Source: an uncultured Tolumonas sp.
Lineage (GTDB): Bacteria; Pseudomonadota; Gammaproteobacteria; Enterobacterales; Aeromonadaceae
Length of the DNA stretch: 64,000 bases
Direction of reading: 5' to 3'
Assembly: GCF_963676665.1 (NCBI RefSeq)
Contig: NZ_OY781390.1
Span: 62,001-126,000 of the forward strand
The position numbers and the translations under genes are program-made. Positions 1 through 64,000 of the stretch are shown here, one piece after another. Each line of letters opens with the position of its first letter. Positions within the stretch are counted from its first letter, which is position 1. A model generated the notes under the pieces. It was not told the DNA's origin. It saw only the letters and a program-made list of their open reading frames with translations, and made no database searches.

Positions 1-1
1 T

Positions 2-1090
2 TCATTTGTACATCACATCATGGGTGGTGACGGGCATGAAGGCGAATGGCGGATCATGCTCAACCTGTTTGGTCTGCTTTCTGGCTTTGCGATTTTGGCA
101 AAACACTTTGATGAATCTCATCTGCCAAAGGTTTTACCAAAATACCTGCCAGATGATTGGAAAGGCGGTTTTGTTTTATTAGTGATGATTTTTGTCACCA
201 GTGGTTTTCTCGATAATATTGCGGCAGCGATGATTGGCGGGGCGATCGCGTTTGTCGTGTTCAAACAGCGAGTGCATATTGGTTATCTGGCTGCGATTGT
301 GGCAGCGAGTAATGCCGGCGGTTCTGGCTCGGTGGTGGGTGACACGACGACCACTCTGATGTGGATTGATGGTGTCAGTCAGCTTAATGTTTTACATGCT
401 TACATCGCTGCGGCGGTTTCACTGGTGATTTTTGGCGTAATTGCCTCGAAACAACAAGATAAGTATCAGCGTATTGTAAAAGATGGGCCGAAATCAGTTC
501 AGGTTGAGTGGAAAAAAATCTATGTGGTGGGGCTGATACTGTTACTGGCAGTAGCGACCAATTACTTGCTTGATTTTCCGGCATTGGGTGTTTGGGTCGC
601 GATTTTGCTTGGTGCACTGGTCGTGAAAACGCCGTGGCGCGAAATTAATCACGCCTTACCCGGCACTGTTTTTTTGTTGGGGCTGGTGAGTTGTGCATCA
701 TTAATGCCGGTCGATGAATTACCTCCGGCCTCTTGGGTAACCACATTCTGGTTGGGGTTCATTTCAGCTGTGTTTGATAACATACCGTTGACTAAGTTGT
801 GCCTTGAACAAGGGGGTTATGACTGGGGTATTCTGGCCTATGCAGTGGGGTTTGGTGGCTCTATGCTGTGGTTTGGTTCATCCGCTGGTGTCGCATTATC
901 CAGTATGTACCCACAAGCGCGCTCAGCGGTAAACTGGGTCCGTCAGGGATGGCATGTTCCTGTAGCGTATGTAGTTGGTTTTTTTGTGATGTTGGCGGCG
1001 GCGGGCTGGTCACCGCAGGAATCTTATAAAACAGAGGTAAATTCTGTAAAAGAGCCACAGATTTCCGTTGCGGCTACTATGGAAAATTGA
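2..1090 (+). CDS. Na+/H+ antiporter NhaD/ArsB-type permease, 5'-truncated by window edge
   Basis: The reading frame is open from base 2, so the true start lies outside the window; the ATG at 20 follows in-frame codons for SFVHHI. The visible 362 residues contain about eight hydrophobic segments. Conserved stretches such as FLDNIAAAMIGGAIAF, SNAGGSGSVVGDTTTTLMW and VFDNIPLTKLCLEQ are typical of the ion-transporter (IT) superfamily that holds NhaD, ArsB and the citrate/SLC13-like permeases. The duplicated FDN/DN motifs and GD-T-T-T-L-M-W point to a sodium/proton antiporter-like protein of the inner membrane. The substrate cannot be settled from sequence alone. The gene ends just before a strong terminator shared with the convergent chloride channel gene. 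Confidence 0.75.
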   Translation, partial: SFVHHIMGGDGHEGEWRIMLNLFGLLSGFAILAKHFDESHLPKVLPKYLPDDWKGGFVLLVMIFVTSGFLDNIAAAMIGGAIAFVVFKQRVHIGYLAAIVAASNAGGSGSVVGDTTTTLMWIDGVSQLNVLHAYIAAAVSLVIFGVIASKQQDKYQRIVKDGPKSVQVEWKKIYVVGLILLLAVATNYLLDFPALGVWVAILLGALVVKTPWREINHALPGTVFLLGLVSCASLMPVDELPPASWVTTFWLGFISAVFDNIPLTKLCLEQGGYDWGILAYAVGFGGSMLWFGSSAGVALSSMYPQARSAVNWVRQGWHVPVAYVVGFFVMLAAAGWSPQESYKTEVNSVKEPQISVAATMEN

Positions 1091-1124
1091 AAAAGAAGGC
1101 AGCTTGATAGCTGCCTTCTTTTTT
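1091..1124. terminator. Bidirectional rho-independent terminator
   Basis: A perfect 14-bp stem (1091-1104 with 1109-1122) closes a TGAT loop. It begins with an A run and ends with a T run, so it can work on both strands. It sits between the convergent permease (ends 1090) and clcA (ends 1128). Confidence 0.92.
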
Positions 1125-1127
1125 ATA

Positions 1128-2522
1128 TCATGCAAGATTGGGGGTTTTAGCTACTTTATTTGCCAGACGTAATGTTCTTTCTAATATCTGACTGTAGATA
1201 GGTTTACCACCGAGCATTTGTGCAACGAGTGTCGCACTCAGTGTTGTAACCATCATAGGAAGAATAAGGCCGTAATTATTTGTCATCTCAGTTACCAAAA
1301 TAATTCCTGTTACAGGTGCTCTGACCGAAGCCGCAAATAGCGCACCCATTCCGACAATTGGGAAAACGCCGTATGCAATACTAATTTCGGGGAACAGCAG
1401 ATGAGACATATTACCGGCTAGTGCACCACACAAGGTTCCTAAAGCCAAAGAGGGGGCAAAAACACCGCCTGGAATACCGGAACAAAAACAAAGTAGCGTC
1501 CCTAAAAAACGCCATGCCAAAAGCCAGAAAAGCCATGTAAATGATGCAGGGTGTGTTACCCACGCAGGAATAAGATGCATCCCGCCAGATGTCAGGTTGT
1601 TGCCATAAAGCGAGATAACACCAAACATGCCTGCAACAATGCTGCCGGTTATAACAAATACAATGCGCCGGTTCTTATGAAGGGATAAGTAACCATTCTG
1701 GAATGCATTCACACACCGATTAAAGACATATCCTATGCCCCCCATTGCACAACCAAAGGCGAAAAACAAAATTAATGAAGGAATAGCGGGCGTTGGAAAC
1801 GTGGGTAAGTCAAATACCGGGCTGGACCCGAAAGCGAGCTGACGAATAATCGTGCCACTGATCACTGCGATTGAGACTACTTTGATGGATAAGAATGAAT
1901 AACGAAATTGAGGCCGCATTTCTTCCAAAACAAACAAGATGCCGGCAAGCGGAGCATTAAACGCAGAAGCTAGCCCCGTCGCTGCCCCCGCTGCAAGTAG
2001 TGCATGGGAGGCATCTTTCGGCAGTTTAAATAAGTCCGCGACCATTTTGCCAATATTCCCGCCAATTTGAACGGAAGGACCTTCTCTGCCTAAAATCATT
2101 TCTGAGCTTAACGCACAAGTTCCGCCGAAGAATTTGACCGGAAGAACGCGCTTCCATCGAACCGGACGAACATCGTCGAGAGCACCTTCAATTTCAGGTA
2201 TCCCAGAGCCACCAGCCTCGGGTGCGAAGCGATGCATGAGATAAAAGGCGATCCCTCCCAGTACTGCGCTGCATAGGAATGCCGCTATCAAGCGCAAAGA
2301 TGCATCGATGTGCTGTAAAAAAATAATTCTGGTTTCAGATAATTCATCAACGGCAAATTCAAAAAGAACGCATACCGCAGCTGTAAGGCTGCCAGCTAAT
2401 GAAGCAAGCGCCAGCACTTTAGGTGCGGTAGTGTCATGACGGATGAAGCGGCGAATTAGACGTCGGACATGTCGACTGCGTTTGGGTGGTAACTGTTGTT
2501 CACTCATCAAATTGATTGGCAT
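1128..2522 (-). CDS. clcA: ClC-type H+/Cl- exchange transporter ClcA
   Basis: This 464-residue protein has the signature ClC selectivity-filter motifs: GSGIPE (about 105-110), GREGP (145-149, gating glutamate E147), GIPGGVFAP in the middle and Tyr in GGKPIYS near the C terminus. The internal proton glutamate of exchangers is kept: EEM at about 200-202, aligned with E202-E203 of E. coli ClcA. This supports a 2:1 chloride/proton antiporter rather than a channel. The family helps enterobacteria in extreme acid resistance at the inner membrane. It is transcribed alone, convergent with the preceding permease. No good ribosome binding site precedes either the ATG at 2522 or the in-frame ATG at 2507, so the start is uncertain. 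Confidence 0.93.
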   Translation of the reverse strand: MPINLMSEQQLPPKRSRHVRRLIRRFIRHDTTAPKVLALASLAGSLTAAVCVLFEFAVDELSETRIIFLQHIDASLRLIAAFLCSAVLGGIAFYLMHRFAPEAGGSGIPEIEGALDDVRPVRWKRVLPVKFFGGTCALSSEMILGREGPSVQIGGNIGKMVADLFKLPKDASHALLAAGAATGLASAFNAPLAGILFVLEEMRPQFRYSFLSIKVVSIAVISGTIIRQLAFGSSPVFDLPTFPTPAIPSLILFFAFGCAMGGIGYVFNRCVNAFQNGYLSLHKNRRIVFVITGSIVAGMFGVISLYGNNLTSGGMHLIPAWVTHPASFTWLFWLLAWRFLGTLLCFCSGIPGGVFAPSLALGTLCGALAGNMSHLLFPEISIAYGVFPIVGMGALFAASVRAPVTGIILVTEMTNNYGLILPMMVTTLSATLVAQMLGGKPIYSQILERTLRLANKVAKTPNLA

Positions 2523-2801
2523 CTGTTTATATTGTCGTTATTTTGTAATAAAACTGAAAAATAACCAATAGAAAATGCGAAGTTATTTATATCTTTATAT
2601 GGCACGGAAAATTATTTTATTTTTACGGATTATTATTTGCAATTGCCAGGATTAATAACAACGCAATACTTTGAAAATATTACCATAAACCCAACAGGGA
2701 GACATTTACCCCACATTGTGTTAAGCTTCTGTTAATTTCACATGCGTTGCCAGGATTTAATAGACGTTTTAACTAAGCTCACACAAGAAAAGGAAACTTA
2801 T

Positions 2802-3608
2802 ATGAAAGTTGGATTGATTGGTTTTGGTAAAACAGGCAGAGCTGTCGCATCTGTTTTATTAGAGTCAAAAGAGGTAAACCTTCAGTGGGTGCTCCGTAAA
2901 TCAACAATACTTGAACACCGCTCTGTACCTGAATTTTTGGGCGTACACTCCGATGAACCAGGATTGATTTACTCTGTGAGTGAATTTAGCGCTGATGAGT
3001 TATTGGAAAGGCATCCTGTCGACGTTATTGTCGATTTTTCCTCAGCAGATGGTGTGGATTATTATGCGGAAGCAGCAGCTAAGCGAGGTGTTACAATTAT
3101 TAGCGCTATTTCTGCTTATCCAAGCGACAAACTAAAAGTTCTTTCAGATATTTCCGACAAGGTGCCTGTGCTTCATTCGCCTAATATTACATTAGGTATT
3201 AATTTCTTAATGATTGCGGCTAAAATACTCAAAAATATAGCGCCTTATACAGATATCGAAATCATTGAAGAGCATTTCAAAAATAAACCAGAAATTTCCG
3301 GCACAGCAAAAAAAATAGCACAAACATTAGATTTGCCAGATGATTCAATAAAAACCATCAGAGCTGGCGGTATTATTGGCGTTCATGAAATCATTTTTGG
3401 TTTCCCATATCAGGTTGTTAGGCTTCGACATGAATCGATATCGCGTGAAGCTTTTGGTAATGGGATTATATTTGCGCTAGAAAATTTAGTTGGAAAAAAT
3501 AGCGGACTTTACACAATGGAAGACTTGCTGTTGCCATTTTTTCACCTAAATTCTCCGGAGCAAGAATACATTGAGAACAACACAAAACCATGGTGGAAAT
3601 TTTGGTAA
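2802..3608 (+). CDS. 4-hydroxy-tetrahydrodipicolinate reductase-like protein (divergent DapB)
   Basis: The 268-residue protein has an N-terminal Rossmann motif (GLIGFGKTGRAV) and a DapB-type C-terminal domain. At the catalytic loop it reads EEHFKNKPEISGTA, where canonical DapB has E-x-H-H-x-x-K-x-D-x-P-S-G-T-A. The catalytic His and Lys and the substrate-binding SGTA survive, but the second His is Phe, the proline is gone and the loop is one residue shorter. The segment IRAGGIIGVHEIIFG is also DapB-like. The family makes tetrahydrodipicolinate for lysine and diaminopimelate; whether this copy is the housekeeping enzyme or a paralogue with another job is not visible. The ATG at 2802 is preferred to the upstream in-frame ATG at 2742 because AAAGGA lies about 7 nt before it. 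Confidence 0.75.
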   Translation: MKVGLIGFGKTGRAVASVLLESKEVNLQWVLRKSTILEHRSVPEFLGVHSDEPGLIYSVSEFSADELLERHPVDVIVDFSSADGVDYYAEAAAKRGVTIISAISAYPSDKLKVLSDISDKVPVLHSPNITLGINFLMIAAKILKNIAPYTDIEIIEEHFKNKPEISGTAKKIAQTLDLPDDSIKTIRAGGIIGVHEIIFGFPYQVVRLRHESISREAFGNGIIFALENLVGKNSGLYTMEDLLLPFFHLNSPEQEYIENNTKPWWKFW

Positions 3609-3718
3609 TTCATTACCAATTAATTATTCTATCTGTTGTTCAGGTTTGTGTTAAAGAGGCATGTTAAATAGGCTGAGATAATTATAGTTCGCATTGATGC
3701 TTCTTGGTTTTTTCATTT

Positions 3719-3759
3719 GGAGTATTCCTGTTTTCAATAGGAATACTCCTTTATTTTTT
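3719..3759 (+). terminator. Rho-independent terminator after the dapB-like gene
   Basis: A perfect 11-bp stem, GGAGTATTCCT (3719-3729) with its complement at 3739-3749, encloses a 9-nt loop and is followed by a T-rich tract to 3759. The rest of the 350-bp gap between 3609 and 3960 shows no convincing gene. Confidence 0.88.
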
Positions 3760-3960
3760 GCTTTGATGCAGACGTTAGCAATCACATCCGCCAGCGAATA
3801 TGAACTAAATCGTTACTTGTGGATCAGCAAAGTATCAATAAAAGTAAAAGATTTATTTTGGCGGCGGAATACCACAATGCGAACTAAACTGAAATTGAGC
3901 ATAAGCCGATGACAAACGGATAAATCACTCGCTTTGATTCTCTATTGGCTGGAGGTATTA

Positions 3961-5220
3961 ATGCAATATTTCAGCTGGTTACCATCCGAAGGGGAACATA
4001 TGGTGTTTGTCTTGTTCCTTTCCTTTCTCATTGGTCTGGAGCGAGAAGAACGTAAATCTGATGGAAGTTATGTATTCGGTGGCGTTCGTGTATTTCCACT
4101 AATCGGACTGATCGGTTATACGCTGGCAGTTCTTTCTGGTGGTGAGTTGTTGCCGCAAGTATTGGGGTTTGCCGTCATCTCTGGATTTCTTTGGATATCT
4201 TATTGGCACAAACTCTCGGGCACTGGAGGGTCAGGGCTTGCCTCTGAGATGTCTGGCTTGGTGACCTATTTGGTCGGGGTGCTTATCTATCATGAGATGT
4301 TATGGGTTGCGACAACATTAACAGTAGCCAGCGTTTTATTACTTGAACTCAAAACGCATCTGGAAGCATTAGCTCGGCGAATTGAAACAACCGACATCCT
4401 TAATTTTGCCAAGTTTTTGCTATTGTCAGGAGTCATTTTACCGTTATTGCCTGATACCCCATTCAGCGAATACCAAATTAATCCATTTAAAATCTGGTTG
4501 GTTGTAGTCGCGGTCAGCGCTGTATCGTATGGTAGTTATGTGTTGCAACGACTCACCAAAGGTCAGGGTGGCGTTATTCTTGCTGCGATATTAGGTGGCG
4601 CTTATTCATCGACAGTAACCACAGTGGTATTGGCCCGTCGTTCCAAAAAGGAAGGGCAGGATCACCTCTTTTCGGGTGGTATTTTACTCGCGTCAGGCGT
4701 GATGTATTTACGTCTTATCATTTTACTGGCCTTGTTCAATCAAGAATTGATGAAGCAGTTAGCACCGGCATTTCTGATTTTGGCGATGGTGGCGATAACT
4801 ATCGGTTGGTTGTGGTCGCGGCAAGGTGATGTCATCGTTTTGAAAACCAGCGATATGTTCGAGACGAAGAATCCGCTGGAAATCAGTGCTGCATTGCTAT
4901 TCGCCGTATTATTCGTCGCTATGCTGGTAGCCACACATCTGGCAATCAAGTATTTAGGCCAGTATGGTGTCTATACGCTTGCTTCCGTAATGGGGGTGAC
5001 CGACGTCGATCCCTTTATCATGGGAATGGCGCAAGCCGACACGGCGTTAACACCTTTACATGTGGCCGCGTCCGGGATTTTAGTCGCAGCATCAAGCAAT
5101 AATGTGGCTAAGGGTATTTACGCATACACTTTATCGTCTCGGCGCGCTGGCATACAAAGCCTAATCTTTCTGGTGTGTTTGGCTGTTTGCGGGTTGCTAC
5201 CTATGTTTATGCTTGGGTAA
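3961..5220 (+). CDS. MgtC/SapB-family membrane protein with DUF4010
   Basis: The 419-residue protein is highly hydrophobic, with about a dozen predicted membrane spans. The N-terminal part carries the MgtC hallmark LSFLIGLEREERKSDG and then FGGVRVFPLIGLIGY. The C-terminal two thirds match the DUF4010 layout, with GGAYSSTVTTVVLARRSK and GVTDVDPFIMGMAQ. Two-domain MgtC-DUF4010 proteins are common inner-membrane proteins of unknown transport activity, so MgtC-like magnesium or ATPase modulation should not be assumed. The ATG at 3961 is chosen because GGAGG stands 5-6 nt upstream. The stop at 5220 lies 25 bp before the next gene. Confidence 0.85.
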   Translation: MQYFSWLPSEGEHMVFVLFLSFLIGLEREERKSDGSYVFGGVRVFPLIGLIGYTLAVLSGGELLPQVLGFAVISGFLWISYWHKLSGTGGSGLASEMSGLVTYLVGVLIYHEMLWVATTLTVASVLLLELKTHLEALARRIETTDILNFAKFLLLSGVILPLLPDTPFSEYQINPFKIWLVVVAVSAVSYGSYVLQRLTKGQGGVILAAILGGAYSSTVTTVVLARRSKKEGQDHLFSGGILLASGVMYLRLIILLALFNQELMKQLAPAFLILAMVAITIGWLWSRQGDVIVLKTSDMFETKNPLEISAALLFAVLFVAMLVATHLAIKYLGQYGVYTLASVMGVTDVDPFIMGMAQADTALTPLHVAASGILVAASSNNVAKGIYAYTLSSRRAGIQSLIFLVCLAVCGLLPMFMLG

Positions 5221-5245
5221 AAATAACTGCATAATAAGGTTATTT

Positions 5246-5770
5246 ATGAAATTTAATACCGTATTTTCAACAACCCTATTCTGCGGATTGATCATGTTTG
5301 CTGGTTTGCCCATTGCTTTTGCGACCGAGACTAGCCGACAGGCTGAAGTGAGGGACAAGGGAGCGGTGATCATGCCGTTCCAGTTAAAAGCGACTACGCA
5401 CTTTTTCGCCAAAAAACAGGATGGAGGAATACAGCAGGTTGTAGCTAAAGATCCCCACGACAACACTCAGATCCGTTTGATTCGTGAGCACTTACAAAAA
5501 ATTACTCAGCAATTCAGGCATCAGGATTTTTCCGATCCAGCGACGATCCATGGGGCATCGATGCCCGGACTCAGAGAGCTGCAGAAAGCCAAATCGGGTG
5601 AAATTAATATCACTTATCAAGACCTGCCTAATGGGGAGCAAATTCGATATTCAACGGAAAATAAAAAATTGATAAAAGCGCTACACCGGTGGTTTGATGC
5701 TCAAATGTCAGATCATGGCGCAGACGCCAAAGAGGGCTCAATGCAACACGATATGATGAAACATCATTAA
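5246..5770 (+). CDS. Secreted protein of unknown function, partner of SigZ-like factor
   Basis: The 174-residue product starts with a clear Sec signal peptide (MKFNTVFSTTLFCGLIMFAG, cleavage near AFA-TE). The mature part contains GAVIMPFQLKATTHFF, HLQKITQQFRHQDFSDP, IHGASMPGLREL and HRWFDAQMSDHGAD. This conserved layout belongs to small periplasmic proteins that databases have sometimes mislabelled as aspartate carbamoyltransferase; no carbamoyltransferase motif is visible. The C terminus is His/Met-rich (MQHDMMKHH), which might bind metal. It lies upstream of the sigma factor with a 58-bp gap and is probably in one operon with it. The ATG at 5246 is favoured because the signal peptide begins there. 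Confidence 0.7.
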   Translation: MKFNTVFSTTLFCGLIMFAGLPIAFATETSRQAEVRDKGAVIMPFQLKATTHFFAKKQDGGIQQVVAKDPHDNTQIRLIREHLQKITQQFRHQDFSDPATIHGASMPGLRELQKAKSGEINITYQDLPNGEQIRYSTENKKLIKALHRWFDAQMSDHGADAKEGSMQHDMMKHH

Positions 5771-5828
5771 ACCTTTATCCTTAAAGCCTAGGCTGTAACG
5801 GTTGATTGAAAACCAGGGCGTTATCACT

Positions 5829-6380
5829 ATGTCAAACAACACCAAAATCCCTCCTTGCATATTAACTGCGTGGCGTGAAAATGAAGATGAACTGAAGAAT
5901 TGGTTGATAAGTAACGTGTCTGATAGAGAGCGAGCAGCCGATCCGTTACATGATATTTTCATTAAAGCGATTTCGCAGGGAAATGCATTCTGTAATATTC
6001 GCAACCCTCGGGCCTGGCTGTTTCAGGTTGCGCGCAATTACCTGATCGATGCATACCGAAAAGATAAAAAGTTACTTCCGTTGCCGGATGATCTTGATGT
6101 CGAAAATGATACGGATGTTATGGCGACAATTGATAAATTAACGCAATGTTTACCTCGAGTACTCAGTGAACTCACGCCTGATGACCGTGATATTCTGCGG
6201 CAATGTGATATTGAAAATATGACCTTACAACATTATGCCGACTCTAATCATCTCACCTTAGCGGCCACGAAATCACGAATTCAACGAGCCAGAAAACGGT
6301 TACGGGAAAACATGATCCAAAAATGTCAGGTTGTGCTTGATGATGATGGTTCAGTCTGCTGTTTTACCTCGCGAGAGTAA
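5829..6380 (+). CDS. RNA polymerase ECF sigma factor, SigZ-like
   Basis: The 183-residue protein has the two ECF sigma regions. Region 2 carries DPLHDIFIKA and NPRAWLFQVARNYLIDAYRK; region 4 carries LTPDDRDILRQCDIENMTLQHYADSNHLTLAATKSRIQRARKRLRE as the -35-binding helix-turn-helix. The tail ends with three cysteines (QKC...VCCF), a feature of SigZ-type factors and a possible metal or redox sensor. No anti-sigma gene is adjacent. Neighbouring genes are the secreted protein above and the permease plus mini-thioredoxin below, so they are the likely targets. ATG 5829 is preferred over an in-frame TTG at 5802. Confidence 0.83.
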   Translation: MSNNTKIPPCILTAWRENEDELKNWLISNVSDRERAADPLHDIFIKAISQGNAFCNIRNPRAWLFQVARNYLIDAYRKDKKLLPLPDDLDVENDTDVMATIDKLTQCLPRVLSELTPDDRDILRQCDIENMTLQHYADSNHLTLAATKSRIQRARKRLRENMIQKCQVVLDDDGSVCCFTSRE

Positions 6381-6488
6381 TGATTCCATTTAATAAAAGA
6401 ATATTTTTTGCCAATGTACCTGCATCTTTTTTAGATCGTCATCGTCTTCTTGTTAAGAGCAATAGAATTATGTGCGTACGAGAAAAAG

Positions 6489-7532
6489 ATGAGTGCCGTT
6501 ATATACGTAAGAACATTTTCACAAAAACAACCGCTGCCTTTTTTGTTGATCGCTGGTGCGATCTGGTTTGGTTTGTATCTGCTGTTGATCCCCCTATCTG
6601 AGTCTTTGGTTGCTGCGTTACCCGTTGATAGAAACAGTCATTTGGGGGGGGCACTTCAATTCTTCTTTTACGACACACCCAAAGTATTAATGCTGTTAAC
6701 CGGCATCGTATTTGTCATGGGGATGATCAACTCCTATTTCACCCCTGAACGAACCCGCGCCTTATTGGCTAAACGAGGGGAAGGCGTTGCTAATGTGATG
6801 GCAGCCTGTTTGGGTATCGTGACGCCATTTTGTTCATGTTCTGCGATCCCGCTCTTTATCGGCTTTGTTCAGGCCGGTGTGCCTTTAGGTGTTACATTCT
6901 CATTTTTGATTTCAGCCCCGATGGTCAATGAAGTTGCACTAACTTTGCTATTTGGTTTGTTTGGCTGGAAAACAGCTTTGCTTTACATGAGTTTAGGATT
7001 GGCTGTGGCGATTGTATCTGGCTGGATTATTGGTCGTCTTAAAATGGAAAATCATCTGGAAGATTGGGTTCGCGACATGCCACGAACGACTGCCCATGTC
7101 GGTGATGATGCATTAACGCTGGCCGATCGTATTTTAAGTGGCTTCAGTGCGGTTCGAGACATTGTTGGCAAAGTTTGGCCTTATATTTTAGCGGGAATTG
7201 CGATTGGTGCCGGTATTCATGGTTATGTACCTGAGGATTTCATGGCGTCATTCATGGGCAAAGATGCCTGGTGGTCTGTGCCATTGGCTGTGGTGATTGG
7301 TGTTCCGATGTATACCAATGCGGCGGGTGTTATTCCCATCGTACAAGCTTTACTGGCGAAAGGTGCGGCTTTAGGCACTGTGCTGGCCTTTATGATGAGC
7401 GTTATTGGTCTCTCACTTCCCGAAACAATTATTTTGCGCAAGGTTCTCAAGCTACGTTTGATCGCCGTATTCGTTAGCGTAGTTGCCTGTGGGATCCTGT
7501 TGGTAGGTTATGTTTTTAACGCATTTCTCTGA
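6489..7532 (+). CDS. Permease of the ArsP/YraQ (DUF318) type
   Basis: The 347-residue inner-membrane protein has about eight spans and the hallmark CLGIVTPFCSCSAIPLFIGF, with the two cysteines in FCSCS used by ArsP-type permeases, followed by AGVPLGVTFSFLISAPMVNEVAL. A second conserved motif, GVPMYTNAAGVIPIVQALLAKG, occurs in the C-terminal half. Characterised relatives export trivalent organoarsenicals or other thiophilic metals, but the substrate here is unknown. A gene for a CxxC mini-thioredoxin follows after 27 bp, a very common pairing for this family. The start is ambiguous: ATG 6489 has a GAG six bases upstream, and an in-frame TTG exists at 6450. Confidence 0.8.
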   Translation: MSAVIYVRTFSQKQPLPFLLIAGAIWFGLYLLLIPLSESLVAALPVDRNSHLGGALQFFFYDTPKVLMLLTGIVFVMGMINSYFTPERTRALLAKRGEGVANVMAACLGIVTPFCSCSAIPLFIGFVQAGVPLGVTFSFLISAPMVNEVALTLLFGLFGWKTALLYMSLGLAVAIVSGWIIGRLKMENHLEDWVRDMPRTTAHVGDDALTLADRILSGFSAVRDIVGKVWPYILAGIAIGAGIHGYVPEDFMASFMGKDAWWSVPLAVVIGVPMYTNAAGVIPIVQALLAKGAALGTVLAFMMSVIGLSLPETIILRKVLKLRLIAVFVSVVACGILLVGYVFNAFL

Positions 7533-7559
7533 GCTGAATTTACATAAAAAGGAGTTCAT

Positions 7560-7799
7560 ATGAAAAATATCAAAGTGCTTGGTTCCGGCTGTTCGAATTG
7601 TAAAACGACTGTGCGTTTGATTGATGAGGTCGCTAAAGAATGCGGAGTAGAAATCCAATTAGAAAAAGTTGAAGCGATGCAGGATATCGTTAGCTATGGT
7701 GTTTTATCAACACCTGGTGTTGTCATTGATGGACAGGTGGTTCATTCAGGCGGTATCCCTGGCAAAGATAAAATCAAACAATGGTTTATACAGTCATGA
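7560..7799 (+). CDS. Mini-thioredoxin (redox-active disulfide protein 2 family)
   Basis: A 79-residue single-domain protein with the glutaredoxin/thioredoxin-like fold: KVLGSGCSNCKTTVRL carries the redox CSNC at residues 10-13, and STPGVVIDGQVVHSGGIP carries the cis-proline segment. It matches the small TM0996/MTH895-like thioredoxins that travel with DUF318 permeases. It probably reduces the permease cysteines or delivers a thiol-bound metal on the cytoplasmic side. A strong AAGGAG stands 7 nt before the ATG. It ends the operon. Confidence 0.85.
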   Translation: MKNIKVLGSGCSNCKTTVRLIDEVAKECGVEIQLEKVEAMQDIVSYGVLSTPGVVIDGQVVHSGGIPGKDKIKQWFIQS

Positions 7800-8051
7800 G
7801 GATTCATTCAGGAATCAAGTATGAATGGTCAGGATGGCTAAATGGCATTGAGAGCATTTCTAACGAAAGTTGGTCTGACTGCTGTTAATGCCATCCGACT
7901 CATAATCAATGACACGGTTGTGTTGTGGTGCAAATCTAGATAAACGCACTAATCTTGAAATGATTCTGGATCTTAAAACATCTCGAAGAATGGGTTTTAA
8001 AGACCTTCAATTGAAGCCTTATTCTGCCTAATCAATAATTTATAAAATTAT

Positions 8052-8090
8052 TGTCTGCGTTAATGTCACATTATTGTCATTTAAATGTCA
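8052..8090 (+). promoter_or_regulatory. PhoB box: three TGTCA direct repeats in front of pstS
   Basis: TGTCA occurs at 8064, 8075 and 8086, exactly 11 bp apart, with a degenerate TGTCT at 8052. This is the helical spacing of PhoB sites (TGTCA plus AT-rich spacer). The array lies 73 bp upstream of the pstS start and implies phosphate-starvation control. The rest of the 7800-8162 gap shows no gene. Confidence 0.9.
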
Positions 8091-8162
8091 TTTCCCATCC
8101 TTACAGTCACCTCGACTGGTCATGAAACATCACTAATTCGATTAATTAAGAATGTAGGAAAA

Positions 8163-9197
8163 ATGAAAATGACGTTAAAAATGCTTGCTCTTGGCGTAGC
8201 TATGGCTTCATCTGCGACAATTTCTTATGCCTCTGATGTGACAGGCGCGGGTTCTTCTTTTGCTGCACCTTTGTATTCAAAGTGGGCTGATTCTTACAAC
8301 AAAGTAAGCGGCACTCGTATGAACTATCAGTCCATTGGTTCTGGTGCCGGTATTAAACAAATCACTGCTAAAACAGTTGATTTCGGCGCTTCTGATATGC
8401 CGTTAACCGATGAAGAATTGGCTAAAAATGGTTTGGTTCAATGGCCAACAGCTGTTGGTGGCATCGTGCCAGTAGTCAAAATTGATGGTATTAATGCCAA
8501 TCAATTGAAATTAACGGGCTCCATTCTGGCCGATATCTTTATCGGTAAAATCACAAAATGGAACGATCCGGCCATCGTTAAACTAAATGGCGATCTCAAA
8601 CTGCCAGATACACAAATCTCCGTTGTTCATCGTGCTGATGCTTCAGGCACTACCTTTGGTTTTTCTAATTATTTGAGCAAAGTTAATCCTGAATGGGCTC
8701 AAAAATATAAATTCGGTACCACTGTGAACTGGCCTGTTGGTGTCGGTGGTAAAGGCAATGAAGGTGTCTCTGCGTTTGTTCAACGTTTGTCTGGTTCAAT
8801 CGGCTATGTTGAAACTGCTTATGCAAAATCTAACCACATGACCACCGTAGAATTACAAAATGCGGACGGTAATTTTGTGGCAGCAACTGAACAAAGCGTT
8901 AAAGCGGCTGCCGCTGGCGCTGATTGGTCTAAATCATTTTACCAAATTCTGACCAACCAACCGGGTAAGGAATCATGGCCAATTACCAGTGGTACTTTTG
9001 TATTGGTACATCGCGTTGCTGATAAATCAGAACAGACTCAAGAGGTATTGAAGTTCTTCGATTTTGGTTTCAGTACCGGGGATCAAATTGCAGAACAACT
9101 TCAATATGTTCCTATGCCTGTTTCAGTAAAAGAGCAAATCCGTAAAGAATGGTTGACCATCGAAGCGCCTGGTGGTCAGGCTCTCTGGAAAAAATAA
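8163..9197 (+). CDS. pstS: Phosphate ABC transporter periplasmic binding protein PstS
   Basis: The 344-residue protein begins with a signal peptide ending at SYA-SDVTGAGSSFAAPLYSKW. The phosphate-binding motifs are present: TGAGSSFAAP, SIGSGAGIKQI, DFGASDMPLT and HRADASGTTFGFSNYLSK (anion-coordinating Ser, Asp, Arg, Gly and Thr). PstS delivers orthophosphate to PstCAB in the inner membrane. The ATG at 8163 follows AGGA; ATG 8169 has a better spacing and is equally possible. The in-frame ATG at 8085 is rejected because it lies inside the PhoB box. A strong hairpin separates it from pstC, which usually gives an excess of the binding protein. Confidence 0.96.
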   Translation: MKMTLKMLALGVAMASSATISYASDVTGAGSSFAAPLYSKWADSYNKVSGTRMNYQSIGSGAGIKQITAKTVDFGASDMPLTDEELAKNGLVQWPTAVGGIVPVVKIDGINANQLKLTGSILADIFIGKITKWNDPAIVKLNGDLKLPDTQISVVHRADASGTTFGFSNYLSKVNPEWAQKYKFGTTVNWPVGVGGKGNEGVSAFVQRLSGSIGYVETAYAKSNHMTTVELQNADGNFVAATEQSVKAAAAGADWSKSFYQILTNQPGKESWPITSGTFVLVHRVADKSEQTQEVLKFFDFGFSTGDQIAEQLQYVPMPVSVKEQIRKEWLTIEAPGGQALWKK

Positions 9198-9204
9198 GAT
9201 ACAT

Positions 9205-9238
9205 ACTGCCAGCGTCATGCTGGCAGTTTTTCTTTTTT
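9205..9238 (+). terminator. Terminator/attenuator between pstS and pstC
   Basis: The stem ACTGCCAGC (9205-9213) pairs with 9219-9227 around a GTCAT loop and is followed by two T runs. Its place inside the operon suggests partial termination that lowers pstCAB relative to pstS. Confidence 0.9.
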
Positions 9239-9251
9239 AAGAGATTTCACA

Positions 9252-10259
9252 ATGGATTTTAGCTATACCTCTACGAATGACGTTGAAAAGCAAATACTGA
9301 ACAGCAAATCTGTTTTTCGTCGTTATAAGATAAATAATATCGGGGATTTTATCTTCGGTGCATTCGCGTTAAGTGCGGCTTGTATCACTCTGGCAGCCTT
9401 GGCAGGGATCATCTTTTCTCTTTTTATTGGCGCCTGGCCTGCAATTCATCAGTTCGGATTGAAATTTTTTCTGGATACCAACTGGGATCCGGTTAATGAG
9501 CAATTTGGTGGATTTACCATGATCTATGGGACGTTATTAACGTCCGCGATCGCACTATTGATTGCAGTACCGGTCAGTTTTGGTATTGCTGTGTTTTTAA
9601 CAGAATTATCTCCCCGCTGGTTACGGCGTCCTCTGACAACCGCAATTGAATTACTCGCTGCTATTCCTTCTATCGTTTATGGCATGTGGGGATTACTTGT
9701 TTTTTCGCCTTTGTTGTCTACATATGTGCAGCAACCATTACAACTCTGGCTCGGAAATATTCCTGGCATCGGCGCATTATTTCAAGGACCACCAGTTGGT
9801 ATCGGTATTTTTGCTGCCGGTATTATTTTGGCAATAATGATTATTCCTTTTATCGCATCAGTGATGCGAGATGTTTTTGAAGTCACACCACCCATGCTGA
9901 AAGAGTCGGCATACGGCATTGGCTGCACCACATGGGAGGTTATGTGGCACGTTGTATTACCTTATACCAAAGTGGGCGCTATTGGCGGCATCATGCTTGG
10001 TTTGGGGCGAGCAATGGGGGAGACGATGGCGGTTACTTTTATTATAGGTAACACCAGTTCATTTACTGGTGCATCGTTATTTGAACCAGGCAACACCATC
10101 ACATCGGTATTAGCCAATGAATTTGCTGAAGCGTCAACGGTACACCAATCAGCATTATTCTATTTAGGTTTAGTGCTGTTTTTTATTACGTTTGTTGTGC
10201 TTGCGTTGTCAAAAGCGCTGATCTTTAAATTGACCAAACGCGAAGGGGGACGGACATAA
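9252..10259 (+). CDS. pstC: Phosphate ABC transporter permease PstC
   Basis: A 335-residue inner-membrane protein with six predicted spans. The N-terminal half has the PstC-type motif [37 protein letters not shown]. The ABC-permease EAA loop reads [44 protein letters not shown], where the cytoplasmic loop docks PstB. Its stop codon overlaps the pstA start by one base (TAATG), so the two are translationally coupled. It forms the phosphate channel with PstA. Confidence 0.96.
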
Positions 10260-11128
10260 TGATTCTTCGTTCTTCATCGATTCCTGCGGCTAAAAATCTA
10301 CGTTTTCAGCGTCGTAAACTGACCAATCTTATCGCCTTGACCTGTTCGATGATGGCCATGACATTTGGTATGGTTTGGCTTGTTTGGATCTTGGTTTCAG
10401 TTGTGCAAATGGGATTCAAAGGCCTGACATTAACGACGTTAACTCAAATGACGCCATCACCAGATTCTGATGGCGGGTTACTGAATGCAATTTATGGCTC
10501 AGTGTTAATGACGGTTGTGGGAACAGCAATTGGAACACCCATTGGGTTGATGACAGGTGTCTATCTCTCTGAATATGGTGGTCGTTCATTGTTTTCAAAA
10601 ACGACTCGGTTCATCAATGACATTCTTTTATCCGCACCATCTATTGTGATCGGATTATTTGTTTATGCACTAATAGTTGCCCAAACAAAGACATTTTCCG
10701 GTTGGGCCGGTGCGATAGCACTTGCTTTAATGGTGGTGCCTGTCGTTGTAAGAACCACAGAAGATATGTTGCGTTTGGTTCCAAATACGCTACGTGAAGC
10801 AGCGTATGCATTAGGTACGCCCAAATGGAAAGTCATCTCACATGTCGTATTGAAATCGGCAAGATCAGGTGTTCTAACTGGGATCATGCTGGCTGTTGCC
10901 CGAATTACTGGTGAGACGGCGCCGTTGTTATTCACCGCATTAAACAACCAATTTTGGGTCACTGGATTATCACAACCCACCGCGAGCTTGCCCGTTACAA
11001 TTTATAAATTCGCTATGAGCCCCTACAGCAATTGGCAGCAATTGGCTTGGGCTGGTGTATTGATTATTACTTTCGGTGTTTTGGTTATCAACCTTACTGC
11101 CCGAATGTTATTTGGTAAAAAGGATTGA
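10259..11128 (+). CDS. pstA: Phosphate ABC transporter permease PstA
   Basis: A 289-residue inner-membrane protein with six predicted spans and a PstA-type EAA loop, [49 protein letters not shown]. Conserved segments [15 protein letters not shown] and YLSEYGGRS match the family. It overlaps pstC by one base and is followed by pstB after a 7-bp gap. It pairs with PstC as the membrane half of the high-affinity phosphate importer. Confidence 0.96.
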
Positions 11129-11135
11129 AAAAATA

Positions 11136-11945
11136 ATGATATATCAGAACAATTTACTCAATCTGGAGCCCAAAGCGGATGTCAGTCAACTTGACCCGTG
11201 TTTTTCCGTAAGAAACTTGAATTTCTATTATGGTAATTTTAGGGCGCTTAAAGATGTCAATATGGATATCCCGCAACAACGCGTCACAGCGTTTATTGGG
11301 CCATCTGGTTGTGGGAAATCGACTTTACTGCGTATTTTTAATCGTATGTATGAGCTTTATCCCGAACAACGTGCAGATGGAGAAATCCAAATCAATGGGC
11401 AAAATATTCTTCATGCAAAAGAAGATGTATCACTGATCCGAGCCAGAATTGGCATGGTGTTTCAAAAACCCACACCTTTCCCGATGTCAATCTATGAAAA
11501 TATCGCATTCGGTATTCGTTTGTATGAAAAGCTTCCTCGTTATCAGATGGATGATCGTGTTGAGTGGGCTTTGAAAAAAACCGCATTGTGGGATGAAGTA
11601 AAAGACAAATTGCATCAAAGTGGAATGAGTTTATCTGGTGGTCAGCAACAACGTTTATGTATTGCCAGAGCGATTGCAATCAAGCCTGAGGTACTGTTAC
11701 TGGATGAACCTACTTCTGCATTAGATCCGATTTCGACAGCTAAAATTGAAGAATTAGTGATCGAACTAAAACAGGATTATACAGTTGTTATCGTCACACA
11801 TAATATGCAACAAGCAGCCCGAGTCTCTGATTTCACTGCATTTATGTATCTTGGCGAATTAATGGAATTTGATAATACAGACCAAATCTTCTTGAAGCCG
11901 AGCAGGAAAGAAACAGAAGATTACATAACTGGTCGATTTGGATAA
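11136..11945 (+). CDS. pstB: Phosphate ABC transporter ATPase PstB
   Basis: The 270-residue ATPase has Walker [10 protein letters not shown] (55-63), the ABC signature LSGGQQQR (166-173), Walker B LLLDEP (187-192) and a switch His in [13 protein letters not shown]. The PstB-specific stretch [21 protein letters not shown] is present. The start at ATG 11136 gives the normal family length; the longer frame from 11076 would overlap pstA. In most gammaproteobacteria phoU comes next, but here a hairpin and an opposite-strand gene follow, so the phosphate-signalling adaptor is encoded elsewhere or missing. Confidence 0.96.
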
Positions 11946-11951
11946 TTCTAT

Positions 11952-11993
11952 TTAATCTGGATGGCTCTTTGTCACTTGAACCATTCAGATTAA
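11952..11993 (+). terminator. Hairpin after pstB
   Basis: TTAATCTGGATGG (11952-11964) pairs with 11981-11993 over 13 positions with one G-T wobble. The next T-run is at about 12010, so this is a probable but not textbook terminator closing the pst operon. Confidence 0.6.
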
Positions 11994-12047
11994 TTTACCG
12001 CAGGGTGGTGGTTTTTTTTGAGTCTTTTGCGCCGAAGAATATTTAAA

Positions 12048-12416
12048 CTAATGTTTAAAGGCATCAAAAATTACATAGCCACCTAAGATCACTAAAAAGA
12101 CACCAAATAGAGTTTTTAATATTTTTGCGTCGAGTTGCGTAGCTACACGGGCACCAAGCCAGCTACCAAGCAACACCATCAATGCAATGATAAGTGCAGC
12201 CCGCAAATCAACATTTCCATGTTTGTAATATTCCCACACCGCAGCAATTCCTACTGGGGGGAGAAGGATAGCAAGACTAGTTCCAGTCGCGAGCTTTTGA
12301 GAGAAACCCAGTAAATACATGAGTGCTGGCACAATCAATATTCCTCCGCCAATTCCAAAAATACCGGAGAGTAAACCAGCGGAAAGACCTATCATGATTA
12401 AACCAATCAACATCAT
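12048..12416 (-). CDS. Half-size TauE/SafE-family membrane protein (copy 1)
   Basis: The 123-residue protein has four predicted membrane segments and a single TauE/SafE repeat: SAGLLSGIFGIGGGILIVPALMYL, then FSQKLATGTSLAILLPPVGIAA, ending FLVILGGYVIFDAFKH. Standard TauE/SafE sulfite or sulfonate exporters are about 250 residues and contain two such repeats, so this protein must dimerise or be a naturally half-size version. A close paralogue of the same length lies at 37334-37705. The start at 12416 (or 12413) follows AGGTGG; the longer frame to 12470 runs into a large inverted repeat. The substrate is unknown. Confidence 0.8.
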   Translation of the reverse strand: MMLIGLIMIGLSAGLLSGIFGIGGGILIVPALMYLLGFSQKLATGTSLAILLPPVGIAAVWEYYKHGNVDLRAALIIALMVLLGSWLGARVATQLDAKILKTLFGVFLVILGGYVIFDAFKH

Positions 12417-12452
12417 ACAAACCACCTTTAATGGGTTTCTAGTTACGATAAT

Positions 12453-12504
12453 ATATCGCTGAATCACCATGGGTAATTTTTGGAGAAGGGTGATTCAGCG
12501 ATAT
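12453..12504. repeat. Perfect 16-bp inverted repeat with 20-nt loop
   Basis: ATATCGCTGAATCACC at 12453-12468 is exactly inverted at 12489-12504. It lies between the stop of the carboxypeptidase gene (12519) and the half-TauE start on the same strand. It lacks a T-run on either strand, so it may act as an RNA-stabilising or processing hairpin, or terminate in a Rho-linked way. Confidence 0.85.
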
Positions 12505-12518
12505 GATTTAAATATAAA

Positions 12519-13766
12519 TCAATTAAAGATTCGTTGTATTAATAATGTCAGATAATCCCATAAACGGCTGAAAATTCCACCTTCATTTACAGTATTGAGT
12601 GCGACAAGAGGTTGTTGCGCAATATCTTTACCATCAATGCGTAAAAATATGGTGCCAACAGTTTCGCCTTGTTTAATTGGGGCATGTAGTTCTTTATTGA
12701 GTTGGAAGTCAGCTTTTAATTTGCTTGCGGTATTTCTCGGGACTAATAGATTAATATCTCGTTCCGTACCAAGGCTGATTTCCAGCTTATCTCCCATCCA
12801 GATGCGTTGTTTAGTGAGTTCTGCGCCTTGTTTGTATGGCTGAATATTTTGGTAAAAACGGAAGCCATATGTGAGTAATTTTTTACTTTCTGCGGCCCGT
12901 TGTTGCTCACTATTGGCACCGATAACCACAGAAATGAGCCGCATATTTTCTGGTCCAATGGCTGATGCCACTAAATTATAGCCCGCTTGACTAACATGAC
13001 CGGTTTTGATGCCATCAACAGCCAGTGTTTTATCCCATAACAATCGGTTGCGATTATGTTGAGCAATACCATTGAAGGTGAAATCTTTTTGTGAGTAGAT
13101 TGCATATTCATTTGGTAAATCATGGATCAATGCTCGGGCTAATATAGCCATATCATGTGCTGTAGAGTAGTGATCCGGATTGTACAGGCCATGTGCATTC
13201 ACAAAATGAGTGTTTTTCATGCCTAATTTTGCAGCCCATTGGTTCATCAAACTTGCAAATGAGTCTTCGGAGCCGGCGATATGTTCTGCCATAGCAATAC
13301 AAGCATCGTTGCCTGAATCAATGATGATACCTTTATTCAAGTTTTCTACGCTGACTTGTTTTCCTACTTCAATGAACATCTTTGAAGAGTCACCATAGTT
13401 TTTGGCCCAGGCATTTTTACTGATCGTTACCATATCAGTGGATTTTATTCGTCCTGATTTCAGCTCTTGACCAATCACATATGAGGTCATCATTTTGGTT
13501 AAACTGGCGGGAGGTAAGCGTTCATCGGGGTTTTCACTAAACAGTAACTGACCACTGTTGTAATCCATGAGTAAATAAGCTTTTGCAGTAATTTGTGGTG
13601 GGCTGGGTATTGCTGTTGGAACGGGGTCAGGTTTTGGATCTGGCTTGGGATCTGGTTTTGCTAATGGAGTCGGGGCTGGAATTTGTGCCGATGAAATAGT
13701 TATGGCAAAGCTCGGAACACTAATACAGAGTACTGTGGTCAGCAGAACAAGATATGTTAATTTCAA
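12519..13766 (-). CDS. D-alanyl-D-alanine carboxypeptidase (PBP5/6 family)
   Basis: The 415-residue protein has a signal peptide (cleavage near SFA-IT), then the three catalytic motifs of class-C low-molecular-mass PBPs: SLTK (88-91, nucleophile Ser88), SGN (151-153) and KTG (254-256). A beta-rich PBP5 C-terminal domain follows, and the last residues (SRLWDYLTLLIQRIFN) form the amphipathic membrane anchor. It trims terminal D-Ala from peptidoglycan pentapeptides in the periplasm. Unusual is a Pro/Lys/Asp repeat linker (KPDPKPDPKPDP) between the signal and the catalytic domain, which probably extends the enzyme into the wall. It corresponds to DacA/DacC-type enzymes; which one cannot be decided. 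Confidence 0.93.
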   Translation of the reverse strand: MKLTYLVLLTTVLCISVPSFAITISSAQIPAPTPLAKPDPKPDPKPDPVPTAIPSPPQITAKAYLLMDYNSGQLLFSENPDERLPPASLTKMMTSYVIGQELKSGRIKSTDMVTISKNAWAKNYGDSSKMFIEVGKQVSVENLNKGIIIDSGNDACIAMAEHIAGSEDSFASLMNQWAAKLGMKNTHFVNAHGLYNPDHYSTAHDMAILARALIHDLPNEYAIYSQKDFTFNGIAQHNRNRLLWDKTLAVDGIKTGHVSQAGYNLVASAIGPENMRLISVVIGANSEQQRAAESKKLLTYGFRFYQNIQPYKQGAELTKQRIWMGDKLEISLGTERDINLLVPRNTASKLKADFQLNKELHAPIKQGETVGTIFLRIDGKDIAQQPLVALNTVNEGGIFSRLWDYLTLLIQRIFN

Positions 13767-14179
13767 CGTGTTGATCCTTATCTATCCAAGATTCAAATGT
13801 ACGATTTGATACGTCATGGTTAGTTGAGATATTGAGTTCCATGAAAATAATCAATTTTCCTTGTAATCGCACAAAATAAAATATGCCCAATGATCCTTGG
13901 CTGATCTGATTACATAATTTATCTATTATGATTTGACAAAATAATATTGATGACGTTTTGATGTAATACGTTTGATTTAACGCTATAAAATTAACAAGGG
14001 AATCTTAATTTTCCCTTAAGGTTGCGGTTTATAAATGAAGGTATTAAAAATATTAGTAAAAGTGGTTACGTTAATCTGTTTTACTAATAAGTGTTTTATG
14101 TATTCATTTTTTGTCCAATGAGTCTACTTATTATCCCGGTTGCTTTTGATGAATCATCGAATTGCAGTTGTTGATATAG
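13767..14179. other. Intergenic region, no gene seen
   Basis: About 410 bp of AT-rich DNA upstream of the carboxypeptidase gene. It contains a small hairpin (AAGGGAA 13996-14002 with 14011-14017) and plausible but unassignable promoter elements. No supported ORF was found. Confidence 0.5.
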
Positions 14180-14199
14180 GAGCCCTTAAGACAGGGCTC
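14180..14199. terminator. Short hairpin after the helical periplasmic gene
   Basis: GAGCCCT (14180-14186) pairs with 14193-14199 around a 6-nt loop. It stands directly downstream of the minus-strand gene ending at 14211. No T-run follows, so terminator function is only likely. Confidence 0.45.
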
Positions 14200-14210
14200 G
14201 CTATATAATT

Positions 14211-14915
14211 TTAGCCAAATTTCACAAATAATTTTGAGTAGGGCATTTTCAGTTTACTGACAGCATTCTGGATAGCAGGTGCATCTTTCTTGAGTAATGC
14301 CTTTTGGAGTGTCGCGATAGATGCATTTTGTGCATCAAGTAATTTGATGAATTCAGGATTATTTCGGTATTCTATTGGCGCTTCTGAACTGAGTTTGTCA
14401 TTGAGATAAATTAATGCACCAGCCTTAAGCGTTAATTTCTGTATCCCATCTGACTCTGCTAATGTTTTTTTGCTGTGCTCCATAACTTGTTCCATGACTT
14501 CGTGATAAGCATTCATGTGGTCGCTATAAACGATAACCTGATTCCGATGACGAAGTTCCGCCAGCGATCCTCGCACTTTCTCCAGTGTTTGATGTGCTTT
14601 CGTTAATTGCTTGTCTTGTACCTGTAAAATTGCTTCCGAATAATTCTGTGTCACAGTTTGTAGTGTGTTAGCAAATGCTGCATCCCGGTCATAAGGTACG
14701 GGGGCTTTAGACGCATATTGTTCAGATATTTGTTTCCATATCTGTTGGGCTTGCTGCACACTATTTAAGGCTTCTTCCTGTGTTCCATTGCCTGTTTTGA
14801 ACAATGCAATACGATAAGGCGCATATGCCTGTTGCATCGCATCGGTAAACGTGTCCGCAGCATAAGCCGTAGACAAAACAAACGATAAAGCACCCGCAAT
14901 CAATATTTTTTGCAT
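14211..14915 (-). CDS. Periplasmic helical protein of unknown function
   Basis: The 234-residue product has a short signal peptide (STAYA-ADTF). The mature chain is almost wholly alpha-helical in appearance, with repeated Gln/Glu-rich amphipathic segments. It resembles four-helix-bundle periplasmic proteins, but I cannot assign it to cytochrome c-prime (no CxxCH) or imelysin. It ends with the striking motif KMPYSKLFVKFG. A remnant encoding the same terminal motif occurs at 57250-57291, so this gene has had a second copy in the genome. It lies 65 bp downstream of the sulfide:quinone oxidoreductase gene on the same strand, which suggests co-expression and a role connected with sulfide or quinone redox. 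Confidence 0.65.
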   Translation of the reverse strand: MQKILIAGALSFVLSTAYAADTFTDAMQQAYAPYRIALFKTGNGTQEEALNSVQQAQQIWKQISEQYASKAPVPYDRDAAFANTLQTVTQNYSEAILQVQDKQLTKAHQTLEKVRGSLAELRHRNQVIVYSDHMNAYHEVMEQVMEHSKKTLAESDGIQKLTLKAGALIYLNDKLSSEAPIEYRNNPEFIKLLDAQNASIATLQKALLKKDAPAIQNAVSKLKMPYSKLFVKFG

Positions 14916-14980
14916 AAAATAATCTCAGATAAGGTTAGTTAATACATGTGTCGCAGTTAATGTAGCAATTAATTTGAGCA

Positions 14981-16252
14981 TTATTCCAACTTATCAATGC
15001 CAAGATATTTCAGCATGAAGCGTTCATATACTGGTTCGGTATCACCGATTTGCATTTTATGTAGGAAATATTTTTCAAATCCGATTTTAGCCAGATGAAC
15101 CCATTTACCTTTCTTAAACCAGGCAACATTTCTGGGCGGAATTTGAGGCATAGCGAGGAAAGCAGCCCCCGTATCACCCATATCGGCCAAACAGATAGCA
15201 TTCCAGGTCGCCTTAAATGTCGGCTGTTGCCCCATTATTTCTGCTTTAATATTATGCGTGATGGCTCTAACCATCGACTCAATCATATAGCCTGTTTTTG
15301 GTACGCCAGTAGGGACGGGGGTTTTACTGAGCGGTGGAATCGCAATACAAACACCGGCCGCATAAATTTGTGGGTATTTAGGGTTACGCTGATGATCATC
15401 CACTAATACAAATCCACGCGGATTCACTAATCCTTCTATAGATCGCAAGGGTGCAATCCCACGGAACGCGGGTAACATCATGGCGTGTTTATAGGGCAAA
15501 CTGTGGTGTCGCTTAACATTACCATCATCATCCAACTCATCGATTTCCATTTTGCCATCAATGATACCGACGGTTTTCGCGTTGCAAATCCAGCTGATAT
15601 CACGTTGTCGTAGTTCACTTTCCAGCATACCTTTCGAGTCGCCGACACCATTTAAACCAAGGTGCCCAATGTAAGGTTCACTGGTAACGAAAGTCATGGG
15701 TACTGATTTTCTGACTTTTTTATCTCTTAAATGTTTATCCAAAATAAACGCGTATTCATATGCAGGACCAAAACAGGATGCCCCTGGCATCGCCCCGACG
15801 ATCACATGACCTGGTTCGTTAATGAGCTTATTGACGTTATCCCGGCAATGTTCTGCGTGCGTTAATGTGCAAACACTACTCGTTCCGCCAGCATCAGGAC
15901 CTGCACCTGTTATTTCATCAAAAGCCAATTCAGGCCCGGTGCACAAGACTAAATAGTCATAATTTAGTTTTTGTCCATCGGTCAGTTCGAGCTGTTGTTG
16001 TGCGGCATTCAGGCTTGCTAAACCGGAAGCGATAAACCGGATAGATTTTTTGCTGACATAAGGCTCAATAGGAATTGATGTTTCTTTGCGTTGTCGCCAT
16101 TCGACGGCAATCCAGGGGTTGGATGGGGTAAACTCAAAATCGGGTTTATTATTGATTAAGATAACGTCGTGCTGTTGACCTAATTCAGCTTTAAGCTCAT
16201 AAGCGGCTGACATCCCACCTAAGCCAGCACCAACTATAATTATTGTTGCCAT
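14981..16252 (-). CDS. Sulfide:quinone oxidoreductase-type flavoprotein
   Basis: The 423-residue protein starts with a dinucleotide-binding motif (MATIIIVGAGLGGMSAAYEL) and belongs to the FAD/NAD-binding disulfide reductase fold. SQR-type features are three well-placed cysteines, SSVCTLTHA, GASCFGPAYEY and AAGVCIAIPP, plus the quinone-side segment TPVPTGVPKTGYMIESM. Such enzymes oxidise sulfide to polysulfide and pass electrons to quinone at the inner membrane. ATG 16252 is chosen because GGAG precedes it. It is divergent from the RND adaptor at 16577. SQR-like proteins without sulfide activity exist, so the substrate is an inference. Confidence 0.8.
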   Translation of the reverse strand: MATIIIVGAGLGGMSAAYELKAELGQQHDVILINNKPDFEFTPSNPWIAVEWRQRKETSIPIEPYVSKKSIRFIASGLASLNAAQQQLELTDGQKLNYDYLVLCTGPELAFDEITGAGPDAGGTSSVCTLTHAEHCRDNVNKLINEPGHVIVGAMPGASCFGPAYEYAFILDKHLRDKKVRKSVPMTFVTSEPYIGHLGLNGVGDSKGMLESELRQRDISWICNAKTVGIIDGKMEIDELDDDGNVKRHHSLPYKHAMMLPAFRGIAPLRSIEGLVNPRGFVLVDDHQRNPKYPQIYAAGVCIAIPPLSKTPVPTGVPKTGYMIESMVRAITHNIKAEIMGQQPTFKATWNAICLADMGDTGAAFLAMPQIPPRNVAWFKKGKWVHLAKIGFEKYFLHKMQIGDTEPVYERFMLKYLGIDKLE

Positions 16253-16546
16253 CTGAGATCTCCGATCCATTGAATCCGAGCCAGATCCACATCATTTGGC
16301 TTTGTAACAAGCCTTATTCTCTGGCAGAGTGATCACGTTAAAAAGCTAAAATAAACATTCCTTCCTATATTCACTTTAGTCCTATTTTTCTAAAAACGCT
16401 TTCAGCAGAGTAGCATCCGGCTGTTGCAATTTTGATCTATCTGCGATTTTCACCTGATTAAAGAGATAGATAAGAATGATTTTTCACTATAAACATTGAA
16501 TAGAACTAGACTTTTATTAGTTATAGCATATCCAAAGGGATATACT

Positions 16547-16560
16547 TTAGATATATCTAA
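16547..16560. promoter_or_regulatory. Palindromic operator candidate before RND pump
   Basis: TTAGATATATCTAA is a perfect 14-bp palindrome ending 16 bp before the adaptor start codon. A second dyad, ATATCC-AAAG-GGATAT, lies just upstream at 16528-16543. TTAGATA half-sites recur in front of the YeiH-type gene at 22457-22494. The regulator is unknown. Confidence 0.5.
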
Positions 16561-16576
16561 TTAAAGGGTTTTAGTC

Positions 16577-17599
16577 ATGCGATGTCTTTCGATCCTTCTC
16601 ATTTTTGCTTCTGTTATTGTTCATGCTGAAACGGCAGTATCGGACACCTTGTCGGTAACGTTATCAGCAGTGCCTGAATGGTTTGTCATGGATGCCAGAG
16701 TCGAGCCGATTGACCAAGGAACGGTTTCTGCGCAGACCAGTGGCAGGGTGAGTGCTATTAGCGTCGATGTGAATGATGTGGTGCCAAGTGGTCATCTGTT
16801 AGTTGAAATCACCAACACCTCACAAACTGCCGGGCAAGATCAAGCAAAAGCGGCGGTAAAAGCCGCTGAAGCTCGTTATAACGATGCCGAAAGGCAACGG
16901 TTACGACTGGTTGATTTGGTCAATAAAGGCTCGGTTTCACGCCGCGAATACGATAGCGCTACTACGGAAGCGCAAGCCGCTGCCAGTGTGCTCAAGCAAG
17001 CACGAGCTGAGCTAGTTCAGGCCGGCGAAAACCTCGGTTTTACTCGTATTGTGGCCCCATATGCGGGCGTGGTGTCGGCCCGGCATGTTTCGCTAGGGGA
17101 AACCGTCAACCCCGGCCAGCCGTTACTCAGTGGTTATGCTTTCGAAAACATGCGGGTGGTGGCTTCTCTGCCAGCTCGTTATGTCTCCCAGTTGAAAGAG
17201 ACTACGCCGTTACAGGTCACTTTTCCTGATGGTCAGGCTATTACGCTGCCACAACATCAGCTATTTCAGTTTGCTGATCCGGCCAGCCACAGTTTTACCT
17301 TACGAGCAAACTTACCCAAACAAACCACCCCTGTCTGGCAAAATGGCAGTTGGGTGAAATTAGCCATGCCATTAAATACCAAGCCGAAGCTGTTGATCCC
17401 AGAAAATGCGCTGTTGCGTCAAAACGAGTTATCGGCGGTGTATCTGGCGGAAAAAAATGGCTTTGTGTTACGCCAAGTGCGATTAGGTCGACACTATGAC
17501 GGGCAAATCGAGATCCTTGCCGGCCTGAAAGCCGGTGAAGTAATTGCCAAAGATGCCTACGCCGTTATCGCGCAGCAGGGAGGCCAATATGCGCCCTGA
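16577..17599 (+). CDS. RND efflux periplasmic adaptor (membrane fusion protein)
   Basis: The 340-residue product has a signal peptide (ASVIVHA-ET), a barrel-sandwich half motif (VEPIDQGTVSAQTSGRVSAISVDVNDVV), a coiled-coil hairpin at about 85-150 (QDQAKAAVKAAEARYNDAER and following) and the returning lipoyl half (FTRIVAPYAGVVSARHVSLGETVNPGQPL). It bridges the inner-membrane pump encoded next to an outer-membrane channel. It has no lipobox. The stop overlaps the pump start by 11 bp, so the two are coupled. No outer-membrane channel gene follows, so it must borrow one. Confidence 0.9.
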   Translation: MRCLSILLIFASVIVHAETAVSDTLSVTLSAVPEWFVMDARVEPIDQGTVSAQTSGRVSAISVDVNDVVPSGHLLVEITNTSQTAGQDQAKAAVKAAEARYNDAERQRLRLVDLVNKGSVSRREYDSATTEAQAAASVLKQARAELVQAGENLGFTRIVAPYAGVVSARHVSLGETVNPGQPLLSGYAFENMRVVASLPARYVSQLKETTPLQVTFPDGQAITLPQHQLFQFADPASHSFTLRANLPKQTTPVWQNGSWVKLAMPLNTKPKLLIPENALLRQNELSAVYLAEKNGFVLRQVRLGRHYDGQIEILAGLKAGEVIAKDAYAVIAQQGGQYAP

Positions 17600-20500
17600 T
17601 CTTGGCCTTGCCGGGCGAATTGCCCGTCAGTTCCTGCATTCACCCATCACGCCGTTATTCGCTATCGTGGGGTTGCTGTTAGGTATTGCTGCGGTGCTGG
17701 TTACGCCGAAAGAGGAAGAACCACAAATCGAGGTGACCTTCGCCGATATCTATATTCCTTTTCCCGGCGCCAGCCCGCAAGAGGTGGAACAGTTGGTGAC
17801 ACTGCCTGCTGAGCAAGTGTTATCGGAAATGAAAGATATCGATACTCTATATTCCTTCTCGCAACCCGGTGGTGCCATGTTGATCGTGGCGTTCAAGGTA
17901 GGCAAACCGCGTCAACAAGCGTTAGTTGATCTGTATAACCAACTGGCCTCGAATAAAGATTGGTTACCGGCTGGTTTAGGGGTTGGCGAACCGTTAGTTA
18001 AACCCCGCGCGATTGATGATGTGCCGATCTTGAATTTAACCTTATGGAGTAAACAAGCCGACATTACGGCGGAACAACTCACGCAGATCGCACATGGCCT
18101 GGAAACCGAGTTGAAGCGGTTACCCGGTACGCGCCAGATCCAGACCGTTGGGCGGCATGATCGGGTCGTGCAGGTGACAATTGACCCGGCCAAACTCAAT
18201 GCATTTGGTTTAAATTGGCCGCAAATATCTCAGGTATTAAACAGTGCTAATCAGCAGCAAAACAATCTGTCGCTGACGCAGGATAACCAACAAGTAAGCT
18301 TACAAGTCGGTGAGTTTCTCGGTTCCAGTGATGAAGTAGGTCAGCTGATTATCAGCAGCCAGCAAGGGCATCCGGTGTATTTGGCTGACGTGGCCACCAT
18401 CAACGACGGTGCCGATGTACCAAACGCCAATGTCTGGATGAGTCAGCAAGGTAAGGTTTATCCCGCCGTTACGCTGGCCATCGCCAAACAGCCCGGTGTG
18501 AACGCCGTCGATTTAAGCCGTGCGGTGAGTGCGCGGGTGGCACAGATCCACAATATTTTGATCCCGCAGGGAGTTGAGGTCAGCCTGACGCGCGATTACG
18601 GGCAAACGGCGAATGAGAAAGCGAATAAACTCATCAGTAAGCTGATTTTTGCCACGACCGCCGTGGTGATTTTGGTCTGGCTGAGTATGGGCTGGCGTGA
18701 AGCCGCCGTCGTCGGCAGTGCGATTGTGTTGACGCTGGCGATGACCCTGTTTGCCTCATGGGCCTGGGGATTTACCTTAAATCGTATCTCACTGTTTGCG
18801 CTAATCTTTTCCATCGGCATTCTGGTCGATGATGCCATCGTGGTGGTGGAAAATATCCACCGGCATCAGCAAGCAGGCGGTAATTGGAAAGAAGCGATTC
18901 CGCAGGCAGTGGATGAAGTCGGCGGTCCGACTATTCTGGCCACACTGACCGTTATTGCCGCACTGCTCCCCATGGCGTTTGTCAGTGGCATGATGGGTCC
19001 ATACATGAGCCCGATCCCGATCAATGCCAGTACGGGGATGCTGATTTCACTGGGCGTCGCTTTTATCGTTACCCCGTGGTTAGCACTGCATCTGCTGAAA
19101 TCACATCACAGCGCATCCAGCCCAACGGAACACAAAGCCACCGGATTGTTGCGCCGTATTCTGGGTTCATTCCTGTTGGGCGAACATGCGAAAAAAGCAC
19201 GTCGCAAACTGGCACTGGTTGTCGCTTTGTTGGTGCTAGGGTCGCTGGCGTTACCGGTGTTGGAATTGGTGGTGCTGAAAATGCTGCCATTTGATAACAA
19301 ATCAGAATTTCAGGTGATGGTCGATCTGCCGGAAGGCACACCACTGGAACAAACACAAACGCTATTACAACAACTGGCGCATGAAGCTGAACAGATCCCG
19401 GAAGTGACCTCAGTGCAGATTTATGCAGGCACATCGGCACCGATCAATTTTAATGGCTTGGTGCGGCATTATTTTATGCGGCAATCGGCGGAACTCGGCG
19501 ATCTACAAGTCAATCTGCAAGGCAAACATGAACGCGATCGTTCCAGCCATCAGATCGCCCGTGACGCGAGGGAGCGGTTAGCGCCACTAGCGAAAGCATC
19601 TGGTGCCACACTGAAAGTGGTCGAGATCCCACCCGGCCCGCCAGTGTGGTCGCCGATCCTGGCAGAAGTGTATGGCCCGACACAGGCCATGCGTGAACAA
19701 GCCGCCTTACAGATCCAGGATACGTTTAAAAACACCGCCGATATCGTGGATATTGATGTTGATGTACCCGCGCAACAGCAACATTGGCAGATCACGATTG
19801 ATCGGGCACGCGCAACCCGTTTGGGGATTGCAGAAGCGACGATCCGGCAGACACTGGCGGGCGCACTCAATGGTGAGGATGTCAGTTATCTGCATACACC
19901 GGATCAGAAATACGCCAAACCGATCCGTCTGCGTTTGGATGACGGTGAAAAAGTCGATCTGCTTGGCGTGTTAAGCCTGACGCTGCCCTCTGCTACTGGC
20001 AAAGCGATCGCCTTGAGTGAACTGGTGCAGGTCAATAAAACCAGCAAACCGCACAGCATCATGCATAAAAACATGCAACCGATGGTGATGGTGACCGCCG
20101 ATATGGCCGGTAAACTCGACAGCCCACTTTATGGGATGGCCGAAATCGCCAGTACATTAAGCGATAAACATCCGGCATGGAAACAGTCGTTAATTGGGCA
20201 ACCGGACGGGCTTTCCGGTGTCGCTATTAAGTGGGATGGTGAATGGAAAATCACCTATGAAACCTTCCGCGACATGGGCATTGCCTATTCCGTCGGGATA
20301 TTGTTGATCTACTTTCTGGTGGTCGCGCAGTTTAACTCCTACAGCGTGCCGCTGATCATCATGGCACCGATCCCGCTGACTCTGGTTGGCGTTATGCCAG
20401 GGCATGCCCTGATGGGGGCGCCGTTCACCGCCACTTCCATGATTGGCATGATTGCGCTAGCGGGCATTATCGTGCGCAATTCCATCCTGTTGGTTGATTT

Positions 20501-20762
20501 TGTTAATCAGCAACGCGCGGCGGGAGTGGAACTTGCCGAAGCGGTGATCAACAGTGGCGTGGTGCGGGCGAAACCAATCATTCTGACGGCATTAGCCGCG
20601 ATGATTGGTGCTACCTTTATTTTGGATGATCCGATCTTTAGCGGTCTGGCCATCAGCCTGCTGTTTGGTTTGTTTGCCTCAACTGTGCTGACGCTGGTTG
20701 TGATCCCGGTGCTTTATTATCTCTATTTGTCACGGAAAGAAGAGTCAAAGACCGCGCATTAA
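17589..20762 (+). CDS. RND efflux transporter permease
   Basis: A 1,057-residue inner-membrane protein with the typical RND layout: one N-terminal span, a large periplasmic loop, six spans, a second loop and five spans. TM4 carries the proton-relay Asp pair in SIGILVDDAIVVVENIHRH. The duplicated segments GMLISLGVAFIVTPWLALHLL and GMIALAGIIVRNSILLVDFVNQ are classic. It matches the AcrB-like/MdtB-like group of uncertain substrate rather than the CusA metal group, because no Met-rich channel motif is obvious. The start is ATG 17589, overlapping the adaptor gene. GC content looks higher than in neighbouring genes, which hints at separate ancestry. Confidence 0.92.
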   Translation: MRPDLGLAGRIARQFLHSPITPLFAIVGLLLGIAAVLVTPKEEEPQIEVTFADIYIPFPGASPQEVEQLVTLPAEQVLSEMKDIDTLYSFSQPGGAMLIVAFKVGKPRQQALVDLYNQLASNKDWLPAGLGVGEPLVKPRAIDDVPILNLTLWSKQADITAEQLTQIAHGLETELKRLPGTRQIQTVGRHDRVVQVTIDPAKLNAFGLNWPQISQVLNSANQQQNNLSLTQDNQQVSLQVGEFLGSSDEVGQLIISSQQGHPVYLADVATINDGADVPNANVWMSQQGKVYPAVTLAIAKQPGVNAVDLSRAVSARVAQIHNILIPQGVEVSLTRDYGQTANEKANKLISKLIFATTAVVILVWLSMGWREAAVVGSAIVLTLAMTLFASWAWGFTLNRISLFALIFSIGILVDDAIVVVENIHRHQQAGGNWKEAIPQAVDEVGGPTILATLTVIAALLPMAFVSGMMGPYMSPIPINASTGMLISLGVAFIVTPWLALHLLKSHHSASSPTEHKATGLLRRILGSFLLGEHAKKARRKLALVVALLVLGSLALPVLELVVLKMLPFDNKSEFQVMVDLPEGTPLEQTQTLLQQLAHEAEQIPEVTSVQIYAGTSAPINFNGLVRHYFMRQSAELGDLQVNLQGKHERDRSSHQIARDARERLAPLAKASGATLKVVEIPPGPPVWSPILAEVYGPTQAMREQAALQIQDTFKNTADIVDIDVDVPAQQQHWQITIDRARATRLGIAEATIRQTLAGALNGEDVSYLHTPDQKYAKPIRLRLDDGEKVDLLGVLSLTLPSATGKAIALSELVQVNKTSKPHSIMHKNMQPMVMVTADMAGKLDSPLYGMAEIASTLSDKHPAWKQSLIGQPDGLSGVAIKWDGEWKITYETFRDMGIAYSVGILLIYFLVVAQFNSYSVPLIIMAPIPLTLVGVMPGHALMGAPFTATSMIGMIALAGIIVRNSILLVDFVNQQRAAGVELAEAVINSGVVRAKPIILTALAAMIGATFILDDPIFSGLAISLLFGLFASTVLTLVVIPVLYYLYLSRKEESKTAH

Positions 20763-20789
20763 GCGTTAATTGATAGTTCAATAAATAAG

Positions 20790-20819
20790 GAGGGTCATGA
20801 CATCATGATCCTCTTTTTT
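20790..20819 (+). terminator. Rho-independent terminator after the RND operon
   Basis: GAGGGTCATGA (20790-20800) pairs with 20803-20813 with one G-T wobble and a CA loop, followed by six T residues. Confidence 0.88.
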
Positions 20820-20887
20820 AATGTTTATTTTCTTATGGTTAGTCATAAATGGTGCTTTAAAGATCAGCAAAATTTATTTGCTGCTAG

Positions 20888-20956
20888 AACATGACGCGAT
20901 CAATGTAGCCGTGTTGATGGGCGGGGGGCCGGCAACAAAAAGAGTGCTATGAACAT
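20888..20956 (+). pseudogene. Possible remnant of an AhpD-like gene
   Basis: Translated in one frame the stretch reads EHDAINVAVLMGGGPATKRVL and then a stop. The segment NVAVLMGGGPA closely resembles DVAILMGGGPA in the intact AhpD-like protein encoded at 47134-47478. No start or upstream domain is visible. It looks like a decayed 3' fragment. Confidence 0.45.
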
Positions 20957-21014
20957 ATTGTTGCAGTATTGTTAATGGCTATTATTTAGGTATTTCTAAT
21001 GTAAGGTGCTTTTT

Positions 21015-21782
21015 ATGTTTGTCGGCATAATGCGGAATGTACTGATATTTTGTCTTATTCCGTTTCAGCTCGTGATGGCTTCAGAACCTCTTCCAGCAGC
21101 AATTCAAGCTTTTGAGAAACAAGGTATGCATATTGTTGGTCGTTTTGATGCGCCGAATGGCATGCAAGGATACGCCGCTGAATATCAAAAACAGGGGATC
21201 ACTTTGTATGCTAGTCGTGATGGCAAGTTTGTTCTTAGCGGTTATCTTTATGACGCAAAAGGCAACAATCTGTCATTGAAACCACTGAATGAATTAGTCT
21301 ATTCGCCTATGGCAAAACAGGTTTGGGCTAAATTAGAAAAAAGTACCTGGATTGCTGATGGTAAAGATAACGCACCAAAAATTATTTATATGTTTTCGGA
21401 CCCTAACTGCCCTTATTGCAATCGTTTTTGGCAACAGGCTCGTCCGTGGGTTGAGGGTGGAAAAATTCAGATAAGACATATTCTGGTGGGGATCCTCAGT
21501 CATGATAGTCCTGCAAAAGCCGCTGCTTTATTTAATATGAAAGACCCAGTAAAGGGATTACAGGAATATGAAGAAAGCAAAGGGAAGAATGGTCTGAAGC
21601 CGTTAGATCCAATTCCATCTGCGATACAAAAGAAGCTGGATGATAATCAGTTATTAATGGATGAATTGGGATCAGTTGCCACACCCACATTATTATATTT
21701 TGATGATACTGGGCGCCTGCAACAGCAACAAGGCATGCCTAAACCAGATGAATTGAATCAAATTTTGGGAAAACTGAATTGA
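21015..21782 (+). CDS. dsbG: Thiol:disulfide interchange protein DsbG
   Basis: The 255-residue protein has a signal peptide ending near VMA-SEP, an N-terminal DsbC/DsbG dimerisation domain, a linker and a thioredoxin domain with the active site CPYC (132-135) inside FSDPNCPYCNRFW. The cis-proline loop reads GSVATPTLLY. CPYC and the overall length match DsbG better than DsbC (CGYC). DsbG protects single cysteine thiols from over-oxidation in the periplasm and is kept reduced by DsbD. AAGG stands 8 nt before ATG 21015; a GTG at 21006 is in frame but less likely. It is monocistronic. Confidence 0.88.
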   Translation: MFVGIMRNVLIFCLIPFQLVMASEPLPAAIQAFEKQGMHIVGRFDAPNGMQGYAAEYQKQGITLYASRDGKFVLSGYLYDAKGNNLSLKPLNELVYSPMAKQVWAKLEKSTWIADGKDNAPKIIYMFSDPNCPYCNRFWQQARPWVEGGKIQIRHILVGILSHDSPAKAAALFNMKDPVKGLQEYEESKGKNGLKPLDPIPSAIQKKLDDNQLLMDELGSVATPTLLYFDDTGRLQQQQGMPKPDELNQILGKLN

Positions 21783-21789
21783 TACAGTG

Positions 21790-21816
21790 AAGGGAACTCT
21801 TATTCGGAGTTCCCTT
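21790..21816. terminator. Bidirectional hairpin between dsbG and methyltransferase
   Basis: AAGGGAACTC (21790-21799) is perfectly paired with 21807-21816 around a 7-nt loop. It lies between two convergent genes. Confidence 0.82.
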
Positions 21817-21833
21817 ATTATACCGAGATACAC

Positions 21834-22421
21834 TTACCGTCGGCCGATCACCTGTACCACAGAACCCATACCGGTATGTCCAATCCCTTCGATTATTTCC
21901 CGCTCAATTTTCTGTAAGCGCTCAAAGGTCAGTCCTTGTAATTCGTTTTGTAGCAATTCGGGGGTCATTAACCAGTCAACATTGGTGGGGCCACCGGTTC
22001 TGAAATTAAGTTGTTCCGGGGTATAAGCCTCAAGCAACAAGACGCCACCCATTTTTAAACTCTCAACGCAGTCAGCATGCACACGCGAACGCAAATCGGG
22101 TGGTAAATGAGCGAATATAGCAACGACACCATCCCAAGCTTTAGTACCGGGATTGTAGTCTTGTAAATCGGCATGGACCCAATGTACCGATACCCCTTTC
22201 GATTTAGCTAAAGCACGACCTTTCGCTAATCCAACTTCGGATGCATCAACCGCAGTCACCTTAAAGCCGAGTTCTGCCAACCAGACTGCATTTCTACCTT
22301 CACCTTCTGCAATACACAGAATTTTTCCCTCTGGGACAAAATGATGAACATTTTCGCGCAGGAAATCGTTAGGAGAAGAGCCATAAATGAATTGTGAATT
22401 GCTGTATTTTTCATCCCACAT
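21834..22421 (-). CDS. Class I SAM-dependent methyltransferase
   Basis: The 195-residue protein starts MWDEKYSNSQFIYGSSPNDFL, a hallmark of TehB-like/thiopurine-methyltransferase-like enzymes. The SAM-binding motif I reads ILCIAEGEGRNAVWLAELG, motif II TAVDASEVGLAK, and the later LLLEAYTPEQL fits motif III of this subgroup. It probably methylates a small, soft nucleophile such as a chalcogen or thiol compound in the cytoplasm. It is divergent from the YeiH-type permease and may share its operator region. The substrate is not known. Confidence 0.85.
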   Translation of the reverse strand: MWDEKYSNSQFIYGSSPNDFLRENVHHFVPEGKILCIAEGEGRNAVWLAELGFKVTAVDASEVGLAKGRALAKSKGVSVHWVHADLQDYNPGTKAWDGVVAIFAHLPPDLRSRVHADCVESLKMGGVLLLEAYTPEQLNFRTGGPTNVDWLMTPELLQNELQGLTFERLQKIEREIIEGIGHTGMGSVVQVIGRR

Positions 22422-22456
22422 TGAACATATCCATTTGAAATGAAGGGTTAATTGGT

Positions 22457-22494
22457 TATCTAAATTAGTTCTATCGATATAACGAATTTAGATA
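22457..22494. promoter_or_regulatory. Inverted repeat in divergent promoter
   Basis: TATCTAAATT (22457-22466) and its exact complement (22485-22494) flank an 18-nt AT-rich core. The region is the only regulatory space between the methyltransferase (minus) and the YeiH-type gene (plus). The half-site overlaps that of the palindrome at 16547. Confidence 0.5.
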
Positions 22495-22540
22495 TAGAAA
22501 ATATCGGTGTTACTCTGATCGAGTTAAGAGGAGTACCGTA

Positions 22541-23605
22541 ATGAACCTATATATTAGATTATCATTAAATAAAAATGATGTGTTCAAATCACATTACATG
22601 GGGTTAATGTTTACCGCAGGTGTCGCTATCGCGGGATTATTGATGTCTCAAAGTGCTACTGCGCAACATTGGGGTTTTAGTGCACTGACTATTGCGATTG
22701 CACTAGGAATTGTTTTAGGCAATACCGTTTATCCACATATTGCGAGTGCATGTGCATCAGGTGTTGGTGTCGCTAAGCAGCAATTATTGCGCACAGGAAT
22801 CGTACTTTATGGTTTGCGTATTACCTTTCAGCAGATCGCTGGGGTAGGGATGACGGCTATCGTTACCGATTTTATGGTACTGAGTTCTACTTTTTTGCTG
22901 GCTTATTGGCTTGGGACTCGGATCTTCAAGCTCGATAGAGACACGGCACTTTTAATCGGTGCGGGTAGCTCAATCTGTGGCGCAGCAGCGGTGATGGCAA
23001 CAGAACCGATTGTTCGTGCTCAAGCCAGCAAGGTCAGCATCGCAGTGGCAACCGTGGTGGTATTTGGTACGGCAGGCATGTTTTTGTATCCGGCGCTTTA
23101 CCATTTTTGGTTTACGACATTACCAATATTCCAGACTCAGAACAGTTATGGTGTCTATGCCGGTTCAACCATTCATGAAGTCGCACAGGTATTTGCGGCG
23201 GGTCAGGCGATTGGGCCTAAAGCAGCGGATATTGCCGTCATTGTGAAAATGATCCGGGTCATGATGTTGGCTCCATTCTTATTGTTACTTTCTGGGTGGC
23301 TGCGACTTCGTTCTGCCAATCAGTCAGAACAGAGTCGTAAAATCACCATCCCTTGGTTTGCCGTGTTTTTTGTCGTGATGGCTGGCATCAACTCGTTGCA
23401 GTGGTTACCAGCATCGATAACGCATGAACTGATTGTGCTGGATAATTTCTTGCTCGCTATGGCGATGGCGGCATTAGGCTTAACCACACACTTGGGGGCG
23501 ATCAGATCTGCGGGTCTAAAACCGCTTATGTTGGGCGGAATTCTTTTCATGTATTTAATTCTGGGCGGTGGATTTATTAACTGGCTGGTTGCGAGCAATA
23601 GTTGA
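22541..23605 (+). CDS. YeiH/UPF0324-family putative sulfate exporter
   Basis: A 354-residue inner-membrane protein with about ten spans. Family motifs include WGFSALTIAIALGIVLGNTVYP, LLRTGIVLYGLRITFQQIAGVG, LLIGAGSSICGAAAVMA and YAGSTIHEVAQVFAAG. The family is annotated as putative sulfate exporters and is often regulated in connection with cysteine or sulfite metabolism, but transport has rarely been shown. AGAGGAGT stands about 8 nt before the ATG. It is adjacent to a convergent operon, with only one base between the stops. Confidence 0.88.
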   Translation: MNLYIRLSLNKNDVFKSHYMGLMFTAGVAIAGLLMSQSATAQHWGFSALTIAIALGIVLGNTVYPHIASACASGVGVAKQQLLRTGIVLYGLRITFQQIAGVGMTAIVTDFMVLSSTFLLAYWLGTRIFKLDRDTALLIGAGSSICGAAAVMATEPIVRAQASKVSIAVATVVVFGTAGMFLYPALYHFWFTTLPIFQTQNSYGVYAGSTIHEVAQVFAAGQAIGPKAADIAVIVKMIRVMMLAPFLLLLSGWLRLRSANQSEQSRKITIPWFAVFFVVMAGINSLQWLPASITHELIVLDNFLLAMAMAALGLTTHLGAIRSAGLKPLMLGGILFMYLILGGGFINWLVASNS

Positions 23606-23606
23606 G

Positions 23607-24896
23607 TTAGAAAAAATAACGGACATAAATTTCAAATCGCTGGCGGGATAACTTCTCGCCAAACTCCGTTTGTTGTTCGCGTGATAATAAAATGGCTCGG
23701 GCACGTAACTCGGTATTTGAAAATCCGGTGTAGCTGATTTCCGGTGTTATCTGGAAACTACCGTCATCCAGATGACTGATAAAAGTCAGACTAGGCGTGG
23801 TATAAAGCCAGTCAAATGGTTCGTTAATACTGGCACGCAGATAGAGGTAATTTTCACCGGAATTTGCCTTGTTGTAACCCGATTGCATAAGTTGCCGGGC
23901 CTTTTGTAACTGAGCATTGGTTTCACCAGAACTCACGGCGCTATTAATAAATGCATAATAGTTGTCCAATTCTGATGTGCTGTAACCTCGTCCGTTATGA
24001 AGATATTCAACAATCCAGGTGACTTCATGTTCTGTCAAATAACGGGCGCCCAATAAGTAACTATCGGGGTTAGCTGTTGATAACACAGTAGAACCTGATG
24101 AATCGAGTGTATTTTTTCCTACAGCATATTGATGCGCCCATTCACCATGAATCTCTAGCTCACTACTTATATTACGCGAAAAATCCAATCCGATACTTTG
24201 TGGTCTGGCGCCTTTACCCAGCCACAGCAGGTCAATATCCGTGTTCCAGGCCAAAAGATAAAGTTTCGCCGCTGGATTAAGCGATCCCTCAGGTCCAAAG
24301 TCAGGGTTTAATTCATCATAAGTCGGTACCACAACGGGTGTCAGCGTCAGTGTACGGATATTGCCATCAAGGGTTTTGGTCCACTCCATGCTGACCATAT
24401 TAAAGCCTTCACGCGCAGTTTGTGGATCGGATGGGTCTTTGGGCCGTTCAATAAAACCAACCGGATTCCAGGCATAACCTTTTCCCCAACGTTGAACCCG
24501 TTTACCAATATCTACAGAATAATTTGTGGTAGGGCTCCAGCGGATGCCGCCGTCCATGATCTTGTCATCTTCTTCCGTTGCAACAAACGAGTCTTCCGCA
24601 TAACTGGCTTGTCCGTGGATATCTGCAACCGTATTGGTCAGATGCAATTTACCTGTTAGATCCAGTGTGCCTGTACTGCGATAAAGCCAGTTACGTGACG
24701 GTTCATCAGGGTAATTCAGAGAATAAATAGCCCGTTCCGGCTGCAAACGTAACGCTTCCTGTTTGGCTTCAACATAGCCGTTGAATTCAAATGTTTTCTT
24801 TTCATATTCACTGGTATCGAAAGAAAAATCCTCTGCCAAAGAAGAATATGATGCGGTCGCCAGCAAAAAAAATTCCATGGCGATCCACTTTTTCAT
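23607..24896 (-). CDS. Outer-membrane beta-barrel protein of an ABC/LolA-type operon
   Basis: The 429-residue product begins with a signal peptide (cleavage near SLA-ED). It then shows the alternating aromatic pattern of an outer-membrane barrel and ends in Phe (YVRYFF), the usual BAM recognition signal. Motifs such as VDIGKRVQRWGKGYAWNPVGFIERPKDP are shared with DUF1302-like barrel proteins. It is the last gene of a four-gene operon and overlaps the LolA-like gene by 4 bp. Together they look like a trans-envelope export or lipid/lipoprotein-placement machine; the cargo is unknown. Confidence 0.75.
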   Translation of the reverse strand: MKKWIAMEFFLLATASYSSLAEDFSFDTSEYEKKTFEFNGYVEAKQEALRLQPERAIYSLNYPDEPSRNWLYRSTGTLDLTGKLHLTNTVADIHGQASYAEDSFVATEEDDKIMDGGIRWSPTTNYSVDIGKRVQRWGKGYAWNPVGFIERPKDPSDPQTAREGFNMVSMEWTKTLDGNIRTLTLTPVVVPTYDELNPDFGPEGSLNPAAKLYLLAWNTDIDLLWLGKGARPQSIGLDFSRNISSELEIHGEWAHQYAVGKNTLDSSGSTVLSTANPDSYLLGARYLTEHEVTWIVEYLHNGRGYSTSELDNYYAFINSAVSSGETNAQLQKARQLMQSGYNKANSGENYLYLRASINEPFDWLYTTPSLTFISHLDDGSFQITPEISYTGFSNTELRARAILLSREQQTEFGEKLSRQRFEIYVRYFF

Positions 24897-25630
24897 TTAC
24901 GCAGTTCCTCAACACGACTCATAAAACCTAACGTAAATACGTCTTCAGGAACATCGCGTTTCTTCAAACCGGAATAAAGCATGACTGAGCGGAAGCCTTT
25001 ATACAGCGGGCTATCGGTTTCAATGGTTGCTGGCCGTTTTATGCCATCGCCGAAGTCTTTTAAATCTTTAAAATGCAGTGTTTTTATTAACATGCCACTG
25101 CTGGCATAGGCTCCTATTTCACGTGGTAACAGTAATGACTTATCGACTGTCATTTTCAATTGGTCGTAAGCAACACTTGTACTTTTCGCTTTCAGGATAA
25201 GCTGATACACATCCGCTTGTTCAGTGATATTAGTTACATCATATTCTTCGGCATAATCTACGCGCATGATGTCCGCATTATTGAAAACACCGCCAATCAC
25301 GGACTGTAAACTCGTGATCCGGATTGGTTTACCTACGTTAGGAATGTATAACCACATGTTATCGCCCTGACGTAGTGTGGTACGGCCTTTATCGCTGGCA
25401 GGAGAAAGAAACAACGTAACGATTTTATCGCGACCACTTTTTACCGAATAAATAACGAACTCTTTCCGAGTGTTATTCGGTTCAATATTGATAAGTTTTC
25501 GATACGATTCGTATGATTCAGGTTCCAGATTCCGATCTACTTTTTGCAATATAGTTTTGCCATCGAGCGCCATGGTGCTGAACGGTAAAATTAACAGACA
25601 GCCTGCAAACAGATAGTTAAGAAAACGCAT
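24893..25630 (-). CDS. LolA-like outer-membrane lipoprotein-sorting protein
   Basis: The 245-residue protein has a signal peptide (FSTMA-LDG) and the LolA/LppX-like beta fold described for outer-membrane lipoprotein-sorting proteins. Typical parts are DKIVTLFLSPASDKGRTTLRQGDNMWLYIPN and YDQLKMTVDKSLLLPREIGAYASSGMLIKTLHF. It probably carries a lipid or lipoprotein across the periplasm between the ABC permease and the barrel protein. ATG 25630 is chosen because AGGAG precedes it; the gap to the permease gene is 13 bp. Confidence 0.82.
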   Translation of the reverse strand: MRFLNYLFAGCLLILPFSTMALDGKTILQKVDRNLEPESYESYRKLINIEPNNTRKEFVIYSVKSGRDKIVTLFLSPASDKGRTTLRQGDNMWLYIPNVGKPIRITSLQSVIGGVFNNADIMRVDYAEEYDVTNITEQADVYQLILKAKSTSVAYDQLKMTVDKSLLLPREIGAYASSGMLIKTLHFKDLKDFGDGIKRPATIETDSPLYKGFRSVMLYSGLKKRDVPEDVFTLGFMSRVEELRK

Positions 25631-25643
25631 GTTTATCTCCTGC

Positions 25644-26888
25644 TCAGACATGGTGTAATGCTTTTATCGGGTCCATTCGCGATGCACGCCATGCCGGTTG
25701 TAAACTAGCTAAAATGGAAACCAGAAGTGCTGCAACTAATACCCAAGTAATATCGATTATTGATAGTGTTGGATGTAGCGTGATCACTTCCCGGCCAAAG
25801 GCAAAGGAGATCGGTACGACTTGTAACAATGCCAGTATGGCAAGACTGAGTAAAATACCCGCCACTGCGCCGACTAACCCCAGCAATAAACCTTCGCCGA
25901 TAAACATACCCATGATGGTATTAGGTTGCGTACCGATCGCCGCTAACGTGCCGATTTCACGGATGCGTTCATAAACCGCCATCAGCATGACATTCAGCAC
26001 ACTAACCATCACGATGGTCACCAGCATAATGCGGATAAAAAGAGTCATCATGTCGATCATTTTGACGATATTGGCGAAGGGGGATAGCTCTTTCCAGGAA
26101 TGTAATTCCGTTACTGGTTTGTTCTCTTTATTGAGGATCTGTGACAATTTTTGACTCAGTTGATCATTAACATCTGATAGCTGATCCATATTCTTTAGCC
26201 GGATGGCAATTTCCATGATATCGGGTTGTTCTAATCGAAGCAGATCGCGGGCATCATCAATATGAATATAGCCATCGCGGCCGCCTGGGCCGGTTACTGC
26301 CTCCAGCACGCCACGAACAATAAAATTTTTGCCATTCACTGAGCCGGATGCATTAGTGGCGACAAGCACAATCGAATCGCCGACTTTGACTTTCATTCCT
26401 TTCGCCAATAAAGCCGGGATCAGAATCTGGCCGGGTTCCACTAATAAGCCAGTTGATGTTCCATCACTAATGCGTTGGCGCAGGGTAGGGACGGTAGCAT
26501 CTTCTGCCACAGGATCAACGCCATTCAAACGGATACTGGTGCTTTCATTGAAGTTGCTGAACATGGCGCCCAATTTCACACGTTCAGAATAACTGGCGAT
26601 GGCAGGTTCCGATTTCAGAATAGCTTCGACCTTTTTTATCGCGGTTGGTTTCAGGTCAAGGTTGAGTGGAAGATTATCGATCGATGCGGTGTAACCTTTA
26701 TGGTGGATCTGCAGATGACCAAGCATGCTGTCAGTGATACCGCCCACCATAACTTGTTTAAATGAGCCAGCCGTAGCGACAAATAATAGTAATGCGATCA
26801 CGCCAACAGCGATCAAAATGGCGGTTAATAACGTCCGGCGGCGATATCGCATCAGATTCCGCGCTGAAAGTTTTAATAAAGCAATCAT
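25644..26888 (-). CDS. FtsX-like ABC transporter permease
   Basis: The 414-residue protein has the MacB/LolC topology. One N-terminal span (about 20-42) is followed by a periplasmic MacB-PCD domain of about 230 residues, and the C-terminal FtsX domain has three spans. The segment VYERIREIGTLAAIGTQPNTIMGMFIGEGLLLGLVGAVAG is the hallmark coupling region. It overlaps the ATPase gene by 4 bp. This mechanotransmission type does not move cargo across the membrane but extracts it on the periplasmic side. Confidence 0.88.
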   Translation of the reverse strand: MIALLKLSARNLMRYRRRTLLTAILIAVGVIALLLFVATAGSFKQVMVGGITDSMLGHLQIHHKGYTASIDNLPLNLDLKPTAIKKVEAILKSEPAIASYSERVKLGAMFSNFNESTSIRLNGVDPVAEDATVPTLRQRISDGTSTGLLVEPGQILIPALLAKGMKVKVGDSIVLVATNASGSVNGKNFIVRGVLEAVTGPGGRDGYIHIDDARDLLRLEQPDIMEIAIRLKNMDQLSDVNDQLSQKLSQILNKENKPVTELHSWKELSPFANIVKMIDMMTLFIRIMLVTIVMVSVLNVMLMAVYERIREIGTLAAIGTQPNTIMGMFIGEGLLLGLVGAVAGILLSLAILALLQVVPISFAFGREVITLHPTLSIIDITWVLVAALLVSILASLQPAWRASRMDPIKALHHV

Positions 26889-27574
26889 AGTGCACCACCT
26901 GTTACGGAGAGACGGCCATCTTCCAGAACAAAGGTCTGCTCTGCCTCCAACATGATTTTTGGATCATGCGTGGAAAACAGAAATGTCGTACCAAAGTCAT
27001 CACGCATTTGCTTCATCAGATTAATAATGCGGTAGGCGGTATCGTGATCAAGATTGGCTGTTGGTTCATCGGCTAACACAAGTTTAGGTTCACCGACCAA
27101 GGCCCGAGCAACTGCAACACGCTGTTTTTGTCCGCCAGATATTTGATCTGGTTTTTTTTCTGCTTGCTCCACCATACCAACTGCGGCAAGTACCTGCATG
27201 ACTCGTTCCCGTCGCTTTTCTGCGGGCCAGTTTCTTACCATTAACAGGGGATATTCGACATTTTCAAAAACAGTGAGGACGGGAATAAGGTTAAAATCCT
27301 GAAAGATAAAACCAATATTATCACCGCGAAATTTTGCTGCTTCAGTGCGGGAAAGTGTTGAAATTTGTGTGGCACAGACCTGTAACTCACCGCTACTGGG
27401 GTGATCCAGAGCACCAATTAAATTAAGTAGGGTTGATTTGCCACTTCCAGAAGGGCCAACAATAGCAGCGAAGGCGCCCGCTTCAACCGAGAAGCTGATA
27501 TTTTCCAATGCCATATTCTCAATATCACCAATACTGTAATTTTTTGATAGATTCTTGGCTTGAATTAACACCAT
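26885..27574 (-). CDS. ABC transporter ATP-binding protein (LolD/MacB type)
   Basis: The 229-residue ATPase has Walker A GPSGSGKST, the Q-loop in FIFQDFNLIPVLTVFENVEYPL, signature ISGGQKQR, Walker B LVLADEP and an H-loop in FSTHDPKI. The segment ENVEYPL and the length fit the LolD/MacB/FtsE class that drives FtsX-like permeases. It is the first gene of the four-gene operon and is followed by the permease with a 4-bp overlap. Confidence 0.9.
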   Translation of the reverse strand: MVLIQAKNLSKNYSIGDIENMALENISFSVEAGAFAAIVGPSGSGKSTLLNLIGALDHPSSGELQVCATQISTLSRTEAAKFRGDNIGFIFQDFNLIPVLTVFENVEYPLLMVRNWPAEKRRERVMQVLAAVGMVEQAEKKPDQISGGQKQRVAVARALVGEPKLVLADEPTANLDHDTAYRIINLMKQMRDDFGTTFLFSTHDPKIMLEAEQTFVLEDGRLSVTGGAL

Positions 27575-27818
27575 GGCAGGGCTCCCGATATCTTTTTATT
27601 GTTTAAATGTAATCGAAGAATTGTATAAAACATTCATTAGCAATTACGAATATAGTTATTATAGATAGGTAAGCCGGGAAATGTTAAAAATGGTCTGTGT
27701 GTTTTTGTATTTATTGATGTAGCTCTATAAGTTGAATGCTAGGTCAGATCAGTACAAAGAATTCGCGTATCCATCACAGGGGAGGATGCCAAACAGATTC
27801 TTCCTGGCTTTGTTTAAC

Positions 27819-28067
27819 TTATTTATTACCCCACCGCCATTTGGGTGGTTCCCCTTTGAGCCAGCAAATTACCATCAAAATAACGCTTAGAATAACGGTG
27901 AAGATGACAAAACTGAGCTGGCCATATCGTGGTAACAGAGTAAGCGCCCCGATTGCCAGCAATACAAAAAAGGCAGCAAATACCACTTTGCCTTGCCAGG
28001 TAACTGGCATGCCCCAGCCCCATCCATAACGCTTTGCTGGAAACCAGTAGTCAGTTGATTTGTTCAT
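27819..28067 (-). CDS. Small two-span membrane protein
   Basis: The 82-residue protein starts MNKSTDYWFPAKRYGWGWGMPVTWQG and has two predicted membrane helices (about 28-46 and 50-69), ending in a basic Trp-rich tail. Proteins of this form are widespread and unnamed in gammaproteobacteria. No partner gene is evident: the next gene upstream is divergent and the next downstream is the ABC operon 245 bp away. Confidence 0.6.
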   Translation of the reverse strand: MNKSTDYWFPAKRYGWGWGMPVTWQGKVVFAAFFVLLAIGALTLLPRYGQLSFVIFTVILSVILMVICWLKGEPPKWRWGNK

Positions 28068-28157
28068 TACTCATTCTCTTGCTTGATACAAAACACATTG
28101 GTGGCCTCAGACATGTGTTATTTTTGAGCATCTCTATCTCAAAAATAATGAATTGAA

Positions 28158-28433
28158 ATGAGCCAGATCGACATTCAAAAAACCATCGCTAGCTTTACTT
28201 CTATAGAGCAGGCACTGGATTATTTTGAGATTGGGTATGATACAAAATTCATAGATGAATATCGTATAGAATTAGTAAAACGTTTCAACGGCTACTTGAT
28301 CTTAGAAAAGCCAACAGATTGGTTTGCATGTCGACGAGTCTTGAAAAATGCTTACTGTAAAATCCAGCGCGGAAGACTGGATAAAACCACTCGTTCCGCA
28401 TGTCGGGGATGTACAACTTGTCAACGACGTTAG
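28158..28433 (+). CDS. NifW-like (nitrogenase-stabilising/protective) protein
   Basis: The 91-residue product contains IEQALDYFEIGYDTKFIDEYRIELVKRFNGYL and DWFACRRVLKNAYCKIQ. These match the NifW pattern, in which an acidic/aromatic FF-x-x-PY-x-p segment precedes a R-L-x-IL-x-RF-x-x-L helix and a later A-x-x-x-L-x-x-AY helix. NifW binds and stabilises the MoFe protein in diazotrophs. This copy is not inside a nif cluster in the window and ends with a Cys-rich tail (CRGCTTC) that is not part of the usual family. Its ribosome binding site is weak. The assignment is by eye and should be read as family-level. Confidence 0.6.
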   Translation: MSQIDIQKTIASFTSIEQALDYFEIGYDTKFIDEYRIELVKRFNGYLILEKPTDWFACRRVLKNAYCKIQRGRLDKTTRSACRGCTTCQRR

Positions 28434-28443
28434 AGTTACAAAA

Positions 28444-28508
28444 TGTAGGGCACGAAGTGGTCCTACACTAAATTGCTGTCATATTAAGTGGCGGCGCGTA
28501 GAGCCGCC
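28444..28508. repeat. Tandem GC-rich hairpins between convergent genes
   Basis: Two hairpins lie between the NifW-like gene and the NADAR gene. The first pairs TGTAGG (28444-28449) with 28462-28467 and extends further with mismatches. The second pairs GGCGGC (28490-28495) with GCCGCC (28503-28508). They look like a REP-type palindromic unit or a bidirectional terminator and are clearly more GC-rich than the surroundings. Confidence 0.6.
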
Positions 28509-28550
28509 CCACATTATTAATTTGTGTTAGCTATCGCCTTTGGGAAAAAA

Positions 28551-28967
28551 TTATTCTTCAGTAGCTTGTAGTTCACAACGGATTTTCATCAGAATTTCAC
28601 CCGTCATATTTGCACCATGACCATCAACACCAATACCCCAGAAGTTGTCTGCCGCAGAATGGTCATAAAGTTTGCGTTTGGTTAGCCTGAGCACCTTGGC
28701 CAATTCGGGGTGTTGTTCAAAACGAGCCCGAATGGCCTGCTCCATTACCGATACCTTGATGCTCTCCCAATCATCACGAATTTTAAAACGCCGTGTTTGT
28801 CCGATAGCCGCACAACGGAAAGGACTTTCACATGTTTTAATTTTCTGAATGATTTCTTCATCAGTAAATTTGGCTGCCTGGAAGAACTGTTCTGCAGAAT
28901 GCCATGTAAACCCAGCCAAAGAAAAAGGGATAACGGCTAAATTGGAAAAAATATCTTCTTCAGTCAT
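28551..28967 (-). CDS. NADAR-family N-glycosidase (YbiA-like)
   Basis: The 138-residue protein shows the NADAR pattern: FSNLAVIPFSLAGFTWHSAEQFFQAAKF near the N terminus, then W-x-x-IKVSVMEQAIRARFEQHPEL and DNFWGIGVDGHGANMTGEILMKIR at the end. YbiA-type enzymes hydrolyse N-glycosidic bonds of riboflavin-pathway intermediates or ADP-ribose-related molecules. The conserved Glu of SAEQFF and the terminal D-x-FWG-G segment are kept. ATG 28967 follows GAGG; an upstream TTG at 28979 is in frame. It is monocistronic. Confidence 0.87.
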   Translation of the reverse strand: MTEEDIFSNLAVIPFSLAGFTWHSAEQFFQAAKFTDEEIIQKIKTCESPFRCAAIGQTRRFKIRDDWESIKVSVMEQAIRARFEQHPELAKVLRLTKRKLYDHSAADNFWGIGVDGHGANMTGEILMKIRCELQATEE

Positions 28968-29167
28968 GAGTAACCTCAAACAATAGAATTCGTAACTAAG
29001 CTGATTCTAATTCTTCGCAAGTAAGTGGATAAATTGCTTAATGTAATAGATTAGCAACAAAATTTCATTGGACATCCCGTTATGCTTACCCATGATAGCT
29101 AACACCGCGCTCTGCAGCAAATTTGTAATGCAGCAGATATTGATTGCGATCTAAATAGATAACAAAT

Positions 29168-30052
29168 CTAAACATATCTTGTTGATGCTGAAAATTTAGA
29201 AATTATGTCTTTTTCAATTCCCTCTAAGTAATCATATCTCCTACGGTACATCGCTCTTTTTTTGGGAATGATTTCATCTAAAGGTTTTTTCTGTGGCGGG
29301 TTTAATTGAAATAAATGCTCATCTATTTCTACTGCTCCGAATTCATGCCATAGACTGTCATAATCGGAATGAAGCTTAAATTTTTGTTTTTTACTGTAGC
29401 GTTTGGCTTGAAATACATGTGCTGATTTTTTTACGGCTTGTATGTTATTTGCCTTAATTATCTTAGCAAAAATAATTACCAGCATAACAACGAATGATTT
29501 AGGTCGTAAGCCATGGAGTTCTTTTGTCATGGTTCTAATTATTTCTGGCGCATTTTCAATGGTTGGTGCTGGCCCTTGCACAGCACCAATGACCAATGTC
29601 AAATCTTTTATATTTCCAGCCAGTGAAAATGCACAGCTGTAAAGTCTAATACCTTGTTCATTAATAATAGATATTGTTAATTCACCTTCTCTACGAAAGG
29701 TACCATCGTAACACAAGACAACATTATACTGGCTGATTGGGAGTCGACCTAAAGATACTCCATTTTTATTATATAATGCCATGATCTCATTTGGAAAAAG
29801 AATGCTAAGTAGATGATAATGCTCCTCTATCATTTGAGCTCTTTTTTTTGCATTTGCTGCTGCAAATCTATAAGGTCGTAAAGGTTTATCTAATAATTCC
29901 GGGTGATTCTCAGGCAGGCTTTTTAGTTGTGGCTCCTGAAATAAAAAATACATTCTCATTAATTCAGAGTGATATATAAAACTACGCAATAAAAATTTAC
30001 ACCGATTGAATATTTTCTTTGGCGTGTCGTTAGGATATAAGAAGATTGCCAT
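29168..30052 (-). CDS. VirK/YbjX-family protein (DUF535)
   Basis: The 294-residue protein fits DUF535: LRPYRFAAANAKKRAQMIEEHYHLL, then GELTISIINEQGIRLYSCAFSL, IGAVQGPAP, MTKELHGLRPKSFVVML and YDSLWHEFGA, closing with KKRAMYRRRYDYLEG. Family members are linked to virulence or antimicrobial-peptide resistance in enterobacteria, with no biochemical activity known. The N terminus is uncertain: residues resembling NWQKWKDISGLD lie just upstream in frame but have only ATA or TTG as start, so a few codons may be missing or the start may be TTG 30058. Confidence 0.8.
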   Translation of the reverse strand: MAIFLYPNDTPKKIFNRCKFLLRSFIYHSELMRMYFLFQEPQLKSLPENHPELLDKPLRPYRFAAANAKKRAQMIEEHYHLLSILFPNEIMALYNKNGVSLGRLPISQYNVVLCYDGTFRREGELTISIINEQGIRLYSCAFSLAGNIKDLTLVIGAVQGPAPTIENAPEIIRTMTKELHGLRPKSFVVMLVIIFAKIIKANNIQAVKKSAHVFQAKRYSKKQKFKLHSDYDSLWHEFGAVEIDEHLFQLNPPQKKPLDEIIPKKRAMYRRRYDYLEGIEKDIISKFSASTRYV

Positions 30053-30308
30053 ATCCAATCCGGATATATCTTTCCATTTTTGCCAGTTTATTCCAACTTA
30101 ATTTTTTATCCATAATCCTCTGTCCATGCAGAACTGTATAGATGTCTTATGCACAATTAATTTTTCAATCAATAAATAAAATTATTAAGATATACTTACC
30201 TTTTCATGCCATTCTTGAGGTAAAGTCTATTCATGAGGAATATAATTACTCTGTAATATCAATTTTCTGTTTAGATATTATTAAGAATTCATCAAGAAGA
30301 GAGTCGAT

Positions 30309-30998
30309 ATGTTTGAAAAGCGAATTCTGGTTATCGAAGATGATATGGACGCCGCCAATGTACTCGAAGCATATCTGATGAAAGATAAATTTCAGGTAGC
30401 CATTGCCAGTGATGGGTTAAGAGGGCTTGAAATGGCCGCACAATGGCAGCCACACCTCATCTTGTTAGACGTCATGTTACCCATGATGAATGGTCATGAT
30501 GTGCTTTCCGCATTACGTCGTAAAAGCGATGTACCAGTTATTATGGTCACTGCGATGGGTGACGAACCAGATAAGATCGGTGCATTGAAATATGGTGCGG
30601 ATGACTATGTGGTTAAGCCGTATAACCCTAGAGAGGTCGTGGCACGCGTACAGGCTGTGTTGCGACGTTCATCAGGGCATCAGGTAGCACAAGACACACT
30701 TTGTTATGAGACGCTGACGTTGGATATGAGATCATTATCCGCCAGCGTGAATGACGCATCCGGGCAAACTGTTTTTGTCGAGCTAACACCAACCGAGTTC
30801 AATTTATTAGCCACATTACTCAAAGCGCCGACTAAAGCGTTTTCTCGTCAAGAACTGCTCGATGCCTGTTTGCCAGAAAGTAATGCGCTTGAACGAGTGG
30901 TTGATACGCACATTTATAATCTGAGAAAGAAACTTGAAAGCGTCGGGATCACCGGCGTTCTTCTCACTGTGCGTTCATTTGGTTATCGGTTCAAATAA
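30309..30998 (+). CDS. OmpR-family response regulator, AdeR/BaeR-like
   Basis: The 229-residue protein has a receiver domain (acidic pair at 11-12, phosphoacceptor D54 in LILLDVMLPMMNG, Lys in VVKPYNP) and a C-terminal winged helix (LTPTEFNLLATLLKAP, RQELLDACLPESNALERVVDTHIYNLRKKLE, VRSFGYRF). The SNALERVVDTHIYNLRKKLE segment resembles AdeR of Acinetobacter efflux control. It is followed after 2 bp by its sensor kinase and then by an RND pump, so it is the likely activator of that pump. Upstream DNA from 30059 to 30308 is AT-rich and holds the promoter but no gene. Confidence 0.92.
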   Translation: MFEKRILVIEDDMDAANVLEAYLMKDKFQVAIASDGLRGLEMAAQWQPHLILLDVMLPMMNGHDVLSALRRKSDVPVIMVTAMGDEPDKIGALKYGADDYVVKPYNPREVVARVQAVLRRSSGHQVAQDTLCYETLTLDMRSLSASVNDASGQTVFVELTPTEFNLLATLLKAPTKAFSRQELLDACLPESNALERVVDTHIYNLRKKLESVGITGVLLTVRSFGYRFK

Positions 30999-31000
30999 TA

Positions 31001-32173
31001 ATGAAAGAAATAGAATCATCTTATTCACTCTGGCGTTGGATCTGTTTACGCATATTGTCGTTGGCAATAGGGACTGTGGTTGTCATCGCCGCGTGTATGT
31101 GGCTGCGATTCGCGATATGGAACATATGGATCGTCGAGCATATGCCTAAAATGGTTCAGCAAGAATTTGTTCTCTTGCGACAGAAACCTGAGCTAAATCT
31201 GAACCGTTATCACCAGATCATTGATACGTATTTTGGTATCTCTTTTTCCGATCCGTCGATTGCCAGCACCGACTGGTTTGCTCTCATCATTCTTGTTCTG
31301 GTCGCTATTCCTTTCATTGTGCTTTTGGGGCTTTGGGTTGCCCGGCCGCTTTCGCGTCAATTTACACAAATTGCTGTCGCAGCTCGGGCAGTATCACAGC
31401 GGCAATTTTATGCCCACGCCGGATTAGAACCAGAAGCGCCAATAGAATTAACTCGCTTAGCCCATGATTTTAATGCCATGACCCGGCAGTTGGAAAATTA
31501 TGAACGGGAATTGCGAGCATCTAATGTGGCCATGGCGCATGAACTCCGTTCTCCGCTTACCGCAGCCATTGGGCGACTTCAGGGAATGATGGATGGTGTT
31601 TTTAATGCTGATGAAAAGCAACTGCAACTAGTCATGAAACAATTAGCGCACCTTAATCGGCTAATTGATGATCTTCACCTACTCTCACTGGCTAATGCTG
31701 GTCAGCTAACACTTGATAAAACACGTATTAATATTAGTGATTTGATTCGAGACAGAATTAGCTGGATGAAACCTCTAACGGAAGAAGAAGGTTTCGTTAT
31801 TCATTTTACGCAGCAAGATTCATATTTCTGCACAGCCGACCCATATCGATTAGGGCAGGTTTTTTCAATTTTGATGGAAAATGCCCTGCGTTATGCAGTT
31901 GAAGGACATTTACTGAATATCAAGATCACGCAGCATCAGGATCAACTTCAGATTGAATTCCAAGATCAGGGGCCTGGTGTGGCGGATGAATTTTTACCTC
32001 ATATTTTCGAGCGTTTTTCCAGAGCAGAAACCTCAAGAGCAAGGCATTTTGGTGGTAGTGGTCTGGGCTTATCGATTGCCAAAGCCATTTGTGAAGCACA
32101 CGGTGGAACCATAGAGGCATTTAAATTGCCGAACGCAGGCATGCGGTTTCTAATATTATTGCCGATTAACTGA
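31001..32173 (+). CDS. Sensor histidine kinase, AdeS/BaeS-like
   Basis: The 390-residue inner-membrane kinase has two spans (about 15-36 and 92-113) enclosing a short periplasmic loop of about 55 residues, then a HAMP domain (ARPLSRQFTQIAVAARAVSQ). The phosphoacceptor is H180 in MAHELRSPLTAAIG. N-box ILMENALRYAV, G1 DQGPGV and G2 GGSGLGLSIAKA complete the ATPase domain. The small loop suggests sensing at the membrane or in the periplasm. It is cotranscribed with the regulator. Confidence 0.92.
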   Translation: MKEIESSYSLWRWICLRILSLAIGTVVVIAACMWLRFAIWNIWIVEHMPKMVQQEFVLLRQKPELNLNRYHQIIDTYFGISFSDPSIASTDWFALIILVLVAIPFIVLLGLWVARPLSRQFTQIAVAARAVSQRQFYAHAGLEPEAPIELTRLAHDFNAMTRQLENYERELRASNVAMAHELRSPLTAAIGRLQGMMDGVFNADEKQLQLVMKQLAHLNRLIDDLHLLSLANAGQLTLDKTRINISDLIRDRISWMKPLTEEEGFVIHFTQQDSYFCTADPYRLGQVFSILMENALRYAVEGHLLNIKITQHQDQLQIEFQDQGPGVADEFLPHIFERFSRAETSRARHFGGSGLGLSIAKAICEAHGGTIEAFKLPNAGMRFLILLPIN

Positions 32174-32269
32174 ATTTATCTATCTTGACCATTTCTTGAT
32201 AATTTCTAAAACGAATCTCGATATGACGCTTTGATACTAGTGATATTCGTTCATTAGAGATAATCCGTT

Positions 32270-33376
32270 ATGTGTCATTCTAATATTACTCAATTCATAA
32301 TCAGAAATAGTCTGATTTTGCTAGGTACGTTGTTTTTACTAGCGGGATGTGGAGATAACAAAAACACGGCTACAGAGCAATCACCTCGGCCCGTCAAAAC
32401 CATCGAAGTCGCTTTTCAGAATGGCAACAATAGTATTGTTCAAACAGGGGAGATCCGTCCGCGCACTGAAACTACGCTCGGGTTTCGTTTGGATGGTCGA
32501 GTTCTAACTCGTTCGGTAGATATTGGTTCAAGAGTCAAATCTGGGGATATTCTCGCGACGATTGATCCTCGAGACAGTGAAAACCAATTACAAAATGCAC
32601 AGTCGGAATTAGCGAGTGCTATCTCAGCGGAGCGGTTGGCTAAAAGCAATTTAGCTCGCATGAAAACATTAGCACCGGGAAGGGCTATCGCACCTGTCGA
32701 ACTGGATCAGGCTCAGTCCAATTGGGAATCTGCAGTTTCTCGTCGGGACAGTGCCCAGACTGCGGTAAAAAGCGCAAAAGAACGGCTGAGTTTTACCCGT
32801 CTGACGGCAACAGAATCTGGTGTGATCACCACAGTGAGTGCAAATCCAGGGCAAGTCGTCAGTGCCGGACAAGAGGTGGTGAAAATAGCTGCACTCGCTG
32901 AACGGGATGCGGTATTTGATGTGCCTGAACGACTATTGAATCAGCAGAATGCAGATCCAGTAGTGACTGTTTCACTGTTATCAGATCCATCACTTAAAAC
33001 GATTGGGCATATCCGCGATATCAGCCCGCAAGCGGATGCGGTTACCCGTACATTTCGGGTTCGGATCGCATTAGACAACCCGCCAGATGCGTTTATTTTT
33101 GGCACAACCGTTTTGGGAACAGTTCAATTACCCGATCTTCCCAATATCATCATACCCGCATCTGCATTGACCTCTGTTGGCAATAAACCGGCTGTTTATG
33201 TGGTTGATCCCTCTTCATTAGCTTTGCAATTAAAACCCATCACCGTGGCTCGTTATACCGAAACAGATATCTTTGTCTCTGAAGGGCTGGTCTCTGGTGA
33301 TCATGTCGTGGTTGCTGGTGTTAATAAACTGCGTCCTGGCACAAAAGTAGTAATGGATGAGGAGTCTCACTCATGA
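32270..33376 (+). CDS. RND efflux periplasmic adaptor lipoprotein
   Basis: The 368-residue product has a lipobox, LLAGC, at about residues 24-28, so it is a lipid-anchored adaptor. The biotinyl-lipoyl halves are GRVLTRSVDIGSRVKSGDILATI and LTATESGVITTVSANPGQVVSAGQEVVKI, separated by a coiled coil at about 105-160. It couples the RND pump encoded next (4-bp overlap) to an outer-membrane channel. It lies 96 bp after the two-component system that probably regulates it. Confidence 0.9.
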   Translation: MCHSNITQFIIRNSLILLGTLFLLAGCGDNKNTATEQSPRPVKTIEVAFQNGNNSIVQTGEIRPRTETTLGFRLDGRVLTRSVDIGSRVKSGDILATIDPRDSENQLQNAQSELASAISAERLAKSNLARMKTLAPGRAIAPVELDQAQSNWESAVSRRDSAQTAVKSAKERLSFTRLTATESGVITTVSANPGQVVSAGQEVVKIAALAERDAVFDVPERLLNQQNADPVVTVSLLSDPSLKTIGHIRDISPQADAVTRTFRVRIALDNPPDAFIFGTTVLGTVQLPDLPNIIIPASALTSVGNKPAVYVVDPSSLALQLKPITVARYTETDIFVSEGLVSGDHVVVAGVNKLRPGTKVVMDEESHS

Positions 33377-36300
33377 ATCAACAGACTAATCGTCCGGCAA
33401 AATCTCGCTTTAATTTGTCATCGTGGGCGCTGGCTAATCAGCAATTAGTATCATTTTTTATGGTGATTATTATTGCTGCTGGGATCATGAGTTATGAGCG
33501 TTTACCTCGAAATGAAGACCCGGCCTTCACGATTAAAACAGCCGTCGTCTCTGCTGCGTGGCCTGGCGCTACCACAAGCGATACAGTCAACCTTGTGACC
33601 AATACGCTGGAGAAAAAACTGCAGGAAACACCGTATCTGGACTATATCGAAAGTTATACCCGTGCAGGTGAGTCTGTTATTTTTGTGAATTTACGGGATG
33701 ATGTGCCTCCGGCATCCGTGCCTCAAATCTGGTACACCATTCGGAAAAAAATGAATGATATTTCAACGTCCTTGCCGGAAGGGGTCAGCACACCAGCCGT
33801 AAATGATGAATTTGATGATACTTTCGGTACGATTTATGGATTTACCAGCGACGGTTTTTCAGCAAGGGAATTGCGCGATAAAGTTGATGATATTCGCGCT
33901 GAACTGCTGACAATTCCAGATGTGGGGAAAATTGACGTTTTAGGCGCTGAAGAAGAACAAATTGTTATCTCATTCTCCCCGAATAAACTGGCTGGGTTAG
34001 GCATAGATACGCAACAAGTGATTACATCAATCAAAGCCCAGAACACAGTGACACCGACAGGAATCGTTCGTACTGATAATGAAAAAATCGCATTGCGTGT
34101 TAGTGGAGCCTTCGTTTCTGAGCAGAGTATTCGTGATGTTACGCTGCATATCGGAAATAGATTTATACCACTCAGCGAAATTGCCACCATTTCTCGTAAA
34201 ACAGCAGAACCCCCCATACCTATATTTAAGGTGAACGGCGAAAAAGCACTGGGTCTGGCTATTTCAATGGCACCGACCGGAAATATGCTGAATTTTGGTC
34301 AGGCGATCAAAAGCAAAATGGCATCTGTCTCCGCCAAACTACCGTATGGCATTGATGTTATTAAAGTCGCCGATCAGTCTGCTGTTGTGAAAGAGGCTGT
34401 GGGTGGTTTTGTGCGAGTGCTGATGGAGGCTGTTGCTATTGTATTGGCAGTCTCTTTTGTCTCATTGGGTTCACGGGCAGGTTTAGTTGTCGCTGCATCC
34501 ATTCCTATTGTTTTAGCCATGACGTTCTTGGGCATGGAAATCGCTGGCATTGGCCTGCAGCGCATTTCTTTGGGGGCGCTGATCATTGCCTTAGGTTTAC
34601 TCGTTGATGATGCCATGATCACTGTCGAGGCCATGATCTCGCGATTGGAGGAAGGTTGGGACAGAAAACGTGCTGCGGCTTGGGCTTACGAAAGTACGGC
34701 ATTTCCGATGCTAACCGGAACACTCGTTATGATTGCTGGATTCATACCGGTTGGTTTTGCATCATCCAGCGCGGGCGAATACTGTTTCTCTCTCTTTGTC
34801 GTCGTATTGATTGCACTCATCAGCTCATGGATTGTTGCTGTTTTGTTTTCGCCTCTTCTCGGTGTTTGGTTACTGCCTGTTATTCAGAATTTACATCACA
34901 GTGAGCCAGGGCGAATCGCACGTTTTTATGCAAAGACACTACAGCGTGTGCTTCAAAATCGAAAACTGACATTATTAGTGGCTTTTTTGGCTCTTATACT
35001 GTCTTTATTTGGTGCCTCACGTTTGGAAGGTGAGTTTTTCCCTTCATCAGATCGACCTGAATTGCTGATTAGTCTGAATTTACCGCAAAATGCAGTACAA
35101 CATGCAACACATGAACAGGTTATGCGATTAGAAAAAATCCTCAAATCTGATGTCAATGTTGACCATTTTTCGACATATGTTGGCTCTGGGGCAGTTCGTT
35201 TCTATTTACCGATGGATGTGTTACTGCAACATGAAAACATCGCACAGTTGGTTGTCGTAGCAAAAGGGTTGAAAGAACGAGATCTACTGAGAGAAAAATT
35301 AAATCATCTGATGGAAACGCAATTCAGTGACCTTGTCTCGCGCGTATCGCCCTTGGAGTTAGGCCCTCCAGTCGGCTGGCCGTTGAAATATCGCATCTCG
35401 GGGCCAGATGTGACAAAGGTGAGAGAGTTCTCACTTAAGCTGGCAAATCTGGTGGCTAAAAACCCAGATACACGAGATATCAATCTTACCGCGGGTGAAC
35501 CGGAGCGGGCTGTTAATGTCTCTGTTAACCAGACGGAAGCGCGTGCTGTCGGGCTTAGTTCTCAGGATGTTGCCAACGCCTTAGCAACGATTTTTTCCGG
35601 CACAACATTAACCACTATTCGTGATAATAACCGTCTGGTCGACGTCGTCGCTCAGGGGATGCAAAGAAATCGGCGTGATATTGATACTGTTGCTAATCTG
35701 CAACTTGCTACGGCCGATGGACGGACCGAACCTTTACGTCAGATTGCCACCGTTTCTTATGGTGTTGAGCAACCGATTATATGGCGCCGGCAGAGAGAAG
35801 CATTTATCAGTGTCCAGATGGATGTTGCGCCAGGAGTAAAAGCGCCAACAGTATCCGCTAATCTTGCACCAGAAATTGAACATTTTCGCGCACAATTACC
35901 CGATGGTTACCAAATAACAGAAGGGGGCGTTGCTGTTGAATCAGCCAAAGGAAATACGTCTGTTTATACGGTACTTCCAGTCACTGTTGTAGTTATGCTG
36001 ATTTTATTGATGATTCAGCTGAAACGTTTTTCACGCATGTTATTGGCTTTTTTTACGGCACCCTTTGGCCTGATTGGTATTGTTGCTGCGATGTTACCCA
36101 CCGGCACACCTATGGGGTTTGTTGCTCTGCTGGGTGTGATTGCATTGGCTGGCATGATCATCCGAAATGCCGTGATATTGATCAGTGAGGTTGATAATAA
36201 TATCCAGAATGGGATCGCTGTACGGCCCGCAATTATGGCCGCCGCAGCGCATCGTTCACGGCCTATCATTCTGACAGCGTTAGCTGCCATTCTTGGTATG

Positions 36301-36429
36301 ATACCTATAGCCCATCAAATATTCTGGGGGCCAATGGCCTACGCTATTATTGGCGGGTTGATAGTCGCGACTGTGTTTACACTAACCGTTTTGCCTGCTG
36401 CGTTGAGTCTTATGATTGAGCGGGAGTGA
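33373..36429 (+). CDS. RND efflux transporter permease (second copy)
   Basis: A 1,018-residue RND pump. The N-terminal porter segment begins WPGATTSDTVNLVTNTLEKKLQETPYLDYIESYTRAG; TM4 contains LGLLVDDAMITVEAMISRLEEG with the proton-relay Asp pair. The C-terminal repeat has GVIALAGMIIRNAVILISEVDNNI. It belongs to the same broad family as the pump at 17589 but is only distantly similar in the porter regions. It overlaps its adaptor by 4 bp. No outer-membrane channel gene follows; the gene at 62523 is a candidate partner elsewhere in the window. Confidence 0.92.
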   Translation: MNQQTNRPAKSRFNLSSWALANQQLVSFFMVIIIAAGIMSYERLPRNEDPAFTIKTAVVSAAWPGATTSDTVNLVTNTLEKKLQETPYLDYIESYTRAGESVIFVNLRDDVPPASVPQIWYTIRKKMNDISTSLPEGVSTPAVNDEFDDTFGTIYGFTSDGFSARELRDKVDDIRAELLTIPDVGKIDVLGAEEEQIVISFSPNKLAGLGIDTQQVITSIKAQNTVTPTGIVRTDNEKIALRVSGAFVSEQSIRDVTLHIGNRFIPLSEIATISRKTAEPPIPIFKVNGEKALGLAISMAPTGNMLNFGQAIKSKMASVSAKLPYGIDVIKVADQSAVVKEAVGGFVRVLMEAVAIVLAVSFVSLGSRAGLVVAASIPIVLAMTFLGMEIAGIGLQRISLGALIIALGLLVDDAMITVEAMISRLEEGWDRKRAAAWAYESTAFPMLTGTLVMIAGFIPVGFASSSAGEYCFSLFVVVLIALISSWIVAVLFSPLLGVWLLPVIQNLHHSEPGRIARFYAKTLQRVLQNRKLTLLVAFLALILSLFGASRLEGEFFPSSDRPELLISLNLPQNAVQHATHEQVMRLEKILKSDVNVDHFSTYVGSGAVRFYLPMDVLLQHENIAQLVVVAKGLKERDLLREKLNHLMETQFSDLVSRVSPLELGPPVGWPLKYRISGPDVTKVREFSLKLANLVAKNPDTRDINLTAGEPERAVNVSVNQTEARAVGLSSQDVANALATIFSGTTLTTIRDNNRLVDVVAQGMQRNRRDIDTVANLQLATADGRTEPLRQIATVSYGVEQPIIWRRQREAFISVQMDVAPGVKAPTVSANLAPEIEHFRAQLPDGYQITEGGVAVESAKGNTSVYTVLPVTVVVMLILLMIQLKRFSRMLLAFFTAPFGLIGIVAAMLPTGTPMGFVALLGVIALAGMIIRNAVILISEVDNNIQNGIAVRPAIMAAAAHRSRPIILTALAAILGMIPIAHQIFWGPMAYAIIGGLIVATVFTLTVLPAALSLMIERE

Positions 36430-36558
36430 ATTAAGTAACTGACATCCAGAGTTAATCAGCGGTGAAAACAACACATATCTTGAAAACTGTATAACACCAA
36501 GAATCTGCTGATGTCATGTTATTGCTGTAAAATCGCTATACTTTGTGAAACAATGTTT

Positions 36559-36572
36559 TTTGCATATGCAAT
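36559..36572. promoter_or_regulatory. GCATATGC operator upstream of the DUF134 gene
   Basis: TTGCATATGCAA (36560-36571) is a perfect 12-bp palindrome 13 bp before the start codon, overlapping the leader. It is the same element found in pairs before dsbB, the NifX-like gene and the peroxiredoxin gene. Its position fits autorepression. Confidence 0.75.
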
Positions 36573-36584
36573 AAAGGATGATTT

Positions 36585-36866
36585 ATGGGTCGACCAAAGA
36601 TCCCCCGGAATATTTGTGGTAAACCCGCAGATAGCTGTTTTAAACCAAACGGTATTCCAATGTGTGAGCTGGAAAGAATCGACTTAGCGCCGGACGAGTT
36701 TGAAGCTCTGCGACTGGTTGATTTACAGGGAATGCTTCAGCAGGATGCTGCTGTCGTGATGGGGGTTTCACGTCAGACTCTTGCGAATCTGGTTAAGGCG
36801 GCGCGTTGTAAAGTTGTTGACTGTTTAGTGCATGGTAAGGCACTGATGATGCATTTGCCAGATTAA
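36585..36866 (+). CDS. DUF134 (UPF0251) DNA-binding protein
   Basis: The 93-residue protein has three N-terminal cysteines (C11, C18, C27: RNICGKPADSCFKPNGIPMCELE) followed by the DUF134 sequence LAPDEFEALRLVDLQGMLQQDAAVVMGVSRQTLANLVKAARCKVVDCLVHGKAL. The middle is a sigma-region-4-like helix-turn-helix. DUF134 proteins are often neighbours of NifX/NifB-type iron-molybdenum-cofactor-like proteins, as here (42815). The cysteines could bind a metal or an Fe-S cluster and act as the sensor. AAGGATG lies 6-7 nt upstream. It is the best candidate for the regulator of the palindromic sites in this region. Confidence 0.85.
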   Translation: MGRPKIPRNICGKPADSCFKPNGIPMCELERIDLAPDEFEALRLVDLQGMLQQDAAVVMGVSRQTLANLVKAARCKVVDCLVHGKALMMHLPD

Positions 36867-36933
36867 GGATTTAACTAACACATCTATTTACACATATCTC
36901 TTTGTTTGCAATGTGCAGAACCCAGAATTGAAA

Positions 36934-36973
36934 GACTATATTCCCAATTTTGTTATTTTTCGGGAATATAGTC
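36934..36973. terminator. Perfect 12-bp hairpin between DUF134 and rpmJ2
   Basis: GACTATATTCCC (36934-36945) pairs exactly with 36962-36973 around a 16-nt T-rich loop. It lies between convergent genes and can serve both strands. Confidence 0.8.
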
Positions 36974-36987
36974 CAATCACTTCAACC

Positions 36988-37113
36988 TCAACCCTGACGT
37001 GCTTTAAAGCGGGGGTTGGTTTTACAGATGACAAACACCTTTCCTCGACGTTTGACTATTTGACAATCCGGATGACGATTTTTTGCGCTTTTCAATGATG
37101 ATAATACTTTCAT
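36988..37113 (-). CDS. rpmJ2: Ribosomal protein L36, zinc-independent paralogue (L36B, YkgO-type)
   Basis: A 41-residue ORF starting at ATG 37113 ([20 protein letters not shown]) and ending with [13 protein letters not shown]. It matches the type-B L36 (YkgO-like) in length and sequence. The zinc-ribbon Cys/His set of classical L36 is not complete; only C17 and C30 remain. Such C-minus paralogues replace the zinc form in ribosomes under zinc starvation and are usually repressed by Zur. A Zur-like site lies 25 bp upstream. The usual partner, L31B, is not adjacent. Confidence 0.93.
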
Positions 37114-37137
37114 GATGATTCCGTTTTATGGTTGATA

Positions 37138-37152
37138 TGTTATAACGTAACA
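37138..37152. promoter_or_regulatory. Probable Zur box upstream of rpmJ2
   Basis: TGTTATAACGTAACA matches the gammaproteobacterial Zur core (TGTTATANTATAACA) at 13 of 15 positions counting the free base. The arms TGTTA/TAACA are intact. It stands 25 bp before the start codon, a position suited to repression by zinc-bound Zur. Confidence 0.72.
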
Positions 37153-37333
37153 CTATCTTTCTAGCGAAGCAATTTCCTCGTAATTGACGAGATGATACAA
37201 AGAGCATTACAAGATTTTATCCGTAAAATCGATACGAAATCAGTATATCCGGCAAGTGTAAGAGATTACGCGGCATCTTGATCAGATATGATCGTGATAT
37301 CATCACACTACGTGCAATAAGGTTTATTGATAA

Positions 37334-37705
37334 ATGTTATTATTAATGAGTTTAGCTCTGATAGGGTTGTCAGCGGGCGTGTTATCGGGTTTGTTTGGTA
37401 TTGGTGGTGGGGTTTTGATTGTACCAGCACTGGTGTACGGGCTTGGTTTTAGTCAGAAACTGGCAACCGGTACAAGTCTCGCTATTTTATTACCACCTGT
37501 CGGCATTGCGGCAGTCATGGAATATTACCGACAAGGTGCAGTTGATATTAAAGCTGCAATGATCATTGCAGTGATGGTGGTTGCAGGGAGCTGGTTTGGC
37601 TCAAGATTCTCTGTGGGTATTGATCCGGTCACTATGAAGTTACTCTTCGGTATTTTTCTGATCCTCCTCGGAGGATACATTATTCATGATGCCACATCCG
37701 GTTGA
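37334..37705 (+). CDS. Half-size TauE/SafE-family membrane protein (copy 2)
   Basis: The 123-residue protein contains the same single TauE repeat as copy 1 at 12048-12416: SAGVLSGLFGIGGGVLIVPALV and the identical stretch GFSQKLATGTSLAILLPPVG, ending LGGYIIHDATSG. Four membrane segments are predicted. The two paralogues share roughly two thirds of residues by eye. Half-size forms must pair to make the two-repeat channel; two copies with opposite membrane orientation would allow a heterodimer. AAGG stands about 10 nt upstream of the ATG. Its neighbour is rpmJ2, divergent. Confidence 0.8.
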   Translation: MLLLMSLALIGLSAGVLSGLFGIGGGVLIVPALVYGLGFSQKLATGTSLAILLPPVGIAAVMEYYRQGAVDIKAAMIIAVMVVAGSWFGSRFSVGIDPVTMKLLFGIFLILLGGYIIHDATSG

Positions 37706-37721
37706 ATTCTCAATTATGTAA

Positions 37722-37785
37722 TTGCATGCACTTAATCACTGAGTTGCATAGCCCCTAATAGGCTAATTGCATTACCTGGTTGCAT
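37722..37785. repeat. Four TTGCAT repeats
   Basis: TTGCAT occurs at 37722, 37744, 37767 and 37780 in the gap after the half-TauE gene. Spacings are 22, 23 and 13 bp, roughly two, two and one helical turn. Function unknown. Confidence 0.35.
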
Positions 37786-37801
37786 TCGATGTGACCACAA
37801 C

Positions 37802-37832
37802 TTCATATAAAGTTTACCGAGCTTTATATGAA
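37802..37832. terminator. Perfect 11-bp hairpin between convergent genes
   Basis: TTCATATAAAG (37802-37812) pairs exactly with 37822-37832 around a 9-nt loop, between the half-TauE gene and the minus-strand nucleoside-recognition gene. Confidence 0.6.
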
Positions 37833-37890
37833 CTATTTTAGGTATGGGGGCTCGTTCAGCAAATTCCATACACTAGCGAGATCTTATTTT

Positions 37891-38823
37891 TCAAAAAAGC
37901 ATGAAATGCAGCAGTGCTCTGATAAAAATACCGAATAAAGCGCCTTGTGCTGCATATTTAAATAGTCGAATGAAGCGATGGCTAATACCTAAAAAAATAC
38001 CAATACCCGGCAGATCAAATGCGTGAATTAAGAAACCCGCAGATGTATTGATTTGTTGAGCAGTGATTTTTCCCTGCTGCATTAAATCCGAAACAACCCC
38101 CAAATAGGCGGTTCCTCCTCCTAAATATTTCGCCAAAGCAGGCATGACAAACATAGGTGAAATATGAACGAATTCAAGAAATGGCGATAGCAATTGTTCG
38201 AGAGCTGCCACTGCACCAACAGCCTTAAGAAGACCAACCATAGTAATAGACAGGGTCAGCATCGGGATTGCACCAATAGCCAGTCTAATCGCGTCTGCTC
38301 CTGCTTCATTGATGAGTCTGATAATTCCCCGTGTTTTATGAGTTTCAGAAAGTGGTTTCTCTGAAGTGACAGATTCACAACTTGATAAATTGCGACCCAA
38401 ATAATGCCAAGTCAGTGCAGATGCAGATAGCCCGCCGATAATGGAAATTGTAATAGCCATAGTCCAGTTTAAACCCAATGAGATCATGGGATAAAGCACA
38501 TTACCTTGCCCCATAGCCAGCACCATCGCCAGCGTTGCTGCCAAATGACGGTCTGATACACCGCGTTTATTCATGACAGATAAAGTCGCAAGTGGTGCAG
38601 CGAAACTGATGAAATTAATTTGGATCAGGGCAAACGAACTCATTCCCGTCAGTCCGAATGGTTTCAGAAACCGAGCCATCCACTCGACTATGGTTTCCAT
38701 TATTCCCTTTGCTTCCAGGATCTTCATTACGCATAACATCACAACCATGACTGGCAGAAGCGTATAAAGCGCGATATCAACGGAGGTTTTCCCTGATGCC
38801 ATGATTATTTCAATGAGGGACAT
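37891..38823 (-). CDS. Nucleoside-recognition (Gate) domain membrane protein
   Basis: The 310-residue protein has about eight hydrophobic segments in two Gate-domain halves, resembling the fused SpmA/SpmB-like proteins. Key segments are FLKPFGLTGMSSFALIQINFISFAAPLATL and ISPMFVMPALAKYLGGGTAYLGVVSDL. Transport or sensing of nucleosides was proposed for the fold but never generally shown. It lies immediately upstream of the minus-strand PhzF/RidA genes with a 54-bp gap and may be cotranscribed downstream of them. Function unknown. Confidence 0.75.
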   Translation of the reverse strand: MSLIEIIMASGKTSVDIALYTLLPVMVVMLCVMKILEAKGIMETIVEWMARFLKPFGLTGMSSFALIQINFISFAAPLATLSVMNKRGVSDRHLAATLAMVLAMGQGNVLYPMISLGLNWTMAITISIIGGLSASALTWHYLGRNLSSCESVTSEKPLSETHKTRGIIRLINEAGADAIRLAIGAIPMLTLSITMVGLLKAVGAVAALEQLLSPFLEFVHISPMFVMPALAKYLGGGTAYLGVVSDLMQQGKITAQQINTSAGFLIHAFDLPGIGIFLGISHRFIRLFKYAAQGALFGIFIRALLHFMLF

Positions 38824-38877
38824 TCAATATTCCTGGAAGCATGTTTTTATCTAAAAGGTTGTATGATTACAGAATAA

Positions 38878-39708
38878 TTAGCGGATATATCTTGCTGTTC
38901 CAGAGACTCTGATACCCGCACCACGTTGTGGAGTGATCTCAGCTCGCAGGCAAGAGGGGACGCCCATGTCTTCTCCCTGATAGATCACGATTGAGCCTTC
39001 GTGTGGCCAGTCGATATCTCGCAGATATCCAGCCAGTGCCGCTGCTGCCGCCCCCGTTGCAGGATCTTCAAATACGCCCCCCAAAGGGAATGGGTTTCGT
39101 GCATGGAATAATCTAGGCTGTTCAGCATAAAGCAAACTGAATGTTATCAAGCCTTCACGCAGTGCCATCTCGCGTCCTTTTTGCAGATCATATTGCATCG
39201 CTTGTAATGTCGCGCGATCTTTGAGGGCCAAAATAAGGTGATCACCACCCCCATGCGCGATAGCAGGCGGGATCCGAACATCAAGATCATTATGGTCGAG
39301 ACCAAACAATGCCAGTGCTTCGTCTAATAACGCATTTGCAACAGGACGACTTCGGGTGGGTGGAGATAGAAAAGAGGCTCCCCATTCATTCTCGGAGAAA
39401 CGACCTTCAACTGTGATCTGAGTACGGTTAAGCTTTAGAGTAAAAATGCCAGGACCTTTGCTTTTTGCCAGAGCTGCGCCGAGCGCGATGGTCGCATGGC
39501 CACAAAAATCCACTTCAACTTCAGGCGCGAAATAACGCACCCGCCATCCCTCTTCACATGGCGCGGCAAATACGGTCTCGGAATAGCCGATTTCAGCCGC
39601 TAATTCCTGCATAACATTCGCATCTGGCATGACATCACATAGAACAACGCCAGCCGGGTTACCACCGATAGGGCCATTCGAGAAAGCAGCAATGTGTTGT
39701 ACGTTCAT
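38878..39708 (-). CDS. PhzF-family isomerase-like protein
   Basis: The 276-residue protein shows both PhzF/DapF-like halves: AFSNGPIGGNPAGVVLCD near the N terminus with Glu44 in GYSETVF (the PhzF catalytic Glu), then DFCGHATIALGAAL, and in the second half FEDPATGAAAAALAGYL. The family includes phenazine-synthesis isomerases and many enzymes of unknown substrate. There are no phenazine genes here. Its start overlaps the RidA stop by 4 bp, suggesting joint handling of an enamine or imine intermediate. Confidence 0.88.
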   Translation of the reverse strand: MNVQHIAAFSNGPIGGNPAGVVLCDVMPDANVMQELAAEIGYSETVFAAPCEEGWRVRYFAPEVEVDFCGHATIALGAALAKSKGPGIFTLKLNRTQITVEGRFSENEWGASFLSPPTRSRPVANALLDEALALFGLDHNDLDVRIPPAIAHGGGDHLILALKDRATLQAMQYDLQKGREMALREGLITFSLLYAEQPRLFHARNPFPLGGVFEDPATGAAAAALAGYLRDIDWPHEGSIVIYQGEDMGVPSCLRAEITPQRGAGIRVSGTARYIR

Positions 39709-40106
39709 GATCCATTCCTATTTTCATTGTGCGAGCAATTACATTCGGCTGTTTCCGGGGATGATTTTAGAGATTCAAAAGAAGCAATTAGATCAATCTC
39801 TATCAATGCGCCTTCTATCGCCAACGCTGAGATAACGGTTGATCGAGTGGGTTTATGCACGCCAAATTCACGAGCAAATGCCAAATCAAACCGCTGGAAA
39901 TTTGCCTGTTCGGTGATCCAAACGCCGGCTTTCACAACAGCTTCAGGGCGCAGACCATGTTGAGCTAATACAGCAAACTGACGCTCAAGGATCAACGCTG
40001 TCTGCGTCTCAATATCACCACTGATGTTGCCTGTATCATCAAATGCGAGTTGACCAGATAAAAATAACAATGAACCGGTTCGTATCGCTGGGGAAAAATG
40101 AGGCAT
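39705..40106 (-). CDS. RidA-family (YjgF) reactive-intermediate deaminase
   Basis: The 133-residue protein has the RidA-type sequence MPHFSPAIRTGSLLFLSGQLAFDDTGNISGD, then a central VVKAGVWITEQANFQRFD and the end ALAIEGALIEIDLIASFE. The usual catalytic Arg in the C-terminal CVEV-type strand is not evident, so it may be one of the Rid subfamilies without deaminase activity. ATG 40106 follows AAGGAG. It is followed by phzF with a 4-bp overlap. Confidence 0.82.
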   Translation of the reverse strand: MPHFSPAIRTGSLLFLSGQLAFDDTGNISGDIETQTALILERQFAVLAQHGLRPEAVVKAGVWITEQANFQRFDLAFAREFGVHKPTRSTVISALAIEGALIEIDLIASFESLKSSPETAECNCSHNENRNGS

Positions 40107-40213
40107 AAATAGTGCTCCTTTCTTTGTCACTGTTGAATGAAGACAAATTCTGAGCACTTGCATCAAATGATGCAATAGCAGCTAATTGCAGATCAGAGCT
40201 GCATATTTTGCAT

Positions 40214-41167
40214 CTATGGTTGACCTGGATCTGAACAGCTTAATGGCTCAGACTGACCCCAGGGGATCGAATGAAATAGATCAGTAACCCAGGAAATGAA
40301 TTTATCCGTGCGGGCTGACACGTAGCGGCGAGAAGGACGAACCAGATAGACGCCACCATCGCCATCAAAGGTCCATTGAGGTAAGATCCGGATCAATGTT
40401 CCGGCAGCAATATCGCGAGCCAGTAGCCATTCTCCTGCCCCTAAAATGCCAATGCCCGCGCGAGCAGCGTCAAGCATCGCAATGCTATCATTGGTGTGTA
40501 ACGTGCCATTCGTCCGCACCATCTCCACGCATTTCCCATCAGATAAACGCCAAATAGGGTAAGAGTTGAGGCTCGGATTCCCGATACAGTTGTGTGCGAG
40601 CAGATGTGCGGGTTCAAGCGGCATTCCGTGCCGTGCTACATAAACAGGCGATGCGGCAAGAACGCGTTGATGCGCCGCCAGCTTACGCGCTACGAGACGA
40701 TTGTCTGCCAAGTTACCAATCCGGATGGCAGCATCGAAACCACCTTCGACAAGATCGACAAACTCATCACTATAATGAATATCAAGTTCCAGTTTAGGGT
40801 ACATCGCCATAAAGTCAGGTAACTTTGGCGCAAGCCACAGTCGCCCCATTGTTGCGGGTAATGCCAACTTTAAACATCCCCGTAGTTCCGCCGCGGCATC
40901 GGTTGCCTCCTGCTGCGCTTCATAGATAAGATCAGTCGCTATTCTGAGTTTGTCGGCAAGACGCTTTCCTGCATCTGTCAGTTGTACCTGTCGTGTTGTT
41001 CGTTCGACCAAGCGAATACCTAATCGAACCTCTAGCGAGGCGATGCGTTTTGATATGATGGTCGGATGACGCTCAATCGCTTTTCCTGCTGCAACGAAGG
41101 AGTTCGTAGAGGCAACAGCTAATAAGGCCGCTATTTCATCTATATGTTGGCTGTCTAATTTGATCAT
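40214..41167 (-). CDS. LysR-family transcriptional regulator
   Basis: The 317-residue protein has an N-terminal winged helix-turn-helix (AALLAVASTNSFVAAGKAIERHPTIISKRIASLEVRLGIRLVERTTRQVQLTDAG) and a periplasmic-binding-like effector domain (LKLALPATMGRLWLAPKLPDF). It belongs to the CrgA/PecT-like LTTR branch. It is 108 bp upstream of ridA-phzF on the same strand and is likely their regulator. The gap contains no other gene. Confidence 0.9.
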   Translation of the reverse strand: MIKLDSQHIDEIAALLAVASTNSFVAAGKAIERHPTIISKRIASLEVRLGIRLVERTTRQVQLTDAGKRLADKLRIATDLIYEAQQEATDAAAELRGCLKLALPATMGRLWLAPKLPDFMAMYPKLELDIHYSDEFVDLVEGGFDAAIRIGNLADNRLVARKLAAHQRVLAASPVYVARHGMPLEPAHLLAHNCIGNPSLNSYPIWRLSDGKCVEMVRTNGTLHTNDSIAMLDAARAGIGILGAGEWLLARDIAAGTLIRILPQWTFDGDGGVYLVRPSRRYVSARTDKFISWVTDLFHSIPWGQSEPLSCSDPGQP

Positions 41168-41308
41168 CTTTGGGAACCTTGCACCATTTTATCGGCACAA
41201 TACCAGAAACTGATTCGATCCTATCAAGTGGTAAACACCAGAAAGATGAAAAATTGTTTTATTTTCTTTCACATTTACTTGATGCGAAAGTGCAATGCAA
41301 TCAGATGC

Positions 41309-41347
41309 ATCGAATGCAGTTGGATACTCAAGTCAAATGCATTCGAT
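41309..41347. repeat. 10-bp inverted repeat upstream of the LysR gene
   Basis: ATCGAATGCA (41309-41318) is exactly inverted at 41338-41347 with a 19-nt spacer. It lies in the divergent space between the LysR gene and dsbB, so it could be a LysR site. The remainder of 41168-41469 shows no supported gene. Confidence 0.45.
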
Positions 41348-41469
41348 CAGTTCGGGGAAATTTTGCACTCGATCCGGGCATCTTACCGGCCATTCTTTAT
41401 CACTTATCAAATAACACCTGTTCAGATTGAGCTGGCGTGAGAGTCTGCAATATAAAATCCACAATTAAT

Positions 41470-41511
41470 ATTGCATATGCCAAAAAATTATTGTTACATG
41501 GCATATGCCAA
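41470..41511. promoter_or_regulatory. Paired GCATATGC operators before dsbB
   Basis: Two 14-mers, ATTGCATATGCCAA (41470-41483) and ATGGCATATGCCAA (41498-41511), are 28 bp apart, start to start. The second contains the perfect palindrome TGGCATATGCCA. They end 25 bp before the start codon. Confidence 0.78.
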
Positions 41512-41536
41512 TTAATAAAGGAGAGGAGAGAATAGG

Positions 41537-42061
41537 ATGGTCTTCTGGTTGCGTCATATCACGCGAGAGCGTTCTGCTTGGCTCTTGCTAGGATTATCAG
41601 CTGTATTTCTCGAAGTATGTGCTTTGTTATTCCAGCATGGACTGGGTTTACGCCCATGTTTGATGTGTATTTATGAGCGTCTTGTCGTTATTGGTTTACT
41701 TGGTTCGTCTTTGCTCGCACTGATAGATCCCGCGAAAAAAGTTTGGCGCTGGGGTGGACTGATTTTGTGGGGTTTAAGTATTTACCGAGGGTTACAGTTG
41801 TCGCTGAGACATGTTGATTATCTGCTTCATCCGTCACCATTCAACACTTGTTCATTTTTCCCCGATTTCCCTTCCTGGTTGCCGTTGGATGTTTGGTTCC
41901 CCTGGTGGTTCAAGCCTTTAGCGGAGTGTTCTGAGCGCCAATGGAATTTATGGGGCTGGGAATTACCTCAGTGGCTGGTGCTGATTTTTAGCGTGTATCT
42001 GATCATCTGGAGCGTCATCGTCGCTGCCAATTTGCTGACGCACAAATATCTGGCCGAATGA
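41537..42061 (+). CDS. dsbB: Disulfide bond formation protein DsbB
   Basis: The 174-residue inner-membrane protein has four predicted spans. The quinone-side motif PCLMCIYER gives the first redox pair (C41, C44); the periplasmic loop pair is C105 (FNTCSFFPDFPSWLP) and C131 (FKPLAEC). DsbB re-oxidises DsbA and passes electrons to ubiquinone or menaquinone. The loop between C105 and C131 is Trp-rich (WLPLDVWFPWWF) as in the family. It is not beside dsbA; instead a Fur paralogue follows after 51 bp. Expression is probably under the paired palindromes upstream. Confidence 0.9.
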   Translation: MVFWLRHITRERSAWLLLGLSAVFLEVCALLFQHGLGLRPCLMCIYERLVVIGLLGSSLLALIDPAKKVWRWGGLILWGLSIYRGLQLSLRHVDYLLHPSPFNTCSFFPDFPSWLPLDVWFPWWFKPLAECSERQWNLWGWELPQWLVLIFSVYLIIWSVIVAANLLTHKYLAE

Positions 42062-42112
42062 ATACAGGTTCTCTTGAAATTTTTTGCGGTATCAGAACTT
42101 GCGGAGCGAGGC

Positions 42113-42577
42113 ATGAGCATAAAAAAACTCAAAAAAGCAGGGCTTAAAATAACGAATCAGCGTATGACCGTTCTTGATTATCTGTCTGGTGCAGATGAAC
42201 ACCACCTCAGCGCTGAGGATATCTTCAGAGATCTGCGTCTGAATGGAGCCGATGTTGGTCAGGCGACGGTATACCGCGTGCTCAACCAGCTTGAAAAAGC
42301 AGGAATGCTTGAACGCCATCATTTCGAAGGTAGCAAAGCCTATTATGAATTGAAATCGAAAGATCATCATGATCATCTGGTTTGTCTGCGTTGCGGAAAG
42401 ATAGTTGAGTTTTTTGATCCCTTTATCGAACAACGACAGAAAGAGATTGCTGAACAATACGGCATGCAACTGAGCCATCATCATTTGTATATGTTTGGCT
42501 ATTGTTCTGATCCTAATTGCAGGCTTAATACGCCAGTAATTATACGTTCATCTATTGCGTGTGATGTATGTCTTTAA
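42113..42577 (+). CDS. Fur-family metalloregulator (paralogue)
   Basis: The 154-residue protein aligns along its length with Fur: KKAGLKITNQRMTVLDYL, ATVYRVLNQLEKAGMLERHHFEGSKAYYEL and HHDHLVCLRCGKIVEFFDP. The metal-site histidines (HHDH 85-88) and three cysteine pairs are seen (C91/C94, C131/C136 and a C-terminal CDVC at 150-153). The terminal CDVC pair is unusual for Fur. The gene stands in a redox cluster rather than near flavodoxin, so it may be a PerR- or Zur-like specialist or an iron sensor of this regulon. GGAG lies 7 nt before ATG 42113. Confidence 0.87.
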   Translation: MSIKKLKKAGLKITNQRMTVLDYLSGADEHHLSAEDIFRDLRLNGADVGQATVYRVLNQLEKAGMLERHHFEGSKAYYELKSKDHHDHLVCLRCGKIVEFFDPFIEQRQKEIAEQYGMQLSHHHLYMFGYCSDPNCRLNTPVIIRSSIACDVCL

Positions 42578-42606
42578 TCCAATGGTTAGGTTTTATTCAT
42601 TTATAT

Positions 42607-42649
42607 ATTGCATATGCCAAATAAAAGCCCTATAGTTTGCATATGCTAA
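42607..42649. promoter_or_regulatory. Paired GCATATGC operators before the NifX-like gene
   Basis: ATTGCATATGCCAA (42607-42620) and TTTGCATATGCTAA (42636-42649) are 29 bp apart. They lie about 165 bp upstream of the coding start, in a gap of 237 bp that holds no gene. Confidence 0.75.
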
Positions 42650-42814
42650 TTATTGCCGTTCCTGATTTTTGGATGTGAATGTTTTGAAAGGCAATGTCGC
42701 GTCAGGGAAAGGCAATAATTGGCTGCATCAGGTCAGAACTCGTTGCTGTAATTTGCAGGAAGTTATCAGGTTCGGGATAAGACTATTTACTTATTTTTTA
42801 TGGAGATATGTCCG

Positions 42815-43360
42815 ATGATTACTGCTATTCCTATGAAAGAAGATCGCGTTGCCAGCCATTTTACTAAGGCCGACAGTTTTGTTTTTGTTAATGAAAACGG
42901 TGATGTGTTATCCCGTAAAGCAAACCCTGCGCTGAATGCCAATTGTGCTGGTAAAAAAGATCTGCTTGACCTGTTGAAGGCTGAAAATGCACAACGGGTT
43001 ATTGTGCGTAATATTGGTGAACGGATTCTGAGCAAATTACTTGAAAGCCAGTTTTCTGTATATCAGACCAGTTGTGGTCGCCAAAATGTAAAGGAAATGG
43101 CGAGTGAGCAGGCTGATAAGTTGACGCACATGACCAGCCCGTCACAAGGGCGCCAATCATTGAATTATGAAGCGAAGCAAGCCAGCGGTGGATGTGGTTG
43201 TGAGCACGAAGGGCATGAAGGTCGTCAATCTCACTGTGATCATGACAATCAAGGTCATTCACATGCTCATCAACAGGGGGCTGGCCGTTGTTGCCAAAGC
43301 CGCAGTGATGCACAAGTTGCAGAGCGTGGTCATGGCAAAGGACGTTGCTGCCATTCATGA
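42815..43360 (+). CDS. NifX/NafY-like iron-molybdenum-cofactor-binding domain protein with Cys/His tail
   Basis: The first 95 of 181 residues match the dinitrogenase iron-molybdenum cofactor biosynthesis domain: IPMKEDRVASHFTKADSFVFVNENG and ENAQRVIVRNIGERILSKLLESQFSVYQ. The last 60 residues are a low-complexity metal-binding tail with seven cysteines (GGCGCE, SHCDHD, GRCCQS, GRCCHS) and about nine histidines. Such domains occur in NifX, NafY and in orange-protein type Mo/Cu proteins that neighbour DUF134 genes in anaerobes. It may store or chaperone a metal cluster. GGAG stands 8 nt before ATG 42815. It overlaps a small membrane protein gene. Confidence 0.8.
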   Translation: MITAIPMKEDRVASHFTKADSFVFVNENGDVLSRKANPALNANCAGKKDLLDLLKAENAQRVIVRNIGERILSKLLESQFSVYQTSCGRQNVKEMASEQADKLTHMTSPSQGRQSLNYEAKQASGGCGCEHEGHEGRQSHCDHDNQGHSHAHQQGAGRCCQSRSDAQVAERGHGKGRCCHS

Positions 43361-43524
43361 GTATTTGGATTGCCGTTTTTGCTGGTTTTTTATCGCTATT
43401 GATCATTGCTGTTGCCATGGCAGGGTTCTTTTTCTTGCTGACAAAAACAGTTGAAAAATCAGCTATATCAGAAGAAGAAAATGACAATATCGAACGTAAC
43501 GAAGATGGAACCATTCATTTTTGA
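43357..43524 (+). CDS. 55-residue single-span membrane protein
   Basis: ATG 43357 overlaps the stop of the NifX-like gene (ATGA). The product begins MSIWIAVFAGFLSLLIIAVA and has one long hydrophobic span (about 3-28), then an acidic tail (SEEENDNIERNEDGTIHF). Coupled translation, no frame interruption and a stop exactly before the next operator region make it very likely real. Function unknown; it may anchor the NifX-like protein at the membrane. Confidence 0.72.
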   Translation: MSIWIAVFAGFLSLLIIAVAMAGFFFLLTKTVEKSAISEEENDNIERNEDGTIHF

Positions 43525-43546
43525 TTTTGTCAAAGTCATATTTTTA

Positions 43547-43596
43547 TTGGAATATGCCAAAAATTAAAGTATCATTCATATATTAGCTTTAGCTAA
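43547..43596. promoter_or_regulatory. Paired palindromes before the peroxiredoxin gene
   Basis: TTGGAATATGCCAA (43547-43560) differs by one base from the ideal TTGGCATATGCCAA. A second dyad, TTAGCTTTAGCTAA (43583-43596), keeps the GC(C/T)AA half-site type. Starts are 36 bp apart, and the second ends 27 bp before ATG 43624. Confidence 0.68.
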
Positions 43597-43623
43597 TATA
43601 TGGCTCTAACCAAGGAGTTTATG

Positions 43624-44271
43624 ATGACTGAAACCGTAAACAATGTGGCTATGCCACGTTTAAATGAAGCGGCTCCGACATTTACTGCCAAAACAACTCA
43701 CGGCATGCTGAGTTTGTCTGATTACAAAGGTAAATGGCTGGTGTTGTTCTCGCATCCAGCCGATTTTACGCCGGTTTGTACAACAGAGTTCATGGGGTTT
43801 GCGAAAGCTAGCGGTGATTTTAAAGCGCTGAACTGTGAATTACTGGGGTTATCGATTGATGGTGTTCATGCTCATATTGCTTGGGCGCGTAGCATCAAAG
43901 ATAACTTTGGTGTTGAAATCAATTTCCCCATCATTGCAGATCTGAATATGGCGGTTGCACGCGTTTATGGCATGGTTCAGCCGGGTGCCAGTGATACATC
44001 AGCAGTGCGAGCAACGTTTGTGATCGACCCCGATGGGGTTCTGCGGGCGATGCTATATTACCCAATGAGTAATGGTCGTTCTGTTGCTGAAATCCTCCGT
44101 CTGGTGAAGGCATTACAGACAACAGATAACAATGTATGCGCAACACCCGAAAACTGGCAACCGGGAGATGAAGTCATTGTTCCCCCGCCAGCAACAACGA
44201 TGGCGGCAGAGGCACGTAAAAGCGAAGGCTATAACTACACAGACTGGTATTTCAGTAAACGTAAATTATAA
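43624..44271 (+). CDS. Peroxiredoxin (Prx6/AhpC-type)
   Basis: The 215-residue protein has the active-site motif SHPADFTPVCTTEF with peroxidatic Cys52, and a second cysteine near the end (C172 in NNVCATPENW) as in archaeal-type Prx6 enzymes. The C-terminal arm EVIVPPPATT fits the family. It reduces hydrogen and organic peroxides, taking electrons from a thioredoxin-like or AhpD-like donor; an AhpD-like gene lies in the same operon. ATG 43624 has AAGGAG six bases upstream; an in-frame ATG at 43621 is also possible. It is the first gene of a seven-gene operon. Confidence 0.9.
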   Translation: MTETVNNVAMPRLNEAAPTFTAKTTHGMLSLSDYKGKWLVLFSHPADFTPVCTTEFMGFAKASGDFKALNCELLGLSIDGVHAHIAWARSIKDNFGVEINFPIIADLNMAVARVYGMVQPGASDTSAVRATFVIDPDGVLRAMLYYPMSNGRSVAEILRLVKALQTTDNNVCATPENWQPGDEVIVPPPATTMAAEARKSEGYNYTDWYFSKRKL

Positions 44272-44282
44272 CTCCGTTCAGG

Positions 44283-44312
44283 CAGGGTGGCGTGAGCCCC
44301 CTGTCTTCTTTT
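44283..44312 (+). terminator. Attenuator-like hairpin after the peroxiredoxin gene
   Basis: CAGGGTGGC (44283-44291) pairs with GCCCCCTG (44296-44303), leaving one bulged T and a GTGA loop, followed by a T-rich run. It would let peroxiredoxin be made in excess over the downstream genes. Confidence 0.7.
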
Positions 44313-44324
44313 ACTGAGGTCAGT

Positions 44325-45302
44325 ATGAGCAATCTCCAGACAGATCATCAAGCCGTTGCAGAACAAAGTCGATTAATGCATTTTCCGGTTTCCTTTTTTT
44401 CAATCGTGATGGGATTAAGTGGGTTAACGCTGGCTTGGAAAGTTGCAGGACAGGCGCTCCCAGCATCCGTGTCGTTTATTCTGATGCTGTTTACTTCTGT
44501 CGTGATGACAATCATTGCTGTTTTTTATGGCGCAAAATGGTGGTTTTATCCAAAAGCCGTATTACATGAATTACGTCATCCAGTTCGGATCAATTTTTTC
44601 CCTGCTTTCTCGATTAGTTTGTTGTTACTGTCTGTGGCTTGGCAAACGAATTCTCAGGTAGCGTTCGGATTGTGGCTATGTGGTGCCGTGATCCAATTTT
44701 GTTTGACGCTCTATGTGATGAGCAGCTGGATCCATCACACACATTACACATTATCACACGCTAATCCGAGCTGGTTTATTCCGGTGGTAGGCAACATTAT
44801 TGTGCCGATAAGCGGTACTCACTTTGGCTACACCGAACTCAGTTGGTTCTTTTTTAGTATCGGTATTGTTTTCTGGTTAGCGTTGCTGACTATCGTGCTG
44901 TACCGATTATTTTTTCATGAGCCTCTACCTGCCCGCATGACGCCAATGCTGTTCATTCTTTTGGCACCGCCGTCAGTCGGATTCGTTTCTTACAGTAGTC
45001 TGGTCGGTGGTTTAGATAATTTTGGCCGGATCCTCTATTACATCGCTTTGTTTCTTAGTTTGTTGTTATTTAGCAATGTACTTCGTTTTATCAGGATCCC
45101 GTTTTTTATCTCTTCATGGGCTTACTCGTTTCCGGTTGCTGCGTTGACGATAGCGACGAAGAAAATGTTTTTGTTTACGGCATCGCCTTTTTTCAATGTG
45201 CTGTTTACAGGGCTGATTTCAATATTGTCATTTTTGGTGCTGTGGCTTGTCATCAGAACCTGCAAAGCAGTGATTGCCGGTGATCTGTGCCGACCTGAAT
45301 AA
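44325..45302 (+). CDS. SLAC1/TDT-family anion permease
   Basis: The 325-residue inner-membrane protein has about ten spans in the TDT/SLAC1 pattern: HFPVSFFSIVMGLSGLTLAWK, then NPSWFIPVVGNIIVPISGTHFGYTELSWFFFSIG, in which PVVGNIIVP is a strong hallmark. Relatives are bacterial TehA, plant SLAC1 and fungal sulfite pump Ssu1. In an operon with a persulfide reductase and rhodaneses, sulfite or another small sulfur anion is the most likely substrate, but this is inference. GAGG stands five bases before ATG 44325. Confidence 0.85.
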   Translation: MSNLQTDHQAVAEQSRLMHFPVSFFSIVMGLSGLTLAWKVAGQALPASVSFILMLFTSVVMTIIAVFYGAKWWFYPKAVLHELRHPVRINFFPAFSISLLLLSVAWQTNSQVAFGLWLCGAVIQFCLTLYVMSSWIHHTHYTLSHANPSWFIPVVGNIIVPISGTHFGYTELSWFFFSIGIVFWLALLTIVLYRLFFHEPLPARMTPMLFILLAPPSVGFVSYSSLVGGLDNFGRILYYIALFLSLLLFSNVLRFIRIPFFISSWAYSFPVAALTIATKKMFLFTASPFFNVLFTGLISILSFLVLWLVIRTCKAVIAGDLCRPE

Positions 45303-45354
45303 CAACAATGTGATTGTATAAATTATTCAATATCTGATTTTGCAGGAGTTCATT

Positions 45355-47064
45355 ATGACAAAGATTGTGATCATCGGTGGTGTGGCTGGCGGTGCCTCTG
45401 CTGCTGCCAGAGCGCGTCGGTTATCTGAAACAGCCAAAATTATTGTTTTAGAACGCGGTGAGTTTGTTTCATTTGCTAACTGTGGTTTGCCTTATCACAT
45501 CAGTGGTGAAATTGAGACTCGTGAAGCATTGCTGCTGCAAACACCGGAGAGTTTTAAACATCGCTTTAATGTTGATGTGCGGGTATTTAATGAAGTTATT
45601 TCTATCAACAAACATAAAAAAGAAGTCACAGTGCGTCGGGTTTTAACCGGAGAAATCTATCAGGAATCCTACGATAAGTTATTGCTGAGTCCGGGGGCTT
45701 CGCCGGTTAAACCGCCTATTCCTGGTATCAATAGCCATCATGTTTTCAGTTTGCGCAATATCCCGGATATGGATCAAATCCTCTCTTCCTTGCTACTGAA
45801 TAAACCCAAACATGCCACGGTTGTTGGTGGTGGTTTTATCGGGCTGGAAATGGTTGAGGCATTACACCATCGCGGGATCAAGGTGACATTACTGGAATTA
45901 TCAGATCAGGTTATGGCTCCGGTAGACCGAGAAATGGCCAATATGCTGCATCAGAAATTGGTCGAGAATGGAGTCGATTTACGCCTGAATACCGGACTGA
46001 CAGCAGTCAAAGAACTGGAAATTGAACCCGCAGAGCCAGAAGCGACGGGGGAATATGATAAGCAAATTGAACATACCAACACGCTGGAATTGATGTTGAG
46101 TAACGGCGAGATGCTGAAAACCGGACTGGTTGTGTTGGCAATTGGTGTCAAACCAGAAACCATGCTAGCTAATCAGGCTGGTTTGGAATTGGGAGCCCGT
46201 GGCGGCATCAAAGTTGATGCCCGTATGTGCACGTCTGACCCAGAGATCTATGCGGTAGGTGATGCTGTTGAAACAGAAGACTTTATGACTGCTTTGCCTT
46301 CTTTGGTGCCACTTGCCGGCCCTGCAAACCGACAAGGGCGTATTGCTGCTGATAATATGCTAGGGCGTCGTGAAATTTATCGCCGCACGCAGGGCACGTC
46401 CATCTGTAAGCTGTTTGATATGGCGATTGGCAGCACGGGGATCAATGAGAAAACGCTGAAACGGTTAAAACTGCCTTATGAAAAAATCTATGTGCACACA
46501 GCCAGCCATGCCAGCTATTACCCAGGTGCACACCCGGTCACGTTGAAATTATTGTTTAACCCTACCGATGGTGAAATTCTAGGCGCACAGGCAGCAGGGT
46601 TGGATGGTGTCGATAAACGCATTGATGTGTTGGCGGTTGCGCAAAGAGCTCGTATGAGCGTTTATACATTGCAAGATCTGGAACTCACCTATGCTCCACC
46701 GTTTGGCTCGGCCCGTGATGTGGTGAATCAGGCGGGGATGGTGGCATCTAACATCCTGAAAGGGGATGCGGCTATTTGCCATACGGAAGAACTCCAGTTA
46801 GGTGCAGCCGATCATATCGTACTGGATGTGCGTAATCCGCCTGAACTTGAGGCATCCGGCTCCTTCCCAAATGCGATTAATATCCCGCTGGATCAATTAC
46901 GTCAGCGGTTAAACGAATTACCGAAAGATAAAGAACTTCTGGTTGCCTGTCAGGTGGGGCTGCGGGGGCATGTCGCTTGCAGAATGCTGATCCAGCATGG
47001 ATTCAAAGCCCGCAATCTGACTGGGGGATTCAAAACCTATCAGATGGTCACTGCAAAATTTTAA
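45355..47064 (+). CDS. CoA-disulfide/persulfide reductase with C-terminal rhodanese domain
   Basis: The 569-residue flavoprotein starts MTKIVIIGGVAGGASAAARARR and has its redox Cys43 in VSFANCGLPYHI, the CoA-disulfide reductase single-cysteine signature. The NAD(P)H motif reads ATVVGGGFIGLEM. After about residue 480 comes a rhodanese domain whose active-site Cys532 lies in ACQVGLRGHVA. Such CoADR-Rhd proteins reduce CoA persulfide or polysulfides with NADH, as shown for Npsr of Shewanella. The position fits cytoplasmic persulfide clearance. AGGAG lies 6 nt before ATG 45355. Confidence 0.92.
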   Translation: MTKIVIIGGVAGGASAAARARRLSETAKIIVLERGEFVSFANCGLPYHISGEIETREALLLQTPESFKHRFNVDVRVFNEVISINKHKKEVTVRRVLTGEIYQESYDKLLLSPGASPVKPPIPGINSHHVFSLRNIPDMDQILSSLLLNKPKHATVVGGGFIGLEMVEALHHRGIKVTLLELSDQVMAPVDREMANMLHQKLVENGVDLRLNTGLTAVKELEIEPAEPEATGEYDKQIEHTNTLELMLSNGEMLKTGLVVLAIGVKPETMLANQAGLELGARGGIKVDARMCTSDPEIYAVGDAVETEDFMTALPSLVPLAGPANRQGRIAADNMLGRREIYRRTQGTSICKLFDMAIGSTGINEKTLKRLKLPYEKIYVHTASHASYYPGAHPVTLKLLFNPTDGEILGAQAAGLDGVDKRIDVLAVAQRARMSVYTLQDLELTYAPPFGSARDVVNQAGMVASNILKGDAAICHTEELQLGAADHIVLDVRNPPELEASGSFPNAINIPLDQLRQRLNELPKDKELLVACQVGLRGHVACRMLIQHGFKARNLTGGFKTYQMVTAKF

Positions 47065-47133
47065 TCATTTCTGTTTATAAATAAATAGGGTAATCCTCCG
47101 GCTTTGCTGGGGAATACTGACTAAGGAGTCATC

Positions 47134-47478
47134 ATGGCAAAAAGTTACAAAGAAATTAATCAGGATCAACGCCAATTTGGTTCGGCATATCGCAAGGCCA
47201 GCCCGGATACCATGAATGCTTTTCTGGCGTTACACAAAGCAGCGATGGTTGAAGGGGCTGTCAGCATTAAGCATAAAGAGCTGATTGCTACCGGCATTGC
47301 CATTGCAGCCCGTTGTGATGGTTGCATTGGCGCACATGTAGCCGCGGCACTGAAAGCGGGAGCAACCAAACAAGAATTAATTGAAACCATTGATGTGGCG
47401 ATACTGATGGGTGGTGGTCCGGCGGTTATTTACGGAACACAGGCACTGGCAGCGGTTGAGGAGCTGTCAGCTGAGTAA
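47134..47478 (+). CDS. AhpD-like carboxymuconolactone-decarboxylase-family protein
   Basis: The 114-residue protein has the AhpD-like motif ARCDGCIGAHVAAALKAGATKQEL, with the redox CxxC at C61/C64 and a His at 68, followed by ETIDVAILMGGGPAVIYG. In AhpD this CxxCxxxH is the thiol-disulfide active site that reduces AhpC. In an operon led by a peroxiredoxin it probably acts as its reductase or as a general thiol oxidoreductase. A damaged fragment of a relative appears to lie at 20888-20956. A ribosome-binding AAGGAG precedes it. Confidence 0.9.
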   Translation: MAKSYKEINQDQRQFGSAYRKASPDTMNAFLALHKAAMVEGAVSIKHKELIATGIAIAARCDGCIGAHVAAALKAGATKQELIETIDVAILMGGGPAVIYGTQALAAVEELSAE

Positions 47479-47486
47479 TCAGCGAT

Positions 47487-47514
47487 GATCAGGAGGGCGA
47501 AAGTCTTCCTGATC
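47487..47514 (+). repeat. 8-bp hairpin between AhpD-like and thioesterase genes
   Basis: GATCAGGA (47487-47494) pairs with TCCTGATC (47507-47514). It includes the start of the leader of the thioesterase gene. It lacks a T tail and may be an mRNA processing or stability element. Confidence 0.5.
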
Positions 47515-47530
47515 TGAAAGCGGGAACAGC

Positions 47531-47974
47531 ATGAAGACTTATCAGGCATGTCTGCAAAGTCATGCACATTGTGTGGTATGCAGTGATGGCAATACGAACC
47601 CGCATTCACTGCAACTTAGTTTTAATCCGATCTCTGAAAACGAAGTATCGGCGGAGTATCAGGTCAATAAAAAACATCAAGGATATACTGATTTATTGCA
47701 TGGTGGCATCGCCAGTACCTTACTGGATGCGGCGATGACGCACTGTTTGCTTTCGAAAGGGATTGAAGCTCTGACCGCCGAGCTGAATGTACGCTTCCAT
47801 ACTCCCGTGTTAGTCGGTGATACCGTACAGATCATTGGCCGTCTTATCAGTCAGCGGCGGGGCATCTATCTGTTGGAAGCTACCTTATCCGTAGCCAAAC
47901 AAGTATGCGTGAAGGCGACAGGTAAATTCATTCAACCCAAAGGCGGAGTGATCCATCGTGAGTTGCCAGTTTGA
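47531..47974 (+). CDS. PaaI-type hotdog thioesterase
   Basis: The 147-residue protein has the hotdog motif YTDLLHGGIASTLLDAAMTHCL, with the HGG at residues 57-59 and the Asp of LLDAAMT where PaaI-type thioesterases place their catalytic acid. It begins with a short Cys-containing leader (HAHCVVCSDGN). It probably hydrolyses an acyl-CoA or acyl-thioester. It overlaps the next gene by 17 bp, so the two are coupled. Why a thioesterase sits in a persulfide operon is not obvious; CoA-thiol recycling for the CoA-disulfide reductase is one possibility. Confidence 0.87.
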   Translation: MKTYQACLQSHAHCVVCSDGNTNPHSLQLSFNPISENEVSAEYQVNKKHQGYTDLLHGGIASTLLDAAMTHCLLSKGIEALTAELNVRFHTPVLVGDTVQIIGRLISQRRGIYLLEATLSVAKQVCVKATGKFIQPKGGVIHRELPV

Positions 47975-48827
47975 GCTGACGGTTATTTGTGATAACCATG
48001 CCGGAAAGGGTTTACTCACTGAGCATGGCCTTTCATTGCATATCCGTGCGGATGGACTGACGATCCTGTTTGATACCGGCAGCGCCGAAACGCTGTTACA
48101 CAATGTTGCTGAGCTGGGCGTTGATTTGACTCAAATTTCGCATCTGATTTTAAGTCACGGCCACTATGATCATACCGGTGGCGTTGCGCAGGTATTAGCT
48201 GCCAATACTTATTGCCAGATCATCGCGCATCCGTTTGTTTTTTCTGAGCGTTACAGTCGTCATGCTGACCGGCCTGTTAAACGTATCTGCATGCCAGATA
48301 ACGTTCGTGCTGCATTGCAGCTGTTGAGCCCTGAGCGATTGCACTGTTCTTCGGGTGTCTCATTACTCAGCGACAATATTGGTATTACGGGTTCGGTTCC
48401 CCGTACACATCTGTTTGAAGATACCGGCGGGCCGTTTTACCTTGATGAAGCAGGGCAATTTTCCGATTTGCTTCCGGATGATCAGGCGTTATGGATAAAT
48501 ACGCCGCAAGGACTGGTTATTATTCTGGGCTGCTGTCATTCCGGGGTTGTGAATACGGTCGAATATATTCGACAGCTTAACGACGGTGCTGGTATTGCCG
48601 GTATTATTGGCGGCCTGCATTTGTTACATGCCTCGTCAGAGCGACTCAAACAAACAATCTCGTATTTGAAAAAACTAAAACCGCAATTTATCTATGCCGG
48701 ACATTGCACCGGTGATGATGTTATTGTCATGTTGCGTGAAAACTTGCGGGATACCGCAGTTGGCCAGTTCCATGCTGGTATGCATATCGGAACCGGCGAA
48801 AGTGCTTCATTGACTGGTAATATCTGA
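47958..48827 (+). CDS. Metallo-beta-lactamase-fold hydrolase (COG1237-like)
   Basis: The 289-residue protein has the metal motif SHGHYDHTGG (H67, H69, D71, H72), preceded by ADGLTILFDTGSAETLLHNVAELGVD. Later metal ligands appear in ILGCCHSGVVNTVEYI and in YAGHCTGDD. The order resembles the family annotated as methanopterin-type RFA-P synthase relatives and related MBL-fold proteins of unknown substrate. It is not the short persulfide dioxygenase (ETHE1) type by sequence. It starts inside the thioesterase gene. Confidence 0.82.
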   Translation: MSCQFELTVICDNHAGKGLLTEHGLSLHIRADGLTILFDTGSAETLLHNVAELGVDLTQISHLILSHGHYDHTGGVAQVLAANTYCQIIAHPFVFSERYSRHADRPVKRICMPDNVRAALQLLSPERLHCSSGVSLLSDNIGITGSVPRTHLFEDTGGPFYLDEAGQFSDLLPDDQALWINTPQGLVIILGCCHSGVVNTVEYIRQLNDGAGIAGIIGGLHLLHASSERLKQTISYLKKLKPQFIYAGHCTGDDVIVMLRENLRDTAVGQFHAGMHIGTGESASLTGNI

Positions 48828-48861
48828 TAACGGGATCCATCAATTACACAGGAATAAAATT

Positions 48862-49200
48862 ATGTTCAGAGCATTTCTATTAATTACAGCATTAATAGGC
48901 AGTTTTACTGTCAGCGCCAAAGAGTGGCTGATTGATGTCAGAACTGCTGCGGAATACACCATTGAGCATGCAGAAGGGGCCATCAATATCGAGTATCAAC
49001 AGATTGTAATCGGCGCGCAGCAAGCTGGGATACCAAAGCAGGATACCGTGCATCTGTATTGCCGATCTGGCCGCCGGGCTGAGATTGCCAAAGAGTTGTT
49101 AATGCAGAATGGTTATCAGAAAGTGGACAATCTGGGTTCATTGCAAGACGCAGAAAGCTGGGCTAAAAGATCGCGTCTTGCAATGGCAACTAATCGCTAA
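48862..49200 (+). CDS. Periplasmic rhodanese (PspE/GlpE-like)
   Basis: The 112-residue protein has a signal peptide (FTVSA-KEW) and a single rhodanese domain: LIDVRTAAEYTIEHAEGAINI and the catalytic Cys67 in LYCRSGRRAEIAKELL. It matches PspE-type periplasmic sulfurtransferases, which move sulfane sulfur from thiosulfate or persulfides. It is the last gene of the peroxiredoxin operon, with a 34-bp gap from the previous gene. Confidence 0.9.
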   Translation: MFRAFLLITALIGSFTVSAKEWLIDVRTAAEYTIEHAEGAINIEYQQIVIGAQQAGIPKQDTVHLYCRSGRRAEIAKELLMQNGYQKVDNLGSLQDAESWAKRSRLAMATNR

Positions 49201-49204
49201 CACC

Positions 49205-49222
49205 CTCAGACTTTCGTCTGAG
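49205..49222. terminator. Hairpin between convergent rhodanese and NfnAB-like genes
   Basis: CTCAGAC (49205-49211) pairs with GTCTGAG (49216-49222) around a TTTC loop. No T-run is present, so strength is uncertain. Confidence 0.5.
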
Positions 49223-49239
49223 CAATAAACACAAAAACT

Positions 49240-52086
49240 CTACTGCTTGAATTGGCGTTTTGCTCTGCTGTCTTGTTCCTGTGATTTGAACAGACCAAAC
49301 CGGGGCAAGAATTTATCCCAGTCGATAATATGCGCATCGATCTCCGGGCCATCAACACAAGCATGTTTACGTACCATCTTGCCATCGATGCTGACAGGCA
49401 CCATACAGGCACCGCACATGCCGGTTGCATCGACCATGATGGAATTAAGACTGGCCACCGTTTTAACGCCATACGGTAGGGTCAGATCGCTGACAGCCCG
49501 CATCATCAATGGCGGGCCGATGGTGACGACTTCAGCAATTTCACGTCCTTTACTCTGTTTGCCATTTTTCAGCATTTCATCAAGGGGCGTGGTGACAAAG
49601 CCGCGGAGGCCAAAGCTACCGTCATTACTGCAATAGATGACATCCAGCTGCTCGCCGAACTCGGTCTTGAGCTGACTAATGCGCTCATGCTCACCGGTCC
49701 AGAACAGCATATCGGCACTGCGGAATCCGGCAATCAGAGTGACGTGATTACCCAGACGTAAGTGCTCGCGGGCGATAGGGTAGACCGGCGGCAAACCAAG
49801 ACCGCCAGCGGTAAACACCACTGTCTGTTTTTGCGGGTCGTAGCGATGGAGTTCGCTGGGCAATCCCAGCGGTCCGGCAATACCCGTAAACGCCTCACCG
49901 ATCTGCATCTGGTTGATACTCAGGCTGGTTGTTCCCATACCCTGTACAACAAGACAGATTGTGCCCTCATGACTGTTCCAGTCAGCCAGCGTTAGTGGGA
50001 TCAACTCGCCATTCGGCCAGGCTAATACCCGCACAAATTGGCCAGCACGGGCTGCACGAGCGACCATGGGCGCCTTAACGGTAAATTCGACAATACCACT
50101 CGTAAGTTCTCGCCTGTCCACAATTGTCTGAGGGGCTGAAGCCAGAGCGGTATAGGCATCAGCCTGTTTGACCCGGTTCATGATTTCCGTTAGCGATAGG
50201 CTAATGTCACCGATGATTTCACGTGCGGCTGTCTGACCATCACCGGCGGCACGAATGGCGGTTGAACCACCGCGTGCGGCGTCCCCGCCGGAATAGATGC
50301 CATCGAGCGAAGTTTGCATTGAGTCTTTGCTGGCCAGATCGATGGTGCCCCATTTTGTCGTTTTAAGGCTGGGTTCTGAATTTTTGATAATGGGATTCGG
50401 CTCGTTACCGAGTGCCATTATCACCAGATCTGCCTTTATGGTTTCCTGCTCGCCGGAGGTTACCGGACTGCGCCGACCGGATGCATCGGGTTCACCCAGC
50501 ATCATGACATCCAGAATTGTGGCCGTAACAAAGTGCGTTTTATCATCGCCAATAAACTCGCAGGGAGAACGCAGTTCCAGAAGCTGAATACCTTCTTCGA
50601 GCGCGTGGTGCAGTTCTTCGATCCGGGCTGGCATTTCCGTCTTTGTACGACGATACACAATCGTCACATGACCACCGAGGCGACGGGCTGTTCGGGCTGC
50701 ATCCATGGCTGTGTTACCGCCACCAACAATAATGACTTCTTTTCCTTTCGTTTCTGGCAGTGGCGTTTCGTAGTCGGCTCGTAGCCCCTGCATCAGGTTG
50801 ACGCGGGTCAGAAATTCGTTGGCAGACATGACGTTCAGTAAATGTTCGCCGGGCACATTCATAAAACGGGGCAACCCTGCACCCGTACCCACGAAGACTT
50901 TCCAGAAACCGGCATCCTGAAGGTCGTGTAGTGTTGCGGTCTTACCTACCACAAAATTCTGCACAAATTTGCCACCCAGCAGTTTAATTTTGGCAACCAC
51001 ATCGTCGATGAGCGAGTTGGGTAAACGGAATTCAGGGATGCCGTAACGCAGTACACCACCCAGCGTATGGAAGGCTTCGAAAACCGTGACGGGGAAACCT
51101 TCAGCCGCCAATAAATAAGCATTGATCAGCCCTGAAGGCCCTGAGCCGACAATCGCAATCGGCGGTTTTTCTTTTTTTTGCCAAGGATCAGGGACACCTG
51201 CAAAGCGAGTTGCGATGCCATCGGGATTCAAAACTTTGTCTCGTTGTGGCAGGAACCATTCGATTTGCCCGATTTCGATCGGTAGTTTGGTCTGAGCACA
51301 AACGCCCTGGCATTGCAGTTCTTGCGGGCAGACCCGGCCTGTCACATTCGGGAGTGGGTTACAGCTTTCAATGAGCTCCATGGCTTCGCGATATTTGCCA
51401 TTTCCCATCAGATCAAGCACTCTCGGGATATGGATTTTTACCGGGCAACCGCCTTTCGATTCTTCTTTCCCGGCAATACGAAGTCCGATTTCACAGGGCC
51501 GTTCTTCGCACTGCTTGTCACGTAAAACTTCAAGCCAGACAAATAAATCAACCTCACGGGCGGTATAACCGAGGTTCATATAACCAAGATAGCCTTGGTT
51601 CACCAACTCGAAGTCATGAGAACGCTCTTCAGGCGAACGGACATAAGGCGGGATGAAATTATCAGCTGGCCAGTTTTCAGATAAACCTTTAAACATTGGA
51701 TAACGATCAGAAAGGAACTGATCAAGAGCCCGTATAAACTTCCGTTTAATTTTCAACGGAGAATGCCAGACAAAGCGCATTAAGACTTTACTGGTATCAT
51801 CGTCACGAAGCAGCAGTTCCCAGAAGGTTTTTGTAAAATTTTCTGAAAGAGCATCTTGCTGAAATTCATGCACAATCGCATTCGCGCCATCCGCGATGAA
51901 CATGTCACGAAAAGCCTGCGGTTCCTGAAGCAGATGGCGTTTCAGTAATTCCATCTTATTTTGAAACGTCGTGACGGCTTCTGATTGTGACAACGCTTCG
52001 AGCTGCGATTGTGACTTCTCAAAAGATTCACTGGCATCAAGATAGCGATGCAGATCATCTTGCGGATTTGGAGTAAATTTATTCAT
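49240..52086 (-). CDS. Fused NfnAB-like FAD/NAD(P)-dependent electron-transfer enzyme
   Basis: The 948-residue protein joins three parts. Residues 1 to about 210 form a helical domain of unknown role. From about 215 to 650 runs a GltD/NfnB-like flavoprotein with an N-terminal Fe-S region (CNPLPNVTGRVCPQELQCQGVC), FAD motif IAIVGSGPSGLINAYL and NADPH motif VIIVGGGNTAMDAARTARRLG. From about 660 to 920 runs a ferredoxin-NADP-reductase/NfnA-like domain ending in a [2Fe-2S] motif, MCGACMVPVSIDGKMV-x-x-HACVDGPE. The two halves are normally separate (SudAB/NfnAB). It overlaps the NifJ-type gene by 4 bp and probably links ferredoxin to NADP(H). Confidence 0.88.
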   Translation of the reverse strand: MNKFTPNPQDDLHRYLDASESFEKSQSQLEALSQSEAVTTFQNKMELLKRHLLQEPQAFRDMFIADGANAIVHEFQQDALSENFTKTFWELLLRDDDTSKVLMRFVWHSPLKIKRKFIRALDQFLSDRYPMFKGLSENWPADNFIPPYVRSPEERSHDFELVNQGYLGYMNLGYTAREVDLFVWLEVLRDKQCEERPCEIGLRIAGKEESKGGCPVKIHIPRVLDLMGNGKYREAMELIESCNPLPNVTGRVCPQELQCQGVCAQTKLPIEIGQIEWFLPQRDKVLNPDGIATRFAGVPDPWQKKEKPPIAIVGSGPSGLINAYLLAAEGFPVTVFEAFHTLGGVLRYGIPEFRLPNSLIDDVVAKIKLLGGKFVQNFVVGKTATLHDLQDAGFWKVFVGTGAGLPRFMNVPGEHLLNVMSANEFLTRVNLMQGLRADYETPLPETKGKEVIIVGGGNTAMDAARTARRLGGHVTIVYRRTKTEMPARIEELHHALEEGIQLLELRSPCEFIGDDKTHFVTATILDVMMLGEPDASGRRSPVTSGEQETIKADLVIMALGNEPNPIIKNSEPSLKTTKWGTIDLASKDSMQTSLDGIYSGGDAARGGSTAIRAAGDGQTAAREIIGDISLSLTEIMNRVKQADAYTALASAPQTIVDRRELTSGIVEFTVKAPMVARAARAGQFVRVLAWPNGELIPLTLADWNSHEGTICLVVQGMGTTSLSINQMQIGEAFTGIAGPLGLPSELHRYDPQKQTVVFTAGGLGLPPVYPIAREHLRLGNHVTLIAGFRSADMLFWTGEHERISQLKTEFGEQLDVIYCSNDGSFGLRGFVTTPLDEMLKNGKQSKGREIAEVVTIGPPLMMRAVSDLTLPYGVKTVASLNSIMVDATGMCGACMVPVSIDGKMVRKHACVDGPEIDAHIIDWDKFLPRFGLFKSQEQDSRAKRQFKQ

Positions 52087-55000
52087 TTAATGATCTCCGC
52101 ATCGCAGTTCGCTGAAACGCGTTTGATCCGTGCTTTCAGTTCTGGCGTAACCGCTATTCTCTCAAGCGCTCCCGGAATGATTTGTGCGACCTCCCGGCTT
52201 TCGCCGTTGATGAGCATTTGAACTTTCTCGAAGATCTCAGGAATGTCCTGATAACAGGTTTTGCAATTTGTACAACGGGTTTGATCTTCAATCGTCACCA
52301 GCGCAGCGCCTGATGTTGAATGGCTTGTTGCCGCCGGTATGCTTGCAGCTGTATCGCTGATATTTCTGATCGGGATCGACAGGCTGTCCAGAGGTGCTTT
52401 GCTGGAGGCTGCGAGTTCAACCATCGCGCGGGCAATGCTATCCAATGAATCTTCATGTTGCTTGAGCGACTGTTGGACTTGCGCCTGCAATGCTGCGATT
52501 CCAGCTTTGTATTCGGCACTCATTTTGGAGACATGCTGGCCATCGAGGTATTGCAGCAAATGCCAGTTTTTCCGGCGTTCTTCGACGAGCGCAATGATCG
52601 CAGGTGACACATTCAGTCTGATCAATTTTTGATGACTGTCTGCTGCGTAAATAAACGGCGTTTTACCTGCACGTTCTGATTCCGGCAGATCGATGAACTC
52701 ATGAATTTGCACCGGATCCGTTGCGTCATCTGCCAGTGGATGGAACTGTTTTCTAAACCGAATTTCTGTCAGCGCAAAATGGGCGGGTGTCAGCGGCATC
52801 TTCATGAATTGCAACTTATTGTCATCATCGCGATATTCAATGGTTGTCGTGGTCCAGGTCTGTGTCGGATCAGGATTTCCTTCAAGCGAGAACCAATCAT
52901 GCAGGTTTTCTCCGCGTCGTGGATCATGGACAAAAACCGGGTTCATGCGACTTTCAACGGCCATTCGCCCTTGTTTTGCCGAGACGTTGTCAGCTACGCC
53001 ATTTTCACCCTGACATGGTGTATAAATGTCGAGCACCGCAGGGGATTCCATATCCGTCAGGCAGGCCAATGCATTTTTCAGGAAATGACCATGTAGAGCT
53101 GTCGTGGTTGAACAGACAAATACATTGGAATGGAACGAAGCTATTAACCCCAGTTCTTTGCGTGCTTCGAATTTACCACTATGTGCTTTACCAATGCGGG
53201 AAAGGTCGGAATCTTGACCGGTAAAGCTGGAAGTCGAAGCTTGACCGCCGGTATTTGAATAAGCGCCGGTATTGAGCACCACTACTTTGATTGGCGTGTT
53301 GGTCGCAAGAATACGCGACAAGGCTCCAAACCCGATGTCGTAGGTTGCGCCATCACCACCAATCGTGATGATGTTTGGCAATAAGGTCAGTTCTTCTTTG
53401 GTAAATTGACCCGAACTCAAGAGCCGCATTTCGGCGTCATGTTTTTGCGGAAGATACGCATCTGCCAGTTCGAGTTTTGCGGTGCGCAGTGCGCGGATAT
53501 CCGTTAGTGCTTGTGCAGCGATACCTTCGAAGATCCCTTTTGCCAGCGGTTGGGCATCCTGGAACAGGCTGTTTACCCACGGATCTTTATACGCATTAAA
53601 CGGGAAGGTCGACGCATACACACTACTGCAACCGGTCGAATTGGCAATAATGGCACCCGCAGGCCCGTTTCCGGTTGGCCCACCTTCATAGAGATACAGA
53701 CGTTTTTCTAAGGTTTTGATCGTGTCTGTAATTCGGTTGCTGCGTGCAGTCTCATCTGCACTCAGTGATGCTTTTTTCGTTTCCAGCGCTAGGATCAAAT
53801 CCTCCAGTTCAGCAAGATGTGCATGTTTCCGTTTGTCAGTAATTGCATGATTCGCCGCCATGACCTGACGGATCGCGGTCACTTCACCACAACCACGGCA
53901 ACCGCCATGGCCACCGGTCGTTGAATAGTAGTTGTTTCGGTCGAGTAAGAGACGTTTTGGGTCGCCATCGGCATTGGTGGCATCCTCAAAAAAACGTGCC
54001 GGTGTATTTGGCATTTTGCTCATAAACTCGAAACTGTTTTGCAGCGTTTCCAGTAATGCTGGCTCTTGTTCTTGCGGTTTCAGTGCACCATGGCCACAAA
54101 CCTGAACACATTCCAGACAGCCAGTGCATTTCCACGGGTCCACATTGGCGATGAACAAACCGCCTGTGCCGGGTGTTGATTTTTCCATGGCATCAAAGAA
54201 TGGGCGAGTGCGGGCTACCGGATATTTTGAAAGAACCTCTGCCAGCTTGCTGAAATTTGCACTTAATGTTGCTTGTCGAACCGATAGTTTACTGCCAACC
54301 GCGGCAACCAGTTCATGGAAAGCAAGATCGTCTCGGGTCTGACGATAGGATGCGCGGATACCTTCTGTAAGCGGAATAATTTGTTCTCGCAGGGTGCTGC
54401 GTTGAGCTTCGGTAATATCAAGCTGTGCAATGCCGGTCGAGAGCAGTTCATGAATGTCATGAACGGAGTTCGGGATGGCTGCATCTGGGCAAACTAATGC
54501 ACATTCCATACAGCCAGTGCATTTGTTTGGATCAAAAACCGGAACTGTCCGGCGGAACAAGCCTTTATCTTTGGCTCCGGCGCTACCCGGGGGCATGAAG
54601 AGCCCGGAGCCCGGTAAGACCGGTGCTTCACTGATCGTGCCATTCTTAAACGGAGTGGCCACGATGTCATTGAAATATTCGCGATCGAACAAGCCACATG
54701 ATGAAGCACATTCTGTTTGGCTTACCGAAGCGGAGAGCGAAACGTTGCGAACCGGAATTTTCGTTTCATTACTGAATGGGTCTGCGAAGGCCGGGTCGTT
54801 GTAATCCACGCGTTGGGTCGATTCAATCCCTTCTTGGATAACCTGCATGTTCCCGGCAACGACTGCTTCACCTTTGGAACCGAATTTTTTGGTGATCTGT
54901 TTTTTAATTTTCTCAAGGATTGCCTGTTCTGATGCGCCATGTGCAACTTGTTCAACATGGCCTGCGACCGCTCCGATGAAGGCAATCCCCATCATGCGGG

Positions 55001-57069
55001 TTGCCAGTTCTGGTGTTGGCGCATTGCGTTTTGGCGACCGCAAAAGCATCAATGATAAAGAAATTGATCTTCTTCTCGCGGATGGTATTTCTAAATACAG
55101 GTGGCAATTCTGCCCACACTTTTTCTGGTGTGCTGGATGACTGCAAAATAAAGGTACCGCCCTCAACCAGCCCTTTAAGCGGATTGGTATGCACAAACGA
55201 TTTGTGATCAGGCGAAATAACAACTTCCACCTCTTCCAGTTCCGCATTGGTGATCTTGATGGGGTCAGGGCTCAGCGTGATGTAGAAATTGGTCGGTGCA
55301 CCGCTTTTTTCAGAGCCATATTTAGGTGCCGATTTTGAGTGCATGCCAAGCACCCCGGCCAGAATATCGGTGAGCAGCTTCCCCGTTGCTATCGTGCCGT
55401 AGCCACCAACAGAGTGGAACCGGATGCGGAACGCTGACTCTGGTAACAACCGAGGGTTCATACCTGTCGTCAGCGCCATTGATTCAGTTTCCGGATAGGC
55501 TTGCCGCATGCGTTGTTGCAGTTCGGTAAGCCGTGGATTGTCTGTTTGCGCAAAGAATTGGGAACCCAGATAGATAAGCGGTGCATTTTTGCCGGTTTCC
55601 ATGGCAGCGAAGGCCGCGATCAGGTGACGAGGCTGCAGATCATGGCCACCAAGGCCAAAAATGGCGGTAGTCAGTCTTGGCAACGCGTTGATAGATGGGA
55701 TCTCCGGGTGACGGATCGTAGCGGCTTCACCGTTTTCGCGAGCTTTAAATAAGGCCTGAGTAACGAGGCTGGTCAACGCCGTCTGTTCAGACCGCTCCAG
55801 CACGGTGACAGCTTGTTTGCCCGCCAGAGCTGCAATAACTTCGGCTTCAGGGAAGGGTTGCAGCAACTTGATGGCGATAAGCCCCACCTTTTTACCCTGC
55901 ATACGCAGGTGATCCACGACAGCTTCAACATCATCACAGACAGATCCAAGGCCAACCATGACATAGTCGGCATCGTCACATTGATAAGTATGCACGGGGT
56001 CATAGTGGCGGCCTGTCAGCGCGGAATACTCGGTCATCGCCTGACGAACCAGCCCCGGCACCTCACTGACAAAGTGCGTGCGGTGGTCAGCCGCACCGGC
56101 CTGAAAATCGGGCTGGTTTTGTACGGCACCGGTCAACCCCGGATTGTTAATATCAACAAAGGCCGGAACCAATTGCCGGGTACCTTTTTCGAAAGCGTTT
56201 ACCCATTGCCGTTTCCACTGACCGTGCAGCTCTTCTGGTATCCAGCCTTGTGTTGCAGCAACCAGCTCACCGGTTTGGTCTGTTTCGATGTCGTTCGCGT
56301 GATGAACGAGGAACTCCGTCAACTCTGTCATATTGGCGGGTGTGAAATCCGCTTCATGGCGCAAAAGATACTGATTAAGCTGATAAACGCGTCCTTTTGC
56401 ACCGAACAGCACTTCCTGTGCCACGGTCGGGGCTTTGATCCGACTCTGTGGATCGCCAAGATATTCCCTGAGTAATTCGGGTTCTGGCAGTAACACTTCA
56501 CTCATCATGTGGCTAGTGGAGAAGCCATCCATCGCGTTAGTGACAGGGATGAGAGATAACGCAGAGATGCGATAAGCAATCGCAGCCAGATCGGCGGCTT
56601 CTTGTGGATTAGCACCAAACAGGATCGTATAACCCGAAGAGAGCAGGGCATAGACGTCATCATGACCAGCCATGACGTTCAGCGAGTGTTTTGATACCAC
56701 CCGGGCCGCAACTTGCAAGACGAAACCGCCGACTTTTTTACCCACGGTGACATAATGCGACTCAAGACCATACAGTACACCCTGGCTTGAGGTCGCATTC
56801 GAAATGTATTGACCACCCGTTAATTGCGCACCAAGCGCGCCACTTTGTGCTGAATGCTCGCCCTCGGGTTCAAAAAAGAAAGGATGCTTGCCCCAGACAT
56901 TAATGCCACCTTCTGCGCGAAAGGCTTCATAGAGTTCAGCGATTTCAGTCGATGGTGTGATAGGAAACCCGATCACACCACCACAGACATATCCCATTAC
57001 GTGGGCGACAGCGCCGTTACCATTAATAACGGCAGGGATGCCCGGGTACTTTTCTTGCTTTGCTTTCAT
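52083..57069 (-). pseudogene. nifJ: Long NifJ-type 2-oxoacid:ferredoxin oxidoreductase with frameshift
   Basis: The gene spans two frames. The first (from ATG 57069, preceded by GGGAA) encodes domains I-III up to FFIIDAFAVAK. The second resumes at once with KRNAPTPELATRMMGIAF and continues through two 4Fe-4S segments (KCTGCMECALVCPDAA and KCTGCLECVQVCGHGA), GGCRGCGE, the thiamine-diphosphate motif GGDGATYDIGFG...NTGAYSNTGGQAS, and a C-terminal ferredoxin-like extension (RCTNCKTCYQD). The switch lies in a four-base T run on the plus strand (55029-55032); one base fewer restores the frame. The intact protein would be about 1,665 residues, against about 1,170 for classical NifJ. The frameshift may be real, programmed or a sequencing error. 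Confidence 0.85.
55029..55032 (-). other. Apparent one-base frameshift site in nifJ
   Basis: On the coding strand GCC-AAA-ACG-CAA leaves the family sequence, whereas GCC-AAA-CGC-AAT-GCG continues it as AKRNAPTPELA. The extra A lies in a run of four A on the coding strand. There is no obvious stimulatory structure in the bases I inspected. Confidence 0.85.
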
Positions 57070-57249
57070 AGTCACGTTCCCGAAAGAGTAAGGGAAATTC
57101 AGCAGCACCAGCGTATGGCGACAGCCTGCTATGAACCAAAAAATCGGGCGGAAGGACATACAACGGGAAGTTGCATTCTCTGCAAGTCTTTCTGCTACTT
57201 AAATAATAGTAAGCACTTCTACATAAGATTAAAAATTCACCCGATCAAC

Positions 57250-57291
57250 TTAACCAAATTTCAAAAATAGCTTGGAATACGGCATTTTCAG
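57250..57291 (-). pseudogene. Remnant of the helical periplasmic protein gene (C terminus)
   Basis: In one frame this stretch encodes LKMPYSKLFLKFG and a stop codon. The intact gene at 14211-14915 ends LKMPYSKLFVKFG and stop, so 12 of 13 residues match and the stop is in the same place. No longer homologous frame is evident upstream. It is the decayed 3' end of a paralogue, now in the divergent gap between nifJ and modD. Confidence 0.75.
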
Positions 57292-57389
57292 CGAGGCGTG
57301 ACTGATAAGTATTTCCGAGATGGCACATTGTTTGATGATTCATGGTCTGGTTGATAATTTTTGAACCCTGTTTGTAAGGATTAATAAAC

Positions 57390-58223
57390 ATGCAATGTGT
57401 TCTCAGTGATGAACAGTTGATGCAGCTTCTGCGGGATGATGTCCCGTTCGGCGATTTAACCACCGAGCTGCTTCTGAATACCGATCAGCCAATTTCAATG
57501 ACCTATGCCGCCAGACAGACAATGACACTCTGTGGTGTGGAAGAAATAGCCCGTCTATTTGAATTACGGGGAGCTAATGTCGATGTTTGTGCTTTGTCTG
57601 GCCAAACTGTAGAAACAGGTGATGTTTTTCTCAAAGTCACAGGGCCGACAGACACGTTATTTGCGGTCTGGAAGGTAGCGCAGATACTGGTGGAGTGGGC
57701 CAGTGGTGTGGCCAGCGCAACTCGTAAGCTGGTTACTGCAGCTGGCCATGTTCCGGTTGTTTGTACACGTAAACAAAATCCAGGAACCAAAATATTATCG
57801 GTTAAAGCCGTGAAAGCAGGAGGCGCAGGCATTCACCGCCTTGGACTCTCAGAGTCGATTCTAGTGTTCGCCGAACATCGTCAGTTTCTGAACGAGTTAT
57901 CACCCGAGGTGCTATTACAACAGTTGCGTCGTCAATCTCCAGAACATCTTCCGGTTGTCGAAGTGCATACCGTTGACGATGCCAAAATGTGGATAGATGC
58001 CAGTGCACCGGTGTTGCAAATGGATAAATTTACCGTCCAACAAGTCGCAGAGTTAGCGGAGTATTGCCAGATGCACCATAAGCAAACCACGTTAGCTGTA
58101 GCCGGTGGAGTCAATCTGCAAAATGCGCCCGATTATGTCCGGGCCGGAGCGGATCTGATCGTGACTTCCTCTCCATACCACGCCCAACCCATGGATGTTC
58201 AGGTCCGCTTTTATGCAGAATGA
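57390..58223 (+). CDS. modD: ModD, quinolinate-phosphoribosyltransferase-like molybdenum-utilisation protein
   Basis: The 277-residue protein resembles nicotinate-nucleotide pyrophosphorylase (NadC) in its whole length: DDVPFGDLTTELLL, ASGVASATRKLVTAA, VVCTRKQNPGTKILSVKAVKAGGAGIHRLGLSESILVF and VAGGVNLQNAPDYVRAGADLIVTSSP. The KQNPGTK-KAVKAGGAGIHR stretch is typical of ModD rather than NadC (which has TRKTTPGLR-EKYAV-GG-NHR). ModD proteins occur with molybdate transporters, with unknown precise role. It stands 144 bp upstream of the molybdate ABC operon. Confidence 0.88.
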   Translation: MQCVLSDEQLMQLLRDDVPFGDLTTELLLNTDQPISMTYAARQTMTLCGVEEIARLFELRGANVDVCALSGQTVETGDVFLKVTGPTDTLFAVWKVAQILVEWASGVASATRKLVTAAGHVPVVCTRKQNPGTKILSVKAVKAGGAGIHRLGLSESILVFAEHRQFLNELSPEVLLQQLRRQSPEHLPVVEVHTVDDAKMWIDASAPVLQMDKFTVQQVAELAEYCQMHHKQTTLAVAGGVNLQNAPDYVRAGADLIVTSSPYHAQPMDVQVRFYAE

Positions 58224-58281
58224 CACAACTGAACGAAATACAACAATGTGTACCAGTTTATGTTCGTTACCTGACAAAAAT

Positions 58282-58309
58282 ATCGCTATATAGCCAAATG
58301 TATAGCGAT
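58282..58309. promoter_or_regulatory. ModE box in front of the molybdate ABC operon
   Basis: Perfect 9-bp arms ATCGCTATA (58282-58290) and TATAGCGAT (58301-58309) flank 10 bases. This matches the ModE consensus of inverted CG-x-TATATA arms. It lies 58 bp upstream of modA, in the right place for molybdate-dependent repression. Confidence 0.88.
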
Positions 58310-58367
58310 TTTGCATGGTATGGGAATTGATGCTGTCTCCGTGACATGAATCGTTATGGAGAAACTC

Positions 58368-59084
58368 ATGAAAAAGGTGATTAGTTCCTTACTTTTGACC
58401 ATTCTGCTGCCAGCGCATGCTTCTAATCTGATGATAGCTGCGGGTGCAGGGTATAAGCGTCCGGTCACTGAATTGGCGCATGTTTATGAACAGCAGACCC
58501 ACCAAAAAATGGATCTTATATTCGGAAATATGGCCCAGGTGAGCATGCAGGCAGAGCAAACCGATGACATTTCGGTGATTGTCGGCGATAAGTCATTTCT
58601 GAAATCAACGGCAAAACTGAATTTTTCAGGGTTTACCCAATTGGGAATGGGTAAGTTAGTACTGGCTTATCGTAAGGGACTCAAATTGTCCTCAACGTCC
58701 AATCTTGTCAATACCGAATTTACCCGTATTGCACTACCTGATATGAAGAAAGCGATATTTGGTAAAGCGGCTGATGAATATATGACAAACACTGGGATGA
58801 AACAGCGCCTTGCGTCAAAACTCATGTCTGTGAGTTCAGTGCCGCAGGTATCCGCCTATCTGATTTCCGGCGAAGTTGATGCCGGTTTCCTGAATCTGAC
58901 GGATGTATTGGCCATTCAAAATAAAATTGGCGGTTATGTATTGATAGATCAAAAGCAATATCAGCCAATCATGATTGCCGCAGGCGTAATCAAAACACAT
59001 GCTCATGATGAGCAGGTAAAATCATTTACTGCGTTTTTACAAAGCCAAACAGCCAGACAGATCCTAGAGAAAAATGGCCTATGA
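58368..59084 (+). CDS. Molybdate ABC transporter binding protein (ModA-like)
   Basis: The 238-residue protein has a signal peptide (MKKVISSLLLTILLPAHA-SN) and a periplasmic-binding fold: LMIAAGAGYKRPVTELAHVYEQQ, DLIFGNMAQVSMQAEQT, ISVIVGDKSFL and YLISGEVDAGFLNLTDVL. The AAGAGYKRPVTEL start belongs to an atypical ModA branch different from classical E. coli ModA (AASLTNA). The ModE box and ModD support molybdate or tungstate as ligand. GGAG precedes ATG 58368; it overlaps the permease gene by 4 bp. Confidence 0.83.
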   Translation: MKKVISSLLLTILLPAHASNLMIAAGAGYKRPVTELAHVYEQQTHQKMDLIFGNMAQVSMQAEQTDDISVIVGDKSFLKSTAKLNFSGFTQLGMGKLVLAYRKGLKLSSTSNLVNTEFTRIALPDMKKAIFGKAADEYMTNTGMKQRLASKLMSVSSVPQVSAYLISGEVDAGFLNLTDVLAIQNKIGGYVLIDQKQYQPIMIAAGVIKTHAHDEQVKSFTAFLQSQTARQILEKNGL

Positions 59085-59797
59085 GTATTCTGTCGAGCTT
59101 GTTATGTTCGGAACTACTGAATGACAATGCCGGCTTCTCTTTATGGCTGACAGTGAAAGTGATGCTGGTGACGATGCTTTGTCATTGTGTCGCAGGTATT
59201 TCATTGGGGTATTGTCTTAGTCAGCCGAAATTTCCGGCACAGCGTTGGCTCGATTTACTGGTCACGATGCCACTGGTATTTCCGCCAGTAGCAACTGGCT
59301 TCGCTTTATTAATGTTGTTTGGAAAACAAAGTTTTCTTGGACAAGCTTTTATTAACAACGGCTTTTCCCTGATCTTTACTTTTCAGGGATTGGTGCTGGC
59401 ATCGTTTATATCCGGTTTGCCACTCGTGGTAAAACCTGTGCAGAACGCCATGGCACAACTGACGCGGCGTTGGTCAGAGGTTGCCCGGACTCTGGGGAAA
59501 AAAGAGTGGGAAATTATGCTCTTTGTTCTGTTACCTAATATTCGTCACGCTCTGATGACAGGTCTGATGCTGAGTGCCGGCCGTTCATTAGGGGAGGTAG
59601 GTATAACACTGATGCTTGGTGGAAATATTACCGGCAAGACCAATACGATTTCTTTGGAGATTTATAACGCTGTATTCAGCGGAGAATATCAGCGTGCGCT
59701 GTGGCTGTCGCTGATTCTGGCTTGCTTTTCTATCCTGATTTTTACGACGCTGCGTCATTACTCTTCAGGAGGCCAGCAGCCATGGAATCCATCCTGA
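59081..59797 (+). CDS. Molybdate ABC transporter permease (ModB-like)
   Basis: The 238-residue inner-membrane protein has five to six spans. The loop VARTLGKKEWEIMLFVLLPNIRHALMTGLMLSAGRSLGEVGITLMLGGNITGKTNTISLEIY carries the EAA-type coupling helix and a GEVG segment found in ModB/CysT-like permeases. It overlaps the ATPase gene by 16 bp (start 59782), as in many modBC pairs. Confidence 0.88.
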   Translation: MSILSSLLCSELLNDNAGFSLWLTVKVMLVTMLCHCVAGISLGYCLSQPKFPAQRWLDLLVTMPLVFPPVATGFALLMLFGKQSFLGQAFINNGFSLIFTFQGLVLASFISGLPLVVKPVQNAMAQLTRRWSEVARTLGKKEWEIMLFVLLPNIRHALMTGLMLSAGRSLGEVGITLMLGGNITGKTNTISLEIYNAVFSGEYQRALWLSLILACFSILIFTTLRHYSSGGQQPWNPS

Positions 59798-59867
59798 ACA
59801 GCAATATTGACATTCGTATTGAGAAAAAACTTCCTGATTTCAGTCTCTCTGTTGACCTGACTTTACC
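59782..59867 (+). pseudogene. 5' fragment of split ModC-like ATPase gene
   Basis: ATG 59782 follows AGGAGG and encodes MESILNSNIDIRIEKKLPDF and then SLSVDLTLP. At 59868 the frame enters the insertion element and ends shortly after at 59901. The fragment carries the first beta strands of the ATPase domain but not the Walker A motif. Joined with the 3' part it gives a perfect 361-codon reading frame. Confidence 0.9.
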
Positions 59868-61078
59868 CAGGGCGGGATCGTACTTTGTTAATGAAGTTTG
59901 AACAGTCTGATCTGCTGTGATCTAATAGCCCCTTCTTTTGGAGGAGCCAAGCATGACGTTGATTGAACATCTTACTGTTGTTGAAGAAACACGCTCTGAT
60001 ATTAACCGAAAACACGATCTGGTTGATGTCATCTTTCTTGTTATCAGTGCAATTATGGCTGGTGCAGAAGGTTGGCAAGATATTGAAACATATGGTGATT
60101 CTAAAGCTGAATGGCTATTTAAATATCGTCCATTCACACATGGTATCCCGCGTCGCCATACTATTGCTCGCATATTGCAGGGGATTGTCCCGGAAAGCTT
60201 ACTGGATGCGTTGCTCAATTGGGTAAATGAGCAACGCACCCATCGTGGCAAACCCATGATTGCTTTTGATGGTAAGGTTCTCCGTGGCGCTTATCGCCAT
60301 GATCCTAAGCAAGCCGTCCAGCTTGTGACCGCTTATGATACCGAAAATGGGTTAGTACTAAGCCAAAAAGCCACGCCGACAAAGAAGGGCGAAATTGCTA
60401 CAGTCAAAGAGATGTTGGATATGTTGAACCTGAAAGGCGCGGTTGTGACCTTGGATGCGCTGCATTGCCAACGGGAAACACTGGAAAAAATCAGGGACAA
60501 GAAAGCGCATATCGTGGTGCAGGTTAAAAATAACCAGCGCAAATTACGGGCGACAGTACAATCTCAATTTCAGACCGTCTTTGACGCAAAAAAAGAGAAA
60601 ACCGTTGTTGAGCTCAAAGAAGAAAGCCATGGCCGAAAAGAAGAACGTTATGTCTTTCAATTAAAAGCAAAATTACCCGAAGAGCTCGTGGAGAAGTGGC
60701 CGACAATCCGCAGCATTATTGCTGTAGAGCGACATCGGGTAGTCAATGACAAGGGAACGGTAGACACCTCTTATTATGTCAGTTCGTTATCACCGAAACA
60801 CAAGCTTCTGGGTCACTATATCCGGCAACATTGGCGTATAGAAAACAGCCAGCACTACATTCTGGACGTCGTTTTCAATGAGGATGCCTCGCGAATTGTA
60901 ATGGATGATGCAGTTGAACACATGGCGCTATTCCGAAGGTTTGTGCTGAACATACTTAAGCAAAATGAATGCGGTGCGCCAAGCCAACGAAATAAACTGA
61001 AGAAAGCAGGTTGGAATGATGATTATCGAGCTCAATTGTTCTTTGGTTAATTAATGTTCAAAGTATGCTCGCACCCTG
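59868..61078 (+). mobile_element. ISAs1-family insertion sequence, complete, with 9-bp target duplication
   Basis: The element is 1,211 bp. Its ends are CAGGGCGGGATCGTACTTTG on the left and an imperfect complement on the right (61059-61078; 16 of 20 positions match). The flanking GACTTTACC at 59859-59867 and again at 61079-61087 is an exact 9-bp direct repeat. It carries one transposase gene. The structure is intact and the duplication is perfect, so the insertion is recent. Confidence 0.95.
59953..61050 (+). CDS. ISAs1-family transposase
   Basis: The 365-residue protein has the ISAs1/DUF4338-type pattern: an N-terminal helix (LVDVIFLVISAIMAGAEGWQDIETYGDSK), then the DDE residues in IAFDGKVLRGAY (first Asp), VVTLDALHCQ (second Asp) and WRIENSQHYILDVVFNEDASRI (Glu). 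GGAGGAG lies just upstream of ATG 59953. It is full length and has no disrupting mutation, so it is probably active. Confidence 0.95.
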   Translation: MTLIEHLTVVEETRSDINRKHDLVDVIFLVISAIMAGAEGWQDIETYGDSKAEWLFKYRPFTHGIPRRHTIARILQGIVPESLLDALLNWVNEQRTHRGKPMIAFDGKVLRGAYRHDPKQAVQLVTAYDTENGLVLSQKATPTKKGEIATVKEMLDMLNLKGAVVTLDALHCQRETLEKIRDKKAHIVVQVKNNQRKLRATVQSQFQTVFDAKKEKTVVELKEESHGRKEERYVFQLKAKLPEELVEKWPTIRSIIAVERHRVVNDKGTVDTSYYVSSLSPKHKLLGHYIRQHWRIENSQHYILDVVFNEDASRIVMDDAVEHMALFRRFVLNILKQNECGAPSQRNKLKKAGWNDDYRAQLFFG

Positions 61079-62087
61079 GACTTTACCTGGTTCCGGCATC
61101 ACCGCATTATTTGGTGTATCGGGATCAGGTAAAACAACTTTATTACGGTGTATCGCTGGCCTTGAAAAAGCAGAATCAGCTACGATTAGATTTGGCGGAA
61201 CCTGGTGGCAGCATAAGGAAAAGTTTATTCCGACCGCTGAACGAAGGCTTGGCTACATATTTCAGGAACCCAGTTTATTTCCCCATTTGACCGTAAAGGA
61301 AAATCTGGCTTTCGGGCAAAAGAAAAAAGATTCAGCAGCCATTCAAACTGAATCAGTGCGTCTTGGAATAGAACATCTGCTGACTCGATATCCGTCATCT
61401 TTATCGGGAGGTGAACGTCAAAGAGTCGCTATCGCCCGCACATTACTTTCCCGGCCATCTGTCTTACTAATGGATGAACCATTAGCTGCGCTTGATTATC
61501 AACGTAAACAGGAAATATTACCTTATCTGAAACACCTGAAAGAACAGCTTAATATTCCTATTATTTACGTTAGCCATGCAATCGATGAGGTCATTCAACT
61601 AGCTGACCACTTAGTGTTGCTGGAAAAAGGGAAGGTGCTCGCTGATGGGCAATTAATAAAATTACTTGCAATACCTGATATAGCCAGCAAGTTGGGACAA
61701 AAGAATAAGATAGTTTTTCCTGCGAAAATAGTTGAACACTGCCATACATCTGCATTAACCAAAATAAAAATAGATGAATTACCATTATGGGTGCCACTTC
61801 TGGCGAATGAAATTGGTCAGAAAATAACATGTCGGCTTTGCACTAATCATATTCATTTGAGTGCAATGCCAGATGCAGTATTCAATCTGAATCAGTGGCC
61901 TATGAAATTAGCAAAAATTCTTCCATCAAATTTAGCAGGGTTTGAGTTGCTTGAGTTGCAACATGGAAAAACATGTCTGTATATAAACATGGCCAGCCAG
62001 ATTATCAGTCAAGCAGACATGAGAATAGGAATGCATTTGTGGGTCACCATTCCACAAGTTGAAATTGTCAGTTCACTATCTGATTAA
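61065..62087 (+). CDS. 3' part of ModC-like ATPase, N-terminally truncated
   Basis: After one copy of the target duplication the ModC reading frame continues with PGSGITALFGVSGSGKTTLLRC (Walker A), LSGGERQR (signature), VLLMDEP (Walker B), an H-loop in VSHAIDEVIQLADH, and a C-terminal mop-like region. An ATG at 61065, inside the right end of the insertion element, is in frame and gives a 340-residue protein that lacks only the first 26 native residues. No Shine-Dalgarno sequence precedes it, so translation is uncertain. The intact protein would have 361 residues. Confidence 0.8.
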   Translation: MLAPWTLPGSGITALFGVSGSGKTTLLRCIAGLEKAESATIRFGGTWWQHKEKFIPTAERRLGYIFQEPSLFPHLTVKENLAFGQKKKDSAAIQTESVRLGIEHLLTRYPSSLSGGERQRVAIARTLLSRPSVLLMDEPLAALDYQRKQEILPYLKHLKEQLNIPIIYVSHAIDEVIQLADHLVLLEKGKVLADGQLIKLLAIPDIASKLGQKNKIVFPAKIVEHCHTSALTKIKIDELPLWVPLLANEIGQKITCRLCTNHIHLSAMPDAVFNLNQWPMKLAKILPSNLAGFELLELQHGKTCLYINMASQIISQADMRIGMHLWVTIPQVEIVSSLSD

Positions 62088-62136
62088 ATAGGCTGCTTAT
62101 AAAGTCAGAACAACAATAGCCAAGAAGTAAATTTGT

Positions 62137-62568
62137 TCACATAGGAACGCAGCCCTCCAGAAGCAAGCAATAAACATACCTAAACCTGAAAAATAACGTT
62201 ACCAGCAGGTAATAAGTCAGAATAGCCAAACCGACTCCTGCTACGTCAAATGATGGAATGGGCCCCATTCGAAGGTCAACACCGGTGACGCCGGATAAAG
62301 TGATACGTGCTGGTGTACGTGTGTCGCTGACACCGCGCAATGAGGCCGACAACATTACCACTGTCCAGATGAGTGGCGATGTCATAAACACAATATTTGA
62401 ATATGAAAGCGCAGCAGTCAGCGATAGTCCTGAAACGCCCATCGCGCGATACAAGGCCGGGCCACCAATTAGCAATGCCCCAGTAAAAAGCAGTCCTATT
62501 ACTAGAGCAATACCATGCCAAATCAAGGATTGGACCTCCTCTGTTCTCCCAGCACCAAATGCTCTTGC
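62137..62568 (-). pseudogene. Fragment of a MATE efflux transporter
   Basis: About 144 residues resemble the middle of a MATE transporter: VARAFGAGRTEEVQSLIWHGI-type start (here LARAFGAGRTEE), MTSPLIWTVVMLSASLRGVSDTRTPARI and FDVAGVGLAILTYYLL. Both ends are missing compared with the usual 440-480 residues. Its 5' edge fuses to the 3' end of the outer-membrane channel gene in another frame. It is a rearrangement relic. Confidence 0.75.
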
Positions 62569-63992
62569 CAACCACCACCCAGAGCCTTAAATGCAGCGAC
62601 AGCAGCGTTTGCCGACTCAGCTTGTGCCAGAATTTGTCTATCCGATACTTGCAATAAGTTTTCGTCAACTTGCAGGACCTCAATCATGCTGACAGTCCCT
62701 TTCTGGTAAGCAGAAAATGAGGCTTTGCGAGCACGGCTGAGTGCATCAACGCCTTGCGCCAGCATGGTTGCTTGTTGTTCTCGCTTCACTAATGTTGAGA
62801 ATGAGTCTTCCACATCTTCAGCAGCTCTCAGAACAGCAAGTCGATAGGCCGCGAGCATCTCTGCTTCACGTCCTTTCGCCTGCGCTATCTGGGCGTCGAT
62901 TCGACCAAAATCAAATAACCGCCAGCGTAAACCGAACACGCCAGCAGCTTGTTCCGCACCGCCGGTAAATAAATTGCCTTCTGCTATAGATGTTGAGCTA
63001 CCAATTAGGCCACTTAGAGATAGCTTAGGGTAGTATTCTGCGATCGAGGCACCAATCTTCGCATTTGACGCTGCAAGATGACGTTCGGCGATGATGAGGT
63101 CTGGTCGGCGAGTGATCAATTCACCAGGCGTTCCCATTCCCGTGATCTTCGGTGTAACAGGAATAGGTGCCAGTGTGGTCAGTTCTGCCCTGTGTGTACC
63201 AGGGGGAGTACCTAACATCACGTCCAGCGCGTTCAGCGCTGCATCTAGGCCTGCTTCCAAGGCCGGTTCGGAAGCCTGGACCTGCGCGAGCGAGGCTTGG
63301 GACAGCTGAACTTGACGCTCTGCTGCCAACCCCTTGTTATAAAGAAGAGTGGTGAGGGCGAGCATTTGTTGCTGCGTTTCTACCTGCTTGTGGGCAATGT
63401 TAAGCCGGGTTTGTAGTGCACGAATATTAATGTAGATGCCAGCTGTCTGCGCTGCTACAGCCAGTCGTGTGGCTGCTACTCCGGCTGAGGTGGCTTGATA
63501 TTCAGCCTGTGCGGCTTCTCGGTCTCGACGCAGGCCGCCAAACAGGTCAAGTTCCCAACTCGCGTTCAGGTTAGCTTCGTAACTATTTCCATGACGATCA
63601 AAAGCCGGAGAAGAGCTCAAAACCTGGCCTAATGGCGTTTCTACAGATTGATAGGAACGAGCAGCCTGCCCGGAGACGTTTCCAGATGGAAGCATGGCGG
63701 CAGTTGCTGCACCGAGACTTGCTTGGGCTTGAGCTAATCGCGCTGCTGCTTGTGCCATGTCAAGATTTTGCTTCAGTGCAATGGTGATATATCGAGTCAA
63801 CTGCTCGTCACCAAACCTTTCCCACCAAGCGTTGAGATCAGCATCGTCGATAGTGTCTTGCTTTTCTAACGATGATTGTCCAAAGAAGTGCTTGGGAGTG
63901 GAAAGTTGTGGGGGGGTATAGTCAGGCCCAACAGCGCAACCGGTCAGCAAACTAGTTACGACAAGCATTAAGGATGAATATTTTAGCAACAT
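62523..63992 (-). CDS. Outer-membrane efflux channel lipoprotein (OprM/NodT family)
   Basis: The 489-residue product has a lipobox (LLTGCAVGPDYTPP) and the two outer-membrane-efflux repeats: FGDEQLTRYITIALKQNLDMAQAAARLAQAQASLGAA and RRPDLIIAERHLAASNAKIGASIAEYYPKLSLSGLIG. The C-terminal helical part ends with AFKALGGGWQ, the usual family end, followed by 14 extra residues that come from the fused MATE fragment. It forms the trimeric tunnel used by RND pumps. The start codon lies 8 bp inside the window, so its promoter and any upstream pump genes are outside. Base composition looks richer in GC than the neighbouring mod genes. Confidence 0.9.
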   Translation of the reverse strand: MLLKYSSLMLVVTSLLTGCAVGPDYTPPQLSTPKHFFGQSSLEKQDTIDDADLNAWWERFGDEQLTRYITIALKQNLDMAQAAARLAQAQASLGAATAAMLPSGNVSGQAARSYQSVETPLGQVLSSSPAFDRHGNSYEANLNASWELDLFGGLRRDREAAQAEYQATSAGVAATRLAVAAQTAGIYINIRALQTRLNIAHKQVETQQQMLALTTLLYNKGLAAERQVQLSQASLAQVQASEPALEAGLDAALNALDVMLGTPPGTHRAELTTLAPIPVTPKITGMGTPGELITRRPDLIIAERHLAASNAKIGASIAEYYPKLSLSGLIGSSTSIAEGNLFTGGAEQAAGVFGLRWRLFDFGRIDAQIAQAKGREAEMLAAYRLAVLRAAEDVEDSFSTLVKREQQATMLAQGVDALSRARKASFSAYQKGTVSMIEVLQVDENLLQVSDRQILAQAESANAAVAAFKALGGGWQEHLVLGEQRRSNP

Positions 63993-64000
63993 ACATTTAC

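Follow-up and report, generated by a model that had tools for sequence, protein, structure and literature searches.

A candidate DUF134 repressor with a predicted palindromic operator and a small regulon in Tolumonas and its relatives

Six copies of a predicted 20-bp operator, TWWWTRGCATATGCYAWWWA, precede the genes for a DUF134 protein, DsbB, a NifX-like protein and a peroxiredoxin in the window (the whole 64-kb stretch of Tolumonas DNA analyzed here). The putative operator, its link to DUF134, its targets and the geometry of its promoters are shown by comparison among genomes. We consider it likely, at a probability of roughly 0.78, that DUF134 is a repressor with its own operator and a small regulon. 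The protein would be a one-component transcriptional repressor, with a dimer of sigma-region-4-like helix-turn-helix domains binding the palindrome. It would repress its own gene together with those for a NifX-like protein with a His/Cys-rich tail and a PaaI-type thioesterase. Depending on the lineage, the regulon would also include a CoA-disulfide/persulfide reductase with a rhodanese domain, a SLAC1-type anion transporter, peroxiredoxin, DsbB, a Fur paralogue, and NqrM-like and sulfurtransferase proteins.

Operator sites and genes of the Tolumonas cluster

The original prediction listed seven similar 14-bp palindromes. Those at 36559, 41470, 41498, 42607, 42636 and 43547 are all present as claimed, and these six of the seven were recovered by a 20-bp matrix derived from 30 distinct sites found upstream of DUF134 genes in genera other than Tolumonas. 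They score 21.5–26.7 bits with this matrix and the next-best position reaches 6.4 bits, which bears out the statement that no such site occurs elsewhere in the window. The number of positions with at least 20 bits expected in 64 kb is about 0.005 (order-0 background). Top scores in a set of 60 first-order random windows had a mean of 11.1 bits, and one of them was 21.4; one site in the window may thus be due to chance, but six clustered sites cannot. The seventh palindrome, at 43583 (TTAGCTTTAGCTAA), was dropped as an operator (43580..43599, plus strand) because it scores −0.9 bits and is altered in the same-genus genomes G003 and G008, in both of which the 43547 site is unchanged. The earlier 14-mer was rejected as the sole search pattern, being too loose: with three mismatches it gave 8 matches vs. 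5.92 expected (26 of 100 shuffles reached 8; not significant), and with two mismatches it occurred at 24 places in the whole genome vs. 8 for the control.

All features described below are on the plus strand. The gene of the proposed autoregulated repressor DUF134 (36585..36866, 93 aa) is preceded at 25 bp from its start codon by the predicted operator O1 (TTTTTTGCATATGCAATAAA, 36556..36575, 23.1 bits), and an equivalent position upstream of DUF134 is occupied in other genera. A half-length TauE/SafE-type transporter gene (37334..37705, 123 aa; PF01925, profile positions 129–236 of 237) lies 3' of DUF134 without an operator of its own; such a gene also follows DUF134 in G003, G005, and G008. 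The dsbB gene for a disulfide bond formation protein (41537..42061, 174 aa; PF02600, NCBIfam PRK01749 above cut-off) has a predicted distal site, O2 (41467..41486, 22.6 bits, conserved in G003 and G008), which includes a −35-like TTGCAT (41471–41476), and a predicted proximal site, O3 (41495..41514, 26.7 bits), 28 bp after O2. Downstream of dsbB is a Fur paralogue (42113..42577, 154 aa; PF01475, Fur equivalog 180 bits, cut-off 146), which we interpret as belonging to the regulon rather than controlling it. In Shewanella loci the Fur paralogue sits between DUF134 and the CoA-disulfide reductase.

The NifX-like gene (42815..43360, 181 aa) encodes a Nitro_FeMo-Co domain (PF02579, E 1.7e-10) and a His/Cys-rich tail; at least five His plus Cys residues were counted in the tail of 86/106 relatives. 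Its predicted distal site, O4 (42604..42623, 26.6 bits), includes a −35-like TTGCAT (42608–42613) with 17 bp to a −10-like TATAGT (42631..42636). This hexamer abuts the predicted proximal site O5 (42633..42652, 22.4 bits, 29 bp after O4), at an offset that recurs in other pairs. A small membrane-protein ORF (43357..43524, 55 aa) overlaps the NifX-like stop codon and has counterparts in the loci L262 and L266. The single predicted peroxiredoxin operator O6 (43544..43563, 21.5 bits) is the identical 20-mer in G003 and G008; it includes a −35-like TTGGAA (43547–43552), 17 bp before TATCAT (43570–43575). The sites before dsbB, the NifX-like gene and the peroxiredoxin gene are all kept in same-genus genomes.

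Behind O6 follow genes for the peroxiredoxin, with a 1-Cys-type C-terminal domain (43624..44271; PF00578, PF10417), a TDT/SLAC1-type anion transporter (44325..45302; PF03595), a CoA-disulfide-reductase-like flavoprotein with a C-terminal rhodanese domain (45355..47064; PF07992, PF00581), a carboxymuconolactone-decarboxylase/AhpD-like protein (47134..47478; PF02627) and a PaaI-like thioesterase (47531..47974; related proteins match PF03061). The best NCBIfam match of the flavoprotein is TIGR03385, below that model's cut-off. Relatives of the thioesterase have their own predicted operators in other genomes.

The operator tracks DUF134 across genomes

The original prediction, of a regulon controlled by DUF134 through an operator of its own that also stands at the DUF134 promoter, was supported by all comparative tests that we ran: the motif is conserved before DUF134 in other genera, co-occurs with the gene both in the whole genome set and within genera, and precedes conserved unlinked targets. 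Of 64 loci from outside Tolumonas, 29 carry exact-core sites (39 in total) no more than 250 bp upstream of DUF134, as expected of an autoregulator; in others of these loci, the site stands before the NifX-like gene instead. Exact GCATATGC occurred 84 times in 66 loci vs. 6–41 times for control palindromes. Among 345 genomes of the same order, 55/59 DUF134-positive and 55/286 DUF134-negative genomes carried the exact pattern (Fisher p 6e-28); in the four remaining positive genomes, variants that differ by one or two bases stand upstream of either DUF134 or the NifX-like gene. The association held when tested within six genera (Mantel-Haenszel p 5e-15). In G008 there are three DUF134 genes, and all 14 sites of this genome fall in the three gene clusters concerned. 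Ten named genomes lack a site beside DUF134, and in all ten a NifX-like gene at another place is preceded by one; a regulon gene follows 17 of the 19 sites in these genomes. At 20 loci checked in DUF134-negative genomes, no regulon gene follows the site in 19, and one does in G278.

By hand tally, the 97 genome-wide sites comprise 66 that lie no farther than about 1.5 kb from DUF134, 4 at a distance of 5–6 kb (those of the window) and 27 that are unlinked. NifX-like, PaaI-type thioesterase, NqrM-like or sulfurtransferase genes follow 21 of the 27 unlinked sites; the six unexplained ones are all below 22 bits. A larger table of 207 sites, biased since many of its loci were retrieved via DUF134 (the 97 sites are less so), contains six sites without a reference gene, two of which (G251) precede a PF02579 gene.

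DUF134 matches above cut-off were found in 14 of 398 genomes of the phylum, 8 of them from this order. The other six consist of one clear DUF134 protein (G398) and five matches at 27–29 bits that look like sigma-type proteins. The G398 locus gave no site, and the Desulfobulbaceae DUF134 loci L092–L094 had no matrix match at 14 bits and no palindrome upstream by eye. We therefore claim the predicted operator within this order only, beyond single loci such as those of Parendozoicomonas and Salinibius.

DUF134 protein, promoter geometry and choice of binder

The Tolumonas protein belongs to DUF134 (PF02001, which we take to be UPF0251 and COG1342) with 79.1 bits vs. a cut-off of 27 over profile positions 5–90 of 98, and it shares the full-length match, the conserved N-terminal arm, the FKPNG motif and the helix-turn-helix of the family. 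The basic arm and the helix-turn-helix residues are conserved; R3, R8, K20, P21, N22, E38, E40, S62, R63, T65, R74, and K76 are invariant in 69 aligned proteins. Of the three N-terminal cysteines pointed out beforehand, C11 (59/70) and C18 (52/70) are conserved and C27 is not, and 65/69 DUF134 proteins have at least two cysteines within the first 30 residues. The AlphaFold model (pLDDT 91.7) may resemble sigma region 4, the −35 binding domain, and a weak Sigma70_r4_2 match (E 1.6e-5) falls just under the cut-off. We rejected DUF134 as a sigma factor because it is 93 aa long without region 2, a region-4-like domain being the only one found.

The predicted operators often occur in pairs 28–29 bp apart. 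Of the 53 pairs with this spacing, to which the count is confined, 51 have a −10-like hexamer (at most two mismatches) next to the proximal site, in 49 cases at one offset, and place the distal site at −35; control windows averaged 3.26 mismatches. The −35 hexamer is weak in many of these pairs (three mismatches to TTGACA in 22/53). A −10 scan over all 223 oriented sites was muddy, with peaks at −8, +20 and +21 and also at −11, −2, +3 and +9 from motif letters, and its class test was barely above controls. The tandem geometry, in which the −10 element abuts the proximal site while the distal one is at −35, fits a repressor. In such promoters the −35 hexamer lies inside the distal site and the proximal site extends from beside the −10 element to the ribosome-binding site, so that RNA polymerase would be excluded once DUF134 is bound. 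Repression is the probable direction. DUF134 could instead bind and activate, e.g., by aiding polymerase at −35, where class II activators also sit, and its predicted sigma-region-4-like fold would suit that role. We regard this as unlikely, since activation is hard to square with a proximal site that runs from the −10-like element across the probable transcription start, and sites stand before DUF134 itself as well.

It is very probable, judging from the comparisons above, that DUF134 itself binds the palindrome. Co-occurrence by itself cannot name the binder, and another regulator co-inherited with DUF134 might occupy the sites; this is improbable, as DUF134 is the only DNA-binding gene common to these loci by clustering. 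The Klebsiella plasmid operon DUF134-NifX-PaaI-Dps holds no second regulator, and the ArsR gene of that plasmid is separate, with no site in its promoter. Binding by the Fur paralogue, a rival named beforehand, or by the housekeeping Fur draws on the Fur gene within the dsbB operon and beside DUF134 in Shewanella. It fails in one genus in which all 19 genomes have two Fur-family genes, yet sites occur in 8/8 DUF134-positive and 0/11 DUF134-negative ones; Aeromonas, Vibrio and plasmid loci also have sites without an adjoining Fur paralogue. We give hardly any credence to a Fur regulon, and the same holds for a CRP/FNR-family regulator (FNR, NnrR or HcpR type) binding TTG-N8-CAA, even though the earlier 14-mer coincidentally has the sequence TTGGCATATGCCAA. 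The FNR-type consensus consists of TTGAT-N4-ATCAA half-sites with a free centre. Here, that centre is the invariant GCATATGC and the flanking TTG varies (position −1: A 12, G 13, T 5, in a training set picked for the exact core; sites chosen by a looser matrix agree). CRP/FNR binding also does not account for sites that track DUF134 inside genera.

Candidate signal and significance

The gene content suggests sulfane-sulfur or iron-sulfur stress. Our guess at the signal, sulfane sulfur or iron plus sulfide, is more specific than the "metal- or redox-sensing" put forward originally. Reactive sulfane sulfur (perhaps with iron) may be sensed by the cysteine pair of the N-terminal arm, a tentative assignment. 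Sensing of a metal (iron, copper or molybdenum) or of peroxide is a possible alternative of which we are no more confident. NifX-like proteins with His/Cys-rich tails, the Fur paralogue, and Dps and NqrM neighbours speak for it, and PMC5524996 describes Fe-S or thiometallate binding by relatives of the NifX domain. The CoA-disulfide reductase, rhodanese, SseA-like, TauE and BigR-like genes argue for sulfur instead, and iron and sulfide may act jointly.

BigR/SqrR-type persulfide-sensing ArsR repressors are likewise cysteine-bearing and control sulfur genes. DUF134 differs from them in lacking sequence kinship, and no ArsR/CsoR-type model matched it in profile searches. A BigR-like ArsR gene, whose score of 91.6 bits stays below the BigR cut-off (155), adjoins the plasmid DUF134 operon. 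The SurR sulfur-response regulon of Thermococcales includes NSR, which is akin to CoA-disulfide reductases; SurR is an unrelated archaeal redox regulator, whereas the regulator here would be DUF134 with a different operator. The orp operons of Desulfovibrio (orange protein) resemble the present system in being regulated genes with a Nitro_FeMo-Co-type domain (PMC6345978). A reference title in that paper attributes their control to sigma54 and a cognate activator, and no mention of DUF134 was found in its text. A literature search for DUF134, UPF0251, COG1342 and the motifs GGCATATGCC and GCATATGC, with subscription journals mostly outside its reach, found no DUF134 regulon among the matches listed; unlike the prediction made here, the literature covered describes no operator, regulon or function for the family.

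The predicted regulon occurs in Vibrio, Shewanella, Aeromonas and Tolumonas, and on plasmids of Klebsiella, Citrobacter, Enterobacter and E. coli. The DUF134 module is also present on 167 plasmid records; neighbours seen on plasmids include CoA-disulfide reductase, rhodanese, BigR-like ArsR and Dps genes. More speculatively, and with rather low odds, DUF134 could represent a new regulator class: a free-standing sigma-region-4 domain that dimerises on back-to-back −35-like hexamers (TTGGCA-T/A-TGCCAA), competes with sigma70 for the −35 and is released by sulfane sulfur, with or without iron, at the cysteine pair of its DNA-gripping arm. The NifX-like-centred regulon would then be for bacteria what the SurR/IssA sulfur response is for archaea, and it would travel on conjugative plasmids.

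An uncharacterised and widespread family thus gains a likely regulatory job, a predicted binding site and target genes, in a sulfur- and metal-handling regulon that is partly plasmid-borne. The regulon would join puzzling NifX-like proteins outside nitrogen fixation, PaaI-like thioesterases and CoA-disulfide/persulfide reductases in one response. If the sulfane-sulfur signal is true, DUF134 would add a family of persulfide-sensing repressors, and if it reads doubled −35 hexamers via sigma region 4, it would show a route from sigma domain to repressor.

A conserved palindrome upstream of DUF134 genes

The operator was derived from 66 loci of named genomes, each encoding a close relative of the 93-aa DUF134 (PF02001) protein encoded at 36585..36866 (forward strand) in the window. 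Across these loci, 84 occurrences of the core GCATATGC were counted, compared to 6-41 for other 8-bp palindromes of similar composition. In the 64 loci outside Tolumonas, 39 exact-core sites were found ≤250 bp upstream of DUF134 (29/64 loci), and the closest one is usually located 23-27 bp upstream of the DUF134 start codon. A matrix was constructed from the 30 distinct sequences among these upstream sites. Run on the window, it gave exactly six sites, with the next position scoring 15 bits lower. The original prediction of palindromes in front of four transcription units was thus reproduced for six sites with a matrix that owes nothing to Tolumonas; a seventh, variant site at 43583 was rejected on both score and conservation.

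The six 20-bp palindromes are located upstream of DUF134 (36556), the dsbB-Fur paralogue unit (41467 and 41495), the NifX-like gene (42604 and 42633), and the peroxiredoxin unit (43544), in which peroxiredoxin is followed by genes for a SLAC1-type transporter, a CoA-disulfide-reductase/rhodanese flavoprotein, an AhpD-like protein, a PaaI-like thioesterase, and a metallo-beta-lactamase-fold protein. Because the window DUF134 protein is 97% identical to its counterparts in Tolumonas osonensis and a Tolumonas MAG, we place the genome in the genus Tolumonas or very near to it.

RND-type efflux adaptor and pump genes (32270-36429) end directly upstream of the DUF134 operator. The TauE/SafE-type gene at 37334-37705 encodes 123 aa corresponding to the second half of the profile; it is probably a real half transporter, since the same length is retained in genomes of the same genus. 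Between DUF134 and dsbB, the reverse strand at 38878-41167 carries PhzF-like, RidA-like, and LysR regulator genes (the RND, PhzF-like, and RidA-like names come from reading the sequence). No operator was found in this stretch, which is missing from the DUF134-dsbB interval of two comparison genomes, G003 and G008. Three more Nitro_FeMo-Co proteins are encoded on contig C11 of the window's genome (386477, 467676, and 471095), possibly in a nitrogen-fixation cluster.

Co-occurrence of the operator and DUF134

We compared 345 genomes of the order, in which DUF134 presence was scored as a profile match over the cut-off. Of the 59 DUF134-positive genomes, 55 carried the operator pattern WWNNTDGCATATGCHANNWW (97 sites), vs. 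55 of the 286 negative ones (60 sites), in a comparison where species of the matrix-training loci reappear among the genomes tested. The rate of ∼0.2 sites per DUF134-negative genome is chance-like. By genus, the pattern was present in positive vs. negative genomes at 8/8 vs. 0/11 (g4), 14/14 vs. 1/10 (g16), 11/12 vs. 2/14 (g26), 7/10 vs. 2/15 (g10), 4/4 vs. 1/3 (g14), and 2/2 vs. 0/2 (g17). In the window's genus, three genomes (G001, G007, and G009; 95, 87, and 70% complete) carry neither DUF134 nor sites, and the remaining six carry DUF134 and 1 to 14 sites each.

In the four DUF134-positive genomes that lack the exact pattern (G170, G207, G254, and G263), the variants TTATTGGCGTATGCCAATAA, TTATTGGCGTAGGCCAATAA (two genomes), and TTTCTGGCATAGGCCAGAAA are placed upstream of DUF134 or the NifX-like gene. 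Diverged DUF134 proteins (46-50% identity, with a KCR..S.C arm) are encoded at loci L257 (G254), L258 (G207), and L259 (G263), where the operators read GGCGTAGGCC or GGCATAGGCC; the GGCGTAGGCC variants occur in G207 and G254. L257 and L259 also have a thioredoxin-like gene close by, and L257 an NnrS gene, which hints at a link to nitrosative stress.

Two other possible binders of the palindrome were considered. Fur would be a candidate, but the sites do not track Fur; an FNR-type regulator was likewise rejected, as the conserved part differs from that of FNR-type sites. One case bears on the DUF134 assignment itself: in genome G278, DUF134-negative by the profile threshold, a 28-bit operator (C20:1675, locus L209) is located upstream of a PaaI-like gene. 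The regulator has been lost there, or was missed, or the site is evidence against the model proposed here. We consider DUF134 a candidate one-component palindrome-binding regulator.

Promoter arrangement and predicted targets

The spacing was 28 or 29 bp in 56 of 69 distinct site pairs; the 53 of these whose downstream gene is known were analyzed for promoter elements. In 51/53 pairs, the proximal site directly adjoins a -10-like hexamer with ≤2 mismatches (at an identical offset in 49). The -35 hexamer within the distal site is TTGGCA in 17 and TTGCAT in 16 of the 53, and poorer in the rest; the two hexamers are separated by 17-18 bp in 50/53. The proximal site likely spans the transcription start and extends to the ribosome-binding site, a predicted repression layout with DUF134 as the putative repressor. 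Pairs spaced 33-34 bp mostly separate DUF134 from a divergently transcribed PaaI gene, and there, as we read them, the proximal site itself would sit at -35.

Among the 97 sites, 66 lie within ∼1.5 kb of DUF134, four (those of the window) are 5-6 kb off, and 27 are unlinked. NifX-like, PaaI-like, NqrM-like, or SseA-like genes are located downstream of 21 unlinked sites, and six remain unexplained. Ten named genomes (nine Vibrio and one Shewanella) with a site-free DUF134 each have a NifX-like-gene site elsewhere, and 17 of their 19 sites head a NifX-like, PaaI, SLAC1, or peroxiredoxin gene. The NifX domain (PF02579) was detected in all 8 g4 genomes with DUF134 and in 0/11 without it. Sites at dsbB and at peroxiredoxin are also present in G003 and G008, and in one Vibrio the site heads a more distant peroxiredoxin. 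Shewanella loci with the Fur paralogue show the order site, DUF134, Fur paralogue, and CoA-disulfide reductase or rhodanese family protein. NqrM-like small cysteine proteins are targets or neighbors in Vibrionaceae and others (L082, L196, and L188 among them). A two-domain SseA-like rhodanese gene, the sole such target seen, lies 259 bp downstream of a 27.6-bit operator in L192 (G329).

Plasmid-borne copies and the possible signal

DUF134 relatives were detected on 189 of 72,556 plasmid records. At least 80% of the Klebsiella-plasmid operator-DUF134-NifX block is present in 167 plasmid records and 21 of 5,426 complete E. coli genomes, and paired sites were found in the plasmid loci examined (L311, L312, L313, and L314). 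Aeromonas media pMC64A carries DUF134, NifX, SLAC1, a CoA-disulfide-reductase-like oxidoreductase, AhpD-like, PaaI, MBL, dsbB, rhodanese, and Dps genes in one run, nearly the complete gene set of the window. On Klebsiella, E. coli, and Citrobacter plasmids (L311, L314, and L315), a DUF134-NifX-PaaI-Dps operon adjoins an IS110-family element (IS5075/IS4321) and a BigR-like ArsR gene, followed in L311 and L314 by CoA-disulfide-reductase-like and isoprenylcysteine methyltransferase-like genes. L315, whose thioesterase is annotated merely as a shorter hotdog protein, is flanked by a mercury operon on one side and a Tn3-family transposase on the other.

Among the regulated or adjacent genes are those for the CoA-disulfide reductase with rhodanese, SseA-like and PspE-like sulfurtransferases, TauE, Dps, and NqrM. 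The terminal tail of the NifX-like relatives is rich in His and Cys, with five or more such residues in 86 of 106. By analogy, including that to the NADH-dependent persulfide reductase described in PMC7969121, the signal may be sulfane sulfur, perhaps with iron, at somewhat less than even odds; a metal or peroxide signal is about as likely. The DUF134 family had no described function in the literature searched, and the predicted regulator role would be new for the family.
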